Assembly: GCF_013283645.1 (NCBI RefSeq) | Contig: NZ_JABEKV010000003.1 | Location: forward strand, 868,001 to 932,000 | Source: Sinorhizobium psoraleae | GTDB taxonomy: Bacteria; Pseudomonadota; Alphaproteobacteria; Rhizobiales; Rhizobiaceae | Direction: 5' to 3' | Length of the DNA: 64,000 nucleotides | In this document: in pieces, positions 1 through 64,000 of the stretch | Numbering within the stretch: position 1 is the first letter of the stretch | Layout: every line of letters starts with the position of its first letter | The notes under the pieces: generated by a model | Databases searched by the model: none | What the model saw: the letters and a program-made list of their open reading frames with translations, nothing else | Told to the model about the DNA's origin: nothing | Program-made: the position numbers and the translations under genes

Positions 1-489
1 CTTCGACGAACTGTAAGGGTCGCGGCCGCCCATGGGATCGCTCTCTCGGTACCCCCACACCCATTCCCGGTTCTCGTAACATTTGTCGCTCGTGACAATG
101 ACGATGCCGCGCAACGACGGCATGCGTCGTGCCGCCTCGAGCACCACGGCGGTTCCGATGACGTTGGTCATATAGGTGTCGACCGGCGTCTCGTAGGAGG
201 TTCGCACCACGGCCTGCGCCGCCATGTGAATGACGAGGTCGAAGTCCTGCCCGCCTATGCCCTCCATGAAACCTGCCTCGGTGCGAATGTCGCCAACGCG
301 CCCCTCGACGAGGCCCTCGAGGTCAACGGCGGAGCAGAACGAAGGGGCGGGCGCCGGCAGTGCGACGCCAACCACATGCGCGCCGAGACGGCGAAGCCAA
401 AGCGACAGCCATCCGCCCTTGAAACCGGTGTGCCCGGTAACGAGGACCCGGCGGCCGCGTAGAACCCGTGAGAGATCCGACTCGTTCAC
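1..489 (-). CDS. rfbG: CDP-glucose 4,6-dehydratase (partial, cut by window edge)
   Basis: Only the first 163 codons are present; the gene runs off the left edge. The protein is an extended short-chain dehydrogenase that converts CDP-glucose to CDP-4-keto-6-deoxyglucose, the precursor of CDP-linked deoxyhexoses. Visible features are the NAD-binding motif GHTGFKGGWL near residue 19, HMAAQAVVR, and the family-specific stretch TSDKCYENREWVWGY, then DPYSSSK at the edge, which holds the catalytic YxxxK. The start is a GTG at 489 with GGAG eight bases upstream. It follows rfbF by 14 bases, so the two are probably co-transcribed. Family assignment is firm because of the TSDKCYEN motif. Confidence 0.93.
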   Translation of the reverse strand, partial: MNESDLSRVLRGRRVLVTGHTGFKGGWLSLWLRRLGAHVVGVALPAPAPSFCSAVDLEGLVEGRVGDIRTEAGFMEGIGGQDFDLVIHMAAQAVVRTSYETPVDTYMTNVIGTAVVLEAARRMPSLRGIVIVTSDKCYENREWVWGYRESDPMGGRDPYSSSK

Positions 490-503
490 GTTTCCCGCTC
501 CGC

Positions 504-1325
504 CTAGAGCCTTGCCAGCGGCAACTCAACCGCGGCAGGTTGAGGTGTCGGGCTTCGGTCGAATTGCATCCACGGCGGATCGTCGGTTTCTGCAAGGCCG
601 TTCAGATAATCGCGGTCGCGGATCGTATCCATCGGATGCCAAAAGCCCTTGTGCTTGTAGGCAAAGAGCTCACCATCCCGGGCGAGATTCGTAAGCGGCG
701 CCATCTCCAACGGATCCGACGGGCCAGAAATGTAATCCAGAACGCCTGGTTCAAATACGAAGAAGCCGCCATTGATCCAGGTCTCATGCCTGCGCACCTT
801 TTCCGTGAACTCGACGACCTTGTCGCCCTCGATCTCCAGGTTGCCAAATCTCGCCGGCGGCTGCACGGCGGTGACAGTGGCCAGACGACCGTGCGAGCGG
901 TGGAAGTCGAGCAGCGCTTCGATATCGATATTGCCGACGCCATCCGAATAGGTGGCCATGAAGGTCTCGCCGTCGAGCCAGTCGCGCAGCCGAAGCAATC
1001 GGCCGCCGGTCATCGTCGAAAGGCCGGTGTCGACCACCGACACGTTCCAGTCGAGGGGATGAACCGGGCGCAGCACCATGGAACCGTTTCCAAGCGCGAC
1101 AGTGAAATCCGCGGTCGACAAGTGGAAATTGTGGAAGAAGTTCTTGATGAACATGCATTTGTAGCCGCCGGCGACGACGAAGTTGTTAAAGCCCCAGCGG
1201 CTGTATATGTCCATCACGTGGAGAATGATGGGCTTGCCGCCGACCTCCACCATGGGCTTTGGAATGCGTGTGGTCTCCTCGGCGAGGCGGGATCCCATAC
1301 CTCCTGCGAAAAGAACGACCTTCAT
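504..1325 (-). CDS. rfbF: Glucose-1-phosphate cytidylyltransferase
   Basis: 273 residues. It activates glucose-1-phosphate with CTP to give CDP-glucose, the substrate of the downstream RfbG. The N-terminus VVLFAGGMGSRLAEETTRIP followed by KPMVEVGGKPI is the nucleotidyltransferase signature of this family. The reading frame extends upstream to 1373, but the start at 1325 is chosen because MKVVLFAGG is where the family begins. The protein is slightly longer than the usual ~257 residues, with a proline-rich C-terminal tail. Together with rfbG it makes CDP-4-keto-6-deoxyglucose for a surface polysaccharide or O-antigen; the final sugar cannot be told because later genes lie outside the window. 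Confidence 0.93.
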   Translation of the reverse strand: MKVVLFAGGMGSRLAEETTRIPKPMVEVGGKPIILHVMDIYSRWGFNNFVVAGGYKCMFIKNFFHNFHLSTADFTVALGNGSMVLRPVHPLDWNVSVVDTGLSTMTGGRLLRLRDWLDGETFMATYSDGVGNIDIEALLDFHRSHGRLATVTAVQPPARFGNLEIEGDKVVEFTEKVRRHETWINGGFFVFEPGVLDYISGPSDPLEMAPLTNLARDGELFAYKHKGFWHPMDTIRDRDYLNGLAETDDPPWMQFDRSPTPQPAAVELPLARL

Positions 1326-1886
1326 GACGGCCTCCAACAACTTTAGCGACGGAAATCCGATTGGATCATCCAATCGGTGTCGTGCACGCGTCTACCGCGT
1401 CGCCCTGCATCCTCTCGGACGCACAAGGTTCGCAAAACTATATTTGCTGCGTCGCTTCGCCTTAAATCAAAGCCGGCCTAAGGAACCATAGAAGTAAACG
1501 GGTGCGCACAGCGAACCGATAAAAACGCATCCGCGAGGGGCGTGAATGAAAAAAGCGAACAAGCCGAGCGGGCGCGAAGATTTCAGTACTAAAACGACTG
1601 TAACTAAGCTATATTTCTCCGAAATTATTCCAGAAATATCTTATTTAAGCTCATGCTATCCATCCTTCCGTGAATCCGCAAGCTGCGCGGTGTCAGGATA
1701 ATCCCTATGGCGTTGTCGGGAATAACCCGGGATGGTGCCGAGGAATCGCTTTCGATACAGAGAAGGATGTCATGAGGCCCCGAGACTTTGGACCGTGCTT
1801 CCCTAAGGCGAGCAGCGGCTGCGGGCCGGCGGCAACGTGATCGATGTCCCAACTACTGGAATGTCTTTGCGGTCGGGGGAATCTGA
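1326..1886. other. Divergent intergenic region, 561 bp
   Basis: Lies between the divergent rfbF and the GT-C glycosyltransferase gene, so it should hold both promoters. The part from about 1540 to 1650 is much richer in A and T than the genes around it. It contains an 8-bp inverted repeat, ATATTTCT at 1611-1618 and AGAAATAT at 1632-1639. No RNA gene or convincing protein gene was found; a 75-codon minus-strand frame at 1625-1852 has no recognisable content. Confidence 0.5.
1611..1639. promoter_or_regulatory. Inverted repeat ATATTTCT-N13-AGAAATAT
   Basis: A perfect 8-bp inverted repeat with a 13-base spacer in the AT-rich part of the rfbF/GT-C intergenic region. It could be a regulator binding site or part of a promoter. 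No known operator was matched. Confidence 0.2.
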
Positions 1887-3518
1887 ATGACGGATGTTAA
1901 AGAGGCCACTCCATCACAGGTCGCAATGCCGTCGGCAGACCTGAGGGCGCTGCTCTATCGCGTTGCGATCGTCATTCTCTCGGCGCTGCTTCTTTTTGCC
2001 CTGCTGCTGAGGGTGATGAACTACGAGATGCGCAAGGACGAGCAGCTATACGTGCCGCCAATCGCGCTCCTCGATCACCATCGCCTCTATGAGGATTTCT
2101 TCTACAATCATCCGCCGGGTTCGGCCTGGTTGTTCCATTGGGTCGGCGCGATCGTCGGGTCGGACCATCTGTTGTTCAGCGGCCGGCTGTCGGTCTTTCT
2201 TGCCTGGATGTTGTTGCTGGCGGCGATCGGAGGCATCACCTACTCGCTGACGCGATCCGGCCTGATCAGCTGGTGCGTCGCCGCTGTCACCGTTGCGAAC
2301 GATCTCTTCCTGACGCAGACGGGCATGGCGGCGACGAATAACTTTCTACCGCTGCCCTTCGCGTTCATCGGTCTCGGGCTGTTTGTGCTCGCTGTCAAAG
2401 AGAGGCATCCCAGGCCCCTTCTGCTTGCGATTGCAGGCTTCTGCCTGTCACTTGCCGCTGCCTTCAAGATCAGTGCCGTGGCCTTTATCCCGCCGGTGGC
2501 GATCGCAGCCTTTCTGCTGCCGCGCGCTTGCGGTTTCAAGGACCGCCTTCTGCGTGTCGTTGCGCCGCTTGCTGTGGGAGGTCTGGTGGGAGGGATGCCG
2601 GTTCTCATACCCTTGCTCTCGGCGCCGCAGAGGTTCCTTGCCCATGTTGCGCAGTATCACACCGGCCCGCATCTGCAGTATTGGCGAATAGCAGATGCAC
2701 CCGGGGAAGAGCAGGCTTTATCGCTGATGGCGAAGCTGTTGCTCGCACAGAGTATATGGTTCTCCGCGACCTGCGCCGTGGTGATTTCCGTTCTCGTCGC
2801 ACTTCTTCTAACGGCGCTCCAGGCGCCGGACGACGGTGGGCGGGCCCGGCTTTCTCGTATCGTAAACGGGCCGCTTCTCGTTGTCGCCGGCGCGTTCGTT
2901 TGCAGCGCCGCCATGAGCCTCTTGCCCACGCCCAGCTTCCCCCAATATTTCGCGCCGCCGCTGATCTGTCTCCCCTTGGGGCTCGCTCTGCTTTTCGGCA
3001 GTCTTGCGCCCGAGACGCGAACACGCTTCCAGCCGGTGTTTGTTGCCGCGACGATGGTGGTTCTGGCGATCGAGGCGCCGCGCCTTGCCCAGTATATCGG
3101 GACGGCTGTCCGGCCGGACCGGTGGACGGTAACGCGGGTTCACGAGGCAGGTGTTGCGATCTCGCAGCGGATTGCGGTTGCGCGGGCGCAGGGAAAGGTG
3201 GCCACGCTGTCGCCGATCTATCCGCTTGAGGGTCATCTGGAGGTCTATCCGGAACTGGCGACAGGGCCCTTCGCCTATCGAACCGCAGATTTCACCGAAC
3301 CGGCTCTTGCAGCCTGGTACAGGATGACGTCGCCGGGTCGAATTACGGCCATGTTCGAGGCTGACCCGCCGGCGGCGCTGCTGCTGGGCTTCGACGAGGT
3401 GCTTGAGCGGCCGATGCTCGATTATGCGCGGCGAAATGGCTATCTGCCTTCAACCGACCTTGGGTTCAAGGACCGATATGGCAGCCCGGTGCTGTATATA
3501 AAGCCTTCGCCGCAATGA
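1887..3518 (+). CDS. GT-C type membrane glycosyltransferase (ArnT/PMT-like)
   Basis: 543 residues, with many hydrophobic segments over the first ~390 residues and a soluble C-terminal part of about 140. After the first membrane segment (about 24-44) comes an acidic DEQLY motif at 51-55 and HPPGSAW at 75-81. This is the arrangement of the first periplasmic loop in glycosyltransferase family 39/ArnT-like enzymes, which use polyprenyl-phosphate sugars. By family it should transfer a lipid-linked sugar on the periplasmic side. The start is supported by GGGGG seven bases before the ATG. It is divergent from rfbF and ends at a palindromic repeat. A role as polymerase cannot be excluded; acceptor and donor are unknown. 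Confidence 0.7.
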   Translation: MTDVKEATPSQVAMPSADLRALLYRVAIVILSALLLFALLLRVMNYEMRKDEQLYVPPIALLDHHRLYEDFFYNHPPGSAWLFHWVGAIVGSDHLLFSGRLSVFLAWMLLLAAIGGITYSLTRSGLISWCVAAVTVANDLFLTQTGMAATNNFLPLPFAFIGLGLFVLAVKERHPRPLLLAIAGFCLSLAAAFKISAVAFIPPVAIAAFLLPRACGFKDRLLRVVAPLAVGGLVGGMPVLIPLLSAPQRFLAHVAQYHTGPHLQYWRIADAPGEEQALSLMAKLLLAQSIWFSATCAVVISVLVALLLTALQAPDDGGRARLSRIVNGPLLVVAGAFVCSAAMSLLPTPSFPQYFAPPLICLPLGLALLFGSLAPETRTRFQPVFVAATMVVLAIEAPRLAQYIGTAVRPDRWTVTRVHEAGVAISQRIAVARAQGKVATLSPIYPLEGHLEVYPELATGPFAYRTADFTEPALAAWYRMTSPGRITAMFEADPPAALLLGFDEVLERPMLDYARRNGYLPSTDLGFKDRYGSPVLYIKPSPQ

Positions 3519-3520
3519 TC

Positions 3521-3589
3521 TGCTGCATGTTTCCTTAGTTAGGAACCGATTTAAGGACAAAAACATGCAGCAATTCAAAGTGCGACGGC
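3521..3589 (+). repeat. Palindromic intergenic repeat, copy 1
   Basis: TGCTGCATGTTT at 3521-3532 is the exact reverse complement of AAACATGCAGCA at 3561-3572, with CCTTA and TTAAGG forming an inner stem. A tail CAATTCAAAGTGCGACGGC follows. The element resembles the one at 57705-57764 in both stem and tail, so the two belong to one repeat family. It sits between convergent genes just after the GT-C stop codon, where it could serve as a bidirectional terminator or mRNA stabiliser. Confidence 0.8.
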
Positions 3590-3655
3590 ATCGTGACGCG
3601 CTTTGCGTCTCCGTTTGTGTATGTCGTCATCGCAAACGGCTGTGCCCGGTTAAGC

Positions 3656-4801
3656 TCAGGCATGGCGTTGCGCACGAGGGGGAGCAGCGCTTTCGCTATA
3701 GCTCGACTTAAGCGACGGCGGCTTAACAGATCTCGCGATCACGTTGTCCCATTGCTGCAAAACAGATGAGGTCGCATATCGCGCCGAGGCGGCGGCCGAG
3801 CCACAGGTAGAGAGCTTATTCCTTAAGGCCGGGTCGGCCATCAGCGAGAGAATGGCTTCACTCAATTGCTGGACATCGCCAGGGGGAACAAGCAAACCGG
3901 CATCTGGACTGCTGAGAATTTCAGATGGCCCCCACGAACAATCGAATGCGATCGACGGTAGCCCTGCGGTCATCGCCTCCAGAAGCACGTTTGGAAAGCC
4001 TTCGAAACGCGAGCTGAGCACGAAGATGTCGCCCGCTCCAACCCATTCGAGCGGAAACCTGGTAACACCAGGCATTTTGACGTTATCGCCAATGCCGAGA
4101 TCTCGGGCGAGGTGCTCGAGGGCGCCGCGCTGAGAGCCGTCGCCAAATATGGTCAACTCGGCCGTTGGAACGGATCGTGCCACGTAGCTGAACGCTTGGA
4201 GAAGCAAATCGAAACCTTTCTGCTTTTCCAGGCGCCCGACGGCGACGACGCGAGTGCCTTGGCTCGGAATGCGTGCCACATCGGGCGGGAGCGTCACCGG
4301 GTTGGGTATGATCTCCGCCTTCCCGCGCAAGTTCGGCGGCAGCGATTGAAAGGCATCCTGAGTTTGCATGACCAAGCTCGCTGCACCTCTGACAGCAATC
4401 GGCTGAATGAGCCGCCAGAAGAGATGCGTCTCCTGGGACGTGAAGTTGTTCCGCTCGGACATGATGATCGGCGTGTTGAGCCCACGGGTGGCCAAGCCGA
4501 CCAGTACGTTGACCTTGGTCAGGAAGGAAACGACAAGATCCGGTTTGAGCGCCACCAGCCGACGGCGAAGTCTCGACAGCCGTTGTGCGGCTTGCGCGAT
4601 GCGTGGCATGGCGCGAGCCGAACCTCCAAGCGCCTCGATCGCTATGGCACTGCTGTAGGGGAAATAGGATTTCGGGCCATCGGCATTGACTGCAAGAACG
4701 TGAACAATATCGCCTTGTGCATTGCGATGGTGCGCAAGGAGATTGACGACTTTTTCCGCGCCGCCCGCGCCGAGCCCCGAGAGGACGAATGCTATCCGCA
4801 A
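3656..4801 (-). CDS. Glycosyltransferase family 4
   Basis: 381 residues, GT-B fold. The N-terminus LRIAFVLSGLGAGGAEKVVN is the glycine-rich donor-side loop. The C-terminal part has SSRFEGFPNVLLEAMTAG, the EX7E-type nucleotide-sugar-binding motif of GT4 enzymes. The frame is open to 4936, but a TTG at 4801 with GGAGG five bases upstream directly precedes the conserved start, so TTG is chosen. It is closely similar in layout to the protein at 14575-15753: both have SERNN near the middle and SFLT(K/R)xNVL before it. It likely adds a sugar to a lipid-linked glycan in the cytoplasm; donor and acceptor are unknown. Confidence 0.9.
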   Translation of the reverse strand: MRIAFVLSGLGAGGAEKVVNLLAHHRNAQGDIVHVLAVNADGPKSYFPYSSAIAIEALGGSARAMPRIAQAAQRLSRLRRRLVALKPDLVVSFLTKVNVLVGLATRGLNTPIIMSERNNFTSQETHLFWRLIQPIAVRGAASLVMQTQDAFQSLPPNLRGKAEIIPNPVTLPPDVARIPSQGTRVVAVGRLEKQKGFDLLLQAFSYVARSVPTAELTIFGDGSQRGALEHLARDLGIGDNVKMPGVTRFPLEWVGAGDIFVLSSRFEGFPNVLLEAMTAGLPSIAFDCSWGPSEILSSPDAGLLVPPGDVQQLSEAILSLMADPALRNKLSTCGSAAASARYATSSVLQQWDNVIARSVKPPSLKSSYSESAAPPRAQRHA

Positions 4802-5024
4802 GGTAACCTCCAACGCTTTGCCCCAGGGCCCTCTCGCAAATGTCTTTTTGTCGGCGGGGCAGTTCCGGTCGGATCGCTTAGCCGGGTGAGCAATGTGGGT
4901 TCGCTGTAGAATGGTGGCCAACCGCATTGCGGCCACTTCAGGTTTCCATCTGGCACGTTGCCCCCTTGATCCTACGGGAAACGTCCGAGAATAACGAACT
5001 CGGTCGGTGAACGGTTTACTGGCA

Positions 5025-5684
5025 TCAATTGACGCTCATCCAGCCGTGGGTCAAAGCGAAATGCACGATTTGCGCCCGCGAACGCAGGTTGAGCTTTTCA
5101 GTGGCCCGAGCCTTGTAGGTCTCGATCGACTTGACGCTGATGTTCGCGTGGGCGCCGATCTCCTTGTTCGAATATCCGAGCGCGACCAGTCGAAGGACGG
5201 CCTGTTCGCGTGCGGTTAACCCCAGTGCACCGATCGAAGCCGAGCGTGCAGCGCTCCGGTCGGCGACGGGCGTCGCCATATCGCGCGCCGTCAGGGAGTC
5301 GAAGAAGAGCCCGCCGAGCATCACCGAACGTATCGCCAGCAACAGGTTCTCCGCGGCCGAACATTTCTGCACAAATCCTTTCACGCCAACCTGCAGCGCT
5401 TGCTGAACGTAAGAACGGTCATGATAATGGGTCATTATCACCACGTGAGCGGCGTGACCGTTGGCTATGACCTTCGCGGCAAGTTCGAGGCCGCTCATGT
5501 CCGGAAGTGACACGTCGAGTATGGCGACATCCGGTGTGGTCTGGCTGATCTGCGTCATGGCCTCCGCGCCGGTTTTGGCTTCGCCGACGCAGAGAATATC
5601 CCCGGATGTCTCGATGAGCGTTCGTGCGCCGGCAATCACCAGCGGATGATCATCGACGATGACGGTGCGGATGGGCGGCTTCAT
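5025..5684 (-). CDS. LuxR/FixJ-family response regulator
   Basis: 219 residues. An N-terminal receiver domain has the acidic pair D11-D12, the phospho-acceptor D57 in AILDVSLPD, and a lysine in GFVQK. It is followed by a LuxR-type helix-turn-helix (LTAREQAVLRLVALGYSNKE, then SVKSIETYKARATEKL). It should bind DNA when phosphorylated. Its start codon overlaps the stop of a short upstream frame that looks like the end of a NarL-type histidine kinase, so it was probably once co-expressed with a kinase that is now mostly lost. It may now be an orphan regulator phosphorylated by another kinase. Target genes are unknown; the surrounding polysaccharide genes are candidates. Confidence 0.93.
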   Translation of the reverse strand: MKPPIRTVIVDDHPLVIAGARTLIETSGDILCVGEAKTGAEAMTQISQTTPDVAILDVSLPDMSGLELAAKVIANGHAAHVVIMTHYHDRSYVQQALQVGVKGFVQKCSAAENLLLAIRSVMLGGLFFDSLTARDMATPVADRSAARSASIGALGLTAREQAVLRLVALGYSNKEIGAHANISVKSIETYKARATEKLNLRSRAQIVHFALTHGWMSVN

Positions 5685-5968
5685 GCTGGCGCTCCTTCCT
5701 GGTGTACAGCCCGGGAGAATTGCATGGGAACTGTCGCTTCAAGCCGCGTGCGGCGCCGGGCTCGATCTTCGACGCTCAGGGTGACGCCGAATTTCACCAC
5801 GCGATCCTGCACGCCGGCAATGCCGACAGGACAAAGCTGCATTTGTTTCAATCGCACGGTCACCAGCGGAGCCGTAACCGGATGTTTTACCAAGGGGAAA
5901 TTGCTTTGTGAGTTCGTCATGACAAAAGTTACTCGCCAAGACATATAATAAGTTCGTTCGTCAACCAA
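5681..5968 (-). pseudogene. C-terminal remnant of a NarX/DegS-type sensor histidine kinase
   Basis: A 95-codon frame whose residues 48-83 (VGIAGVQDRVVKFGVTL, then TRLEATVP) match the end of the HATPase domain of HisKA_3-family kinases. There the consensus runs G-L-x-G-M-x-E-R-V, G-G-T-L, G-T-x-L-x-x-x-L-P. Nothing upstream resembles the rest of a kinase: no H box, N box or DxGxG box, and the sequence before about 5920 becomes AT-rich. The frame's stop overlaps the response-regulator start by four bases (ATGA), the usual layout of a kinase-regulator pair. A deletion that removed most of the kinase is the simplest reading; a short peptide may still be translated. Confidence 0.6.
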
Positions 5969-6216
5969 TCCATTGATTAATAGTCATTGGTCCTGGTGAC
6001 CGGGAAAAACAATAAAAGAAAGTCATGCATTGCGCTTTAGGTTTGAGCATAACAGATAGTTCCGGTGCGTCAACTTTGCGAGGCGCCGGCAATAGTCGTC
6101 ATGCCAGAGGCGACGGGCTGCCTAGGGCGTGATCACGCGAAACCGGATCTCGCCAGTATCGCCCGTGCCAGCATCTGATCACGGCTGCATACACGCCCGG
6201 CAACATTGACCACCCG

Positions 6217-7056
6217 TCATTGCTGAACGCTTCCATTTCTCAGCCACCCATCAAGATCCCTGCCGACGATGGTACCGAGCTTCTCTATCTCCGCCGCGTA
6301 GAAGTCGCTCATGCGCGCGCGCAACTCACCGCTCAACGGTGCGTACTGCACTTCGGCGGCGGCGATCGACCGTAGCTTTTTGAAGCTCGCGCTTTTCCTG
6401 AAAGGCGCGACCACAGGCTTCAACGGGCGCAGCAGACGGCGCAACGTCGGGTTGATCACCGGCTCGGCCTTGTCCTTGACTTTCTTTTCCAGAGGCCGCA
6501 GCGGCTGGTCGTTGGTCATCTTCATGAATTTTCGGACGCGATCGAGCTGTGCACTCGCATCGATTTTCATGTCCTCGTAAAGAACGACGAGAATCTGCTC
6601 GGCTGGAAAGCGGTCGAGATAGGCTTGCAATTGCTGAAAATACAGCCCGCCGTTCAGGAAGCGTCCGCCGGCACCGCTGCGGGGATCAAGATATCTTGCG
6701 ATATCGCGATCCACCTCGCCCCTGCGATAGAGCATGCAGTAGTCCGAGTAGGCGCGCTCGATTGGGTTGCGTAGCTGGGCGATCAGCAGTGCCTTCGGCA
6801 GCTTCTGGCCTATCCGTTCCGCCGCGCCCTCGGTGTCCATATAGGAATTGGACTTTTCGCCGACGAGACGTTGATCCTTCTGTCCTTCGAAGTTTGAAAG
6901 GTACCACTCGTCTCCACGATCATAGTAACGACTGAAATAATGCAATTCTGGAGCCGGCATGTATATGTTCGGGTCTTGCTGCAGTGATTGCTGGAGCCAC
7001 GTCGTGGCGCTTTTGGTCGCGCCAATGATCAGGAAATCGATGTCCTGCAACTTCAT
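6217..7056 (-). CDS. Sulfotransferase (PAPS-dependent)
   Basis: 279 residues. IDFLIIGATKSATTWLQQSL near the N-terminus is the 5'-phosphosulfate-binding loop, and RNPIERAYSDY around residue 110 is the 3'-phosphate-binding motif. Both are diagnostic of sulfotransferases of the heparan-sulfate/NodH-like kind. It should transfer sulfate from PAPS to a sugar hydroxyl or amine. The start at 7056 is preceded by GAGGGGG and fits the family better than the longer frame to 7101. With a second sulfotransferase at 13240-14082, it suggests that the glycan made here is sulfated. The acceptor is unknown. Confidence 0.88.
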   Translation of the reverse strand: MKLQDIDFLIIGATKSATTWLQQSLQQDPNIYMPAPELHYFSRYYDRGDEWYLSNFEGQKDQRLVGEKSNSYMDTEGAAERIGQKLPKALLIAQLRNPIERAYSDYCMLYRRGEVDRDIARYLDPRSGAGGRFLNGGLYFQQLQAYLDRFPAEQILVVLYEDMKIDASAQLDRVRKFMKMTNDQPLRPLEKKVKDKAEPVINPTLRRLLRPLKPVVAPFRKSASFKKLRSIAAAEVQYAPLSGELRARMSDFYAAEIEKLGTIVGRDLDGWLRNGSVQQ

Positions 7057-7509
7057 GTTATTCCCCCTCACAGAGCTCGCGCGGAGCTGAAGATAACGCA
7101 TCCACAGATCACGCGCAGCGAACGCTCATCATTTGGATCGGCCTGAAATTCGCAATTCTCCTGCGCGCACCTGGCGACACGCTCGGTCGGGACCATTAGC
7201 CGAGGCGAGCATCAGGCCCGCCGCAAACACACGGCGGCCGCGTAGTTCATCGCTCGCAAAGGGAAAGGCTATGACATTGTTTCCGGAACTGGGAGGAAGG
7301 CGTTCTTCCTCAGCGCCAATGACGTAAGCCACGTAAGTAGGTCCTTCTATTCAAAAGCCGGTGCAGGAAAAGCATTCGTGCTCGAAATCGACAAAGTGCA
7401 TCAAGGAACTACAGGCAATGTGAGCATCATGATAATAAACGTGTGCAAGTTGGGCAAGCAGTGACCACGAGTGTCGAGCAATTGCGTGATAACGGGCGTC
7501 GAGAGAGCC
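7057..7509. other. Intergenic region, 453 bp
   Basis: Between the flippase (ending at 7510) and the sulfotransferase start (7056), both on the minus strand. It should contain the sulfotransferase promoter. A 67-codon minus frame with a GTG start at 7332 is open but has no recognisable domain and no clear ribosome site. I see no RNA gene, repeat or strong terminator. Confidence 0.5.
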
Positions 7510-8850
7510 CTACCGTACCGCCAAGGCCTGGCGATACGCGACCGCCATCATCGAGAGCCAGATCAACGCCATCGCGATATGAGCCATGTTGGCCCCCATC
7601 GGGCCGACCCGTGGGATCAGGATCAGCGCGGTGGCATGAAACGCAACTGTCGCAACGAGCACGCCCTTCAAGACTCGATCTTCCCGCCCCATGGCCAGAA
7701 GCGCAGAGCGGGTGACTGTCCCATACAACGTCATCGTCACGGCAATGGATTGAACGACGACCAACGGGGCCGCCGCCTCGAATTCCGGACCGACAGCCAG
7801 CCTTAGCACCGGATCGATCGTCAAATAGACCCCGCCAACCAGCAATAATCCGAAGCCGAGGAGGAGCGTCCGCATTTGTACGACAGCCCGATGAAACTCC
7901 TTGATTGCGCTTGCGGCCCAGGCCCGGGCCAAATCCGGGTAGAGCACGGCCTGGACGTGGTCACCGATTTGCAGTGCCATGCGGCCGATGCGCTTGGCGA
8001 TGTGATAAAGACCCGCGGCGGCCGGGTTGGCCAGGTAGCCGACGAGAAGCGTGTCGAGCTGGTTGGCACTCGAACGCAGCGTCAATGACAGGTTCGTCGA
8101 AATCGCGAATTTCCAAAGCCCTGGAAAGTGGGAGGTAATACCGCGGACAGACGCAGTGAGCATGCTAGCCAACATTCCCCGTTTTCGCAGCTCCGCAAGC
8201 GCAAGGACGACGAGGGTCAGCGAGCCGACGATCTGGGCTGCCATCCATATCAGGACGAATTCACGCAAGGTGCCGCCGGTGAAAAAGCCGATCGCGCACA
8301 ATACAATGCGGAAAACGCTTGAAGCGACCTGACCATAGGCGATTGATCGAAACTTGCCGAACAGGCGCAGCACGGCCATCGGCATGCCGGAGATCTGAAA
8401 CGGCAGAATGGCGCAATAGAGGGTGACGAGCCCCAACATCTCTGACGAGATCCCGAGCCACGGACCGAAGGCCCACGCGAGCGCCACGGCGATCACGCAC
8501 CCGGTCGCGGCGGCGGAAACGTCAAGCAGGAGGCCGAATTTGAACAACGAATTGAGCTTTTCGGTGCTCTCCGATTGCGCACCGAACTTGATCAGCGGCT
8601 GCCAGGACTGGAAGTTTACGAGCCGTTCCACCGCGCTCGTGTATGTGAAGCAAAGTGCCAAAATGCCATATTCGGACGGACCGAGTGCCCTTGCAGTCAA
8701 GGCGAATCCAACGAGGCCTAACAGCGAGGTGAGCGCATTTCCGGTAAGTAGATGTGCTATATTTCCAAGGCGACCCTTGAGGCTTTTTTCCCGAGCGAAT
8801 ATCTTGCTGAGGCCGTTGAAGTTTTTGGCAAGTTTTTTCCGGATCGCCAA
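7510..8850 (-). CDS. Polysaccharide flippase, Wzx/MOP superfamily
   Basis: 446 residues with about twelve to fourteen hydrophobic segments and no soluble domain. The early stretch ALTSLLGLVGFALTARALGP, then SEYGILAL, is the typical first-helix signature of PST/MOP-type polysaccharide transporters. These flip undecaprenyl-linked glycan units across the inner membrane. The start is a TTG at 8850 with AGGAGG six bases upstream; no better ATG exists in frame. It is divergent from the exoF-like gene and upstream of the sulfotransferase on the same strand. Likely partner of the ExoY-like initiating transferase at 10456 and of the surrounding glycosyltransferases. Confidence 0.9.
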   Translation of the reverse strand: MAIRKKLAKNFNGLSKIFAREKSLKGRLGNIAHLLTGNALTSLLGLVGFALTARALGPSEYGILALCFTYTSAVERLVNFQSWQPLIKFGAQSESTEKLNSLFKFGLLLDVSAAATGCVIAVALAWAFGPWLGISSEMLGLVTLYCAILPFQISGMPMAVLRLFGKFRSIAYGQVASSVFRIVLCAIGFFTGGTLREFVLIWMAAQIVGSLTLVVLALAELRKRGMLASMLTASVRGITSHFPGLWKFAISTNLSLTLRSSANQLDTLLVGYLANPAAAGLYHIAKRIGRMALQIGDHVQAVLYPDLARAWAASAIKEFHRAVVQMRTLLLGFGLLLVGGVYLTIDPVLRLAVGPEFEAAAPLVVVQSIAVTMTLYGTVTRSALLAMGREDRVLKGVLVATVAFHATALILIPRVGPMGANMAHIAMALIWLSMMAVAYRQALAVR

Positions 8851-9153
8851 ACGATACCTCCTGCCTCCAACGAGGCCAGCTGATAAAAGAGGCGCCGCCC
8901 TACGGCCGAGGCACGGGGTTGATGCCCTTGTTAAATCTTCTGTTGGGGTGGCCTGACATCGGGGGCAAGAACACCCGCCGCCACTCGTACATATAGTTGG
9001 CGCATGAACCCTCGTGGAAAGCCGCCTTGTCGATCACAGCCCCGGCGCAAAAAAAATAGCTAAAATCCTTTGACGTGACAGTGCGAGGGAGAATATAGTC
9101 GCTCAATATATTTTGACAGCCTTTTCTTTAATGCTTTTTGGGGTGCGGTTGCG
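8851..9153. other. Divergent intergenic region, 303 bp
   Basis: Separates the flippase and exoF-like genes and should hold both promoters. A TTGACA hexamer is present at 9113-9118, about 35 bases before the exoF-like start, but no good -10 element follows at the right distance. Short frames here are unconvincing. Confidence 0.45.
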
Positions 9154-10407
9154 ATGGGGATATTACCTGCGCTAACGGCCGTGAGCTTGCCTTTGCGGGC
9201 TTGGGGCGCATATATGTTTGCGGTCCTGCTGCTGGCAGTTGTATTTTCAATGGGCCCCGCGTCGCGCGGCTACGCCAGTGAATACCGGCTCAACACGGGC
9301 GATATTCTGACCTTTGACTTCCTCGACGATGCCGAATTGCCTGTCACCGCGACTATTTCCGGCAACGGCGAAGCACAGTTCCCCCTCATCGGTGGGGTTA
9401 ACGTCGTGGGTCTGACGATAACGGAGGCCTTGGACAAGCTTCGCAACGAATTCCGGACTCGCGAGATCCTTGTCGATCCAAAGCTGTCCCTTAACGTTTC
9501 GACCTTCCGGCCAATTTTCGTTCTCGGCGAGGTCAGGAGCCCGGGGTCGTTCCCCTTCTACAGCGGCCTGACGGTCGAGCAGGGCATCGGCCTCGCAGGT
9601 GGTATGCAGGTCATCGCGGCGAACGCATCCGACCGGCTGATCGCACGCGCCCGTCTGCGCGCGGAAGTAGAGGCCGCAAGAGCCGAAATCGTTCATGAAG
9701 CCGTCTATGCGGCAAGACTTGCGGCGCAGTTGAAATCCAGTGAGAAGATCGACCTGAACGACGTCCCGGAGTTCGCGCGCGCATATGTCGATGGCGTGCC
9801 GCTTGATGGCGTCATTGAGCTTGAGGCGAAAATCCTGAAGGAGGATCTCGCCGCCCACAAATCGCAGACGCAAATTCTCACGGAAGGAATCGCCCAGGCC
9901 GAGGGTGGGATCGAGATCCTGAACGAGCTCGTGCAGCAGCAAAAGGATGTCGTTAAGAACAGCGTTGAAGATCTGGCGCGTGTCGGCGCGCTTCGTAAGC
10001 GCGGGCTGAACACCGAAAGCGAGCTTTCTCGTGCCGAGAACAGCGCGTCTGCCGAGAAGGCCCAGCTCCTGCAAACCTTCGCGACCCTTGCGCGGACACG
10101 CCAGGAATTGAGCGAGCTGAAGCTAGAACTTGCAAAGCTTGCAGCTGACAGGAAGAAGGACATTCTGACCCAGCTCCAGCAGCGTGAAATTGCCATCAAG
10201 AAGCTGATTTCGAACCAGCACTCCGCGGAAGAGCAAATTCTGCTCATGGCCGCGGTGGCCGAAGATGAAACCAAAAAAAATCAGATTTCATATACCTATG
10301 AGATCCGTCGAAACCCGGTCGGCGGAAAGCCGACCAGCCTACAGGCGTCCCTCGTGACAGAATTGCTGCCGGGCGATGTCGTCGTCGTGGGTATCGCGGG
10401 CATGTAA
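9154..10407 (+). CDS. Polysaccharide export outer-membrane protein, ExoF-like
   Basis: 417 residues, close to the ~420 of rhizobial ExoF. An N-terminal signal/membrane segment ends around residue 40 (GYASEYRL). A Poly_export domain follows (YRLNTGDILTFDFLDD, VTATISGNGEAQFPLIGGVN), then an SLBB-like segment (FVLGEVRSPGSFPFYSGLTV). Residues about 160-380 are charged heptad-like sequence predicted to be coiled coil, as in ExoF. It should form part of the periplasmic/outer-membrane export channel. It is followed after 48 bases by an exoY-like gene, the same pair as in the succinoglycan cluster. No ExoP-like copolymerase is present in the window. Confidence 0.88.
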   Translation: MGILPALTAVSLPLRAWGAYMFAVLLLAVVFSMGPASRGYASEYRLNTGDILTFDFLDDAELPVTATISGNGEAQFPLIGGVNVVGLTITEALDKLRNEFRTREILVDPKLSLNVSTFRPIFVLGEVRSPGSFPFYSGLTVEQGIGLAGGMQVIAANASDRLIARARLRAEVEAARAEIVHEAVYAARLAAQLKSSEKIDLNDVPEFARAYVDGVPLDGVIELEAKILKEDLAAHKSQTQILTEGIAQAEGGIEILNELVQQQKDVVKNSVEDLARVGALRKRGLNTESELSRAENSASAEKAQLLQTFATLARTRQELSELKLELAKLAADRKKDILTQLQQREIAIKKLISNQHSAEEQILLMAAVAEDETKKNQISYTYEIRRNPVGGKPTSLQASLVTELLPGDVVVVGIAGM

Positions 10408-10455
10408 GGATCGTCGGCAAGTAATAAGTCCGCCGCGCGCCAAAGGGACATTAAC

Positions 10456-11145
10456 TTGAAGCCCAATCGAGAGCATGCAGTCTCCGCTTTCAGTTTGCCT
10501 GCTTCCTCGGGATCATACCATCTCAAGCGTATTCTTGAGTGCGCGCTTGGCGGAACGCTTTTCGTCCTCTGCCTACCGCTGATGGTGATAACGGCGGTGG
10601 TCGTTTGGGTGAGCCTTGGCTTGCCGCTGTTCTTCACCCAGGCGCGCGCAGGCGCGGGCATGCGTGTCATCACGGTCGCCAAGTTTCGCACGATGACGAA
10701 CGCGCGCGGACCGGACGGCGTCCTGTTGCCGGACCAGATGCGGCAGACCGCCGCGAGCGCGCTGTTACGCAGGCTCCGCTTCGACGAGTTGCCGCAGCTG
10801 CTTGCCGTGCTCTCAGGCGATATGTCAATGGTGGGGCCGCGCCCGCTGCCGTTGGCGACGGTTGCAAGCTTCGGTGAACTTGGCCGCATTCGCTCGATGG
10901 TTGCCCCGGGCATGACGGGCTGGGCCCAGGTAAATGGCAACACGCTGCTCTCGGATGACGAGAAGATCGCGCTCGATCTCTGGTATGTCGCGCACGCTAG
11001 TCTGTGGCTCGATGTGCGAATTCTCCTGTTGACGCTGAAGACGCTCGTAACGGGAGAACATATCGACGAGCGGCATCTAAAGGTTGCTAAGGATTTTCTT
11101 TTGCATCACCCTTGCGGTCAGCAGCCGCGAATGATGATGCGATAG
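10456..11145 (+). CDS. Undecaprenyl-phosphate sugar-1-phosphate transferase, ExoY-like
   Basis: 229 residues. One membrane segment (about 31-51) is followed by the bacterial sugar transferase domain: KFRTM at 77-81, the catalytic DE pair at D110-E111 in FDELPQL, and MVGPRP at 125-130. It transfers hexose-1-phosphate to undecaprenyl phosphate and so starts a lipid-linked repeat unit on the inner face of the membrane. The frame starts at a TTG with AAAGGGA upstream; the nearby ATG is out of frame. The size and the exoF-like neighbour match ExoY, but the sugar could be galactose, glucose or another hexose. Confidence 0.9.
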   Translation: MKPNREHAVSAFSLPASSGSYHLKRILECALGGTLFVLCLPLMVITAVVVWVSLGLPLFFTQARAGAGMRVITVAKFRTMTNARGPDGVLLPDQMRQTAASALLRRLRFDELPQLLAVLSGDMSMVGPRPLPLATVASFGELGRIRSMVAPGMTGWAQVNGNTLLSDDEKIALDLWYVAHASLWLDVRILLLTLKTLVTGEHIDERHLKVAKDFLLHHPCGQQPRMMMR

Positions 11146-11220
11146 CATGCATGTCGGCTGGCCCGATTGGATGGCCGAGGGTTAAGCGCGTGCATGGCGG
11201 CAAGGTCTTTTGGGGGTCCC

Positions 11221-11907
11221 ATGGATGGTTCGCATTTCTCTTTTGGACGCACTTTGGTCGTCGCTCCGCATCCTGATGACGAGGTGCTCGGCGCCGGCGG
11301 GACGATCGCGAAGCTGGCGGCGCAGGGCGAGGAGGTCTTCGTCGCGATCGTAACCGAGGGAAAGCCGCCGGCTTTCGACGCGGCGACCATAGCCAAGACG
11401 CAAGCCGAGGCGAGGGAGGCGCACCAGGCCCTGGGAGTGCGAGAAACCTTGTGGCTGCGTCTGCCTGCGGCCCAGCTTGCGGAGACGGCGCATGCCACCG
11501 TCAACAGCGCGCTGCTCGACGTGGTTCGCCGCCTGTCGCCGCGAACCGTGCTCGTGCCGTTTGCAGGCGATATGCATATGGATCATCAGCTGACCTTCAC
11601 CTCGGCGCTGGTCGCCTGCCGACCACATCAGACCGATTATCCGAAGCTGATCCTCGCCTACGAGACGCTCTCGGAAACGAACTGGAATGCTCCGTATCTA
11701 TCGCCAGGATTTCTTCCAAATGTATTTGTCGACATTAGCGAGCAGCTCGAAGTGAAGGTGAAGGCAATGCAGCTGTTCGCATCGCAGCTGCGCGAGGCAC
11801 CGCACGAGCGTTCCATAGCGACACTGCGCGCGCTCGCCACCCTGCGCGGTGCGACTGTGATGCGCCAGGCGGCCGAAGCGTTCGTCCTGGTTAGGCAGGT
11901 TATTTGA
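11221..11907 (+). CDS. PIG-L/LmbE family N-deacetylase
   Basis: 228 residues. VVAPHPDDEVLGAGGTIA near residue 12 is the zinc-binding motif of PIG-L deacetylases, and the later stretch GDMHMDHQLTF supplies the third metal histidine region. These enzymes remove acetyl groups from N-acetylglucosamine-type sugars on lipid or nucleotide carriers. The start at 11221 sits after TTTGGGGG and matches the family N-terminus; the frame extends further up to 11167. Together with the aminotransferase that follows and the polysaccharide deacetylase at 20311, it points to amino-sugar modification of the glycan. Confidence 0.88.
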   Translation: MDGSHFSFGRTLVVAPHPDDEVLGAGGTIAKLAAQGEEVFVAIVTEGKPPAFDAATIAKTQAEAREAHQALGVRETLWLRLPAAQLAETAHATVNSALLDVVRRLSPRTVLVPFAGDMHMDHQLTFTSALVACRPHQTDYPKLILAYETLSETNWNAPYLSPGFLPNVFVDISEQLEVKVKAMQLFASQLREAPHERSIATLRALATLRGATVMRQAAEAFVLVRQVI

Positions 11908-12008
11908 GCTTTATGGGAACCGGCCGGCGCGGTCGCCGGCCATCCCCGACTGTCCGATGCTCCTTCGGCATGGCCGGAGACCGATCAAATGCAGATCTGG
12001 AGGGATAA

Positions 12009-13202
12009 ATGGGACGCTGGCCGGTTTACGACGAGGAGCAAATCGAGGACGTCGTGTCCGTCCTGAGATCGGGCGAGGTAAATGCGTGGACGGGACCGCA
12101 TGTCCGTGACTTCGAGGCTGCATATGAGCGCTATCTTGGTGTCGAGCATGCGGTGGCTGTGGCGAACGGAACGGTGGCGCTCGACCTCGCGCTCTTTGCG
12201 CTTGGACTTCAGCCCGGCGACGAAGTGATCGTTACCCCACGCAGCTTCATCGCTTCGGCATCCACGGTGCCGATGGCAGGCGGGGTTGCGGTCTTCGCTG
12301 ACGTCGATCGAGATAGCCAGAACATCACCGTCGAAACCATCAGGGCGAAGCTGACGTCGAGGACCAAGGGCATCATCGTCGTGCACCTCGCCGGCTGGCC
12401 CTGCGACATGCCGGCGATCATGGCGTTTGCCCGCGAGAGGGGGCTGTGGGTCATCGAGGACTGCGCCCAGGCGCATGGTGCCGAAATCGACGGTCGGCCG
12501 GTCGGCAGCTTCGCCGATATCGCGGCCTTCTCCTTCTGTCAGGACAAGATCATCACCACCGGAGGCGAGGGCGGACTGGTGGCCATGAACGATGACGAAC
12601 TGTGGAAGAAGGCCTGGAGCCGCAAGGACCACGGCAAGTCCTATGATGCCGTTTACAACAGGCATCATCCACCGGGCTTCCGCTGGCTGCACGAGTCCAT
12701 CGGGACGAACTGGCGCATGATGTCCATCCAGGCGGTATTGGGATCACGGCAACTACAGCGCCTTGAGCAATGGCGCGGCATCAGGGCGCATAATGCAGCC
12801 ATCCTCGCCAGGGCTGCCGAGGAGATCGATGCTCTGCGTACGCCTCTGCCGCCCCCGGGCATCCGACATGCGTGGTACCGGTTCTACACCTTTCTCAGGC
12901 CGGAACTCCTGAAGCCGAACTGGAGCAGGGACCGGATCGTAGCGGAGATCAATGGAGCGGGGGTCGTCTGCTTCAGCGGCAGTTGCTCGGAGATTTATCT
13001 GGAGAAGGCATTTGCCGAGATCGGCATGGGCTCGGCCGAGAGACTGCCGAACGCACGGGAACTTGGAGAGACGAGCTTGGCATTTCTCGTCGATCCGGCC
13101 CTCGATACGGCCACGATGGAGGAGGCTGCACACGTCCTGCGTGAAGTGTTTGCGAGTGCCAGCCACGCCAAGGAAGCGCGTTACGCCGCACGAACGTCGT
13201 AG
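12009..13202 (+). CDS. DegT/DnrJ/EryC1/StrS family sugar aminotransferase
   Basis: 397 residues. PLP-dependent enzyme that makes amino sugars from keto-sugar nucleotides. EDCAQAHGAEIDG around 150-162 and AFSFCQDKIITTGGEGG around 173-189, with K180 as the Schiff-base lysine, are diagnostic. The ATG is preceded by GGAGGGATAA. The gene lies between the PIG-L deacetylase and a sulfotransferase on the other strand. The substrate may be a 4-keto- or 3-keto-6-deoxyhexose nucleotide; the CDP-glucose branch at the left edge is one possible source, but that link is inference. Confidence 0.92.
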   Translation: MGRWPVYDEEQIEDVVSVLRSGEVNAWTGPHVRDFEAAYERYLGVEHAVAVANGTVALDLALFALGLQPGDEVIVTPRSFIASASTVPMAGGVAVFADVDRDSQNITVETIRAKLTSRTKGIIVVHLAGWPCDMPAIMAFARERGLWVIEDCAQAHGAEIDGRPVGSFADIAAFSFCQDKIITTGGEGGLVAMNDDELWKKAWSRKDHGKSYDAVYNRHHPPGFRWLHESIGTNWRMMSIQAVLGSRQLQRLEQWRGIRAHNAAILARAAEEIDALRTPLPPPGIRHAWYRFYTFLRPELLKPNWSRDRIVAEINGAGVVCFSGSCSEIYLEKAFAEIGMGSAERLPNARELGETSLAFLVDPALDTATMEEAAHVLREVFASASHAKEARYAARTS

Positions 13203-13239
13203 CTATAGAATCAGGGTGCGGGTGTGGCAATTGCCGCGA

Positions 13240-14082
13240 TCAGACCTGCATTCCGGTGCGGCCGACAAGGTGCTTGGCAGCTGCCGTCAGATCCGCGGCG
13301 CACAAGCGCTCGATTTCCGCCACTTGCGCATCGTCCAGATAGTCTCTGAACCCGCCTGCCTTGCCGCGCCGCATGCGCAGGCTTTCGACGTCGTTTCGGT
13401 CATAGTCATGGGCCGGAATGCCTTCGGCGCGCTCTCGAGCCTGCATGGCCTCGAAGCGGCCGGCCTCGACCGCTGCCCGGAGAGCCTTTCGATCCATTGG
13501 GCAGCCGAGAAATTCAAGAGCCGCTTCCACTTGCCGCTCCGTGTCGGCAGAGAGAGCCTCATAACTCAGAACGAAGTGAGCGCGATTGGATAAGCCGCCG
13601 GCCCAACCATTCAGATAATCGATCATTGCGGGCAGCCCCTGGTCGCGGTCCGCTATGAAATCCGAAAGGGTGCCCGCGAAACGGTGCTTGTGGCGGCTCG
13701 CGTGGAAGTAGGCCGAGACGATCACGTCGCGCGGGTCCCGGACCATCATTATGACCGGGCGTTTGAGGAAGAGGCTTGCGCTATAGTCGAGGTGGCTGAC
13801 AAGGACCGTGGGGATCACGCTCTTCTCCCCGCGAAAGCGATAGCCGGGAATTCCGCGCACCGGGTCGAGATCGAAATTTGGCACGATCGAAAACATGTTG
13901 TGAAGGTCTACCGGCTCGGAAATCCCGGCGATTGCAGCGAGGTAGTGGGAAAGAATGTAGCGGAACCATGTGCGGCCCGACTTCGGATAGGAGATCAGGA
14001 AACTGTCGGCGTGAGCCGCATGTACGGTAAGCCGTACGCGCTTCGCCACCCGACGCCATGCTCGCTTGACAATGCTGGCCAT
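13240..14082 (-). CDS. Sulfotransferase, Sulfotransfer_1 type
   Basis: 280 residues. SFLISYPKSGRTWFRYILSH near residue 30 is the PAPS 5'-phosphosulfate loop, and VIMMVRDPRDVIVSAYFH near residue 110 is the 3'-phosphate motif with the conserved serine. It should sulfate a carbohydrate or lipid acceptor. The start at 14082 has GGAG seven bases upstream; the frame to 14136 is longer but lacks support. It differs in type from the sulfotransferase at 6217-7056, so the two probably act at different positions. It converges with the DegT gene, with 37 bases between stops. Confidence 0.88.
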   Translation of the reverse strand: MASIVKRAWRRVAKRVRLTVHAAHADSFLISYPKSGRTWFRYILSHYLAAIAGISEPVDLHNMFSIVPNFDLDPVRGIPGYRFRGEKSVIPTVLVSHLDYSASLFLKRPVIMMVRDPRDVIVSAYFHASRHKHRFAGTLSDFIADRDQGLPAMIDYLNGWAGGLSNRAHFVLSYEALSADTERQVEAALEFLGCPMDRKALRAAVEAGRFEAMQARERAEGIPAHDYDRNDVESLRMRRGKAGGFRDYLDDAQVAEIERLCAADLTAAAKHLVGRTGMQV

Positions 14083-14574
14083 TATAGTCTCCACAATCCG
14101 GCGTTCCCGAGAAAGTATAAAACTGCCATGCGTCAAAGAGGGTAATAAATGCTATCTAGCGTAACTCACCTGACTTGCAGCTTTGAACGCTCAGAGCGGG
14201 CAGAAGCAATCAATAGGCGGAAAAATATTCGTTCCGCGTTCTCTGGGGGCGATTGGACCTCCTAGGGTATCTATGCCGACGATGCTTTTTATGTCCGGAA
14301 GTACCGATAAAATTAATATTGATTCTCCGAATATCGCCAAATACAGTCCGTAAAACAGCTAGAGCTTATTGACACGATTGTTGAAAATCAATTCGGTTAG
14401 TTGATTCTGAAATAAAAAACTTGCATCCTGTCAATAGCGCACTCGCCATTGCACCTGGGGGAGCGCCGTGCCGACGCCAGAAATTCTGTTTACCCGTTCG
14501 GAGGTCACCAGAGTCTGCACGATGAGACGAGATTCGCCCCGATCCTTGGGCCGTCGGGGGAGGGGCATTTCGAT
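14083..14574. other. AT-rich divergent intergenic region, 492 bp
   Basis: Between the divergent sulfotransferase and GT4 genes. The stretch 14270-14430 is markedly AT-rich and likely holds promoters. It contains TTGACA at 14369-14374 and an inverted repeat AATCAA/TTGATT at 14386-14406. No gene or RNA was recognised. Confidence 0.5.
14386..14406. promoter_or_regulatory. Inverted repeat AATCAA-N9-TTGATT
   Basis: A perfect 6-bp inverted repeat with a 9-base spacer, twelve bases after a TTGACA hexamer, in the intergenic region ahead of the GT4 gene. Its position would suit an operator, but no regulator is assigned. Confidence 0.25.
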
Positions 14575-15753
14575 ATGAATGAGAGTGCGGATTCCCGGAC
14601 CTTTGGATTGTCGAAGATCGCTGGCGCGCGAATAACGATCGTCGTTCCAGGCCTTGGAGCGGGCGGCACCGAGCACGTGGTGAACGTCGTCAGCAACCAC
14701 TGGAATAGGCTCGGCTGCACGGTGACGCTCATCACGCTGGAGCCGCCGGATGCGCAGCCCTATTACGATTTCGATCCCAAGATTGCCGTCGTGCGCCTGG
14801 GGGTGCCTCCTCGCAGGGCTTCGAAGATGCGGTCCGGCTCCCTCGTGTTTCGGCGATTTCAACGGCTTCGGACCGCTGTCCGCGATTCGCGGCCGGACCT
14901 CGTCCTGAGTTTTCTGACGCGAACGAATGTCCTGACGCTCCTGGCCACAATCGGCCTTGCGGTTCCGGTAATCGTTTCCGAGCGCAACAACCCGTCTCTG
15001 CAGCCGCTCGGACCGTTTTGGAGATGGCTCCAGAGGGGCCTGTATCCGCGAGCATTCGGCATGGTCACGATGACCCAGGGGGCCCTCGACCAGTTCCCAG
15101 CGAGAATACGCCGCAATGGATGGGTAATCGCCAATCCCGTCGATTTGCCCGACGGCTGGCAGAAAAGGCGTGGAGAGAACATTCTGGCGGCGGTGGGCCG
15201 CCTGACCCGCCAAAAAGGATTCGACCTTTTGCTGGAAGCATTCTCGAAGATCGCCGAGATCCATCCCGAATGGAAGTTGGTGATTTGGGGTGAAGGTGAT
15301 GAAAGGCGCAGCCTGGAGGCTTTGCGAGATGCCCTCGGCCTACAAGAGCGCGTGGAAATGCCGGGGCTGACCCGGCGACCGGGGCTTTGGATTGAGAACG
15401 CGGACGTCTTCGTCCTGTCTTCACGTTACGAGGGATGGGGGATTGTCTTGCTGGAAGCCATGGCCGCGGGCCTGCCCGTCGTTTCCTACGAATGCGATTG
15501 GGGGCCGCGCGTCATGATAACGCATGATAGCGACGGCATACTGGTGCCGAGGGAGGATGTCGAAGCCCTTGCGAAGGCACTTGCACGGGTGATGGCAGAT
15601 CGTGATCTTAGGGAACGGCTGGGGACGAGGGCGGAGGCGAGCGCTCAAAGGTACATGCCCGAGCAGATACTTGCCGAGTGGGACCTACTAGCCTCCTGCG
15701 CGCTGATGCATGCGTCGAAGATGCACATGCAGATACCTGATAACGCCGTCTAA
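14575..15753 (+). CDS. Glycosyltransferase family 4 (paralogue of 3656-4801)
   Basis: 392 residues, GT-B fold. ITIVVPGLGAGGTEHVVNVV opens the N-terminal domain, and SSRYEGWGIVLLEAMAAG carries the GT4 donor-binding glutamates. The start at 14575 is chosen because GAGGGG lies about 11 bases upstream and the preceding 42 residues of open frame look non-coding. Its internal layout matches the gene at 3656-4801 (SFLTRTNVL and SERNN in both), pointing to an ancient duplication. It is divergent from the second sulfotransferase. Role: addition of one sugar during glycan assembly; the specific sugar is unknown. Confidence 0.9.
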   Translation: MNESADSRTFGLSKIAGARITIVVPGLGAGGTEHVVNVVSNHWNRLGCTVTLITLEPPDAQPYYDFDPKIAVVRLGVPPRRASKMRSGSLVFRRFQRLRTAVRDSRPDLVLSFLTRTNVLTLLATIGLAVPVIVSERNNPSLQPLGPFWRWLQRGLYPRAFGMVTMTQGALDQFPARIRRNGWVIANPVDLPDGWQKRRGENILAAVGRLTRQKGFDLLLEAFSKIAEIHPEWKLVIWGEGDERRSLEALRDALGLQERVEMPGLTRRPGLWIENADVFVLSSRYEGWGIVLLEAMAAGLPVVSYECDWGPRVMITHDSDGILVPREDVEALAKALARVMADRDLRERLGTRAEASAQRYMPEQILAEWDLLASCALMHASKMHMQIPDNAV

Positions 15754-15967
15754 TCTGGCATTCCTTTCGTCGCGATTGCTCGACGTCGTGTTGGCGGAGC
15801 GGGTCACGCTTGCCTGCAGCGCGAAGGCGATTTCAATCTCTCCGGTCGCCTTCGGTCGCTGAAGAGCAAGCTGGGTCAGAGAATGGCCCGGCGCGCACGC
15901 TTTCGAGGACATTCATCGAGGTCGACGCTGTCCTGCGGCGTTCGCGTTTATCACGCATCGCGCGCCG

Positions 15968-16660
15968 CTATCTCGAAGTCTCCTGTGAGAAGGCCAGGCC
16001 ATCGATCTGGCCGCCTTTCTGGCGGTAGACCAGGGATTGCGAGAGGCCGGCGCCCGCATTGCCGCCCGGATTCTCATGAGCATAGCGCACGATGCCCTCG
16101 TCCGGAGCGTTGCCGAAACGCTGCCGAAGGGAGTCCGGGTTGCCGCCAAGGGTGGGAACAGGCAGTCTCCAACTCGAAACGTCGAATTGGCCCTTGTCGC
16201 AATCGTCACGGCTCTCTGCAGTGTCTTCGACAGAAACCATGGTAAGCGTGGGCTTCGCCCCGGAGGCATCTTCGCCATCGGCAATGAACCACACCCGGCG
16301 CTGACGGTCCCTTGCAGGGATCGTGTAGCACAGCCAACCGACCGCAATATTGCCGGCCGAGCGTGTCCGAATTTCACCGCCGAACGCTGCTTTGATGTCT
16401 TCGAGCGTGGTTTTGTCGAGAACGATATCGAGCTGCGGCGTCTTGACCCGTTCGACTAGTGGTTGTTCGAAATTGTATGTCGGTGCATCGGCGGTCTGGC
16501 CGCCAAGGATCAGCGAGGGCAGGCCCGAGAGCTTGCCGTCGTCAGCCGAGATGCTGCCGGCGAAGAGGAGGAGGGTCATCGCCACGAGGCCTGCCGTCAG
16601 CCGTATCGAGGCACCGTGGCACGCATGGACGGCGGCAGCCTTTGCAATCTTCTTTGGCAT
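15968..16660 (-). CDS. Periplasmic protein of unknown function
   Basis: 230 residues. I do not recognise a named family. The N-terminus has basic residues and then a hydrophobic stretch (LTAGLVAMTLLLFAGSISA), consistent with a signal peptide cleaved near residue 39. The mature part contains LDIVLDKTTLEDIKAAFGGE and two cysteines (in VGWLCYTI and RDDCDKGQF) that could form a disulfide. The first half resembles proteins that measure a small periplasmic signal, but this is impression only. It is divergent from the MscS channel. Ends 214 bases from the GT4 stop. Confidence 0.7.
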   Translation of the reverse strand: MPKKIAKAAAVHACHGASIRLTAGLVAMTLLLFAGSISADDGKLSGLPSLILGGQTADAPTYNFEQPLVERVKTPQLDIVLDKTTLEDIKAAFGGEIRTRSAGNIAVGWLCYTIPARDRQRRVWFIADGEDASGAKPTLTMVSVEDTAESRDDCDKGQFDVSSWRLPVPTLGGNPDSLRQRFGNAPDEGIVRYAHENPGGNAGAGLSQSLVYRQKGGQIDGLAFSQETSR

Positions 16661-16963
16661 TGCACTTTCCTCGCCTTGATCGCCAATCTCTCTGCCGGGA
16701 AACTATGCGCGCAACGGCCGGTTTCAAGTCCTCAACGGCCACACCAGCCTTGAGCGGAGCGCCAACAAAGCGCTGCGCGCGAATGCGTGCACGTCAAACA
16801 CGCAACCGCCTTGCACGAGCGTGCTCCGGTCTCCATCAATCATAAAACCAGATCACGCAGGATGGTGTTGCGCTCTGACACCTTTACAAGGCATCTGATA
16901 TGTAATTTGTCATCGTGGCTGGGAACCTCATGGCGGTCGGCCGCAAACGGGAGGGCGGGGTCC
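16661..16963. other. Divergent intergenic region, 303 bp
   Basis: Between the periplasmic unknown protein and the MscS gene. Short open frames occur on both strands, but none has a clear ribosome site or recognisable content. The MscS frame is open through part of this region, yet its signal peptide places the start at 16964. Confidence 0.45.
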
Positions 16964-19081
16964 ATGAATGTAGCTTCAAGTCATTGCAGGAATGGCGTGT
17001 TTCTCGCCTCGTCTGTCCTGTTTCTCCAGCTGGTTTTCGCGCTCATCGGCCCTGTGGCCGCACAGGAATCGGCGGTTACTCCACCGCCGGCCAAGGTGCA
17101 GCAATTGATCGGACTGCTTGATGATCCCGAGGTGCGCCAGTGGCTCGCGTCCAAGCAGACCGCCACACCAGAGGCAGAGGCACAAGCACCCTCGACGGTT
17201 GCCTCCCGATTGGTCGCCCAAATCAAGAAGCACCTTGTCGGCATGCGTGATGCGGTTCCTCGGATGATGCCCGAATGGCAGGCGGCAAGAGATCGCATCG
17301 CGAGCGACATGCAGAACCATGGAGCAATGCCAATCCTCAAGGGATTTGCCTTCATACTTCTCGTCGGTTACGGCGCCGAATTTTTCCTGCGCTATCTCCT
17401 CAGGCGCAGTTCGCACCGTAACGCTGCACAATTCACGGCTGGTCTCGCCGCCTTTGCTCGCATCGCCCCGCTTGTGGTTTTCGCGATCGCAGGCATTTCC
17501 GCATTCGTGCTCTCCGACTGGCCTCCCCGACTGGAGGCAGCGATCGCACCACTGCTCATAGCCTGGATCGCCGCCCGCCTGCTGATTGCTATCGCATCTG
17601 CGGTGCTCAAGCCAGCGGCGGAGGCGGTAGTGACACCGGACGCGGAACAGGAACATGCCGTTCTCGCTCCGGCTGCAGCGCGGTACTGGCTCAATCGATC
17701 GGTACTGTTCATCTGCGCATTCGCCGTTGCGTGGGCGGTTGGCGACTTGATGCAGGCGCTGGCGTTTCCGGCTGACGTCCGCGACCTCGCCGCGGCGGTT
17801 CTCGGGCTCGTTGTTCTCGGCCTGGCAATCGACACGGCGCTTCGCCGGCCTGTCCAGAACGTGGCGGCTGCGCGTCGGATGCTCCGCAACGCGATGATCG
17901 TGGCCTTTCTGGTGCTGCTCTGGCTCCTTTGGGTTGCGGGCATGAAAGTCTTGTTCTGGATTGGCATCTATGTTCTCGGCTTGCCGCCGCTGTTGCGTTT
18001 TACCAGCGCGACGACGAGGGCGATACTCGATACTTCGGCAACCGACGGTATGCGCGTGTTGCGCAATGTGTTGATCGAACGGGGTGCCCGGCTGGTGATC
18101 ATCGCACTGGCGGCGGCCTGGCTCGCCGTCGTCTTCCGCTTCAATGGCAACGCAATGATTCAGGACGATGCCTTCAATCGCATCTTCCGCGGCGTTCTCG
18201 CCGGTGTCGTCATCTTGCTCGCGGCAGATCTCATCTGGCAATTGGCGAAGGAGGTCATCAACCTGCGTGTGAACCAGGCCAGTGTCGAGGTCGCGGATCC
18301 GGCGCAACTCGCCCGCAATATGCGCATGCGCACGCTACTGCCGATTCTGCGCAACTTCCTGGCCGCCTTTATTGCCGTGGTTGCAGTGCTCATGGTCCTT
18401 TCCGGCCTCGGCGTCGCGATTGGTCCGCTGATCGCCGGCGCGGGCGTGTTCGGCGTCGCGATCGGCTTCGGCTCGCAGACCCTGGTCAAGGATATCATCA
18501 GCGGCATCTTCTACATGATGGACGATGCCTTCCGGGTCGGCGAATACATCCAGAGCGGCAGCTACAAAGGCACTGTCGAATCCTTCAGCATCCGCTCGGT
18601 AAAACTGCGCCACCACCGTGGCCCTATCTTTACCGTGCCGTTCGGGTCACTTGGTGCGGTCCAGAACATGAGCCGTGATTGGGTCATCGACAAGTTCCTG
18701 ATCAACGTCTCGTACGACTCCGATATTGCGAAGGTCAAAAAGGTCGTGAAGGGAATCGGCGCGACACTTCTGGAGGATCCTGAGTTGGGGCCGCTGATCA
18801 TCGAGACGGTAAAGATGAAGGGCGTGGAGCAGTTCGGGGACTATGGCATTACCCTCAGCTTCTCCATGACGACAAAGCCGGGCCACCAGACGCAGGTTAG
18901 GCGGCGGGCGCAGGCCTTGATCAAGGAAGTGTTCAAAGCGAATGGCATCATGTTCGCCTCGCCGACCGTGCAGGTTGCGGGTGATGATACGCAATCGACA
19001 GCGGCGGCTGCGGCTACTCGCGATGCTATCGCCAAGAAAAACGCGGCGATCGCCCGGGCCGAGGGGATGCCGACGGAGTAG
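16964..19081 (+). CDS. MscS-family mechanosensitive ion channel, large
   Basis: 705 residues. The start at 16964 follows GGGAGGGCGGGG and begins a signal peptide ending near VAAQES. A periplasmic segment of about 120 residues leads into roughly ten membrane segments. The MscS core follows: the pore-helix region GPLIAGAGVFGVAIGFGSQT, then LVKDIISGIFYMMDDAFRVG and the beta domain with VKLRHHRGPIFTVPFGSLG. Such channels release solutes on hypo-osmotic shock. It is longer than E. coli MscS (286) and nearer the YbdG/YbiO size. The C-terminal tail is alanine-rich and charged. The frame is open upstream to 16787 but unlikely to be translated. Confidence 0.9.
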   Translation: MNVASSHCRNGVFLASSVLFLQLVFALIGPVAAQESAVTPPPAKVQQLIGLLDDPEVRQWLASKQTATPEAEAQAPSTVASRLVAQIKKHLVGMRDAVPRMMPEWQAARDRIASDMQNHGAMPILKGFAFILLVGYGAEFFLRYLLRRSSHRNAAQFTAGLAAFARIAPLVVFAIAGISAFVLSDWPPRLEAAIAPLLIAWIAARLLIAIASAVLKPAAEAVVTPDAEQEHAVLAPAAARYWLNRSVLFICAFAVAWAVGDLMQALAFPADVRDLAAAVLGLVVLGLAIDTALRRPVQNVAAARRMLRNAMIVAFLVLLWLLWVAGMKVLFWIGIYVLGLPPLLRFTSATTRAILDTSATDGMRVLRNVLIERGARLVIIALAAAWLAVVFRFNGNAMIQDDAFNRIFRGVLAGVVILLAADLIWQLAKEVINLRVNQASVEVADPAQLARNMRMRTLLPILRNFLAAFIAVVAVLMVLSGLGVAIGPLIAGAGVFGVAIGFGSQTLVKDIISGIFYMMDDAFRVGEYIQSGSYKGTVESFSIRSVKLRHHRGPIFTVPFGSLGAVQNMSRDWVIDKFLINVSYDSDIAKVKKVVKGIGATLLEDPELGPLIIETVKMKGVEQFGDYGITLSFSMTTKPGHQTQVRRRAQALIKEVFKANGIMFASPTVQVAGDDTQSTAAAAATRDAIAKKNAAIARAEGMPTE

Positions 19082-19216
19082 TCGTTACAATCCGGAACCA
19101 GAGGCGCTGCCAGCATGCGTGAGGGGCGCCGGCATGCCCGCGATACCAGCCGCCGAAGGGGCTTTGTGCGGGCCCATGTTGACATCCGATCGGGAAGGCG
19201 GGATAGCTCGCCTCGA

Positions 19217-20314
19217 ATGAAGATCGCTTTTTACGCGCCTTTGAAATCGCCCGATCATGCCGTCCCCTCCGGCGACAGGCAGATGGCGCGCCTGTTGATC
19301 GATGGGCTTCGGCTGGGCGGACATGATGTCGGCATTGCGTCGCACTTGCGCAGCTTTTCGCGCGAGGCCTCCGAGGAACAGCTCTCGTCGCTTAGAACGG
19401 AGGCCGAGCGAGAGGTTCGCCGTCTCCGGCGCCTTTGGCGCGACGAGGGATCGCCGGACGCTTGGTTCTGCTATCATCCCTATTACAAGGCACCCGACCT
19501 GATCGGCCCTCGCATTTCGGGGGAATTCTCCATTCCCTATGTCACCGCCGAAAGCTCTTACTCCTACCGCCGCAATGTGGGTGCCAGGAAGCCAGCTCAG
19601 GATGAAGTCGCGGCCGGCGCCAGACAGGCCGCCGTCAACATCTGCTTTACGCAACGCGACCGCGAAGGGTTGGAGGAAGCGATTCCGGGTGTCCGCTATG
19701 CCATGCTCGCGCCGTTCATAGACGTGGCGCCGTTCCACGAACCGCGGCAAACCGCGGCCGGCGTTTGCCGGCTCTTGGCGGTGGCGATGATGCGGCCGGG
19801 TGACAAGATGGATAGTTATGGGATGCTGGCCAAGGCGCTGATGCTCCTGGTCGATCTGCCCTGGAAAATGTCGATCGTCGGCGACGGCCCCGCTCGGGCA
19901 GAAGTGCAGGGGGTGTTTGCCGGGCTGCCGGCCGAGCGGCTGGACTGGCTCGGCGAGAAGGAGCCTGAAGCGATCGCCGGGATTCTCGCACGCGGCGATC
20001 TCTATGTCTGGCCGGGCTGCGGCGAGGCCTATGGCCTCTCCTATCTTGAGGCGCAAGCGGCTGGCCTGCCGGTCGTCGCACAGCGAACCGCCGGCGTTCC
20101 GGAAGTGGTCAGGGATGAGGAAACAGGCTTGCTGACGAAAGCCGGTGAGATCGACCTGTTCGCCGCAGCGATTCGGCGGCTGATCAGCGACACCGCCCTG
20201 CGCGCCGAGTTCGGGGCAAACGCGCGCCGCTTCGTTATCGAACAACGGTCGCTGCAGGCGGCGGCAAGACGCCTCGGCGAGATCTTCAGGGATTTTGTGG
20301 AGAAGGCGGCATGA
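19217..20314 (+). CDS. Glycosyltransferase family 4
   Basis: 365 residues. MKIAFYAPLKSPDHAVPSGD is a typical GT-B N-terminus with the glycine/aspartate loop. The C-terminal half has VWPGCGEAYGLSYLEAQAAG, the GT4 EX7E-like donor site. The long frame from 19115 is not used because family similarity begins at 19217. Its stop overlaps the start of the polysaccharide deacetylase gene by four bases (ATGA), so the two are translationally coupled. The enzyme probably transfers a hexosamine or hexose that the deacetylase then modifies; that functional link is inference. Confidence 0.88.
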   Translation: MKIAFYAPLKSPDHAVPSGDRQMARLLIDGLRLGGHDVGIASHLRSFSREASEEQLSSLRTEAEREVRRLRRLWRDEGSPDAWFCYHPYYKAPDLIGPRISGEFSIPYVTAESSYSYRRNVGARKPAQDEVAAGARQAAVNICFTQRDREGLEEAIPGVRYAMLAPFIDVAPFHEPRQTAAGVCRLLAVAMMRPGDKMDSYGMLAKALMLLVDLPWKMSIVGDGPARAEVQGVFAGLPAERLDWLGEKEPEAIAGILARGDLYVWPGCGEAYGLSYLEAQAAGLPVVAQRTAGVPEVVRDEETGLLTKAGEIDLFAAAIRRLISDTALRAEFGANARRFVIEQRSLQAAARRLGEIFRDFVEKAA

Positions 20315-21105
20315 CGGAGACGTCGGTTTGGCAACCGGTGATCGACAGGCTGGATCGCTTGCGTGCGGCCGGGCAGCGCGTCGATTTCTGGTTACGCGAC
20401 GATGACGCGGTCGAGCCGACGCCGGCGCTCGACCGGCTGGTGGAACTGACGGAACGCTTTTCAGTGCCGACGACCTTGGCCGTTATCCCGGCGCATACCA
20501 ACGGCGAGCTCTCGCGTTATCTCGCCTGCCGTGACGATATCAGCATTGCCGTTCATGGCTGGGAGCACCGAAACCATGCGTCACCGGCGGAAAAGCGGCA
20601 GGAACTCGGTGGCCACCGGCCACGGGAGATTGTTCTCGACGAGTTAAGCAAGGGGTGCTCCCGACTGAGAGCGCTCCATCCCTCCTCCTTCGTGCCGCTG
20701 CTCGTCCCGCCATGGAACCGGATCAATGCAAACCTGCTTGGCGGATTGCCGGAGATCGGCTTCAGGGCCGTGTCGGTGTTCGGTCCCGAACGGAAGCCCG
20801 CGCGCAATGCGGAGGACGCAACAGCGAGTTCGCTATCCGCTTTTCCGCGGCTGAGGCTTATCAACACGCATGTGGATGTAATGGATTGGCGCGGAACGCG
20901 CGGCTGTCGGGATCACCGGGAAATCATTCGGGATATCGTACGGCGTCTGGACGAAATGAACCTGGACGAGGAGGCGGTCGGTATTCTCACGCACCATCTG
21001 GTCCACGACGAGAGCGTATGGGAATTTCTGTCGCGATTGTTCGATCTCACCGCTGCACACCCCGCCTGCCGCTGGCGCAAGGTCGGTGATTTTATAGCTC
21101 GATGA
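20311..21105 (+). CDS. Polysaccharide deacetylase family protein
   Basis: 264 residues. FWLRDDDAVEPTPALDRL near the N-terminus supplies the catalytic aspartates, and IAVHGWEHRNHAS supplies the metal-binding histidines of the NodB-like (CE4-type) fold. VPPWNRI lies in the middle and ILTHHLVHD near the end. It should remove acyl groups from a glycan or glycolipid. No signal peptide is evident, so it likely acts in the cytoplasm. It is coupled to the upstream GT4 gene by ATGA overlap. Its 3' end overlaps the convergent MBL gene by 14 bases. Confidence 0.85.
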   Translation: MTETSVWQPVIDRLDRLRAAGQRVDFWLRDDDAVEPTPALDRLVELTERFSVPTTLAVIPAHTNGELSRYLACRDDISIAVHGWEHRNHASPAEKRQELGGHRPREIVLDELSKGCSRLRALHPSSFVPLLVPPWNRINANLLGGLPEIGFRAVSVFGPERKPARNAEDATASSLSAFPRLRLINTHVDVMDWRGTRGCRDHREIIRDIVRRLDEMNLDEEAVGILTHHLVHDESVWEFLSRLFDLTAAHPACRWRKVGDFIAR

Positions 21106-21922
21106 TCTGGTGATCGCGGGCCGCGAAGGCTCCCTCGAAAAAGGCCTGTACTTCCTCTTCCATCGCCGCGATCTCGACGTCCGTCCGCGACGGATCATGG
21201 TGGAACATTGCCAGGCGCGGTACGCCGGCAGCTTGCGCCAGTTTGGCGCCGTGCATGCCGGTCGAGTGTCCGTAACCTCGATAGGTCGGCATCTCCGATT
21301 CGAGATAGGTGCAGTCGTAGACCATGAGGTCGGCACCGGCGATGAACTCGAGGAGTGTAGGGTCGAGAATACCGGCCTCGTGCTCCGTGTCGTAGATTAA
21401 GGCGACGGCGCGGCCGCCCCAATCGACCCTATAGCCGACGCAACCGCCTGGATGAACGAGGCTCATCGTGCGGATGGAAACGCCCTTTCGCGGTGAAAGG
21501 GTTTCGCCGGGGCGAAAATCGACGCAGTCGAGGCTTGCCTGGCAGATGCCTGGGCCAACCGGAAACCAGGGCGGCCGCATGAAATCGTTGATCATTTCCT
21601 GGGTAGACATCGTGCCGTGAAGATGGCCGGACCAGAACCGCACCGCCGAACTGCAGCGATAGATTGGCTTGAAATAGGGAAGCCCGATAATGTGGTCGTA
21701 ATGGGTGTGGGTGAAGAAGACGTCGTACTCGGCGACGCCCTCGGCCATCAGCGCCAGCCCCGCTTCGCGCAACCCCGAGCCGGCGTCGAAGATCAGGACT
21801 TCGCTGCCGCAACGGACTTCAATGCAAGGTGTATTGCCACCATAGCGTAGGAACTGTTCGCCGGATACCGGCAAACTGCCTCTTACTCCCCAGAACCGGA
21901 CTCGAAAGGTGTTTTCCTGCAT
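21092..21922 (-). CDS. MBL-fold metallo-hydrolase
   Basis: 276 residues. FTHTHYDHIIGLPYF holds the HxHxDH zinc motif (H72, H74, D76, H77), and further metal ligands lie in LVHPGGCVGYR, IYDTEHE and FHHDPSR. The opening VRFWGVRGSLPVSG is shared by MBL proteins related to PhnP, RNase Z and class II cyclic-nucleotide phosphodiesterases. Start 21922 is placed by family similarity; an upstream ATG at 22015 with GGA nearby is an alternative. The gene is divergent from a DUF3095 cyclase-like gene, so hydrolysis of a cyclic nucleotide is a possible but unproven role. Confidence 0.82.
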   Translation of the reverse strand: MQENTFRVRFWGVRGSLPVSGEQFLRYGGNTPCIEVRCGSEVLIFDAGSGLREAGLALMAEGVAEYDVFFTHTHYDHIIGLPYFKPIYRCSSAVRFWSGHLHGTMSTQEMINDFMRPPWFPVGPGICQASLDCVDFRPGETLSPRKGVSIRTMSLVHPGGCVGYRVDWGGRAVALIYDTEHEAGILDPTLLEFIAGADLMVYDCTYLESEMPTYRGYGHSTGMHGAKLAQAAGVPRLAMFHHDPSRTDVEIAAMEEEVQAFFEGAFAARDHQIIEL

Positions 21923-22178
21923 TCCTGTTTTGGCTTCGTGCTGTCCGCCTCGGCGCTTTTGCCTGCGTGCATTTTCTCTAGACAAGCACAGATCATAAGG
22001 GTCCTGCAACGCCATAAGTTCCAATCAGATTGTAGGGCTTGCTTTATTTCTAAGTTCTGCTCTCCAAAGCCTGTATTGAAACTTTATCTACAGATCTAAC
22101 GTGATCTGGAGCAAAACGAAGAATTGAGAAGCGATTTTTCAGCCACATTCGGGCTGAAGGCAAAGGTTGGACGCGATC

Positions 22179-23339
22179 ATGGCGCAGGCAGCTGATATGC
22201 AGTTTTACGACAGCCTCCCCCTCTTCGAGGCATTCGAAGGGGTTGCCGACGAGGCCAACTACCGGCCCTTGCCGGATGGATGGGTGCTGGCGGTTGCAGA
22301 CATCGTCGATTCGACCGGCGCCATCGCGGAAGGTCGCTACAAGAGCGTCAACATGGCGGGCGCAAGTGTCATATCGGCGCTGATGAATGCGCTCGATGAA
22401 CGAAACCTGCCCTTCGTCTTTGGGGGTGACGGGGCGCTCGCGGCAGTACCCGAGGCAATGGCGGCAAAGGCACGAGCGGCGTTGGCGGCCGCGAAGACCT
22501 GGGTGGCGGAAGAGCTGAACCTCGATCTGCGCGCCGCACTTGTTCCGGTCAGCGACATACGCACCAGCGGGCTCGACATGCGTGTCGCGCGCTTCAAGGC
22601 AAGCGAGGAGGTGTCCTACGCCATGTTTTCTGGTGGCGGCGCCAGTTGGGCAGAGGCGCAAATGAAGGCCGGGCGCTACCAGATCGAGGCCGCGGCGCCA
22701 GGAAGCAGGCCGGATTTGACCGGACTGTCCTGCCGCTGGAATCCGATTGTCTCGCGCCATGGGGCGATCGTCTCGATCATTGCTCTTCCTGGCCCGCAAG
22801 GCAATGGTCCGGAGTTCCAGGCACTTGTCGGCGACATCGTGGCATTGGCCGAGGGCGAGGAGCGTGGCGGACACCCTGTGCCGGAAAATGGTCCCGAGCC
22901 GCGGCTTTCCATGCAAGGGGTCGCGGTCGAATCGCGCGCCGTAGCGCCCAGAGGTCGACGCTTCCTCGCCTGGTCGTGGATAACGCTGCAGAGCCTGGTG
23001 CTGTTCTTGTGCTTCAAGCTCGGCTGGAACCTCGGCAAGTTCGATGTCACGCAATACAAGCGTGATCTGGTCCGCAACTCCGACTTTCGCAAGTTCGACG
23101 ACGGGCTGAAGATGACGATCGATATCGGCGTCGAGCGGCTGCGCCAGATCGAAGAGCGGTTGAAAAGGGCGGCCGATGCCGGCGTGTCCAGCTACGGATT
23201 GCATCAGCAGGATTCCGCGCTGATGACCTGCATCGTACCGGCGGCGATGAGCCGCGACCACGTGCACTTCGTCGACGGAGCCGCCGGCGGTTACGCAATG
23301 GCGGCGAAGAATCTCAAGACGCTCGCTCCAGCCGGCTAG
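22179..23339 (+). CDS. DUF3095 protein, nucleotide-cyclase-like fold
   Basis: 386 residues. WVLAVADIVDSTGAI (D41) and FVFGGDGALAAV (D84) resemble the two metal-binding aspartate sites of class III cyclases and GGDEF domains. The remainder, including SYAMFSGGGASWAEAQMK and the C-terminal YGLHQQDSALMTCIVP, is characteristic of DUF3095. No enzyme activity has been assigned to the family as far as I know; nucleotide binding or cyclase activity is inferred from the motifs. The start at 22179 follows AGGTTGG; the track of the frame begins slightly earlier at a TTG. It is divergent from the MBL hydrolase and about 1.8 kb from a class III cyclase. Confidence 0.82.
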   Translation: MAQAADMQFYDSLPLFEAFEGVADEANYRPLPDGWVLAVADIVDSTGAIAEGRYKSVNMAGASVISALMNALDERNLPFVFGGDGALAAVPEAMAAKARAALAAAKTWVAEELNLDLRAALVPVSDIRTSGLDMRVARFKASEEVSYAMFSGGGASWAEAQMKAGRYQIEAAAPGSRPDLTGLSCRWNPIVSRHGAIVSIIALPGPQGNGPEFQALVGDIVALAEGEERGGHPVPENGPEPRLSMQGVAVESRAVAPRGRRFLAWSWITLQSLVLFLCFKLGWNLGKFDVTQYKRDLVRNSDFRKFDDGLKMTIDIGVERLRQIEERLKRAADAGVSSYGLHQQDSALMTCIVPAAMSRDHVHFVDGAAGGYAMAAKNLKTLAPAG

Positions 23340-23425
23340 CAATAATGGCTTTCCGGTCCGGAATTGCGTAGTCTCGAAGGGTAAGTCCAGAGGCGCGCGC
23401 GTCCGCTCGCAAACGCGAGGTCGCC

Positions 23426-24778
23426 TCAGGCCTTGACCACCTGGTCCGCAGCAATGCCGAGGCGGGCGAAAACGTTACGTGTATCGACGATCAGCTTTGC
23501 CCAGTCCGCCAGCGCCTGATAGTCGATGCCGTCGTGATCCGTTGCGATGAGCACCGCATCGAACCGGCGCACGCTTTCCTCGTCGAAGGAAATCGATCGA
23601 CGGCCCTTCAAGGGGAGGTGCTCGCGGGTCGACGGGATTTCTTCGACATGCGGATCGTAGAACGCGGCGCTGCCGCCGCGCTCCTCGATGAGTTCGATCA
23701 GCCTGAGAGAGGGACTTTCGCGAATGTCCGGCACGTTCTTCTTATAGGCGAGGCCGATGACGAGGACGTTCGAGCGGCTGAGCGCCTTGCCCTGCCTCCT
23801 GTCGAGCGCTTCGGCAAGCCGGCTGACGACATGGCGCGGCATCGCCGAGTTGATTTCGCCGGCAAGTTCGATGAAACGGGTCGGCAGCTCGTATTCGCGT
23901 GATTTCCAGGTGAGGTAGAAAGGATCGATCGGGATGCAATGCCCGCCGAGTCCCGGTCCGGGATAGAAGGGCATATAGCCGAACGGCTTCGTCTTGGCCG
24001 CTTCGATGACTTCCCAGATGTCGATCCCCATGGCCTCGTAAACGACCTTGAGCTCGTTGACGAGGGCAATGTTGACGGCGCGGAAGATGTTCTCGGTGAG
24101 CTTTACGGCTTCGGCCGTGGCGTTCGAGGAGACCGGTACGACGGTCTTGACCACAGCGCCGTAGAAATGCTGCATCAGCATCGCCGCGCGCGGCCCGTCA
24201 CCGGCCACGATCTTCGGGATGCTCGCAGTCTCAAAAGCGCGGTTGCCCGGGTCTTCGCGCTCCGGCGAGAAGCCGATGAAGAAGTCTTCGCCGGATTTCA
24301 GACCCGTTTCTTCCAGGATCGAGCGGACGATACCGTCGGTGGTTCCGGGGTAGGTGGTCGACTCTAGCACGACGAGCTGGCCCGGCCTGAGGGCGGCGGC
24401 GATCGAGTGCGCCGTTCCCTCGACGAAGGAGAGGTCGGGATCGCGATGCTTGGTCAGCGGCGTCGGCACGCAGATGACGATCACGTCGCAAAGAGCAAGA
24501 TCGGCGAAATCGGTCGTCGAACGGAACCGGCCTGCTGCGATCTCGCGGCCAAGCGCATCATCCGTAACCGCCTCGATATAGGAGTGGCCGTCATCGAGGG
24601 CGACGATCTTCGAAGGATCGATATCGAAACCGGTCACCGAATAACCGGAGCGTGCCACCGCGACTGCGAGCGGCAGGCCGACATAGCCAAGGCCGATGAC
24701 ACCAACGCGCGCCTGGCGCTGAGAGATCGATTCAAGCAGCCTGTCGTGATGAAGGGAAGTCAAGAGATAGGGTTCCAT
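23426..24778 (-). CDS. UDP-N-acetylhexosamine dehydrogenase (WecC/TviB type)
   Basis: 450 residues. A Rossmann N-terminus (VGVIGLGYVGLPLAVAVARS), the central helix, and GPGLGGHCIPIDPFYL with the catalytic cysteine define a nucleotide-sugar 6-dehydrogenase. IGFSPEREDPGNR is typical of the group acting on UDP-GlcNAc, UDP-ManNAc or UDP-GalNAc rather than UDP-glucose. The reaction gives a uronic acid in two NAD-dependent oxidations. The start at 24778 fits family length; the open frame to 24940 is not supported. It supplies an acidic amino sugar for the glycan made from this window. Exact substrate uncertain. Confidence 0.9.
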   Translation of the reverse strand: MEPYLLTSLHHDRLLESISQRQARVGVIGLGYVGLPLAVAVARSGYSVTGFDIDPSKIVALDDGHSYIEAVTDDALGREIAAGRFRSTTDFADLALCDVIVICVPTPLTKHRDPDLSFVEGTAHSIAAALRPGQLVVLESTTYPGTTDGIVRSILEETGLKSGEDFFIGFSPEREDPGNRAFETASIPKIVAGDGPRAAMLMQHFYGAVVKTVVPVSSNATAEAVKLTENIFRAVNIALVNELKVVYEAMGIDIWEVIEAAKTKPFGYMPFYPGPGLGGHCIPIDPFYLTWKSREYELPTRFIELAGEINSAMPRHVVSRLAEALDRRQGKALSRSNVLVIGLAYKKNVPDIRESPSLRLIELIEERGGSAAFYDPHVEEIPSTREHLPLKGRRSISFDEESVRRFDAVLIATDHDGIDYQALADWAKLIVDTRNVFARLGIAADQVVKA

Positions 24779-25143
24779 CTTTGAGGGGCGGCGACGTGCG
24801 ATCACGGCGATCCCGATTGTCGCCGTTTGTTGGCGAGAAAGCCGTCGCAAGTCAAGCACGGGCCGCATGCCGCAGACCACCCCAACAATTACAGGGTGCA
24901 ATTGCACGATCAATCCCGTGTACCATCGACGAATGATCAAAAATTGCGAACGTCTCTGGAAATCGCGCTCGGCGGTGAATATCTGCAGGTAAGAAGATGC
25001 GGCGATCCGATCGCTGCAATGCCTGCCGCAAAGCGCGGCACACGCCGTTCGTTACAACGGGCATCACACGGCAGACGCGGCCTTGTCGCAAGGTCCGCGC
25101 GATAGCTGTCGTTGCTGGCCGTCATGCCGATATGAGGAATGCG
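24779..25143. other. Divergent intergenic region, 365 bp
   Basis: Separates the sugar dehydrogenase and class III cyclase genes. It contains a perfect 12-bp palindrome at 24896-24907 within a locally less GC-rich stretch. Frames open through it belong to upstream extensions of the flanking genes and are not supported. Confidence 0.45.
24896..24907. promoter_or_regulatory. Perfect palindrome GTGCAATTGCAC
   Basis: A 12-bp perfect palindrome midway between two divergent genes (sugar dehydrogenase and cyclase). Position and symmetry suit a dimeric repressor or activator site; the regulator is unknown. Confidence 0.3.
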
Positions 25144-26493
25144 ATGAGCCCGATCAACAACAGCGTTTCCGAGATTCTTCTGGACAAGGTCGCAGACTGG
25201 CTGATGCGAGCATCCCTCAGCGACGAGACGCTCGAAACCCTCGTGCGCGGCTTCTGCGAACGCTTGGCCGCCGCGGGCCTGCCGCTCATGCGCGTCCATC
25301 TCTCCTTTTCGATGCTTCATCCGCTCTACGATGCACTCGGTTTCACGTGGTGGCGCGGCAAGGGCGTCGAGGTGAGCGGTTTGCGCCACGAGGAGCTGGC
25401 GCTCAATCCCGAGCGCTTTCTGCGCAGCCCCTACTACTATCTGCTCAACAACAACCTCGATCACGTAAGGCGGCGCATCGATCCAGCGGAACCGTCGGAG
25501 TTTCCGATTTTCGACGAGCTGAAGGAGCACGGTGCCACCGATTATCTGGCCTTCATGCAGCCGCTTGGAACCGATTCCGACCATGGCATGGTGGGGTCGT
25601 GGACGACGGATCGCCATGGCGGCTTCAGCGACGACGTGATCGCGGCGTTGCTCAAGCTTCAGAACCATCTGGCGGTCGCGGCCAAGGTCGCCGTCCTCGG
25701 CAAGCTCGCCGACAATATGCTGACGACCTATCTCGGCGCCAATGCCGGACGGCGCGTGATGAGCGGCCAGGTCAGGCGCGGCGATGGCGAGACGGTTCGC
25801 GCCGTCCTTGTGATGGCGGACATGCGGGAATCGACCATGCTCGCGGAGAAGGAAGGTCGCCAGGCCTATATCGAGACGCTCAACGGTTTCTTCGATGCGA
25901 TCGCGACGCCGTTCAATAGAAACGGCGGGCAGATCCTGAGCTTCGTTGGAGACGGGTTCATTGCCGTCTATCCATGCGGCCGCCACAAGGAGCCTTCGGA
26001 AATGGCCAGCCGCGAGGCGTTTGCCGCGGTGAGCGCGGCGACGGCGCGTGTGGCGGCGCTGAACGCGGAGAGGAAGCGGCAGGGACGCGATCTGATCGGC
26101 TATGGAATTGGCCTCCATGTCGGCAACGTCATGTTCGGAAATGTCGGGCTTCGTGACCGGCTGACCTTTTCCGTCTTCGGCTCGGCGGTGAACGAAGTGC
26201 AGCGGCTGCAAAACCTGACGAAAAAATACGCCCACAACGTTGTCGCCAGCGAGGCGTTCGTCAACTATTGCGGCGGCGACTGGGCAACGCTCGGACAGGA
26301 GAAATTGCGCGGCGTCCGGCAGAAATTCACCATCCTCTATCCCAAGGACGCAGCGCTTGCGGCAATTGCGGAAGAGCGCCCCGACGATGCAACTCAGGAT
26401 GGACTTTCGGAGGCGGAGCATGTCATGCTGCTCTACCGCAACACGAAGCAGTCGCCGGGGCCACGCGGCCTCATCGACAAGATGTTGCAGTAG
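25144..26493 (+). CDS. Class III adenylate/guanylate cyclase
   Basis: 449 residues. Residues 1-200 form the N-terminal sensor-like region common in rhizobial cyclases. The catalytic domain spans about 215-400: metal aspartates D226 (VMADMREST) and D270 (FVGDGF), transition-state N350 and R354 in SAVNEVQRLQ. The residue that usually reads lysine in the adenine pocket is S266 (ILSFVGDG), and the partner position is T341, so nucleotide choice is uncertain. The ATG at 25144 has GAGG six bases upstream. It should make cAMP or cGMP in the cytoplasm. Followed 31 bases later by a secreted polysaccharide lyase gene. Confidence 0.88.
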   Translation: MSPINNSVSEILLDKVADWLMRASLSDETLETLVRGFCERLAAAGLPLMRVHLSFSMLHPLYDALGFTWWRGKGVEVSGLRHEELALNPERFLRSPYYYLLNNNLDHVRRRIDPAEPSEFPIFDELKEHGATDYLAFMQPLGTDSDHGMVGSWTTDRHGGFSDDVIAALLKLQNHLAVAAKVAVLGKLADNMLTTYLGANAGRRVMSGQVRRGDGETVRAVLVMADMRESTMLAEKEGRQAYIETLNGFFDAIATPFNRNGGQILSFVGDGFIAVYPCGRHKEPSEMASREAFAAVSAATARVAALNAERKRQGRDLIGYGIGLHVGNVMFGNVGLRDRLTFSVFGSAVNEVQRLQNLTKKYAHNVVASEAFVNYCGGDWATLGQEKLRGVRQKFTILYPKDAALAAIAEERPDDATQDGLSEAEHVMLLYRNTKQSPGPRGLIDKMLQ

Positions 26494-26524
26494 ATCGGCA
26501 AGACGCTCGCTTTGAGGAGGTTCG

Positions 26525-27493
26525 ATGTTCCGTGTCGTTTTTCTGGCCGCAGCACTCGCTGCAACAAGCGTTGCGTATGCCCAATCGACGGAACGGCAAG
26601 CGGCCTTGGAGCAGAAGCTGGTCGACGGGTTCGAGGGCAGGGATTTTGCCCCCGAGGGCGGGCTCTACTATCGCGACAACTTCGAGCAAAGCGCCGGCTC
26701 CTATATATTCCAGAGTGAAGTCAAGCGCACCGGAAATGGTGGGTTGAAACTGTCCATCGTGCCGAAATGCCCGCCGTCGGACGACGGGTGCAGCGAGCGG
26801 GCGGAAATCTGGGAGAAGACGGCACTGCGCGTGCCTTACGACCAGGGAGTCTGGTACGGCTTTTCGGTCAAGTTCGCCGATCCCGTACCGAGTGGAGACC
26901 ATCGTTACCTCATCGCGCAATGGAAACGTGAAATCGATCACGGCGCCAACGGAGACTTCAGCCCCTTTCTGGCGTTCCGCATGAGCTTGGGAAAGCTCTT
27001 CGTTACCGTCGAGACCAATTATCTGCCGCCAGTGTCCACCGGGCCGGCGAGCACGCCGGCGCGCTGCGCGCCGGGGGAGGTTCCCGTATGGGTTCGCCCC
27101 GAACTGAACCAGATGCGCATGCTGGTTGCGTCGGACGCAAACTGGAAGGCGGAAGATGGTCGCCTTTTCAATTCGTGCACGACCGCGGTCACCGTGACCA
27201 ACCACGGCAATCCGCTGCCGGACCCCAAGTCCGGCTGGATCGACTTTGCCGTCTTCACCAAACCCGGACCTGAGGGGTCCGGACATATAGAGCTGTTCGC
27301 CAATGGGCAGCCGGTCATTACCGTGAAGGGGCATATCGGCCACGCGGACAAGGGGCTGGGCGAAAACCAATATTTCAAGTTCGGGCCGTACCGGGCGGCG
27401 GATACCACGAACTGGACGCTTTACTATGACGATTTCCGTCGCTCCACGCGTTGTGCCGACGTCCTGCCGAGCGGCATTTGTCCTTTCTCATAG
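26525..27493 (+). CDS. Secreted polysaccharide lyase (heparin lyase I / PL20-like fold)
   Basis: 322 residues with a signal peptide (FRVVFLAAALAATSVAYAQ). The mature protein has the beta-jelly-roll lyase pattern of the Polysacc_lyase family: SERAEIW, WYGFSVKFADP, RYLIAQWK, and near the C-terminus FKFGPYRA and YYDDFRR. By family it cleaves uronic-acid-containing glycans such as glucuronan by beta-elimination. The ATG is preceded by GAGGAGG... at about six bases. It sits between the cyclase gene and an oligosaccharide/oligopeptide-type ABC importer. It could trim the cell's own polysaccharide or digest an external one. Confidence 0.82.
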   Translation: MFRVVFLAAALAATSVAYAQSTERQAALEQKLVDGFEGRDFAPEGGLYYRDNFEQSAGSYIFQSEVKRTGNGGLKLSIVPKCPPSDDGCSERAEIWEKTALRVPYDQGVWYGFSVKFADPVPSGDHRYLIAQWKREIDHGANGDFSPFLAFRMSLGKLFVTVETNYLPPVSTGPASTPARCAPGEVPVWVRPELNQMRMLVASDANWKAEDGRLFNSCTTAVTVTNHGNPLPDPKSGWIDFAVFTKPGPEGSGHIELFANGQPVITVKGHIGHADKGLGENQYFKFGPYRAADTTNWTLYYDDFRRSTRCADVLPSGICPFS

Positions 27494-27712
27494 GCTGCGC
27501 GGCCCGCGCAAATACAGCACTTCTGGCGCCTCGGGTGGTGTGCTGGACAGCCCGTTGAAGCTAGGCTACTCTTTTTTTGGGGCCGGACGATACGCCATCG
27601 CCGGGCGCGGAATCGCGTTCGGGAAATGATGCGTAGAACCAAAGAGGAGAGCGACCATGTGCGTTCCGGGACGACGTACGGCGCTCTGGGGTAGTGAGGG
27701 AAGCGTGCTGCA

Positions 27713-29605
27713 ATGACATCAGGAGCGGACCTGCTGCGAGTTGAGGGTCTGCGGATCACATTCTCGGTGCTCGGCGGCGAAGTCGAAGCCGTCAGGGGTG
27801 CAAATTTCAGGATTCTGCCAGGCAAGGTAACTGCGCTCGTCGGCGAGTCCGGGTCCGGCAAGTCGGCGATCAGCCAAGCCATCATGGGCATTCTGCCGAG
27901 CGTCGCAAGGGTTAGCGGACGCGTCCTGTTCAACGACCCGGCCGTCGCGGGCAAGCCTGTCGACCTGCTTTCGCTCGACCCGGAGGGGGGCGATATCCAG
28001 GATATTCGTGGCGCGCGCATCAGCAAGATCTTCCAGGAGCCGATGACCTCGCTGTCGCCGCTCCACACGATCGGAAACCAGATTTCCGAGGTGATGGCGA
28101 TACACACGGACGCCGAAAAGGCCGAGCGGAGAGCGAGGACCGAGCAGCTGCTGGGCTATGTCGGATTTGCCAACCCGGCGCGCGCTTACGACATGTACCC
28201 TTTCGAACTCTCCGGCGGGATGCGCCAGCGTGCGATGATCGCCATGGCGCTTATCTGCCGGCCGGCGCTCCTGATTGCCGACGAGCCGACAACTGCGCTC
28301 GACGTGACGGTACAGGCGCAAATTCTGCAACTGTTGCGCGAGCTTCAAGCGAAGCTCGATATGGCCATGCTGTTGATCACGCATGACCTCGGCGTCGTCG
28401 CCAACATGGCTGACGAAGTCGTCGTCATCTATCACGGCGAGATCGTCGAGGCGGGACCGGTCGATGCGATCTTCCGAAACCCCCAGCATCCCTATCTGAA
28501 GGGGTTGATGGCCGCTGTGCCGCACTTCGACATGAAACCCGGAGAGCGGTTGAAGGCATTGCGCGAAGTGCCGGTCAAGGCCGAAAGCCTTCTTGGAAAC
28601 AAGCAGTCTCGAAAAACCTCGGGCTCGGATATTCTGATCTCCGTCCGTAACCTGACGAAAACGTTCACCACCCGAAGCTCGGGTTGGTTTGGCAGCAACG
28701 GTGGCTCTGAGCACCGCGCCGTCGACAATGTCAGCTTCGACATTCGCCGCGGCGAATGCCTCGGTCTTGTCGGCGAAAGCGGCTGCGGCAAGACGACGGT
28801 GAGCAAGATCCTGATGCGTGCGGTGACCCCCGATGCAGGATCGATAACCTACGACGACGGCGAGGGGGCGATCGACCTCCTGAAGCTCGAGGGCGCGGCA
28901 CTGAAGGAGTTGCGCGCAAAAATCCAGATGGTCTTCCAGGACCCGGTATCGTCGCTTTCACCGCGCATGACGGTCAAGAACATTCTCAGCGAACCGCTCG
29001 AGATCCACGGTCGCGGAACGGCAAAGTCCCGGGTGGAAACCGTCCGCTCGCTGCTTCAGGCCGTCGGCCTCGACCAGCGTTTCATCAACCGCTATCCGCA
29101 CAGTTTCTCCGGCGGTCAGAGGCAGCGTATCGGCATCGCCCGCGCGCTCGCGCTCGTTCCGGAGTTGCTGATTTGCGACGAGCCCGTCTCCGCGCTCGAT
29201 GTCTCGGTGCAAGCCCAGATCCTCAACCTTCTCAAGGATTTGCAGAAGGAATTGGGCCTGACATCGCTGTTCATCTCGCACAATCTCGCGGTGGTGGACT
29301 ATATGGCGGATCGGATCGCGGTGATGTGCGCCGGCCGGATTGTCGAGCTTGCGCCGCGCGAAGTGCTGATGCGCAATCCCGTGCACCCCTATACCAAATC
29401 CCTGCTCGCAGCCGTGCCCTATCCCGATCTCGATCGGAAGCTCGATTTTGACGCCCTCCAGGCGAGCGGAGGGTCAGACAAGCGGCGGTGGGGAGCACAG
29501 TTCTCGGACGATGGTGAGGGCGACGCCCTCTTTCCTGCGAATCTCGGCGGCGATCATTTCGTCCTTGCCAGAAAGTCGGTGGATGCAAGGGAGCTACGCC
29601 CATGA
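27713..29605 (+). CDS. ABC importer ATPase, two fused nucleotide-binding domains (Dpp/Opp/Agp type)
   Basis: 630 residues. Domain 1 has Walker [12 protein letters not shown], signature [10 protein letters not shown] and Walker [13 protein letters not shown]. Domain 2 has [21 protein letters not shown] and [12 protein letters not shown]. Both domains end in the oligopeptide-transporter C-terminal extension ([26 protein letters not shown]). All catalytic residues look intact. It energises the importer formed with the SBP and two permeases that follow. The stop overlaps the SBP start (ATGA). In rhizobia such systems carry peptides or oligosaccharides (for example Agp for alpha-galactosides). Confidence 0.94.
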
Positions 29606-31503
29606 TCACCCGAAGAACGGCACTTGCCATGCTGGCTTCCACCGTTCTGCCGCCGCGCCTCCTCGCGGCGGGAACGGAGGCAGAGGCGCTTGCGCCGCTG
29701 GTTGCGGAAGGCAAGCTTCCTCCGGTCAACGAGCGGCTGCCGAAAACGCCGCGCGTGATCAATGTGGCGGCCATGGGGCGCACGCCAGGCAGGCATGGAG
29801 GCGTGATCCGCAGCCTGATCGGCAGCGCCAAGGACATCCGCCTGATGACGGTCTACGGCTACTCCAGGCTTGTCGGCTACGACGAGGCGCTGAACCTCAA
29901 GGCAGACGTTCTCGAAAGCTACGAAACGGTCGAGGACCGCATCTTCACGCTGCGTCTGCGCGAAGGCCACAAGTGGTCGGATGGAACGCCGCTTTCGACG
30001 GAAGACTTCCGCTACTGCTGGGAGGACGTGCTGCTCAACGAGGATCTCTCCCCGGCGGGTCTCCCGACGGCGCTGGTCATGGATGGCGAGGCGGGCAAAT
30101 TCGAGATCGTCGACGAGCGGACCGTGCGTTATTCCTGGACGAAGCCCAATCCCGATTTCCTGCAGAAGCTCGCCGCTCCGCAGCCACTGGTCATCGTGAT
30201 GCCGGCCGCCTACCTCAAACAGTTTCACAAGAAGTATCAGGACGAGGACAAGCTCAAAGCAACGATGAAGGAAGAGCGGGTCAAGAAGTGGAGCCAGTTG
30301 CACATGCGCATGGCCCGCTCCTATCGGCCGGAAAATCCTGATCTGCCGACACTCGATCCCTGGCGGAACACCACATCCCTTCCGGCCGAGCAGTTCATCT
30401 TCGAGCGCAATCCGTATTTCCACCGGGTCGACGAGAACGGCCTGCAACTGCCCTATATCGACAAGTTCGTTTTGAACGTCAGCTCCTCTTCGCTCATCCC
30501 GGCGAAAACCGGTACGGGCGAAAGCGACCTCCAGGCGACGGGCATTGATTTCGTCGACTACACTTATCTGAAGGATGCCGAGAAGCGCTATCCGGTAAAG
30601 ATCAAGCTGTGGAAGAAGACGCAAGGGTCGCGCCTGGCGCTGCTTCCCAATCTCAACTGCTCCGATCCGATATGGCGCCCGCTTCTGCAGGATGTCCGTG
30701 TCAGGCGCGCGCTGTCGCTGGCGATCGACAGGCGCGAGATCAACATGGCGGTGTTCTATGGTCTTACCAAGGAGAGCGCCGATACGGTGCTGCCGGACAG
30801 CCCGCTGTTCCGGCCCGAATTCGCCAGCGCCTGGGCGGCCCACGACCCGGATCAGGCCAACAGTTTGCTCGACGCGGCGGGCCTGGCCAAGCGCGGCAGC
30901 GACGGAATTCGTATCCTGCCGGACGGAAGGGCGGCGCAGATCGTCGTCGAGACGGCGGGCGAAAGCACGCTTGAGACGGATGTTCTGCAGCTCATAACCG
31001 ATTATTGGCAGAAGGTCGGCATATCGCTCTTCATCCGGACATCCCAGCGCGACACCTTCCGCAGCCGCGCGGTCGGCGGCGAGATCATCATGTCCATGTG
31101 GTTCGGCATCGATAACGGCGTTCCGACCGCGGACATGAATCCGGGGCAGCTTGCGCCCACGGCCGACGACCAGTTGCAATGGCCGGTCTGGGGGCTCAAC
31201 TATCTCTCGCACGGCGAAATGGGTGAGGCGCCGGAGCTGCCGCCGGTGGTCGAGCTTCTGGACCTGCTGAAACGCTGGCGGCATTCGTCGACCGATGTCG
31301 AGCGGGCGGAGATCTGGAAATCGATGCTCTCGATCTATACCGATCAGGTCTTCTCGATCGGCCTCGTCAACGCATCGCTGCAGCCGATCCTCGTCTCCGC
31401 GAAGCTCCGGAATGTGCCGGACAAGGCGCTATACGGCTTCGACCCGACGAGCTATTTCGGCGTGTACAATCCCGACACCTTCTGGCTCGAACAGGACGCC
31501 TGA
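29602..31503 (+). CDS. ABC importer substrate-binding protein, long SBP_bac_5 type
   Basis: 633 residues, about 100 longer than typical DppA. The N-terminus [20 protein letters not shown] has an arginine pair before a hydrophobic stretch, suggesting Tat export. The body shows SBP_bac_5 features: [20 protein letters not shown], then [17 protein letters not shown]. Extra length resembles the oligosaccharide-binding AgpA-like or YejA-like group rather than dipeptide binders. With the lyase directly upstream of the operon, an oligosaccharide ligand is a reasonable guess but unproven. Overlaps the ATPase gene by four bases and precedes the permease by one base. Confidence 0.9.
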
Positions 31504-31504
31504 C

Positions 31505-32503
31505 ATGCTGCGATACATTCTCTGGCGTATCGCCGCGATGGTTCCGACTCTCCTGATTATCTCGGCCTTGGTGTTTGCGATCATCGAACTGCCGCCGGGA
31601 GATTATTTCGAGAGCTACATCGCCGAGATCAGGGCGCAGGGCGAAGGCGTCAACATGGAGCAGATCGACGCGCTGCGCAAAGAGTACGGCTTCGATCAAC
31701 CGCCGGTGCTGCGCTACATCTATTGGGTCGCCGGCATGCTGCAGGGCGACTTCGGCTATTCGTTCGAATACGAACTGCCGGTGAGCGAGGTCGTGGGAGA
31801 CCGGCTCTGGCTGACGATCCTCGTCTCGTTCTTTACTATCATGCTGACCTGGATCATCGCGTTCCCGATCGGCATCTATGCCGCGACGCATCAGTATAGC
31901 TGGGGCGATTATGGACTTTCCCTGATCGGCCTCATCGGGATTGCGGTGCCGAATTTCATGCTGGCGCTCATCCTCATGTATTTCGCGAACATCTGGTTCG
32001 GCACCTCGATCGGCCATCTCATGGATCAGAAATACCTTTCCGAGCCGATGAGTTGGGACAAGGCCAAGTCGATGCTCGAGCACATGTGGATACCGGTGAT
32101 CATCATAGGCGCGGCGGGAACGGCGGGCATGATCCGGCGGCTCAGGGCCAACCTGCTCGACGAGCTTCAAAAGCAATATGTCGTCACCGCGAGGGCGAAG
32201 GGGCTCTCACCTACCAAGACCCTCCTCAAGTACCCGTTGCGCATGGCGCTCAACTTCTTCATCTCCGACATCGGCTCGATCCTGCCGGCGATCATCTCCG
32301 GCGCCGAGATCACGGCGATCGTCCTTTCGCTTGAAACGACAGGGCCGATGTTGATCAAGGCGCTGCAGAGCCAGGACATGTATCTCGCTGGTTCGTTCCT
32401 GATGTTTCTCGCATTTCTTACGGTCATCGGTGTGCTGATTTCCGATCTTGCGCTCGCCGTTCTCGATCCCAGAATCCGTCTGCAAGGCAGGAGTACGAAG
32501 TGA
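31505..32503 (+). CDS. ABC importer permease (DppB/OppB type)
   Basis: 332 residues. LRYILWRIAAMVPTLLIISA is the standard first membrane helix of this family, followed by five further segments. The EAA loop occurs around TARAKGLSPTKTLLKYPLRM. The frame is open well upstream, through the SBP gene, but the ATG at 31505 (overlap region TGACATG with the SBP stop) begins the recognisable family N-terminus. It pairs with the next gene to form the membrane channel. GTGA overlap with the following permease indicates coupled translation. Confidence 0.93.
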   Translation: MLRYILWRIAAMVPTLLIISALVFAIIELPPGDYFESYIAEIRAQGEGVNMEQIDALRKEYGFDQPPVLRYIYWVAGMLQGDFGYSFEYELPVSEVVGDRLWLTILVSFFTIMLTWIIAFPIGIYAATHQYSWGDYGLSLIGLIGIAVPNFMLALILMYFANIWFGTSIGHLMDQKYLSEPMSWDKAKSMLEHMWIPVIIIGAAGTAGMIRRLRANLLDELQKQYVVTARAKGLSPTKTLLKYPLRMALNFFISDIGSILPAIISGAEITAIVLSLETTGPMLIKALQSQDMYLAGSFLMFLAFLTVIGVLISDLALAVLDPRIRLQGRSTK

Positions 32504-33675
32504 CGTCACCTATACCGGCGCCCGGCGAACCCCTGCCGCATTACGTATCCACCGCCCCGTTCGATCCCTATTCCGTCGAGGTCATGACGGAGGAGCAGGT
32601 GCGCGTGAACCAGGCGTCGCAATTGCGCCTGATGTGGTGGAAGTTCAAGCGGCACAAGCTGGCGCTCGCCTCCGGCGTTTTCCTGGCAATCCTCTACGTC
32701 ATGATTCTCTTTTGCGAGTTTCTGGCGCCGTACAACCTCCACACGCGCAATGTCGATTTCATCTACACGCCGCCGCAGCCCGTTCACCTTTTCCATGACG
32801 GCGCATTTGTCGGCCCCTTCGTTTACGGCCGGACGATGACACTGGACATGGATACGCTGAAGCGGAACTATGCGGACAATCCCGCGGACGTGGAGCCGAT
32901 CCGCTTCTTCTGCCGCGGCGACAGCTATCGTTTCTGGGGTCTTTTCGAGACCAACCTGCATCTGGCCTGCCCCGCAGAGGGCGGCGAGCTCTTTCTCCTG
33001 GGGACCGACCGGCTGGGACGCGACGTGCTGTCGCGCATCATCTACGGCGCGCGGATCTCCCTGACCATCGGCCTTCTCGGCATTACCGTGAGCTTTGTGC
33101 TCGGGATCGTCATCGGTGGGCTTGCCGGCTATCATGGCGGCGTTTTCGATCTCATTGTCCAGAGATTGATCGAGGTGCTTCAATCGATTCCGAGCATTCC
33201 GCTGTGGCTGTCGCTCGCGGCGATCATGCCCGCAACATGGAGCCCGATCCTCATCTATCTCGGTATCACCGTGATTCTGGGGCTTCTCGATTGGACGGGC
33301 CTTGCGCGGGCCGTCCGCTCGAAGCTGCTTGCGCTGCGCGAGGAGGATTATGTCCTTGCGGCACAGCTAATGGGCGCGCGAAGCAGCCGCATCATCGGGC
33401 GACATCTTGTGCCGGGGTTCATGTCCCATCTCATTGCCACCGCGACGATCTCCATACCCGGCATGATCCTCGGCGAGACGGCGCTGAGCTTCCTCGGGTT
33501 GGGTCTGCGCCCGCCTATAACGAGCTGGGGCATCCTGCTGACGGAGGCAAAGAGCGTCAGCGTCATCGCTTTCTATCCCTGGCTGCTCTTTCCGACTATA
33601 CCGGTCATTCTTGTGATTTTGGCGTTCAACTTCCTGGGAGACGGCTTGCGCGACGCGGCCGATCCCTACAAATAA
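32500..33675 (+). CDS. ABC importer permease (DppC type, extended N-terminal region)
   Basis: 391 residues, about 90 longer than usual DppC. After the first membrane helix (about 60-80) a ~110-residue periplasmic insertion with two cysteines (RFFCRGDS, HLACPAEGG) comes before the standard core LLGTDRLGRDVLSRIIYGAR. This extension is found in the same subgroup as the long SBPs. The EAA loop is near QLMGARSSRIIGRHLVPGF. The start is a GTG at 32500 that overlaps the previous stop. Ends 77 bases before a glycosyltransferase gene on the same strand. Confidence 0.92.
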   Translation: MTSPIPAPGEPLPHYVSTAPFDPYSVEVMTEEQVRVNQASQLRLMWWKFKRHKLALASGVFLAILYVMILFCEFLAPYNLHTRNVDFIYTPPQPVHLFHDGAFVGPFVYGRTMTLDMDTLKRNYADNPADVEPIRFFCRGDSYRFWGLFETNLHLACPAEGGELFLLGTDRLGRDVLSRIIYGARISLTIGLLGITVSFVLGIVIGGLAGYHGGVFDLIVQRLIEVLQSIPSIPLWLSLAAIMPATWSPILIYLGITVILGLLDWTGLARAVRSKLLALREEDYVLAAQLMGARSSRIIGRHLVPGFMSHLIATATISIPGMILGETALSFLGLGLRPPITSWGILLTEAKSVSVIAFYPWLLFPTIPVILVILAFNFLGDGLRDAADPYK

Positions 33676-33752
33676 GGCCGGCATGCCATTGACTGCCGCG
33701 GGCCCTGTATCGTGTTGCAGGCTTTCTAAATAATGAGCGAAAGGTTCTTCGC

Positions 33753-34967
33753 ATGGTACGGCGTTTCGAGGATGCCCGGATCCTCATGTACAGCCACGAC
33801 ACGTTCGGCCTCGGTCACCTGCGGCGCTGTCGGACGATCGCGCATGCGCTCGTGGAAGACTATAGCGGATTGCAGATCCTGATCATCTCCGGTGCAACGA
33901 TCGCCGGAGCCTTTGATTATCGCGCGCGTGTTGACTTCGTGAAGATTCCGAGCGTCATCAAACTCAGAAACGGTGAATACACATCGCTCGACCGGCACAT
34001 CGAGTTGCACGAGACGCTGAAGATGCGCCAGTCGATCATTCGCTCCACGGCCGAGACGTTCAAGCCGGACATCTTCATCGTTGACAAAGAGCCGATGGGC
34101 CTGCGCGGAGAGGTCGAGGATACACTCACCTATCTCAAGACCCACGGCACGAAGTTGGTTCTTGGGCTTCGGGAGATCATGGACGCGCCGCATCTGCTCG
34201 AAGTCGAATGGAAGCGTCGCGACACCATGCGCAAGATCGAGCAGTTCTACGATGCGATCTGGGTTTATGGCCCGCCGGATTTTTACGATCCGCTGGTGGG
34301 CCTTGAGGTGCCCGCGGCGGTGCGCGAACGCATGAACTTCGTCGGTTTCCTGCAACGAAGCGTGCCGCATGACGGGCTGCCCGACCACAGGCCGGAAGGG
34401 GACTATATCCTGGTCACCACCGGTGGAGGCGGTGACGGCGCCGAACTCATTCATGACGTGATCCACGCCTATCAGCAGGATCCCGAACTGACGTACAACG
34501 CTCTCGTGGTGCTCGGGCCTTACATGCCGGCGAAGCAACGCAACAAGCTGATCAAGAAGGGCGGTCGTATCCCTTTCATCAAGATAATCGAGTTCGACAA
34601 TCGCATGGAGGAACTGATCGCCGGCGCAAGAGGGGTGGTCTCGATGGGCGGCTACAACACCTACTGCGAGATTCTCTCCTTTGACAAACCGGCCTTGATT
34701 GTGCCGCGTCTCGAGCCGCGCGAGGAGCAGTTGATCCGCGCTCGACGCGCGTCCGATCTTGGCCTGGTCGAGATGCTGCTTCCCGATGAGGCCGAGGATC
34801 CGCTGCGGTTTGCGGCCGCGTTGAAGGCGTTGCCGGGACGCGCGCCCCCGTCGCGCGCCGCCAATGGCCTGAGGCTTGAGGGCCTTGTCCACATCTCCGA
34901 GCTTGTCGGCAGCTGGCTCGATCATAGATCGAAAGAGCACCTGAGCATCGTGAAGCAAACGAGCTGA
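33753..34967 (+). CDS. GT-B glycosyltransferase, MurG/GT28-like
   Basis: 404 residues. The N-terminal motif MYSHDTFGLGHLRRC (H15, H22) resembles the GxGH loop of MurG-like enzymes, and the C-terminal domain has GVVSMGGYNTYCEIL, the donor-binding glycine-rich turn. The same GYNTxC(D/E)IL pattern occurs in the protein at 36216-37343, so the two are paralogues. No membrane segment is evident. It likely acts at the cytoplasmic membrane surface on a lipid-linked or nucleotide-linked acceptor. First of three tightly packed glycosyltransferase genes downstream of the ABC importer. Confidence 0.8.
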   Translation: MVRRFEDARILMYSHDTFGLGHLRRCRTIAHALVEDYSGLQILIISGATIAGAFDYRARVDFVKIPSVIKLRNGEYTSLDRHIELHETLKMRQSIIRSTAETFKPDIFIVDKEPMGLRGEVEDTLTYLKTHGTKLVLGLREIMDAPHLLEVEWKRRDTMRKIEQFYDAIWVYGPPDFYDPLVGLEVPAAVRERMNFVGFLQRSVPHDGLPDHRPEGDYILVTTGGGGDGAELIHDVIHAYQQDPELTYNALVVLGPYMPAKQRNKLIKKGGRIPFIKIIEFDNRMEELIAGARGVVSMGGYNTYCEILSFDKPALIVPRLEPREEQLIRARRASDLGLVEMLLPDEAEDPLRFAAALKALPGRAPPSRAANGLRLEGLVHISELVGSWLDHRSKEHLSIVKQTS

Positions 34968-34971
34968 GCCA

Positions 34972-36219
34972 GTGTCGCCAAATCGTAAGATTGCCGTCGT
35001 CCTGAAAGGCTATCCGCGCCTGTCGGAAACCTTTATCGCGCAGGAACTGCTTGGCCTCGAAAAGGCGGGGCACGAACTCGTTCTGGTCGCGCTCCGTCGT
35101 CCGACCGATGGCAAGCGACATCCCGTGCACGACGAAATCCGCGCCGACGTCCACTATTTGCCGGAATATTTGCACGAGGAACCGTGGCGCGTGTTTCGCG
35201 CGTGGCTCCGGCTGATGCCGAAAGCCGGCTTCTGGCGAGCGCTCGGCCTATTCCTTGCGGACCTCATGCGCGACCCGACGCGCAACCGGTTCCGGCGGTT
35301 CGGGCAGGCACTGGTACTGGTCGCCGAATGGCCGGGCGCCGCGACCTGGCTTCACGCACATTTCATCCACACGCCCGCCTCGGTGACCGGTTATGCCAGC
35401 ATCATCGCAGGCGTCCCCTGGACCTGCTCCGCCCATGCCAAGGATATCTGGACGTCGTCCGATTGGGAGCTTTCCGAAAAGCTCGACCGGGCCCGCTGGA
35501 CTGTTACCTGCACACGCAGCGGCTTCGAGTACCTGCAAAGCCTGACGGCATCGAAATCAAGGGTGCATTTGAGCTATCATGGCCTCGACCTGGACCGCTT
35601 CCCGGCCTTTGGAGGCGACCACTCCGGCCGCGATGGCTCCGATCCTGCCGATCCCGTTCGAATCGTCAGCGTCGGGCGCGCCGTCGCCAAGAAGGGCTAT
35701 GATATCCTGCTGAAAGCCTTGTCGCTTTTGCCTGGCGATCTCAACTGGCGCTTCGAGCATATCGGCGCGGGCGAACTTGCCGGCGACCTCAAGAAGATCG
35801 CCCGCGAACTCGGCCTTGCCGACCGTGTCAGCTGGAAAGGTGCGCTCGACCAGACTGACGTGCTCCAGCATTACCGCGACAGCGACATGTTCGCGTTGGC
35901 GTGCCGGGTTGCAGCCGATGGTGACCGCGACGGCTTGCCCAACGTTCTGGTCGAAGCGTCGAGCCAGAGATTGCCTTGCGTCTCGACATCCGTTTCGGGC
36001 GTCCCGGAATTGCTGGCGGACAATCAGAACGGCCTTCTCGTGCCCCCCGAAGACCCTCGTGCGCTCGCCGTAGCGATCGAGCGGCTGGCTCGCGACCCGG
36101 ATCTCAGGCGCCAGCTTGGCGCGGCCGCCGAACGGCGCGTTCGCGCCGAGTTCGACCATCATGCGAGTGTGAGCCAACTGATCGGGCTCTTCGAAAGCGA
36201 GTGGAGCAAGGCCTCTTGA
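34972..36219 (+). CDS. Glycosyltransferase family 4
   Basis: 415 residues. KIAVVLKGYPRLSETFIAQE is the N-terminus typical of GT4 enzymes of the colanic-acid WcaL/AmsK group. The C-terminal site is RDGLPNVLVEASSQRLP with the donor-binding glutamate. HAHFIHTPASVTGYAS and HAKDIW in the middle also match that group. Starts at a GTG four bases after the preceding stop. Its own stop is overlapped by the TTG start of the next gene, so the three glycosyltransferase genes form one translational unit. Confidence 0.9.
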   Translation: MSPNRKIAVVLKGYPRLSETFIAQELLGLEKAGHELVLVALRRPTDGKRHPVHDEIRADVHYLPEYLHEEPWRVFRAWLRLMPKAGFWRALGLFLADLMRDPTRNRFRRFGQALVLVAEWPGAATWLHAHFIHTPASVTGYASIIAGVPWTCSAHAKDIWTSSDWELSEKLDRARWTVTCTRSGFEYLQSLTASKSRVHLSYHGLDLDRFPAFGGDHSGRDGSDPADPVRIVSVGRAVAKKGYDILLKALSLLPGDLNWRFEHIGAGELAGDLKKIARELGLADRVSWKGALDQTDVLQHYRDSDMFALACRVAADGDRDGLPNVLVEASSQRLPCVSTSVSGVPELLADNQNGLLVPPEDPRALAVAIERLARDPDLRRQLGAAAERRVRAEFDHHASVSQLIGLFESEWSKAS

Positions 36220-37343
36220 CCAAGCGCGTCTTCTTTTATGTGCAGCATCTGCTCGGTATCGGGCATCTGGCACGAGCGAGCCGGATCGCGAAAGCGTTGT
36301 CCGCCGACGGGTTCGACGTGACGCTGGTCACCGGCGGTGCGCCTGTTCCGGGATTTCCGGCAGATGGCCTGACGACGGTCGCGCTACCGTCGGTAACGGC
36401 CGGAGACAAGGGCTTTTCCGGTCTGACCGACGGCGACGGCAATCCGGTGACGGACGCTTTCCAGCAACACCGCAAGAACCTGCTGATCGAGGCACTGCAC
36501 GCTTCGAAGCCTGATGTCGTCATCATCGAAGCGTTCCCCTTTGGCCGCAGGCAGATGCGTTTCGAACTGCTGCCGCTGCTGGATGCCATTGCGGCGATGG
36601 AGCGGCGGCCGCTGGTGGCGACTTCGCTGCGCGACATTCTTCAGGAACGGGTCAAACCCGGCCGTGCAGAGGAGACGGTGGAACTGGTCAAGGCGCATTT
36701 CGATCTCGTGCTCGTCCACGGCGATCCAGCGTTTGCTCGGCTTGAGGAAACTTTTCCGCTCGCGGGCGAGATCGCCCAGAAGGTCGCCTACACCGGTCTT
36801 GTCGCACCGCCGCCACCTGCCGAACCGAAGGAGAAATTCGATGTCGTGGTTTCGGCGGGTGGTGGCGCCGTCGGCAAGGATCTGATCGGCGCAGCGCTCG
36901 GAGCCGCAGCAATCCTGCCGAAGACGCTTCGCTGGTGCCTCGTAACCGGGCCCAACCTGCCGCAGGCTGATTTCGATGCCCTCGCCGCCGTAGCTCCGGC
37001 CGGCGTCGGTCTCTTTCGCTTTCGGCAGGATTTTGCGGCCCTGCTCGCCGGGGCCCGGCTCTCGGTCTCTCAAGCCGGATACAACACCGTTTGCGATATT
37101 CTTCGCGCCGGCTGCGGCTCGTTGCTCATTCCCTTCACGGCGGGTGGGGAAACCGAGCAGAGTACACGTGCGATACGGCTCGAAAGACTCGGCCTTGCCC
37201 GCGTTCTGCCGGAGGAAGACATCACGTCCGATCGGCTCGCACGCGATATCGAGGCGATGCTTGACCGGCCTAAACCGGAGGTCCCGCCGCTTGATCTTGA
37301 CGGCGCCGCCCGGACGGCAGCGATCCTCCGGGAGCACCTGTAA
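36216..37343 (+). CDS. GT-B glycosyltransferase, MurG/GT28-like (paralogue of 33753-34967)
   Basis: 375 residues from a TTG at 36216 that overlaps the previous stop as TTGA; GGAGCAAGG lies just upstream. The frame is open much further up, inside the previous gene, and a GTG at 36201 is an alternative. KRVFFYVQHLLGIGHLARAS is the GxGH loop, and VSQAGYNTVCDILRAG in the C-terminal domain is the donor site. It shares these motifs with the protein two genes upstream, which suggests duplication of one gene around the GT4. Sugar and acceptor are unknown. Confidence 0.8.
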   Translation: MTKRVFFYVQHLLGIGHLARASRIAKALSADGFDVTLVTGGAPVPGFPADGLTTVALPSVTAGDKGFSGLTDGDGNPVTDAFQQHRKNLLIEALHASKPDVVIIEAFPFGRRQMRFELLPLLDAIAAMERRPLVATSLRDILQERVKPGRAEETVELVKAHFDLVLVHGDPAFARLEETFPLAGEIAQKVAYTGLVAPPPPAEPKEKFDVVVSAGGGAVGKDLIGAALGAAAILPKTLRWCLVTGPNLPQADFDALAAVAPAGVGLFRFRQDFAALLAGARLSVSQAGYNTVCDILRAGCGSLLIPFTAGGETEQSTRAIRLERLGLARVLPEEDITSDRLARDIEAMLDRPKPEVPPLDLDGAARTAAILREHL

Positions 37344-37351
37344 GCGGGAGG

Positions 37352-38020
37352 TCAGACCGTCCCGATCAGCATGAAGCGGTTGTATTTTTTCATCGGCAGC
37401 GTGCCCGCGAAGTCAAGTTTCGCCAGGCCGGCTCGTGCCTGAAACTCCTCAAGCGACGAGACGCAGCTTATGTGGGTCGGTTCGCTGAAATAGTCGTTTG
37501 ACTGCAGCAGTACGCGGGTCGCCCGTGGAAGAAGCTCGAGCCAGAGTCCGAGATCGGCAATATGCTCGCAGCTCGTATTGACGATCAAGTCGGCCCCAAT
37601 GGTCCGGTAGTCGAGAGCATACATGTCCGCCGTTATCGCCCGGAACCGGTCGCCATGCGCTGAATTCAGCGTGCGTGCGACCTCCTCCACCGCAGGATCG
37701 ATGTCGTAGCTATCGATCGTGCCGATGTCGAAGCGCGCGTCTTCGAAGAGCATTGCCGGCAAAATCCCGTACCAGCCGCCCAGCACGGCGATTCGATCGA
37801 AGGCCGGGCCAGAGCTTTCGAGCAGCTTGTCACGCGCCCAGATTTTGCAGCCGACCTGTTTATAGTTGAACGCGTTCGCGATGTCCGCGTCCCGGTGCTT
37901 GGCTATCACCTTGCCGATGCCCGCCACGACGGCGCTGCCGGAATAAACGGCGATCCCGCGTACGAGATCATAGGCGTTCTCGTGCCAATCTTCGGGGGGA
38001 GAATGGGTGGCATGCATCAT
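37352..38020 (-). CDS. Class I SAM-dependent methyltransferase-like protein
   Basis: 222 residues. IAVLGGWYGILPAML resembles the glycine-rich motif I loop, and IDSYDIDPAVEEVA the acidic motif II of class I methyltransferases. VNTSCEHIADLGLW follows where motif IV would be. The fold is likely, but the exact reaction is not. It converges with the glycosyltransferase gene, with only eight bases between stops. In this setting it may methylate a sugar or small metabolite. Confidence 0.68.
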   Translation of the reverse strand: MMHATHSPPEDWHENAYDLVRGIAVYSGSAVVAGIGKVIAKHRDADIANAFNYKQVGCKIWARDKLLESSGPAFDRIAVLGGWYGILPAMLFEDARFDIGTIDSYDIDPAVEEVARTLNSAHGDRFRAITADMYALDYRTIGADLIVNTSCEHIADLGLWLELLPRATRVLLQSNDYFSEPTHISCVSSLEEFQARAGLAKLDFAGTLPMKKYNRFMLIGTV

Positions 38021-38331
38021 GAGGCTGTTGTAAGCTGACGGGTAGGCGAGTGCAAGCCACGCGCGAGGACGCCGCAGGCCGAAGATGCTCGCGACATATG
38101 CAAGGGACCGTCAGGCTTTGCTGAAGGGGCGATCTGTTCGACGGATCTTATTAGCGGTTCGTGTCCGCTTGACATGGGGCAGGGCTCTGCTCTCATGCCG
38201 GGCAGTCACGATTTCGTGGACGATGCGCGAGTCCATTGACGATCTGGTGGACTGGAACCATCTGCGACAGGAACCCGCCGGCCCAAATCGGTTCGGCGAT
38301 CCGTATTTAAGTTAGGTCACATTGCCGGCAC
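38021..38331. other. Intergenic region, 311 bp
   Basis: Between the divergent methyltransferase and the 903-residue ABC protein gene; both promoters should lie here. A 76-codon plus-strand frame (38085-38315) has no recognisable content. No strong ribosome site precedes the ABC gene; AGGT lies about 15 bases upstream of its ATG. Confidence 0.45.
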
Positions 38332-41043
38332 ATGGAAACACGTCTTTCCCGCTACATCTGGACTCACACACGCAAGCAGCAGCTTTGGATACTGCTGGTC
38401 GTTGCGCTGTCGATGGTACCCTATTTCCTGTCCTTTGATCTCCCCAAGCAGATCGTCAACGGACCGATTCAGGGCGCGGGTTTCGAAAGCCCCGAGGCAA
38501 CCCAGGCCTTCCTGCCGATTTCCTTCGATCTGCCCTTTTTTGGCGAGGTCAATCTGTTTTCGGGCTTTCAGCTTGAGCGGGAGGGAATGCTGCTTGCCCT
38601 CAGCCTTGTCTTCTTGCTGCTCGTCATCATCAACGGGCTCTTCAAGTTCTACATCAATACCTACAAGGGCCGGCTCGGCGAGCGCCTCCTGCGGCGCATC
38701 CGCTTCGAGCTTGTCGACCGCGTGCTTCGCTTCCCGCCGGGTCACTTCAAGCGCGTGAAGCCCGCCGAAATCTCGACCATGATCAAGGATGAGGTCGAGC
38801 CCCTTGGCGGGTTCACCGGCGATGCCTTCGTACAGCCGGCGCTGCTTGGCGGCCAGGCCTTGACCGCGCTGATCTTCATCCTGCTCCAGAGCCTGTGGCT
38901 CGGTCTCATCGCCGCCTTTATCGTCGCGATACAGGCGGTGATCATCCCACGCATGCGCCGGCGGCTGATCGTCCTGGGGCGCGAACGCCAACTGACGGCG
39001 CGCGAATTGTCGGGCCGGGTCAGCGAGATCGTGGACGGCATCGGCACCATTCGCGGGCACGATACGTCCAACTATGAAAGAGCCGACATCGCCGCCCGCC
39101 TCGGCCGGATATTCAAGATCCGCTATGATCTCTATCAGTGGAAGTTCCTGGTCAAGTTCCTGAACAACTTCCTGGCTCAGGTCACTCCGTTCCTGTTCTA
39201 CTCGATCGGCGGCTATTTCGCCCTGCAGGGCCGGCTCGATATCGGCCAGCTCGTTGCGGTGATCGGTGCCTATAAGGACCTGCCCGGTCCCCTGAAAGAA
39301 CTCATTGACTGGGACCAGGCGCGCCAGGACGTGCAGGTCAAGTACGCCCAGGTCGTCGAGCAGTTCAGTGTCCAGCCGTTGATCGATCCAGGCGTCCAGG
39401 CGATCTCAGTCACCGCTGCCGCGCCGATCACGGGAGCGCTTGCAGCCGTCAACCTTTCTGTCGCCGACGACGGCGGTTCGAAGCTCGTGGAACATGTGTC
39501 GCTCCAGGTGCGCCCCGGCGAAGCTGTCGCGATCACGGGCGGCTCGACCGGCGGGGGAGAGGCGCTTGCCGAGGCCTTCGGACGCCTGACATGGCCCGAA
39601 AGCGGCAGGATCGTCGTCGGCGACGATGATATCCACGACATGCCGGAATCGGTCGTCGGACGGCGAATCTCCTACGCCTCGTCGGAGGTCTACACCTTCC
39701 AGGGCAGCCTTGGCGACAATCTGCTTTACGGCCTCAAGCACGCGCCTCTGCAGGAGGTGGCTTACGAGGGCGACAAGGCTGCCCATCGTCGGTGGGAGGT
39801 GCTCGAAGCAAAACTTGCCGGCAATCCCTCGCTCGATCTCAACAGCGACTGGATCGATTATGGGGCTGCGGGTGCGACCGGCCCGGACGATCTCTTCGCG
39901 AAGGTCAGAGCTGTGCTCGATACCGTGCTTCTCACGAACGACATCATGGCGCTTGCGGGCCGCGCGACCATTAATCCCGAGGAACACGAAGCTTTTGCCG
40001 CTGAAATCGTGGAGATGCGTGGAGCCCTTCGCAGGCGCCTCGAAGCCGAGAAGCTCAGCGATCTCGTCGTGTTCTTCGAACCCGGTTCCTACAATATCGA
40101 GGCGACGGTCGGCGAAAACCTGCTCTTCGGGACGGTGACCGATCATGCGCGCTGGGAAAAGGCGCTCGAAGATCACCCCTTCTTCAAGACGGTCTTGAGA
40201 AGAGCCGGGCTGCACGAGATCTTCTACGAGATGGGCCTGGAAATTGCCGGCAACGTCGTCGAACTGTTCCGCGACCTGCCTCCGGACCACCCGTTCTTCC
40301 AGCAACTCACCTTCATGGCGGCAGAAGAGATTCCGGTCTATGAAGCGCTGCTCCAGAAGGTGAGGGGACGAGCGCTCGACGAAGTTTCCGAGGATGATGC
40401 CATCAAGATCATCCGTCTGTGCTTCGGCTATATCGAGCCACGCCACCGCTTCGGCCTGTTGTCGGAAGAATTGATGACGAAGATCGTCGAGGCGCGGCGG
40501 GAGTTCAGCGAAGGTTTGCCCGAGGATCTCGTCGGCATCATCGAGCACTACCAGCCGAACCGTTACATAGCCTCGGCCAGCATCATCGATAACGTGCTCT
40601 TCGGTCGCATCGGCCACAAGCACACCGACGGTTCCGAGAGAATCCGCGCAATCGTGCGCGATCTCTTCGAGTCACTCGGGCTCTACAACGATGTGCTTGC
40701 CTTCGGACTGGACTTCAACGTCGGCGCGGGCGGCAAGCGGCTGACCGCGGGCCAGCGGCAGAAACTCAACCTTGCGCGCGCATTGATCCGCGTGTCGGAC
40801 TTCTACATCTTCAATCAACCGCTGCTCGCGCTCGACCAGCGAGCACAGGAGCAGATCACCCGCAACGTCTTTGCCTTCCTGCGCCAGGACGAACGCAAGC
40901 CGGCGATCGTCTGGGTTCTCGCCAATCCGGCTCTTTCCGAATTGTTCGACCGCGAGGCGTACTTCGAAAACGGGCGGCTCGTGAGCGACGAAGCTGTGGA
41001 AACACGCGTGAAAGACAGCGACTATAAGGAACTGGCATCTTGA
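38332..41043 (+). CDS. ABC exporter-like protein with degenerate, expanded nucleotide-binding domain
   Basis: 903 residues, about 300 more than a usual half-transporter. Residues 1-330 are an exporter-type membrane domain (LGERLLRRIRFELVDRVLRF, then RGHDTSNYERADIA). The nucleotide-binding part is degenerate. Walker A reads GGSTGGGEA with E410 in place of lysine. The signature is LTAGQ at 804-808. Walker B reads FYIFNQ with N828 and Q829 for the Asp-Glu pair, and the H-loop region LANP has no histidine. Three copies of the post-Q-loop motif end at 467 (GDNLLYG), 600 (GENLLFG) and 758 (IDNVLFG). The frame is unbroken, so it looks functional rather than decayed. ATP hydrolysis is doubtful. A cyclic-nucleotide-binding gene follows. 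Confidence 0.88.
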   Translation: METRLSRYIWTHTRKQQLWILLVVALSMVPYFLSFDLPKQIVNGPIQGAGFESPEATQAFLPISFDLPFFGEVNLFSGFQLEREGMLLALSLVFLLLVIINGLFKFYINTYKGRLGERLLRRIRFELVDRVLRFPPGHFKRVKPAEISTMIKDEVEPLGGFTGDAFVQPALLGGQALTALIFILLQSLWLGLIAAFIVAIQAVIIPRMRRRLIVLGRERQLTARELSGRVSEIVDGIGTIRGHDTSNYERADIAARLGRIFKIRYDLYQWKFLVKFLNNFLAQVTPFLFYSIGGYFALQGRLDIGQLVAVIGAYKDLPGPLKELIDWDQARQDVQVKYAQVVEQFSVQPLIDPGVQAISVTAAAPITGALAAVNLSVADDGGSKLVEHVSLQVRPGEAVAITGGSTGGGEALAEAFGRLTWPESGRIVVGDDDIHDMPESVVGRRISYASSEVYTFQGSLGDNLLYGLKHAPLQEVAYEGDKAAHRRWEVLEAKLAGNPSLDLNSDWIDYGAAGATGPDDLFAKVRAVLDTVLLTNDIMALAGRATINPEEHEAFAAEIVEMRGALRRRLEAEKLSDLVVFFEPGSYNIEATVGENLLFGTVTDHARWEKALEDHPFFKTVLRRAGLHEIFYEMGLEIAGNVVELFRDLPPDHPFFQQLTFMAAEEIPVYEALLQKVRGRALDEVSEDDAIKIIRLCFGYIEPRHRFGLLSEELMTKIVEARREFSEGLPEDLVGIIEHYQPNRYIASASIIDNVLFGRIGHKHTDGSERIRAIVRDLFESLGLYNDVLAFGLDFNVGAGGKRLTAGQRQKLNLARALIRVSDFYIFNQPLLALDQRAQEQITRNVFAFLRQDERKPAIVWVLANPALSELFDREAYFENGRLVSDEAVETRVKDSDYKELAS

Positions 41044-41103
41044 TGTAGTATTAGTGTCAAGGCGCAAGCATATTTTCCCGCTCGCCGGGGGGAAAGGGTG
41101 CTT

Positions 41104-41601
41104 ATGCCCGCGACACACTCGGAGAAGCGGACTGTTATGCTCCTAAAAGATGAAGTGGAAATGCTGCGCCGGATCACGCTGTTTTCCGGCTTACCACCCG
41201 CCAAGCTCAAGCTTCTGGCATTCACCTCCGACAGGGTAATGTACAGCGCGGGAGAAAATCTGTTTCATCAAGGCGATATCGGCGACGCGGCCTATGTGAT
41301 CCTCTCCGGCAAAGCCGATGTTTTGGTTACGACGCCAAATGGACAATTGAAAGTCGCCGAGGTGGAACAGAATTCGATCGTCGGCGAGATCGCCATCCTC
41401 TGCAACACGCCGCGCACAGCTACCGTCAAGACAAGTACGGGGCTCGAAGCGTTGCGCATTCGCAAGGACGATTTCCTGAAATTGCTGGCGGACTTCCCGG
41501 AGATGGCGGTGGAAATCATGCGCGTGCTCGCCGACCGCCTCAGCCAGACCACCTCCGAACTCACCGAGGCGCGCAGCCGCGCTCAGAGGGCAGAGGCGTA
41601 A
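41104..41601 (+). CDS. Cyclic-nucleotide-binding domain protein
   Basis: 165 residues, a stand-alone CAP-family beta-barrel. The phosphate-binding cassette reads GEIAILCNTPRTATV, with E95 and R104 in the positions that hold the ribose and the cyclic phosphate. No DNA-binding helix-turn-helix follows; the C-terminus is a helix rich in E, R and A. It should bind cAMP or cGMP and pass the signal to a partner protein. The ATG at 41104 follows GGGGGGAAAGG. It lies 60 bases after the degenerate ABC protein, the most obvious partner. Confidence 0.9.
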   Translation: MPATHSEKRTVMLLKDEVEMLRRITLFSGLPPAKLKLLAFTSDRVMYSAGENLFHQGDIGDAAYVILSGKADVLVTTPNGQLKVAEVEQNSIVGEIAILCNTPRTATVKTSTGLEALRIRKDDFLKLLADFPEMAVEIMRVLADRLSQTTSELTEARSRAQRAEA

Positions 41602-41727
41602 GCACCACTCGGCCGCGTTGATGTTTGCAACCGGGCAGCGGCGCAGCATTGCCCTAACTCTTTGTTTCCTCGCATTTCCCTGGGGAACCGCTTCACACGT
41701 CGCCCCGAAATGCATTAAAGAGGCGCG

Positions 41728-42477
41728 ATGCGCGCGATAACCTATTTTCAGAAGACCGTCTATTTCCCCGAGAAGCCGGAGAAGGCGCGCTTCTTTGCCC
41801 GACTGCAAGGTGGCCAGTGGGAGCCCGGTACGTTCCGCAACATAGAGCGCCTCGTCGACGGGACGACGACGTTCATCGACATCGGCGGCTGGATCGGCGT
41901 AACGCCCTACTGGACGGCACAGATCGCGGACAATGTCATCACGGTCGAGCCCGATCCGGTGTGCTTCGACATACTCACGCAGATGCAACGCGAAAATGCG
42001 GGCGAGGTGAAGCTCATCAACGCTGCGCTCTCCGAGGACGAATGCCTGGTGTTGCACTCGGTCGGCGGCGGCTTCGGCAGTTCCGAAACCTCGGCGCTGA
42101 TTGCCGACGACACCGGCATGGCAGTGACGGCGCAAACCGTCACCATTGCCGACCTTCAGAAAATGGCAAGGACGGAACGGCTCTGCTTCAAGATTGACAT
42201 CGAAGGCTACGAGTACAAGGCGCTCGATCAGTTCCGGGCGATCGACCGCAAGAGAACGGCGGGCGTGCTGATCGCGGTGCATCCGCAGATCCTCGCCGCC
42301 TCCCTATCCGGTCCACGGTTCACCCGCGCGCTGCGAACGATCGCGGCCACCGTGCGCCTAATCCGGAGCTTTCGCGGGTTCAGGCTCGAAAACCCGTCCG
42401 CCATCTGGGCGGCGATCCGCAAATCGGTGGCGGGGCGCGAATTCAGGGGCTTCGATCTGCTCTTTGTCGCGAAATGA
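41728..42477 (+). CDS. FkbM-family methyltransferase
   Basis: 249 residues. FIDIGGWIGVTPYWTAQI is motif I, VITVEPDPVCFDIL motif II, and CFKIDIEGYEYKALDQF the FkbM hallmark. FkbM enzymes O-methylate hydroxyl groups on sugars and polyketides. Same strand as the cyclic-nucleotide-binding gene, 126 bases downstream. It may methylate a sugar of the glycan assembled by the glycosyltransferases upstream; that link is inference. Ends about 150 bases before the convergent hmrR gene. Confidence 0.88.
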   Translation: MRAITYFQKTVYFPEKPEKARFFARLQGGQWEPGTFRNIERLVDGTTTFIDIGGWIGVTPYWTAQIADNVITVEPDPVCFDILTQMQRENAGEVKLINAALSEDECLVLHSVGGGFGSSETSALIADDTGMAVTAQTVTIADLQKMARTERLCFKIDIEGYEYKALDQFRAIDRKRTAGVLIAVHPQILAASLSGPRFTRALRTIAATVRLIRSFRGFRLENPSAIWAAIRKSVAGREFRGFDLLFVAK

Positions 42478-42626
42478 CCGCAGGCGCTCCCTGGCACCGT
42501 GTACCGCTGGGGCGCGTTCGCAGGACACAGTCGGCCGCGCCGGCCTCCATTTCCGCCGGTACGGCGAAGCGGCTCTTGGCCGCGCCGTCGTTCCCATCGT
42601 GACTTGGAGGGCGAACTCTGCAGGCT

Positions 42627-43094
42627 TCATCGTGCCTTGATCCGCAGCGGATCGATACCGTTGCGGCCGAAACGGGCTGGTTCCTGTGCCTTCCCGGAGT
42701 TCGCTTCCGCTTCGGCAAGGTCATCGAGGATCGGGCAATCCGGCCGCTCGTCGCCGTGGCAATGGGCGGCGAGATGCTTGAGCGTCCGGCTCATCGCCTT
42801 CAGTTCTTCCGCCTTGCGCTCCAAGATTTCCACTTGATCGAGCGCGATCTTCTTGACCTCGCTGCTTGCGCGGGAGCGGTCGCGCCAGAGTGCAAGCAGA
42901 TCCGTCATCTGCTCGACCGTGAACCCGAGATCACGCGCGCGGCGGATGAAGCGAAGCGTATGGACGTCGTTGGCGCCATAGTTGCGGTAACCGGCTTCGC
43001 TGCGGTGGGCAGGCGGAATGAGGCCGATCGTCTCGTAGTAGCGGATCATTTTCGTCGAGACGCCGGAGGCGCGCGCGACATCGCCGATATTCAT
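42627..43094 (-). CDS. hmrR: Cu(I)-responsive MerR-family regulator
   Basis: 155 residues. MNIGDVARASGVSTKMIRYY is the MerR helix-turn-helix. Cysteines C112 and C120 in HCHGDERPDCPIL fall exactly where CueR/HmrR proteins bind Cu(I). The start at 43094 has AAAGG upstream; the frame extends to 43133. It lies downstream of actP on the same strand. Targets are the two promoters with 19-bp spacers at 45813-45843 and 46712-46742, where it should activate transcription when copper is bound. Confidence 0.94.
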   Translation of the reverse strand: MNIGDVARASGVSTKMIRYYETIGLIPPAHRSEAGYRNYGANDVHTLRFIRRARDLGFTVEQMTDLLALWRDRSRASSEVKKIALDQVEILERKAEELKAMSRTLKHLAAHCHGDERPDCPILDDLAEAEANSGKAQEPARFGRNGIDPLRIKAR

Positions 43095-43258
43095 GACATC
43101 ACCTTTCAGGGCAATTCCAGGAAAAGCGTGCAACAGTTTCCCGTCCGGAATTGCGGTAATTCAAAGAGTTGGATCATTCTCTCACTGTTTCAATGAACAA
43201 TGCAGCATATGCCGCTGATATAGGACTCTCGCTCGCAAGGCGCCAATGGCGCCAGGCG

Positions 43259-45781
<2,523 letters not shown>

Positions 45782-45812
45782 GTCGTGCTCCTTGCAAATG
45801 TGATTGCGAACC

Positions 45813-45843
45813 AGGATGAGGCTTCTCGCGATGGGAAGGTCAA
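45813..45843 (-). promoter_or_regulatory. HmrR/CueR-type promoter of actP
   Basis: On the minus strand, TTGACC (-35, 45838-45843) and CATCCT (-10, 45813-45818) are separated by 19 bases, the lengthened spacer typical of MerR-activated promoters. The spacer region holds an imperfect dyad CTTCC-N7-AGAAG. It points to actP, whose start codon is 32 bases downstream. Very similar to the site at 46712-46742. Confidence 0.8.
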
Positions 45844-45897
45844 GCTTGCCTTGCCCGTCCGCTCGCTTTTTCAGCCGTCCGAAAATGCGTCGTAGTT

Positions 45898-46407
45898 TCA
45901 ATGCTTGTGGTGGGCGTGGATGACGGCGTGCCCCCTGCCGCGGGCGATCAGCCAGCGGTTGACAGGAAAGGCGGCGGCGCCGGCGATAACGAGCGATACG
46001 GCGAGGCTGATCCAGAAGTGTGGCGAAGAGAGACCAGCGTCCATTGCGCCTGGAATCACCAGCATCATTGCGTTGTCGACAAGTTCCATAATTGCGATCG
46101 ACGCCGTGTCCGAAGCGAGCGCCAGTTTGAGCACGGCGGCGAATGGCATGCCAGCCCGCAGCAGCGGGAACATCGTCAGCCCATAACCGAAGATGAACGC
46201 CAGCACGACGGCCAACAGGACGGTTTCCATATTGCCCCATCCAAGCGCCGTGCCGATCACCATGCCCAACGCCTCACCGATGGCACAGCCGGTCAGACAG
46301 TGCACGGTGGCGGAAAAAGCCAATCGGTTCAGCGATGTCGCTGCGGCAGACACGGTAGCGGAACCGCCGCCGTGGCTGTGATAATGGGCGTGCCGGTGCT
46401 GTTGCAT
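45898..46407 (-). CDS. DUF4396 membrane protein with His-rich ends
   Basis: 169 residues with about four hydrophobic helices ([50 protein letters not shown]). Both ends are histidine-rich: [11 protein letters not shown] at the start and [10 protein letters not shown] at the end. The family is DUF4396 and has no established function. GGAG seven bases before the ATG at 46407 supports that start. It lies between copZ and actP on the same strand, downstream of the copper-regulated copZ promoter. A role in copper handling is a reasonable inference, strengthened by the histidines and one membrane cysteine pair region ([11 protein letters not shown]). Confidence 0.8.
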
Positions 46408-46484
46408 GTTCAAGCTCCGATTCTTCGTCGATGGGATAGAGGGTCAGCGCTCCGGCTGTGGCGGGGCGCCGACCGCATCCAGCT

Positions 46485-46682
46485 TTACAGCCGCAGGCTG
46501 TCGTAACCGGCCGTCTTCAACGCCTGTACGATGGCGCTGCTGTCAGCAGTGGTTTCGACGCTCACCTCCCTCGTGCCGAGATCCGCGTTGACCTTGGCCG
46601 CCGGATCGATCCCCCGGATCGCCTTTTCCACCGTGCTGACACAGTGGCCGCAGCTCATGTCGTCGATCTTGTAGCGTTGCAT
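46485..46682 (-). CDS. copZ: Copper chaperone, CopZ-like heavy-metal-associated protein
   Basis: 65 residues, a single HMA ferredoxin-like domain with the metal site MSCGHC (C11, C14). It should carry Cu(I) to the ActP ATPase and possibly to HmrR. The ATG at 46682 is preceded by GGAGACAAGC. The longer open frame to 46931 is not used: it crosses the clear promoter at 46712-46742. First gene of the copper unit; DUF4396 follows after 77 bases. Confidence 0.92.
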   Translation of the reverse strand: MQRYKIDDMSCGHCVSTVEKAIRGIDPAAKVNADLGTREVSVETTADSSAIVQALKTAGYDSLRL

Positions 46683-46711
46683 GCTTGTCTCCTTTGTTTC
46701 GCTATGGGATG

Positions 46712-46742
46712 AAGATGGAGCTTCCCATCGTTGGAAGGTCAA
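46712..46742 (-). promoter_or_regulatory. HmrR/CueR-type promoter of copZ
   Basis: On the minus strand, TTGACC (-35, 46737-46742) and CATCTT (-10, 46712-46717) are 19 bases apart. A perfect dyad CTTCC-N7-GGAAG at 46721-46737 lies within the spacer and -35 edge. This is the classic layout of CueR-activated copA promoters. It points to copZ, 30 bases downstream. Confidence 0.85.
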
Positions 46743-46860
46743 GGCCTCGTCGCAAGAAATTTTCGGCGGCTTTTCAGCGGGCCATAATGCCGCTTTTGTG
46801 CCGCCCGCCGGGGAGCGATCCGCGCCAACATGAGAAAGCGGCGTGGTCCTCACTGCGCTG

Positions 46861-46876
46861 AAAAATTTGAAAGTCT
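46861..46876. promoter_or_regulatory. 16-bp sequence shared with the puuE/hiuH region, copy 1
   Basis: AAAAATTTGAAAGTCT occurs here, about 240 bases upstream of the purine permease, and again at 63373-63388 between two urate-catabolism genes. AT-rich in GC-rich surroundings. Could be a shared regulator site for purine use; no regulator is assigned. Confidence 0.35.
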
Positions 46877-47006
46877 TTCGCCCGTGCCGTCGAAATGGGT
46901 GGCTAGCGATCCTTCGCGCGACGACGCACAATCATTTCGCTCTGCATGAGGCATTCGCTGCGCTCATCCGGTGCGGGCCGAAGGGCCGAAATGGCCGCCT
47001 GACGTT

Positions 47007-47035
47007 TTGAATTCCGGGTCGGTTAAAAATACAAA
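47007..47035 (+). promoter_or_regulatory. Possible sigma-70 promoter of the purine permease
   Basis: TTGAAT (47007-47012) and TACAAA (47030-47035) are separated by 17 bases, each matching four of six consensus positions. The permease start codon is about 80 bases downstream. Confidence 0.3.
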
Positions 47036-47113
47036 TGGTCGGGACGTTGGAGGAGCATCTGCCCGGCCGCTGTCGTTCGGCTGCGTCGTGAGGCGTCTGC
47101 CAAGGGAGGAAAA

Positions 47114-48406
47114 ATGTTTGAACGACTTTTCAAACTGAAAGAGCATGGGACGACCGCCCGCACCGAGCTGGTTGCCGGCCTCACGACATTCCTGACGATG
47201 TCGTACATCATCTTCGTCAACCCCGACATTCTGTCGACGACAGGCATGGATCGCGATGCGATCTTCGTCGCGACCTGTCTTGCCGCCGCGCTCGGCTCGG
47301 CAGTCATGGCTCTCGTCGCCAATTGGCCGATCGGCATGGCGCCGGGCATGGGGCTCAACGCCTTCTTTGCCTTCACCGTCGTCGCCGCTCTTGGCTTCAC
47401 CTGGCAGCAGGCGCTCGGCGCCGTGTTCATCTCCGGTCTCATCTTCCTGCTGCTGACGGTCACGGGCGTGCGAAGCTGGCTGATTGCCGGCATTCCTCAT
47501 TCGTTGCGCAGCGCCATTGCGACCGGTATCGGTCTGTTCCTCGGCATCATCGCGCTCAAGAACGCCGGTATCGTCGTCGACAACCCGGCGACGCTCGTCG
47601 GGCTCGGCGACCTCAAGCAGACCGGGCCCTTGCTCGCGATCCTCGGCTTCTTCGTCATCGCCGTACTGGATTCCCTAAAGATCCGCGGCGCGATCCTGAT
47701 CGGTATTCTCGTCGTCACGGTCCTGTCGATGCTGCTTGGCGTCAGCGAGTTCAAGGGCATCGTTTCGGCGCCGCCGAGCATCGCCCCCACCTTCATGCAA
47801 CTCGACATCATGGGTGCGCTGCATGGCGGGCTGGTCCATGTCATTCTCGTCTTCGTGCTCGTCGAAGTGTTCGACGCGACCGGCACGCTGATCGGCGTCG
47901 CCAAGCGCGCGAAGCTGGTCGAGGAAGGCAAGCCCAGCCGGCTCGGCCGTGCTCTGCTTGCCGACAGTTCAGCAATCATCGCTGGCTCGCTGATCGGCAC
48001 GAGCAGCACCACGGCATATGTGGAGAGCGCTTCCGGCGTCCAGGCCGGCGGCCGTACCGGTCTTACGGCGCTGGTCATTTCCGTACTGTTCCTCGCCGCG
48101 CTGTTCATCTCGCCGCTCGCCGCGGCGGTTCCGTCTTACGCAACGGCGCCGGCGCTGCTCTATGTCGCTGGCCTGATGATGCGCGAGCTCACCGAAATCG
48201 AGTGGGATGATCTGACCGAGGCAGCACCGGCGGCGCTGACCGCGATCGCCATGCCCTTCACCTATTCGATCGCCAACGGCCTTGCCTTCGGCTTCGTAAG
48301 CTACGTCGTGCTCAAGGTGTTCACCGGCAAATGGAACGTCATCCACCCGGCAACGCAGATCGTTGCGGCCCTGTTCGTCGTTCGCTTCGCGTTCTTCGGC
48401 GGCTGA
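47114..48406 (+). CDS. NCS2-family purine permease (AzgA/GhxP-like)
   Basis: 430 residues, about twelve to fourteen membrane helices. TELVAGLTTFLTMSYIIFVN near the N-terminus, GMAPGMGLNAFFAF, and VLVEVFDATGTLIGVA are diagnostic of the AzgA-like branch of the NCS2 family. These are proton symporters for adenine, guanine and hypoxanthine. AAGGGAGG lies six bases before the ATG. Two hairpin terminators follow. Imported purines could enter the xanthine dehydrogenase/urate pathway encoded at the right end of the window. Confidence 0.92.
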   Translation: MFERLFKLKEHGTTARTELVAGLTTFLTMSYIIFVNPDILSTTGMDRDAIFVATCLAAALGSAVMALVANWPIGMAPGMGLNAFFAFTVVAALGFTWQQALGAVFISGLIFLLLTVTGVRSWLIAGIPHSLRSAIATGIGLFLGIIALKNAGIVVDNPATLVGLGDLKQTGPLLAILGFFVIAVLDSLKIRGAILIGILVVTVLSMLLGVSEFKGIVSAPPSIAPTFMQLDIMGALHGGLVHVILVFVLVEVFDATGTLIGVAKRAKLVEEGKPSRLGRALLADSSAIIAGSLIGTSSTTAYVESASGVQAGGRTGLTALVISVLFLAALFISPLAAAVPSYATAPALLYVAGLMMRELTEIEWDDLTEAAPAALTAIAMPFTYSIANGLAFGFVSYVVLKVFTGKWNVIHPATQIVAALFVVRFAFFGG

Positions 48407-48416
48407 ACGGTTGACG

Positions 48417-48447
48417 GCGGGGCGGAGGTTTCCGGCCCGCTTTGTTT
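48417..48447 (+). terminator. Rho-independent terminator candidate after the purine permease
   Basis: GCGGG at 48417-48421 pairs with CCCGC at 48436-48440, with further C-G, G-C and A-T pairs inside (one bulge on each side). TTTGTTT follows directly. It lies 11 bases after the permease stop codon. Confidence 0.55.
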
Positions 48448-48468
48448 CCTTGTTCCGACAACGAAGTC

Positions 48469-48506
48469 GGCCGGATCTGCGTTGAGCAGGTTCGGCCTTT
48501 CCTTTT
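48469..48506 (+). terminator. Strong hairpin terminator
   Basis: GGCCGGATCTGC (48469-48480) pairs along its full 12 bases with GCAGGTTCGGCC (48486-48497), two pairs being G-T, around a five-base loop GTTGA. TTTCCTTTTG follows. Second of two tandem terminators after the permease. Confidence 0.75.
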
Positions 48507-48642
48507 GTTGATTGATCGGTCTGGCCGAGATGGCCTCTACTGATGTTGTCAGGAGCATATCTAGAGTCGACTTCGCCTCTCGTTCCTATCGATACCCGGC
48601 GCTCGCGAAGCTCGGAAATTGGAGTTTCAACTTGTCCTATAC

Positions 48643-48653
48643 TTGTAAAAAAT
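48643..48653 (+). promoter_or_regulatory. Direct repeat TTGTAAAAAAT, copy 1
   Basis: An 11-bp sequence repeated exactly at 48731-48741, both in the leader of the DUF1537 kinase-GntR operon. It may be a binding site for the GntR regulator encoded by the second gene. Confidence 0.3.
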
Positions 48654-48730
48654 ATGTTGCCTTCGTCACAGGTTCTGCCATGATTTGAAAGGGAAAAATG
48701 AGCGCGATTCTGCATCGTTCGCTTGGGAAT

Positions 48731-48741
48731 TTGTAAAAAAT
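48731..48741 (+). promoter_or_regulatory. Direct repeat TTGTAAAAAAT, copy 2
   Basis: Second exact copy, ending ten bases before the kinase start codon. A bound protein here would block initiation. Pairs with the copy at 48643-48653. Confidence 0.3.
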
Positions 48742-48751
48742 TGGATGCCGC

Positions 48752-49804
48752 ATGGATGCAATGCAGAACAGGCTTTTGATCATTGCCGATGACCTGACCG
48801 GCGCGCTGGATACGGCGGCGCCCTTCGCTGTTCATGGCTTCTCGGTCGATGTCGTCGCAGACCAGAGCGCGCTTGGCGAGGCGATCGAGCGCGGCTCCGA
48901 CGTGATCGCGGTTACGACGCGTAGCCGCGAAATCGACGCGGCAGAGGCCGCGCGACGCGTTCTGCTCGCGCAGCGGGCGATGGCACCGGGCATGCGGATC
49001 TTCAAGAAGGTCGATTCGCGCCTGAAGGGCAACGTCGAGGCGGAGCTTTCCGTTCTGGATTTTGCAAGGGCGGTTGTCTTGCCGGCGATCCCGGAATTCG
49101 GCCGGGTCGTCAGCGATGGCCAGATCCGCGGTTTCGGGGTCGATCAACCGATTTCCGTTGCCGACCGCCTGGGTGTCGTCGCCGATCGCGCCGTCGTGCC
49201 GGACACCGGGACGGTCGAGGAGATGAGCGTTGCAGTCGATGGGATTGGCCCCGGCGATCTTCTCGTCGGCGCGCTTTCGCTCGCCAACGCCTTGGCGAGC
49301 AGGACGGGCAGGCCGCGTGCGGAGCCCTTTGCCGCGCGGGAGGGGCAACTGCTTATGGCCATAGGCTCCCGGGATCCGATCACCGTGGCGCAGGTCGAGG
49401 AACTGCGGCGTGCCGTACCCGATCTCCTCTATCTGGCGGCGCCTGCGGGACAGGTGGAACAGGTCCGTCGCGGTTCCGAGCACGCAAAGGACGTGACTTT
49501 GATACAGGCGGTGGAGGGCATGCCGCCGGCCAGGGCGTCGGATGTGGCTGCAGCGCTCGCGCGATCCGCGGCCGCGTTTGTCGACGGATGCCGGACGATG
49601 CTGCTCTGCGGCGGTGCGACGGCGGAAGCCTATTTCGAACGCGAGAACATTCGTGTTCTCCGCCTGGTCGGGGAAGTGCTTCCGGGCCTTCCGGTTGCCG
49701 AGCATGACGGCCGATTCTACATTACCAAATCGGGCGGCTTTGGCGATTCCGACACGCTTTCCAAGGTCGTCCGCGCCATGACGAGGAAAGAGGTGTTGGC
49801 CTGA
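48752..49804 (+). CDS. DUF1537 four-carbon acid-sugar kinase
   Basis: 350 residues. RLLIIADDLTGALDTAAPFA is the N-terminal signature of the DUF1537 family, and FKKVDSRLKGNVEAEL the second conserved block; KSGGFGDSDTL near the C-terminus contributes to the ATP site. These enzymes phosphorylate acids such as D-threonate, D-erythronate and related sugars. It is shorter than the usual ~420 residues. A PdxA2-like dehydrogenase, the usual partner that acts on 4-phosphothreonate, is encoded nearby on the opposite strand. The stop overlaps the GntR regulator start. An alternative ATG lies at 48761. Confidence 0.88.
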   Translation: MDAMQNRLLIIADDLTGALDTAAPFAVHGFSVDVVADQSALGEAIERGSDVIAVTTRSREIDAAEAARRVLLAQRAMAPGMRIFKKVDSRLKGNVEAELSVLDFARAVVLPAIPEFGRVVSDGQIRGFGVDQPISVADRLGVVADRAVVPDTGTVEEMSVAVDGIGPGDLLVGALSLANALASRTGRPRAEPFAAREGQLLMAIGSRDPITVAQVEELRRAVPDLLYLAAPAGQVEQVRRGSEHAKDVTLIQAVEGMPPARASDVAAALARSAAAFVDGCRTMLLCGGATAEAYFERENIRVLRLVGEVLPGLPVAEHDGRFYITKSGGFGDSDTLSKVVRAMTRKEVLA

Positions 49805-50529
49805 TGCGCGCCGGAGAGCAGCTTTCGCACCGCAAGAGCCTGAGCGAGGTCGTCTTCGAACGGCTGCAGCACGCGATCAAATCGGGTGCCTATCAGAGCG
49901 ACGAGCGCCTGCCGACCGAACATGAGCTGGCGGCGGAGTTCCAGGTCTCCCGCCCGGTCGTTCGCGATGCCCTGAAAAGACTTCGCGATCAGGGCCTTGT
50001 CTACTCGCGGCAGGGGGCCGGCAGTTTCGTTCGAATTCAGGGTTTGCGGCAGCCGCTTGGCTTCGGACCGCTCGAAAACATCGCCGACCTGCAGAACTGT
50101 TACGAGTTCCGCATGACGATGGAACCCGAGGCCGCGGCGCTTGCTGCCGAGCGGCACAGCGAAACGCAGATCCGGGTGATCAGGCTTGCACTCGAGACCT
50201 TGCAGGACGCGACCAATCGGCAGCGCCATCGGGAGGACGCCGATTTCATGTTCCATCTGGCAATCGCCCAAGCGTCCGGAAACAGCTACTTCTCGACGGC
50301 GATGGAAGCGCTCAAGGATCACATCGCCATCGGCATGCAGTTCCACGGCCTGTCGCTGAAAAACTCTGTGACTGGCTTGCGTCATGTCTACGACGAGCAT
50401 GCGGCGATCTACGAGGCCATTCGTGACCGAAAACCGAACCAGGCACGCGAGCTCATGCGCCAGCATATCCGCGGTTCTCGCGATCGGCTTTTCGAGGGCC
50501 GGCGTCCGGAGTACACGCAGGGCGGCTGA
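49804..50529 (+). CDS. GntR-family regulator, FadR/FCD subgroup
   Basis: 241 residues. An N-terminal winged helix-turn-helix (LPTEHELAAEFQVSRPVVRD, then ALKRLRDQGLV) is followed by an FCD ligand-binding domain with metal or ligand histidines (HRHREDADFMFHLAIAQASG, HVYDEHAAIYEAI). Translationally coupled to the kinase (TGATG). It likely represses the acid-sugar locus and responds to a pathway acid. Candidate targets are its own operon, with repeats at 48643 and 48731, and the convergent catabolic operon starting at 54889. Confidence 0.92.
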   Translation: MRAGEQLSHRKSLSEVVFERLQHAIKSGAYQSDERLPTEHELAAEFQVSRPVVRDALKRLRDQGLVYSRQGAGSFVRIQGLRQPLGFGPLENIADLQNCYEFRMTMEPEAAALAAERHSETQIRVIRLALETLQDATNRQRHREDADFMFHLAIAQASGNSYFSTAMEALKDHIAIGMQFHGLSLKNSVTGLRHVYDEHAAIYEAIRDRKPNQARELMRQHIRGSRDRLFEGRRPEYTQGG

Positions 50530-50724
50530 CCTTCCATGCCTGTCCGTGACGTGCACTCAACTCGTTTTCACGACCCACTGAGTGTCGATGTCCGGCCCGC
50601 GCACGGATACTCGCAGATCGGGTCGGCAAAGCATGGTTTCGGCCGGCGTCTATCGCCGGCAGTCCAGTGCCGACCCGGTGACCCGTCATCACGGATCTCA
50701 GGTGAACGTGTGACCCGCGGCTCG

Positions 50725-51849
50725 TCAGAACGTGGCCCTATAGATGTCCAGCACGTCACGCACAGACATCTCGCGCGGATTGTTGTCCATCAACCGGCGA
50801 ATGGCGTGAGCCTCGCCTGCCCAAATCTCCAGAGCGTCCGGATCGGCGCCGTGAGCCGACAGACGCATTTCCACGCCGAGCTCCTCGCAAAAGCGGTAGG
50901 CAGCCTTGAGGACCTGCGCGTGATCGTCGAGCGCGGGAAGTCCGAGCGCATCGAGGACTTCCGCGGTCTTTTCCTTGCGCACCGGAGCGTTGTAGGCGAG
51001 CACATGCGGGAAGATGATGGCGTTTGCCAGTCCGTGCGGCAGTCCAAGCCGCGTGCCGAGCGGGTAGGCGAGGGCGTGGCCGGCAGCCGTATTCACGGGG
51101 CCCAAGCAAATGCCGCCGTAGTAGGATGCGAGCATCATGCCGGCGCGCGCTTCCGTGTCGCGTCCGTTCGCCACCGCACGCGCGAGATACTTGCCGACGA
51201 GCCGGATCCCCATGCGGGCATAGCCGTCGATGAGATCATGCGCGCGGATATTCGTGAAGGCTTCGACGCAGTGCGCCATGGCGTCGATGCCTGTCGCCGC
51301 AGTCACCGCCGGCGGGACGGACCAGGTCAATTCCGGATCGAGGATGGCGATATCCGCGAGCAGGTGCGGGCTTTCGACCGCTTTCTTGGCATGGGTCGCG
51401 CTGTCGGTGATCAGCGCCCGGATACCGGCTTCGGATCCCGTGCCGGCCGTGGTCGGCACCTGCGCCAACCGGGTCCGGCGGCCTTCGACCTTGTTCGGTC
51501 CGACGACGTCGTCGAGCGATTGTGAGCCGTCCCAGAGGGCCGCGACCAGTTTCGCAACGTCCAGCACCGAGCCGCCGCCGAGACCGACAACGAGGTCCGG
51601 CCTGAGCGCGCGAGCAGCCTCCAGGGCGGAGGCGAGCGCCCTGTCGTCCGGTTCGGCCGGAACATCGGAAAAGATCGATGCCTTGTTGCCGAGGCCGAGC
51701 CTTTCCGCAAAGCCGATCGTGTGTACCGACGCGACGATCAGGACGCGCTTGGTGCTCTCGGCCAAGGCACCGAGCCTTGCCGAGGCACCGGCGCCGATCT
51801 CGAGGCGCTTCGGTTGGTGGAGCGTAATCGGTCTCGCCATTCCGTCCAT
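50725..51849 (-). CDS. Iron-containing alcohol dehydrogenase
   Basis: 374 residues. The NAD-binding loop is VVGLGGGSVLDVAKLVA. Metal ligands lie in GIDAMAHCVEAF and LGLPHGLANAIIFPHV. Group III alcohol dehydrogenases of this kind oxidise or reduce small hydroxy acids, aldehydes or polyols. GGAG lies six bases before the ATG. Last gene of a four-gene minus-strand operon (BNR protein, PdxA2, DHDPS-family, Fe-ADH). It may act on an aldehyde released by the aldolase upstream; this is inference. Confidence 0.92.
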   Translation of the reverse strand: MDGMARPITLHQPKRLEIGAGASARLGALAESTKRVLIVASVHTIGFAERLGLGNKASIFSDVPAEPDDRALASALEAARALRPDLVVGLGGGSVLDVAKLVAALWDGSQSLDDVVGPNKVEGRRTRLAQVPTTAGTGSEAGIRALITDSATHAKKAVESPHLLADIAILDPELTWSVPPAVTAATGIDAMAHCVEAFTNIRAHDLIDGYARMGIRLVGKYLARAVANGRDTEARAGMMLASYYGGICLGPVNTAAGHALAYPLGTRLGLPHGLANAIIFPHVLAYNAPVRKEKTAEVLDALGLPALDDHAQVLKAAYRFCEELGVEMRLSAHGADPDALEIWAGEAHAIRRLMDNNPREMSVRDVLDIYRATF

Positions 51850-51859
51850 GATCGGCTCC

Positions 51860-52771
51860 TCAGGCCTGTTCCAGCTTCGTCATGCGGGCCCAGACCGCGT
51901 CGCGTTCGGCGTCCGTCAGCTCCACGAGGGGCGGATTGACGCGCAGCCAGCCATTGTCGCCCCGGCGGCGCGCAACTAGCGCCTTGACGGTCGGGAGCTG
52001 GACATAGGCATTGGTCAGTTCGCGCCAGGCGACGATCTTCTCCTGGGCGGCTTTCACCTCCGTCTCCTTGCCGGCGACGTTCCAGTTGTCGAAGACGAGG
52101 CGCAGCTCGGCGGCAACGAGGTTCGAGCTTGCGGTGATGCAGCCGGCGCCACCCGCCTCGAGCAACGGCAGCAGCAACGGGTCGGCCCCTGCGAGCACGC
52201 CGAAGTCCGGGAAGGTCTTGACAATGGCCTTCATGTTTTCGAGATCGCCCGAACTGTCCTTGATGCCGACGACGATTCCCGGGAAATCTTCGCGAAGACG
52301 GCCGATGACCTCATGCGGGATCGCCACGCCGGAAACCTGGGGAATGTGATAGAGCACTATCCTCAGCCGGTCGTCGCCGACGCTTTCGATGATGCGGGCA
52401 TAGGCGCGATAAATGCCCTCGGCGCTGACGCCCTTGTAGTAGAAGGGCGGCAGCATCACGACGCCGCGCACACCAGCCCGGATGGCGTGGCGGGTGAGTT
52501 CGATCGTGTCGGCGACGGCCGATTGGGCCGTTCCCGGCAGGAGCTGTTCCGGACGGATGCCGCCGGCAATGGCCCGGTCGAGAATTTCCATACGGTCCTT
52601 CAATCCGAAGGAATTGGCTTCTCCGGTGGTGCCCAAGAGGGCGATGCCGTGGCAGCCTTCGTCCAACAGCTTTCGGCAATGGTCGATGAACAGGCGGAAA
52701 TCCGGCCTGCCATCGGTCGTTACGGCTGTGGTTGCGGCGCAGAACACGCCGCCAATTTCGAAATCAGACAT
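51860..52771 (-). CDS. DHDPS/NAL-family aldolase
   Basis: 303 residues, TIM-barrel. GTTGE at 47-51, Y141 in [10 protein letters not shown] and Schiff-base K171 in VGIKDSSGD are the family catalytic residues. It should cleave or form a carbon-carbon bond using pyruvate or a related keto acid, as in dihydrodipicolinate synthase, N-acetylneuraminate lyase or keto-deoxy-acid aldolases. Its place in a catabolic operon argues for an aldolase rather than lysine synthesis. The ATG at 52771 overlaps the end of pdxA2 by eight bases; GGGAAG lies upstream. Confidence 0.9.
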
Positions 52772-53720
52772 TTGCGTTCTTCCCAGCGATAAGCTTGCGC
52801 GCGTAGGCAATAGCGGCGTTCATGTTGACGTGGTTGGCTTTGCCCGTACCAGCGATGTCGAAGGCCGTCCCGTGATCGACCGAAGTCCGATCGATCGGCA
52901 GGCCCACCGACACGTTGACCGCCGTGTCGAAGGCGACCAGCTTGATCGGGATGTGCCCCTGGTCGTGATATTGCGCGATGACGAGATCGAAACCGCCCTG
53001 GTAGGCGCGGTGGAAAACCGTGTCCGCCGAAATCGGGCCCTGCACGTCGATGCCTTCCGCGCGCGCTTCGGCCACGGCCGGCGTGATGTGTTCATCGTCC
53101 TCCGTTCCGAAGAGGCCGTTTTCTCCGCAATGGGGGTTGATGCCGGCTACGGCGATCCTGGGTTTCTCGTAGCCGATGCGTTTGAGATGCTCGTTCCCCG
53201 CCCTGATCGTCGCCAGAATGCGCTCGGGCTTGGCGCGCCCAATCGCGTCCTTCAGCGAAACATGCGTCGAGACGTGGATGACCTTCAGCCGCTCCGACGC
53301 CAGCAGCATGAAGGCGGATTTCGCGCCGGTCAGCGCCGTCAGCATGCCGGTATGACCGTCGTAGTGGTGCCCGGCCGAGTTCAGCGCTTCCTTGTTGATC
53401 GGCGCCGTGACGATGCAGCCGATCTTCCCGGCCATCGCAGACTTGACGGCAAGGTCGATGAACCGAAAGGACGCGTCGCCGGAGACCGCGCTGAGTCTCC
53501 CCCAGGGTAGCGGTGCCCCTTCGACCGGAACGTCCTCGATGATGTCGCGGAGGTCGAGTTCGATGCCGAGAACTGCCTTTGCTGCCTCGAGCTGCGCCAG
53601 GTTCCCGAACACCCGTGTTGCGGCCCGATCGGCGGCACTCATCTCGGCAAGAGACTTGACGATGATCTCCGGTCCGACGCCTGCCGGGTCGCCCATGGTT
53701 ATGCCAACGATATTGCTCAT
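52764..53720 (-). CDS. PdxA2-type 4-phospho-D-threonate/erythronate dehydrogenase
   Basis: 318 residues. [20 protein letters not shown] is the PdxA-family N-terminus. Metal-binding histidines occur in [13 protein letters not shown] and [13 protein letters not shown], and HYDGHTG is typical of the PdxA2 branch rather than the pyridoxal enzyme. By family it oxidises and decarboxylates 4-phospho-D-threonate or a similar phosphorylated acid, the product of DUF1537 kinases. The start at 53720 overlaps the BNR gene stop as ATGA; the longer open frame is antisense-like extension. Catabolic context supports PdxA2. Confidence 0.88.
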
Positions 53721-54889
53721 TTCGGGTCTCCGTCGATCCAGCTCCTGGCGAGGCGGACGTATTTGATCGCGCGTCGATGGAAGGTAAACGCGATGTGGAG
53801 GTTGCCTTCTCCGTCCTCGAGAAGCGTCGGATAGGAAAGCTCGTGATTCCGCCCGTCGAGCGAATTGTTCGAAAGGCAGGTGCCCGGCCCATCTTCGACC
53901 ACCCGCCGAAGCGGAAACGTCCTGCCGCCGTCCGTCGAAACGCAAAGCGTCAGCGGCGCCCGGGGGACGCCCCAGATCGGCGTTATTCCGCCCTCGGCGT
54001 TCGGGCGATGATCGTCCTCGCCAAGTTCATCATAGAGCGAATCGCGCCGATCGCTCGAGGTTGCTGCTGAGACCGGATTGCACAGCAGCGCCACGCGTCC
54101 GTCGGCGAGACGGACAGCGGCGATCGAGGAATTGTTGTTGGGCACGTCCGTCGCTTCCGGCGCCGTCCAGCTCCGCCCGTCGTCAAGGCTCGTCGAACGG
54201 TAGACGAAGTCCGCCTGGCGGCGGCGGAAGAACGCGACCATTTCATTGCCGTCGAGCGGCACGATCGTCATGTGGACGCAGCCGTAGGACTGCGGAACTT
54301 CTGTCACCGTCCAGCTCGCACCTTCGTCGCTGCTGACCGCCACGGCCGCGGTGTCGTGCGTGCCGGTCCAGCGCGCGCCAGGGCGAGGGTTGCACAAAAA
54401 TAGAGGCAGCATCCACGCGCCATCGTCACGTCGGACGATTGTCGACCGGATGAACGTCCCGGCTGCGAGCCCAAGGTCTCGGGCCGGCCCGGAAAAGAGC
54501 GTTCCGTTCTCAAGGGTCAGGGATCCTTCGCGCACACGGCTTTCGTCCTGGTTTCCCGATGGCTGCGCCGTGTGAAACAGGCTGACGCCCGCGTCGGGGC
54601 GAACGAAGATCATCGGATTTTGTTCGGAACGATCCGGATCATCGGTGACCTGGACTGTATCCGACCAGGTGCCACTTCCGGGCGCAAGGACCGAGAGGTG
54701 AATGGAGATGTCCGATTTGCCCTCGAGTGTCCCGGCAAACCAGGTGCAGGCAAGCGAGCCATCCGGCAGGAATGCCAGGAACGACGCGTGATTATGAATC
54801 TTGGGCGACGGCAGAAAGGCTTCCTGACGGTCCGTGCCTGCGGGGACGAGGTGCCCGTCCATGCGTCTTCCGATCTCTTCGGGCGTCAA
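53717..54889 (-). CDS. BNR-repeat sialidase-like protein
   Basis: 390 residues. Three Asp-box motifs are visible: [16 protein letters not shown] and STDGGRTF, typical of six-bladed propellers of the sialidase superfamily. [14 protein letters not shown] and [12 protein letters not shown] near the N-terminus are shared by BNR_2 proteins. The start is a TTG at 54889 with GGGAGGAG five bases upstream; an ATG at 54859 is the alternative. No signal peptide is evident, so it is probably cytoplasmic. It heads the catabolic operon. It may hydrolyse a glycoside to release the acid sugar, but catalytic residues cannot be confirmed by eye. Confidence 0.8.
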
Positions 54890-55129
54890 TTCTCTCCTCC
54901 CTTTCCTGTCGATGTGCAAAAAGAATTCAAAAGAATCAGATGTTGTCAAGTTGAATATGGTCAAATCAGAAGTGCTTGTTCACACATAAAAGCAAAAATA
55001 TCGCGTAATATCAATAATATAAGTCTTGGAAAAAAATGCGGCCGCGGAAATGGCAATGCATGAGTTGACAAATTGGTGGCGTTGATCCAGTCTGGTTTCA
55101 AGTGAGCGAGAGGAGCGTCACGGGAGAGC

Positions 55130-56023
55130 ATGGCGGCAATCGTCAATCATCAGAGTGAGCGTTCGACGGCCAAGGCGCTGTGTTGCGTCGCAGTGGCCGC
55201 TGCGCTTGCTGCCGCGGATGCGGCGGTTGTCCGTCTGCTTGCGGGTGAGGTGCATGCGTTCGTCATCGGCTTCTTTCGCAGCCTCTTCGGCCTGGCAACA
55301 ATCGTCCCGTTGATCCTGGCGCGCCCTCGCGTTCTCAAGTCCGGCTATCGGCTTCAGCATGTTACGCGCGCGGCGCTGAAGCTTGCCGCGCTCGTTTGTT
55401 TTTTTATGGCCTTCGCCGCCGCTCCACTGGCCGACGCGATGGCGATCATGTTCACGACGCCGATCTTTCTGATGCTTGGCGCTTGGCTTTGGCTCGGCGA
55501 AAAGTTGACGCCGGGCCTCGTTTTCGCGCTCGTGGCAGGCTTCGCGGGCGCGTTGATCATCATCGACCCCGCAGGGCAGGGCGGCATGGCCCCGGCCTTG
55601 CTTCTGGCGCTCGCCGGCGCCGCGCTGCAGGCGCTCGTACAGCTCATGCTGAAGCGCATGTCGGACCTGGATTCGACCGAAACGCTCGTCGTCTGGAACC
55701 TGATCGTAACCGTACCGTTAGCGGCTGTGCCTGCGGCTCTCTACTGGACGACGCCCGACCTTCGCGAGTTTGCCTTGCTCGCACTGCAGGGCGCGATGGG
55801 AGCTGCCAACATGGCGCTGATGACCAAGGCGTTCAGCATCGCGGATGCATCGCAGATTGCGCCGATGGATTTTCTGCGGCTGCCGTTTGTTGCGGTCATG
55901 GCCTGGATCCTGTTCGGCGAGATCGCTGGGCTGTCCACCTGGTTTGGTGCCGCGATCATTTTCGCTGCGACGATGATCGTCGTGGGAGGAGGGCGTCTGA
56001 AGCGACGGTTGGCGGAAGACTGA
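55130..56023 (+). CDS. DMT-family transporter (two EamA domains)
   Basis: 297 residues with about ten hydrophobic helices arranged as two EamA repeats. FFRSLFGLATIVPLILARPR in the first half and MDFLRLPFVAVMAWILFGEI in the second are typical of the drug/metabolite transporter family. Substrates of these proteins are diverse (amino acids, nucleosides, small metabolites). It is divergent from the acid-sugar operon, separated by an AT-rich 240-bp region with TTGACA-like hexamers on both strands. Start supported by GGGAGAG before the ATG. It could export or import a pathway metabolite. Confidence 0.9.
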   Translation: MAAIVNHQSERSTAKALCCVAVAAALAAADAAVVRLLAGEVHAFVIGFFRSLFGLATIVPLILARPRVLKSGYRLQHVTRAALKLAALVCFFMAFAAAPLADAMAIMFTTPIFLMLGAWLWLGEKLTPGLVFALVAGFAGALIIIDPAGQGGMAPALLLALAGAALQALVQLMLKRMSDLDSTETLVVWNLIVTVPLAAVPAALYWTTPDLREFALLALQGAMGAANMALMTKAFSIADASQIAPMDFLRLPFVAVMAWILFGEIAGLSTWFGAAIIFAATMIVVGGGRLKRRLAED

Positions 56024-56119
56024 GACAGCCTGCCGCCGGCGGCGGCAACCGATAGCAACGGCTTCGCAGCGCGGCCGGACACGGAACATTGAAAGCGCTG
56101 CCTCACTAGGGAGGACTAG

Positions 56120-57625
56120 ATGAAGGGCAAGAGACTGTTGTTGGGCTTGATGATGACCGCGTCGGCGGTGGCGTCGGCCTGGGCGCAGGAAGCAAAGGAC
56201 ATCACGGTCGTCCTCGACGAAGAGGTCGACCTTGTGGAGCCTTGCATGGCGACGCGCTCGAACATCGGGCGCATCATACTGCAGAATGTCTCCGAGACGC
56301 TGACGGAACTCGACGTTCGCAATAAAAAGGGCTTGATGCCGCGCCTGGCCGAGAGCTGGGAGGAGGCAAGTCCTGGCACCTGGCGCTTCCATCTGCGCAA
56401 GGGTGCGAAGTTCTCCGACGGTTCCGCCTTTGACGCCGGTGACGTCAAGCACTCGATCGAACGGGCGATGAGCGACAAGATCTCGTGCGAAAGCCCGCGC
56501 TACTTCGGCGATACCAAGCTTGAGACCAAGGTCGTCGACGACAACACGGTCGATATCACCGCGACGCCGGCCCAGCCCATCCTGCCGCTCCTGATGACGC
56601 TGGTGACGATCGTGCCTGCCGAAACCCCGATCGAATTCACGCGCGAGCCGATCGGCACGGGTCCCTACAAGCTCACGGAATGGAAGGCGGGTCAGAGCAT
56701 CACGCTTACGCGCCGCGACGACTATTGGGGCAGCGCGCCGGAGGTGACGAAGGCTACCTATGTGTTCCGCGCCGATCCCTCCGTGCGGGCGGCCATGGTC
56801 GCTGCCGGCGAGGCCGACATTGCGCCGCTGATCTCCGAACTCGACGCCAATGACGCCGAGCTGGATTTCAGCTATCCCAACTCCGAAACCTTCTATATGC
56901 GGCTCGACCACTCGATACCGCCGCTCAACGACAAGCGTGTGCGCCAGGCGCTCAACATGGCGCTCGATCGCGATGCCTTCATCGGCACGCTGCTGCCAAA
57001 GGGGGCGATCAAGGCGACGGCAATCGTGCCGCCGACGACACTCGGCTGGAATCCCGACGTGAAGGTCGCGCCCTTTGACCCGGAAGGCGCCAAGAAACTG
57101 CTTGCCGAGGCGAAGGCCGATGGCGTTCCTGTCGAAACGCCCATCATCATCGTCGGTCGTACGAACAACTTCCCGAACGTTGTGGAAGTGCTCGAAGCTG
57201 CCCAGCAGATGTTTGAAGAGGTCGGCTTCAAGACGAAACTGCAGATGTACGAAGTCGCGGAATTCGAAAAGCAGTATTCGAAGCCCTATCCGGAAAACCG
57301 CGGACCGCAGCTTGTCGCCGCACAGCACGACAATGCGCGTGGCGATCCGGTTTTCTCGATGTACTTCAAGTACGACAGCAACGGCCGTCAATCGGGCATC
57401 GCGAATCCGGATGTCGACAAGATGATCGCCGAAGCGACCGCGGCGACCGGCGAGGCACGCGCCGCCGGCTGGAAGAAGCTCATCGCCTATCTTCATGACG
57501 AGGTGGTTGCCGATGTGCTGCTGTTCCATATGGTGGGCTTTGCACGGGTCAATCCGCGCATCGACTTCACCCCGACGATCGCAACCAATTCTCAGCTGCA
57601 ACTGTCGGAAATCCGCTTCAAGTAA
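56120..57625 (+). CDS. ABC importer substrate-binding protein (DppA/OppA type)
   Basis: 501 residues. Signal peptide KGKRLLLGLMMTASAVASAW, then the SBP_bac_5 fold with FHLRKGAKFSDGSAFDAGDV and VRQALNMALDRDAFIGTLLP. Standard length for dipeptide/oligopeptide binders, unlike the 633-residue protein at 29602. AGGGAGG lies six bases before the ATG. First gene of an SBP-permease-permease-ATPase operon. A GC-rich hairpin and a palindromic repeat follow the stop, which could raise SBP mRNA relative to the permease genes. Ligand unknown; peptide or a ligand related to the acid-sugar locus upstream. Confidence 0.93.
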   Translation: MKGKRLLLGLMMTASAVASAWAQEAKDITVVLDEEVDLVEPCMATRSNIGRIILQNVSETLTELDVRNKKGLMPRLAESWEEASPGTWRFHLRKGAKFSDGSAFDAGDVKHSIERAMSDKISCESPRYFGDTKLETKVVDDNTVDITATPAQPILPLLMTLVTIVPAETPIEFTREPIGTGPYKLTEWKAGQSITLTRRDDYWGSAPEVTKATYVFRADPSVRAAMVAAGEADIAPLISELDANDAELDFSYPNSETFYMRLDHSIPPLNDKRVRQALNMALDRDAFIGTLLPKGAIKATAIVPPTTLGWNPDVKVAPFDPEGAKKLLAEAKADGVPVETPIIIVGRTNNFPNVVEVLEAAQQMFEEVGFKTKLQMYEVAEFEKQYSKPYPENRGPQLVAAQHDNARGDPVFSMYFKYDSNGRQSGIANPDVDKMIAEATAATGEARAAGWKKLIAYLHDEVVADVLLFHMVGFARVNPRIDFTPTIATNSQLQLSEIRFK

Positions 57626-57641
57626 GCGGATCCTGAAATTG

Positions 57642-57669
57642 GGAAGGGCGGCGACAACTCCGCCTTTCC
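57642..57669 (+). terminator. GC-rich hairpin after the substrate-binding protein gene
   Basis: GGAAGGGCGG (57642-57651) pairs with CCGCCTTTCC (57660-57669) over all ten positions, one being G-T, around an eight-base loop. No U-tract follows, so it is more likely a partial terminator or a 3' stabiliser that favours the SBP transcript. Confidence 0.5.
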
Positions 57670-57704
57670 TACAGCGCCGTGCGTGTTCAGGCGCATAAAG
57701 GGTC

Positions 57705-57764
57705 GCTGTAGCGCTTTGATTACTGCATGTTCCTCAAATCGGCTCCGATCTGAGGAACATGCAG
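57705..57764 (-). repeat. Palindromic intergenic repeat, copy 2
   Basis: CTGCATGTTCCTCA (57723-57736) and TGAGGAACATGCAG (57751-57764) form a perfect 14-bp stem. An inner ATCGG/CCGAT stem, separated by one A-C mismatch, closes on a two-base loop. Read on the minus strand, the tail AACATGCAGTAATCAAAGCG matches that of copy 1 at 3521-3589 with few changes. Located between SBP and permease genes. Confidence 0.85.
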
Positions 57765-57785
57765 AGACAATCGGGAGTAGGACCG

Positions 57786-58700
57786 ATGGGAAAAAAGATG
57801 ATGAGGCGCATCGTTTCGAGTTTCTTCTCGCTCGTCGCGCTCGTGGTGATGGTGTTCTTCCTGTCGCGGTTGACGGGCGATCCGGCAGCCCTGTTCCTGC
57901 CGATCGATGCGACCCAGGAAATGCTCGACAAGTTCCGCGAACTGCATGGCTTGAACGATCCGCTCATTCAGCAATTCGGACGTTATGTCTGGGACATCCT
58001 GCACCTCGACTTCGGCGACTCGATCCGCAAGGCGCGTCCAGCGATCGACGTGGTTCTGGAGTCCTTCACCTGGACGCTGCAACTGGCGCTGATCACCATC
58101 GCGCTGGTGACGGTGCTCGCCATCACCGTCGGCTCGATCGCGGCCTTCCGCCCCGGCGGCCTGTTCGATCGTTTCGTCTCACTGGTCTCGCTGATCGGCG
58201 CATCGGCCCCGGATTTCTGGATCGCGATCGTCGGCATCGTCCTCTTCTCCATCACGCTCGGCTGGGTTCCGACGTCGGGCACCGGCACGCTCTGGCACTG
58301 GATTTTGCCGGTGGCGGTGCTCTTCATCAGGCCGTTCGGCTTGATCCTTCAGGTGGTGCGCGGCTCGATGCTGACAGCTTTCGGATCCGCCTATGTGAAA
58401 ACCGCGCGCGCCAAGGGCGTCGGGAACCGTTCGATCATTTTCGTCCATACGCTGCGTAACGCCATGCTGCCGGTAATCACGGTCATCGGCGACCAGGCGG
58501 CTGCGATGCTTAACGGCGCCGTCGTTGTCGAGACGATCTTCGGTTTCCCCGGCGTCGGCAAGCTGATGATCGATTCCATCTTGCAACGCGACTTCAACGT
58601 GATCCTTGCGGCGATCATGGTCACCGCGCTTGCGATCTTCGTCATGAACATGCTGATCGACATTGCCTACGCATTGCTTGATCCGCGCCTCAGGACCTGA
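57786..58700 (+). CDS. ABC importer permease (DppB type)
   Basis: 304 residues. The N-terminal helix MRRIVSSFFSLVALVVMVFF, the loop with GLNDPLIQQFGRYVWDIL, and the EAA motif around TARAKGVGNRSIIFVHTLRN are standard for DppB. The ATG at 57786 follows GGGAGTAGG; the frame begins a little further up. C-terminal DPRLRT is typical. Works with the next gene as the channel. Five bases separate it from the following permease gene. Confidence 0.94.
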   Translation: MGKKMMRRIVSSFFSLVALVVMVFFLSRLTGDPAALFLPIDATQEMLDKFRELHGLNDPLIQQFGRYVWDILHLDFGDSIRKARPAIDVVLESFTWTLQLALITIALVTVLAITVGSIAAFRPGGLFDRFVSLVSLIGASAPDFWIAIVGIVLFSITLGWVPTSGTGTLWHWILPVAVLFIRPFGLILQVVRGSMLTAFGSAYVKTARAKGVGNRSIIFVHTLRNAMLPVITVIGDQAAAMLNGAVVVETIFGFPGVGKLMIDSILQRDFNVILAAIMVTALAIFVMNMLIDIAYALLDPRLRT

Positions 58701-58705
58701 AGGCC

Positions 58706-59638
58706 ATGACCATGTCCAGTATTTTGCCATCCACGCAGATCCCGGCCAAGCAGCGCGGCAAGGCGCATGTACTCATAGGCATGTTGTGGCGCGACAAGTT
58801 TGCGTTCTTTGCAACGGTCTTCCTCATCCTTGCGGTTCTGTGCGCCATCTTCGGGCCGATGCTGCTCGGCGAAGCGGCGGTGGCGCAAAACCTGCGCGCC
58901 CGCAATCTGGCGCCGTTTTCGCTCGATAGGGGCTGGCTCTTTCTGCTTGGAGCCGACGCACTCGGCCGGCCGTTGCTCGCCCGTATCGTCGTTGCCGCGC
59001 AAAACACCTTGATGATCGCCGCTGGCGCTGTCGTCTGCTCCGGCGTCGCCGGTGCATTGCTTGGCCTCGTTGCCGGCTATTCTTCCGACCGGGTGTCGAA
59101 CGTGATCATGCGGCTTGCCGACGTGATCATGTCCTTCCCATCGCTGCTTCTCGCAGTGATCGTGCTCTACATGCTGGCGCCATCTGTCGGCAACATCGTG
59201 ATCGTTCTCGCCGTGACGCGCATCCCGGTCTATCTGCGCACGACGCGCGCCGAGGTGCTCGAGATTCGCCAGCGCATGTTCGTACAGGCGGCAAAGGTCA
59301 TGGGGGCGTCGTCCTTGCGGATCGTCTTCCGCCATATCCTGCCCATGGTCGTCCCGACGCTCGTGACCATTGCGACGCTCGACTTCGCCTTCGTCATGCT
59401 GGCCGAGTCCTCGCTTTCCTTCCTCGGCATCGGCATTCAGCCGCCCGAAGTGACCTGGGGCCTGATGGTCGCGCAAGGCAAGCAGTACCTCACTAACGCT
59501 TGGTGGTTGGCGTTCTGGCCGGGCCTGGCGATCATTCTGACAACGCTGTCGCTCAATCTGCTGTCGAACTGGACGCGCGTCGCCCTCGATCCGGCGCAGC
59601 GCTGGAGACTCGAAATCGGAGGCCGCAAGAATGGCTGA
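58706..59638 (+). CDS. ABC importer permease (DppC type)
   Basis: 310 residues, the usual DppC length. LLGADALGRPLLARIVVAAQ is the family's post-helix-1 motif, and the EAA loop is at QAAKVMGASSLRIVFRHILP. ESSLSFLGIGIQPPEVTWGL is the conserved C-terminal block. Start at 58706; a second ATG three codons on is possible. Overlaps the ATPase gene by eight bases. Lacks the periplasmic insertion seen in the permease at 32500, so the two importers belong to different subgroups. Confidence 0.94.
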   Translation: MTMSSILPSTQIPAKQRGKAHVLIGMLWRDKFAFFATVFLILAVLCAIFGPMLLGEAAVAQNLRARNLAPFSLDRGWLFLLGADALGRPLLARIVVAAQNTLMIAAGAVVCSGVAGALLGLVAGYSSDRVSNVIMRLADVIMSFPSLLLAVIVLYMLAPSVGNIVIVLAVTRIPVYLRTTRAEVLEIRQRMFVQAAKVMGASSLRIVFRHILPMVVPTLVTIATLDFAFVMLAESSLSFLGIGIQPPEVTWGLMVAQGKQYLTNAWWLAFWPGLAIILTTLSLNLLSNWTRVALDPAQRWRLEIGGRKNG

Positions 59639-61259
59639 GCATCTGCTTGAAGTTCGAAACCTGTCCGTTCAGTTCCACACGGCTGGCGGCACGGTGCATG
59701 CGGTGCGCAACATAAGCTGGCATCTGGACCGCGGCGAAACACTTGCGATTCTCGGTGAAAGCGGCTCGGGCAAGTCCGTCTCCGCCTCCGCGATCATGAA
59801 CCTGATCGACATGCCGCCTGGCGAGATCACCAGCGGAGAGGTCTTCTTCGCCGGAAAAAACCTGCTCGCCATGTCCGACGATGAGCGCCGCGCGATCAAC
59901 GGCAAGCGGATCGCAATGGTCTTCCAGGACCCGCTCAGTCATCTGAACCCTGTTTTCACGGTCGGCTGGCAGATCATCGAGGTGATGCGCATTCATGGTG
60001 TCACGGCCGAAGCGGCGCGCGCGCGGGCGCTCGATCTTCTGAAGCGCGTCGGCATTCCCGCGCCGGAGGCCGCGATGCGCAAATATCCGCATCAGTTCTC
60101 CGGCGGTCAGCGGCAGCGTCTGATGATCGCGATGGCGCTTGCACTCAAACCCGACATCGTGATTGCCGACGAGCCGACGACCGCGCTCGATGTGACGGTG
60201 CAGGCCGAAGTGCTTGCCCTCCTCGGCGAACTGCAGAAGGAAACAGGCCTCGGGCTCCTGTTGATCACCCACGACCTCGGTGTCGTGGCCGACATTGCCG
60301 ACCGAGTGGTCGTTATGAATGCCGGCGAGATCGTGGAGACCGGGACGCCGGACGAGGTCTATCACAATCCCAGGCATCCCTACACGCGCAAGCTGATTTC
60401 GGCTGCTCCCGGTCGGGGCGAGATGCATGAACCGAATGCCACCGGTGAGCCGCTTTTGAAGGTCGAAGACCTCTGCAAGTCCTATGGCTCCTTCAAGGCA
60501 TTGAAGGGCATATCCTTCACCTTGCAGCCGGGAGAGACGATGGCCGTCGTCGGCGAGAGCGGATCGGGAAAGTCGACCCTGGCGCGCACGCTCCTGCGGC
60601 TTGACGAGGCGGACTCCGGCCACGCCTATTGGAAGGGTCGGGACCTTCTGAAAATGCCGGCCAAGGAGCTCTACCAGCTCCGGCGCCAGATGCAGATGGT
60701 ATTTCAGGATCCGACGCAGTCGCTCAATCCGCGCATGACGGTCTATCAGCTGATATCCGAGGCCTGGGTCATCCATCCCGAGATCCTGCCGAAGCCGCAA
60801 TGGCGTGCACGGGTGGAGGAATTGCTGACGCAGGTCGGCCTTTCGCCCGCCCATGCCGGGCGCTATCCGCACCAGTTCTCCGGCGGCCAGCGCCAGAGGA
60901 TCGCGATCGCCCGCGCGCTGGCGCTTCGGCCCGAACTCATCGTTTGCGACGAGGCAGTCTCCGCACTTGACGTGTCGATCCAGGCACAAGTGATCGCGCT
61001 CCTCGACAAGCTCCGGCGCGAACTGGGCATCGCTTTCATCTTCATCGCCCACGACCTGCCGGTGGTGCGCGATTTCGCTGATCATGTGATGGTGATGCAG
61101 TCGGGCGAATGCGTCGAAGTCGGCACGGTCAGGCAGATCTTCGAGAGCCCGCAGCGCGACTATACGCGGCGCCTGCTGGACGCCGGCCTCGATCCGGATC
61201 CGCGCGTTCAAGCAGCGCGTCGCATGCCCAAGGTTCGTGCCGGCCTCGAAATGGGTTGA
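59631..61259 (+). CDS. ABC importer ATPase, two fused nucleotide-binding domains
   Basis: 542 residues. Domain 1: [34 protein letters not shown]. Domain 2: [34 protein letters not shown]. Both have the Dpp/Opp C-terminal extension, seen as HPYTRKLISAAPG after domain 1. Walker and signature residues are intact. Equivalent to a fused DppD-DppF (GsiA-like). Last gene of the operon; the allA gene converges 71 bases downstream. Confidence 0.95.
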   Translation: MAEHLLEVRNLSVQFHTAGGTVHAVRNISWHLDRGETLAILGESGSGKSVSASAIMNLIDMPPGEITSGEVFFAGKNLLAMSDDERRAINGKRIAMVFQDPLSHLNPVFTVGWQIIEVMRIHGVTAEAARARALDLLKRVGIPAPEAAMRKYPHQFSGGQRQRLMIAMALALKPDIVIADEPTTALDVTVQAEVLALLGELQKETGLGLLLITHDLGVVADIADRVVVMNAGEIVETGTPDEVYHNPRHPYTRKLISAAPGRGEMHEPNATGEPLLKVEDLCKSYGSFKALKGISFTLQPGETMAVVGESGSGKSTLARTLLRLDEADSGHAYWKGRDLLKMPAKELYQLRRQMQMVFQDPTQSLNPRMTVYQLISEAWVIHPEILPKPQWRARVEELLTQVGLSPAHAGRYPHQFSGGQRQRIAIARALALRPELIVCDEAVSALDVSIQAQVIALLDKLRRELGIAFIFIAHDLPVVRDFADHVMVMQSGECVEVGTVRQIFESPQRDYTRRLLDAGLDPDPRVQAARRMPKVRAGLEMG

Positions 61260-61330
61260 GCGCGGGACGCCCGACGAAGGGGGCAAGGCCGAGATCGGCC
61301 CGCGCTCGTCCTCGGCATCGGCGCGGAGCG

Positions 61331-61816
61331 CTATCGCAGGAGGAACGGTTCCTCGAAAAAATGTTCCTCCAGATTGACGCCTTCTCCGCCGCGATCGATC
61401 ACCGCGAAATCGGAAACGGCCTCCAGCGGCGTCAGAATGCCGTGCCAGACGTTTCGGGCTATGTTGACCCCCTGGCCCGGTGCCGTCAGGAAGGCGCGCG
61501 GCTCGCCGGGACCTTCGGCCGTCTCCTCGGAAACCACGACCAGGAACGGATTGTTTCCGAGCGGGATGAAGGCCTGGCTCCCAAGCGGGTGACGCTCCAC
61601 CATCGTCAAGGTCAGAGGCAGGGCGTAAGGCTCGCCGCACACGATGCTGATCATCGGGCGTGCTTTTTCGCCCGTGGTTTCGATCCTGGCGAGGTCGTGA
61701 TAGCGCATGCACTTTCCGCCATTGATCGGAAAGCTATGGGCGTTTTCCTTCTCGATGACCTCTCCGAAAGGCGCAAAGGCCTCGCGGGTCAACGGCTGGA
61801 TGGCAATTTCCTTCAT
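61331..61816 (-). CDS. allA: Ureidoglycolate lyase
   Basis: 161 residues. The cupin enzyme splits ureidoglycolate into glyoxylate and urea, the last carbon step of purine breakdown. Family features are IQPLTREAFAPFGEVIE at the start, FPINGGKCMRYHDLAR, VERHPLGSQAFIPLG, and GVNIARNVWHGILTPL. The start at 61816 has GGA about nine bases upstream; the frame extends to 61876. Same strand and 69 bases downstream of the allantoinase-decarboxylase fusion. Its presence implies that allantoate is converted to ureidoglycolate by an enzyme encoded elsewhere. Confidence 0.93.
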   Translation of the reverse strand: MKEIAIQPLTREAFAPFGEVIEKENAHSFPINGGKCMRYHDLARIETTGEKARPMISIVCGEPYALPLTLTMVERHPLGSQAFIPLGNNPFLVVVSEETAEGPGEPRAFLTAPGQGVNIARNVWHGILTPLEAVSDFAVIDRGGEGVNLEEHFFEEPFLLR

Positions 61817-61885
61817 CTGGCAGGTTCCACGATTCCGTCCAAGATGCGCAAACGGCTGACGCCGCCTTGTCGTCATCGCATTCCT

Positions 61886-63301
61886 TCAGTTTGGCAGCAT
61901 GTCCTGGAGGCGGAGCAGTGCAATCCTTTCCACCTGGCGGCACGCCGTGTTGAACTCGGTTTCGCGGCCGTTGCCGAGGCGGCTTTCGAAGGCGGTCAGG
62001 ATCTCGTCCTTGCGGCGTCCCTTGACCGCCATGATGAATGGAAAGCCGAACTTTTCGACATAGGCGCTGTTGAGCGTCGTGAAGCGCTCGCGCTCGCCGT
62101 CCGTCAGCGCATCGAGACCGGCCGAGGCCTGTTCGTTGGTCGAGCTCTCGGTCAGGCGCTTGGCCTCTGCGAGCTTGCCGGCAAGGTCCGGGTGGGCATT
62201 GAGAACCGCCAGCCGCTCCTCTTCCGTGGCGCTGCGAAAAACGTGGACGAGAGCCGCGTGGAGACCGATCGCCGTGTCGTTGGCAGGCGAAAGTTCGCCG
62301 GCAAAGACACGCTTGGCGATCCACTTCGAATGTTCGAAGACGCCACCGAAGCGAGCAATGAACGCCTCTTCGGAAAGCCGCGAGGGGCGGCTGTTATCGG
62401 CCTCAAAGGGGAAGGTCTTCGCCCAGTGGCGGGCAATGTCGATGCGGCGGGCAAGCCAGACCTTCTCATGCCCTTTCACATAGTCGAGGAAACGGGCGAG
62501 TGCTGCGATACGCCCTGGCCGGCCCGCGAGGCGGCAGTGGAGGCCGATGCTCATCATTTTCGGCGAGCCGGCAGCACCCTCGGCGTAGAGAACGTCGAAG
62601 CTGTCCTTAAGATAGCTGAAGAACTGGTCGCCGCTGTTGAAGCCTTGCGCTGTCGCAAAGCGCATGTCGTTTGCGTCGAGCGTATAGGGAACGACGAGCT
62701 GATGTTTGCCGTCGTGCTCATGCCAGTAGGGGAGGTCGTCGGCATAGGAATCGGAGACATAGTCGAAGCCGCCGGCCTCGGTCACCAGATCAAGCGTGTT
62801 TTCCGAGCAGCGGCCGGTGTACCAGCCGCGCGGCCGTTCGCCCGTGACGATCGTGTGGAGACGGATCGCCTCGGCGATTTCGGCCCGCTCCTTATCGATG
62901 CTGAAATCCTTGTGCTCGATCCATTTCAGGCCGTGCGAGGCAATTTCCCAACCGGCCCCCTGCATCGCCGCGACCTGGGCGGGTGAGCGTTTGAGCGCCG
63001 TTGCCACGCCATAGACGGTGGCGGGCACATCGCGATCAGTGAACAGGCGGTGCAGGCGCCAGAAGCCGGCGCGTGCGCCATATTCGTAGATCGACTCCAT
63101 GTTCCAGTGGCGCTGACCCGGCCAGGCTTGCGCGCCGACGATCTCCGAAAGAAAGGCTTCCGACGCCGCATCGCCATGCAGCACGCAGTTTTCGCCGCCC
63201 TCCTCGTAATTGATCACGAACTGGACGGCGATCCGCGCTCCGTCCGGCCAGACCGCGCGGGGATTTGGGCCATGGCCGTGAAGATCGCGGGGGTATCTCA
63301 T
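61886..63301 (-). CDS. Allantoinase (PuuE type) fused to OHCU decarboxylase (UraD)
   Basis: 471 residues, bifunctional. Residues about 1-300 are the cofactor-free polysaccharide-deacetylase-like allantoinase: FVINYEEGGENCVLHGD, ASHGLKWIEHKDFS, and GWYTGRCSENTLDLV. Residues about 310-471 are the OHCU decarboxylase: FGGVFEHSKWIAKRVF, LNAHPDLAGKLAEAKRL, SSTNEQASAGLDAL, and FPFIMAVKGRRKDEIL. Together they take OHCU to (S)-allantoin and then to allantoate, so the N-terminal part acts after the C-terminal part. Start at 63301 follows GGAGGAG. It is divergent from hiuH, which makes the OHCU substrate. Confidence 0.95.
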   Translation of the reverse strand: MRYPRDLHGHGPNPRAVWPDGARIAVQFVINYEEGGENCVLHGDAASEAFLSEIVGAQAWPGQRHWNMESIYEYGARAGFWRLHRLFTDRDVPATVYGVATALKRSPAQVAAMQGAGWEIASHGLKWIEHKDFSIDKERAEIAEAIRLHTIVTGERPRGWYTGRCSENTLDLVTEAGGFDYVSDSYADDLPYWHEHDGKHQLVVPYTLDANDMRFATAQGFNSGDQFFSYLKDSFDVLYAEGAAGSPKMMSIGLHCRLAGRPGRIAALARFLDYVKGHEKVWLARRIDIARHWAKTFPFEADNSRPSRLSEEAFIARFGGVFEHSKWIAKRVFAGELSPANDTAIGLHAALVHVFRSATEEERLAVLNAHPDLAGKLAEAKRLTESSTNEQASAGLDALTDGERERFTTLNSAYVEKFGFPFIMAVKGRRKDEILTAFESRLGNGRETEFNTACRQVERIALLRLQDMLPN

Positions 63302-63372
63302 GAAAGCAGCTCCTCCAGACATTGTCTCTCACCACAATTCGTAGCGAGAAAGCCGCGTTCTCATTCCCCCCA

Positions 63373-63388
63373 AAAAATTTGAAAGTCT
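63373..63388. promoter_or_regulatory. 16-bp sequence shared with the purine permease region, copy 2
   Basis: AAAAATTTGAAAGTCT lies between the divergent puuE-uraD and hiuH genes, 72 and 82 bases from their start codons. The identical sequence occurs at 46861-46876 upstream of the purine permease. Confidence 0.4.
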
Positions 63389-63469
63389 CGAAGGCTGAGG
63401 CCGCTACACAAGCGCATACCCCCTCCGGATACTGTGCAATGGAAAGCTGACTTCGGGAGGAGCGAACGC

Positions 63470-63841
63470 ATGCAATCTCAAGGTGGAAACGCCGGCCGCC
63501 TGACGACCCATGTGCTGGACACGGCAAGCGGCAGGCCGGCCAGCAACCTGCGCATCGAACTCTACCGGTTCGACGGCGAACGGGCGGAGCATCTCGTCTC
63601 CACGAGAACCAACGACGACGGCCGCTGTGACCAGCCGCTGCTTGCCGGCGAACGCATGGAAAGCGGGACTTACGAGCTGCGTTTCCACGCCGGCGAATAT
63701 CTCGGCCCGGCCGCGGAACGCGGCGCCATTCCCTTTCTCGACGTTATACCGATCCGCTTCGGGATCGCCGACCAGGCGGCGCACTATCACGTGCCGCTCC
63801 TGCTTTCGCCCTATGGCTACTCGACCTACCGCGGGAGTTGA
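63470..63841 (+). CDS. hiuH: 5-hydroxyisourate hydrolase (transthyretin-like)
   Basis: 123 residues. [14 protein letters not shown] at the N-terminus contains the catalytic histidine, and the C-terminal YRGS tetrapeptide is the family hallmark. [20 protein letters not shown] is the usual end. It hydrolyses 5-hydroxyisourate to OHCU. No signal peptide, so cytoplasmic. GGGAGGAG lies seven bases before the ATG at 63470. Six bases separate it from xdhA. The uricase gene that makes its substrate is not in the window. Confidence 0.96.
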
Positions 63842-63847
63842 CCGGCC

Positions 63848-64000
63848 ATGACAATTGAAATCCGCAAAACCATCCGTTTCCTGCTCAATGACCGGCTTGT
63901 CGAGCTGGCCGATGTTTCACCCGTCCAGACGCTCCTCGATTTCCTGCGCATCGACCGAAACTTGCGCGGAACCAAGGAAGGCTGTGCTGAGGGCGACTGC
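63848..64000 (+). CDS. xdhA: Xanthine dehydrogenase small subunit (partial, cut by window edge)
   Basis: The first 51 codons only. An N-terminal ferredoxin-like fold starts with IRFLLNDRLVEL, and GTKEGCAEGDC at 41-51 holds the first cysteines (C46, C51) of a 2Fe-2S cluster. This EGCAEGDC pattern is typical of the XdhA subunit with FAD and 2Fe-2S centres. It oxidises hypoxanthine and xanthine to urate, feeding hiuH and the puuE-uraD fusion. The ATG follows the hiuH stop by six bases. Remaining domains and xdhB/xdhC must lie beyond the edge. Confidence 0.9.
   Translation, partial: MTIEIRKTIRFLLNDRLVELADVSPVQTLLDFLRIDRNLRGTKEGCAEGDC

Follow-up and report, generated by a model that had tools for sequence, protein, structure and literature searches.

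An exporter-like ABC protein with an eroded ATP site and a triplicated Q-loop unit, encoded beside a cyclic-nucleotide-binding protein in Sinorhizobium psoraleae

ABC exporters are defined by their use of ATP, and a gene of Sinorhizobium psoraleae raises the question of what an exporter-like protein might do once the residues for that use have been lost. The gene lies at 38332–41043 on the forward strand of the window, meaning here the whole stretch of 64,000 nucleotides that was analysed (contig NZ_JABEKV010000003.1, positions 868,001 to 932,000), and it was verified as an ORF with an ATG start encoding 903 amino acids. If the reading given below is true, the family to which it belongs amounts to a natural experiment on the function of a nucleotide-binding domain (NBD) without ATP, and possibly to a new output of bacterial cAMP/cGMP signalling, which is known to act chiefly through transcription factors and enzymes. 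No description of the family was found in the open-licence papers searched.

Profile and fold both place the protein among the type IV (MsbA-like) ABC exporters. Its membrane domain (residues 1–345; 38332–39366, + strand) contains an ABC_membrane match at residues 88–311 (PF00664, E 1.6e-19, 71.1 bits, cut-off 28), in agreement with the exporter-type membrane domain proposed in an earlier note made from the sequence, while ABC_tran (PF00005, E 5e-10, 40.6 bits, cut-off 25) matches in two separate stretches. Of the NCBIfam models, that of MsbA matches best (E 2.8e-45), but its 154.9 bits fall short of the cut-off of 602. An AlphaFold model (mean pLDDT 75, pTM 0.65) has long helices, possibly the six transmembrane helices of the exporter arrangement, although pLDDT is low over much of the membrane domain. 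In a Foldseek comparison with the PDB only, type IV exporters were its best matches; the 50 matches listed are ABC exporters, with TM-scores of up to 0.35 by query length and up to 0.53 by target length. The earlier suggestion of a new ABC class is thus too strong, as both the membrane domain and the fold are those of a type IV exporter.

The ATP site was examined in an alignment of the family, for which a set of 163 members less than 80% identical to each other was used. All five key ATP residues (the lysine of Walker A, the glutamine of the Q-loop, the aspartate and glutamate of Walker B and the histidine of the H-loop) are changed in the window protein. The Walker A position corresponds to residues 403–411 (39538–39564, + strand), with G409 in the lysine slot; the family has K in this slot in 52 members, R in 66, A in 28 and G in 11. 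The earlier note had placed E410 there; however, relatives with G-x-x-G-x-G-K-E align their lysine with G409, and E410 occupies the following Ser/Thr slot, where 108 of the 163 have E or D. Similarly, the Q-loop glutamine had been sought at Q741, before the third motif copy, but the alignment puts this position at S451 within copy 1, where Gln is found in 18/163 members. The substitution of the Walker B Asp-Glu pair by N828 and Q829 (residues 824–829; 40801–40818, + strand) and the missing H-loop histidine (A864; 40921–40923, + strand; His in 26/163) were both borne out by the alignment. N828 was present in all 48 aligned close relatives, so this loss is conserved as the earlier note had anticipated it might be. 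Its claim of a surviving signature holds in part: the stretch GKRLTAGQRQK (residues 801–811; 40732–40764, + strand) includes the LTAGQ of the window protein, in the place of the exporter signature LSGGQ, and is partly kept in the family, with L804 in 157, Q808 in 139 and R809 in 145 of the 163 members. The D-loop Asp is found in 111/163 members.

Between the Q-loop and the signature the protein carries about 290 residues more than MsbA and other type IV homodimeric exporters. Three motifs ending in NLLFG or a similar sequence had been noted here at residues 454–467, 587–600 and 745–758, and their places were found to be correct. The motif of unit 1 (residues 446–468; 39667–39735, + strand) sits at the true Q-loop site, with S451 in the Gln slot; that of unit 2 (residues 578–600; 40063–40131, + strand) contains N596 and that of unit 3 (residues 736–758; 40537–40605, + strand) N754, each invariant in 163/163 members, and unit 3 runs into the pre-signature stretch. 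Profile–profile comparison with HHalign, using unit profiles from the 163-member set with rows of more than half gaps left out, matched unit 2 to unit 3 at 98.4% (E 8.6e-15), unit 1 to unit 3 at 94.4% (E 8.8e-8) and unit 1 to unit 2 at 92.1% (E 6.4e-7), while none of nine control comparisons exceeded 1.3%. These profile matches show that the Q-loop/helical unit of the NBD has truly been triplicated. The helix preceding motif 2 is a copy of that preceding motif 3 (98.6%, E 1.1e-15); that the two are copies of the signature helix is unsupported, the scores being 0.4% and 2.1% with controls of 0.3–1.2%.

The point of insertion was located with 15 further ABC proteins encoded in this genome, taken from well-scoring ABC domains and pre-filtered for an intact Walker A; as their intact sites are no independent control, they were used for this purpose only. 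Their match to the family profile runs to about copy 1 and resumes in 13 of the 15 just before the signature, at profile positions 792–811, and earlier in the other two, at 759 and 733. The stretch that these proteins leave unmatched covers residues 476 to 735 approximately (39757–40536, + strand) and includes the conserved residues N498, W507, D509, R563 and R722. The insert gave no match to Pfam in the four members tested and none to PDB sequences.

Among the Pseudomonadota genomes sampled, the family was found in Alphaproteobacteria only. None of the 163 members keeps all five ATP residues together, and 55, the window protein included, keep none of them. Both the Walker A lysine and the catalytic glutamate are kept in 32/163, and K, D, E and H in three (L185, L190 and L286). 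The homologues with intact Walker motifs that the earlier note had named as a refutation therefore exist in near-intact form, the full set of five being found in 0/163, and the outcome of that test is mixed. On a quick, unrooted tree of the membrane domains of the 163 members, the minimum number of changes was 20 for K409, 16 for Q451, 20 for D828, 22 for E829 and 15 for H864. The losses are thus not one event, and the residues are missing in many separate lineages. As near-intact relatives exist, we infer that the family descends from an ordinary ATPase and has been eroding in parallel, a direction suggested here with the tree being unrooted. Since 32 members retain both K and E, some of the family may still hydrolyse ATP.

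This erosion is hardly that of a dying gene. An in-frame stop was found in one same-genus genome and in three further matches to relatives, as might be expected of a decaying gene, and the earlier note had named a sequencing or assembly artefact in the insert as something that would refute it. However, the gene was present in 23/23 same-genus genomes searched, as one open frame in 21, with the stop in one and split over two contigs in the other. The dN/dS ratio over the whole ORF was 0.073–0.092 in four pairwise comparisons (loci L003 and L009, without a start match, were left out), so that purifying selection acts on the window gene. Together with the invariant residues of the insert and a gene neighbourhood that is common to loci across the class, these results speak strongly against a pseudogene or an assembly artefact for the window clade.

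The strongest clue, which was missed by the earlier note, is the adjacent gene (41098–41601, + strand). It encodes a cNMP-binding protein of 167 amino acids (PF00027, E 2.9e-21) with no other Pfam domain, the start of which may lie further in, the corresponding CDS of S. meliloti being 465 bp. A cNMP domain accompanies the exporter-like gene in 142 of 147 loci, as the same-strand downstream neighbour in 125 and as a fusion in 17; in the other five it was not found. The phosphate-binding cassette (41377–41433, + strand), with E97 and R106, has the Gly-Glu and Arg that are nearly invariant among 122 stand-alone relatives (G in 122, E in 116 and R in 121). The protein resembles the bacteriocin-type transport cNMP proteins of TIGR03896, matching that model below its cut-off (E 2.3e-14, 53.5 bits, cut-off 161); the setting differs, with glycosyltransferases and the exporter-like protein as neighbours and no bacteriocin gene recognised in the window cluster. 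It should also be noted that of the three members keeping K, D, E and H, L190 and L286 have a cNMP neighbour and L185 has none, so that in these few members erosion does not go together with cNMP adjacency.

Upstream of the exporter-like gene are three glycosyltransferase genes on the same strand: one with a GT28 C-terminal domain (33753–34967; PF04101, family in 98/147 loci), one of group 1, GT4-like (34972–36219; PF00534, 99/147), and a second of GT28 type with an uncertain start (36144–37343; PF04101, 87/147). A methyltransferase-like protein, which has a weak match below the Pfam cut-off and is found mostly in near relatives, is encoded between these and the exporter-like gene on the opposite strand (37352–38020). 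Glycosyltransferases were found near 103 of the 147 loci and at least three of four families near 91; none of the four was found in 44 of the 147 fetched stretches, and the link to glycans is therefore not universal. An Opp/Dpp-type importer, made up of a fused double ATPase, an SBP_bac_5 protein and two permeases, lies further upstream (27713–33675, + strand), with the double-ATPase family being the sole other recurrent ABC ATPase within the 45 commonest gene groups near the 147 loci, in 44 of them. A protein with a class III nucleotidyl cyclase domain (24997–26493, + strand; PF00211, E 2.5e-7) and a polysaccharide lyase (26525–27493, + strand; PF14099, E 1.3e-36) are linked to the cluster by position only. 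Across the family, a class III cyclase gene, where present, is downstream on the same strand in 17/21 loci, as is an MBL-fold gene in 41/42, and at one locus (L173) the ABC, cNMP, cyclase and MBL-fold genes are consecutive. The MBL-fold protein of another (L093) reached 37.5 bits with the NCBI cyclic-nucleotide phosphodiesterase model, far below its cut-off of 400, and a higher 83.3 bits as RNase Z, still below the cut-off of 252.

From this anatomy and neighbourhood we infer control, transport and cargo. The reading that we favour, with a confidence somewhat short of even, is an ATPase-eroded transporter or gate of exporter fold under cyclic-nucleotide control, its cargo perhaps being a glycan or glycolipid. 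The family would have been giving up ATP use while keeping its membrane domain, the best conserved part (mean column entropy 1.58, against 2.19–2.29 for the NBD halves and insert). The cNMP protein would dock on the enlarged cytoplasmic domain, and the exporter-fold pathway would be opened or closed by binding of a cyclic nucleotide and not of ATP; the pocket Glu (116/122) and Arg (121/122) of the cNMP domain are kept whereas the ABC protein varies at its ATP residues, which counts for such control, as do the cyclase and MBL-fold genes present at some loci. The neighbouring glycosyltransferases would make the cargo, a saccharide or a lipid-linked one. It would then move either downhill or at the expense of the proton gradient, by analogy with MsbA lacking its NBD, for which ethidium transport is described as persisting in a proton-gradient-dependent manner (PMC4979069). 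The non-hydrolysing channel or regulated gate suggested in the earlier note is close to this reading. The more specific proposal of an ABC-fold transporter or channel that is gated by a cyclic nucleotide and does not hydrolyse ATP, in which ATP sites were discarded in parallel across the Alphaproteobacteria and the sensor takes over control via an NBD enlarged by its internal triplication, is tentative and rather doubtful. Against the favoured reading, a largely kept signature would be unexpected if ATP had no part at all, and the orthologous stretch of S. meliloti appears to be dispensable. Also weighing against it are the K and E kept in 32 members, the 44 loci without the four glycosyltransferase families, the low phosphodiesterase score of the MBL-fold protein, the link of the window cyclase by position only and the weak membrane domain of the AlphaFold model.

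The fate of the signature is also what recommends a degenerate half of a heterodimeric exporter, to which the window protein would contribute the signature and a half encoded at a distance the Walker A and B motifs. As in TAP, TmrAB and TM287/288, the Walker residues are degenerate and the signature partly kept, outlasting the Walker motifs (Q808 139 and R809 145 against K409 52, n=163); TmrAB is among the top Foldseek matches and some genomes have two or three family members. Unlike in those systems, the Walker A lysine is also lost and no partner half-exporter was found in the cluster, nor did the 45 commonest gene groups near the 147 loci include a second ABC exporter family, and we regard this explanation as unlikely. 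The same signature and the D-loop Asp, both mostly kept, together with the R found in the lysine slot of 66/163 members, might instead point to an exporter still driven by ATP but binding it atypically, for instance through Arg or the main chain in place of the Walker lysine. With the five residues all changed in the window protein and the full set found nowhere in the family, this is distinctly improbable.

A membrane scaffold or sensor that transports nothing, and that recruits or switches glycosyltransferases on a cyclic-nucleotide signal, is favoured by the lost ATP site, the large and conserved cytoplasmic insert, the frequent cNMP partner and the nearby glycosyltransferases. However, the conservation of the membrane domain above all other parts suggests that a pathway or a specific lipid contact still matters, and none of the four glycosyltransferase families was found at 44 of the 147 loci; such a scaffold or sensor, too, seems unlikely.

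The favoured transporter or gate can be set beside known systems. It shares with MsbA and the type IV homodimeric exporters the homology of membrane domain and NBD and the fold, and differs from them in its altered ATP residues, in the second and third copies of the post-Q-loop unit and in having a cNMP partner. By analogy only, SUR likewise re-uses the exporter fold for gating. So does CFTR, described as hydrolysing ATP at one site (PMC7756269); the window protein differs in having none of the five residues and in its likely ligand, a cyclic nucleotide whose domain is either separate or fused. In S. meliloti, msbA2 (SMb21191) is described as an MsbA-like exporter gene beside glycosyltransferases on pSymB (PMC3687685), an arrangement like that in the window, where the exporter-like gene lies near glycosyltransferases. 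The two are not the same gene, as the exporter at the msbA2 place in strain 2011 has 597 amino acids, an ordinary GRSGAGKT Walker A and an ILILDEAT Walker B. Identity with SMb20813, referred to as an msbA homologue (PMC10945364), is possible but unproven.

L185, L190 and L286, in which K, D, E and H persist, can be set against the window clade, which keeps none, as a contrast with which to test the favoured reading. Genes of the family are annotated as 'ABC transporter ATP-binding protein', a name to be read with caution given the eroded ATP site.

The 903-residue exporter-like ABC protein encoded at 38332–41043 (+) carries, according to Pfam, the exporter membrane domain PF00664 at residues 88–311 and a split match to the ABC domain PF00005, while its top NCBIfam model, MsbA, was hit with 154.9 bits, far below the cut-off of 602. 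An AlphaFold model was built with 48 relatives (mean pLDDT 75, pTM 0.65; nucleotide-binding domain (NBD) and insert mostly 75–94, membrane domain poorer), for which the best PDB matches were type IV exporters, including TmrAB, MsbA, PCAT1 and P-glycoprotein. The earlier note had envisaged a new ABC class; the feature is real and unusual, but on present evidence the protein is a novel variety of type IV ABC exporter rather than a class of its own. Short strands were also modelled between the first two long helices at residues about 48–82 (window 38332–39366), which suggests, with low confidence, a small extracytoplasmic beta element.

To describe the ATP site across the family, 311 loci were reduced to 269 by removing near-identical ones, and the 268 full-length proteins (one fragment dropped) were aligned with the window protein; residue counts refer to 163 proteins, that of the window among them, which share less than 80% pairwise identity. 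This alignment places the Walker A lysine slot at G409 and makes E410, previously assigned to it, the next slot. The family has Arg (66), Lys (52), Ala (28) or Gly (11) at this slot. Glutamine occupies the Q-loop slot (S451 in the window) in 18 of 163, Walker B (N828/Q829) retains Asp in 49 and Glu in 47, and the H-loop slot (A864) holds His in 26. No member has all five residues together and 55 have none; Lys, Asp, Glu and His are all kept in three members, and both Lys and the Walker B Glu in 32. A quick membrane-domain tree required minimum changes of 20, 16, 20, 22 and 15 at the lysine, Gln, Asp, Glu and His slots, respectively. The signature stretch is less eroded than these positions (L804 in 157, Q808 in 139, R809 in 145), and conservation is highest in the membrane domain. 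Among close relatives (48 aligned, 64–94% identical) N828 is invariant, and against four Sinorhizobium/Ensifer relatives dN/dS of the window gene was 0.073–0.092 overall and 0 to 0.14 across the former catalytic motifs. A few family members contain one in-frame stop (G013 (locus L019), G169, G218 and G527), representing either recent decay or sequencing error.

HHalign bore out the observation that three motifs follow Walker A, finding the same element three times (units 1–3, residues 446–468, 578–600 and 736–758), with probabilities of 98.4% for units 2/3, 94.4% for 1/3 and 92.1% for 1/2, and nine controls at or below 1.3%. The AlphaFold model shows a strand, a loop and a short helix at every motif. 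The usual Q-loop site corresponds to unit 1; unit 2 lies inside an insert of ~290 residues and unit 3 at its end. The helix preceding motifs 2 and 3 is likewise repeated (98.6%), with no match to the signature helix. In this region N596, N754 and R722 (each 163/163), R563 (162/163) and W507 (160/163) are all better kept than any one of the five ATP residues. The insert gave no match to Pfam with four members tried, nor to PDB sequences.

Neighbourhoods were compared at 147 loci, each spanning 8 kb or more; 137 came from genomes across the order and class and 10 from Rhizobiaceae/Phyllobacteriaceae, some genomes contributing two or three. A cyclic-nucleotide-binding (cNMP) domain, encoded in the window at 41098–41601 (+), is the same-strand downstream neighbour in 125 of these; in 17 it is fused with the ABC protein, and in five it was not found. 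Stand-alone copies keep the cassette Glu in 116/122 and Arg in 121/122; in ABC ORFs of over 1000 codons with an alignable tail (n = 19) the Glu position holds Glu in 14, Asp in four and Asn in one. The fusions (L201, L202, L207, L212, L223, L224, L249, L251, L252, L293, L295 and L301–L306) have the domain at the ABC C-terminus, in ORFs of about 1010–1130 codons.

Since the cNMP pocket is the module's only ligand site kept near-certainly, and is carried by the ABC protein itself in natural fusions, it is proposed from these sequences that a cyclic nucleotide gates the exporter-fold pathway. A transporter no longer using ATP would need another input; the nucleotide would be sensed by the cNMP domain, its signal relayed through the tripled Q-loop/helical units, and the pathway gated by that signal. 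Two other readings are each considered about half as likely: the protein may be the degenerate half of a heterodimeric exporter, where family members co-resident in one genome could pair, or it may be a non-transporting membrane scaffold or sensor. For NBD-free movement the nearest precedent would be MsbA, which, according to PMC4979069, was able to transport ethidium under a proton gradient even without its NBD. The least certain part of the gating proposal is the cargo, for which a glycan or glycolipid is suggested by the glycosyltransferases at the majority of loci, though not at every one: four families occur in 99, 98, 87 and 86 of the 147 loci, at least three of them in 91 and none in 44.

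The feature is more widespread than the single sequence could reveal. Protein matches were found in 29/40 relatives (E 1e-60) and, at E 1e-70, in 94/297 genomes of the order, 96/289 of the class and 21/299 of the phylum (own genome included), while the insert profile alone (E 1e-6) hit 31/398 of the phylum (own genome included); within this sampling inside Pseudomonadota, all phylum-level matches fall in the same class or nearer. Scanning GTDB contigs turned up 403 relatives, the best 80 being retained, and 262 plasmid records had a match, the ten organism names listed (out of 13) being alphaproteobacterial genera. Two or three members per genome were seen in G472, G691, G144, G173, G221, G075, G361, G107 and G220.

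The S. meliloti 2011 orthologue lies on pSymB at 841,727–844,435. Strain SmB2.0, described in a 2025 paper (PMC12239276) as lacking pSymB nt 122,109–1,129,757, grew and formed Fix+ nodules, with shoot weight 40–50% of wild-type. SMb21188, placed at Rm1021 positions 938,297–938,439 in PMC3687685, lands inside an acyltransferase ORF (937,975–939,144) of the strain 2011 record, so the numberings agree to about 1 kb at this one marker. If PMC12239276 uses that numbering, the orthologue can be lost without abolishing growth and is not strictly required for symbiosis, and the viability of SmB2.0 speaks mildly against an essential function; the strain also missed a million other bases, so the gene may still have a subtle role.

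Among other neighbours, a group whose proteins are about 290 aa long and match nothing in Pfam (E 0.001) recurs in 52/147 loci (e.g., L208:16125–17006) and contains a WWRDDDA-like stretch, perhaps reminiscent of polysaccharide deacetylases. Histidine phosphatase and Opp/Dpp double ATPase groups lie near 49 and 44 of the 147 loci, respectively. An MBL-fold group occurs in 42 (same strand downstream in 41) and a class III cyclase group in 21 (same strand downstream in 17), the order at locus L173 being ABC, cNMP, cyclase, MBL-fold. At loci L068 and L173 the downstream cyclase has a 2Fe-2S ferredoxin-type domain (PF00111) ahead of the class III cyclase domain, possibly reflecting redox-controlled cyclic-nucleotide synthesis; further downstream, L173 encodes a DUF3095 protein (16650–17804; PF11294, E 3.1e-130). 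In the window, a cyclase-domain gene with a polysaccharide lyase beside it lies 12 kb upstream of the ABC ORF, a link of position only. By eye, a MerR-type regulator-like ORF (42627–43133, −) was seen; beside it, within 42627–46240, a long ORF on the minus strand has the look of a heavy-metal P-type ATPase.
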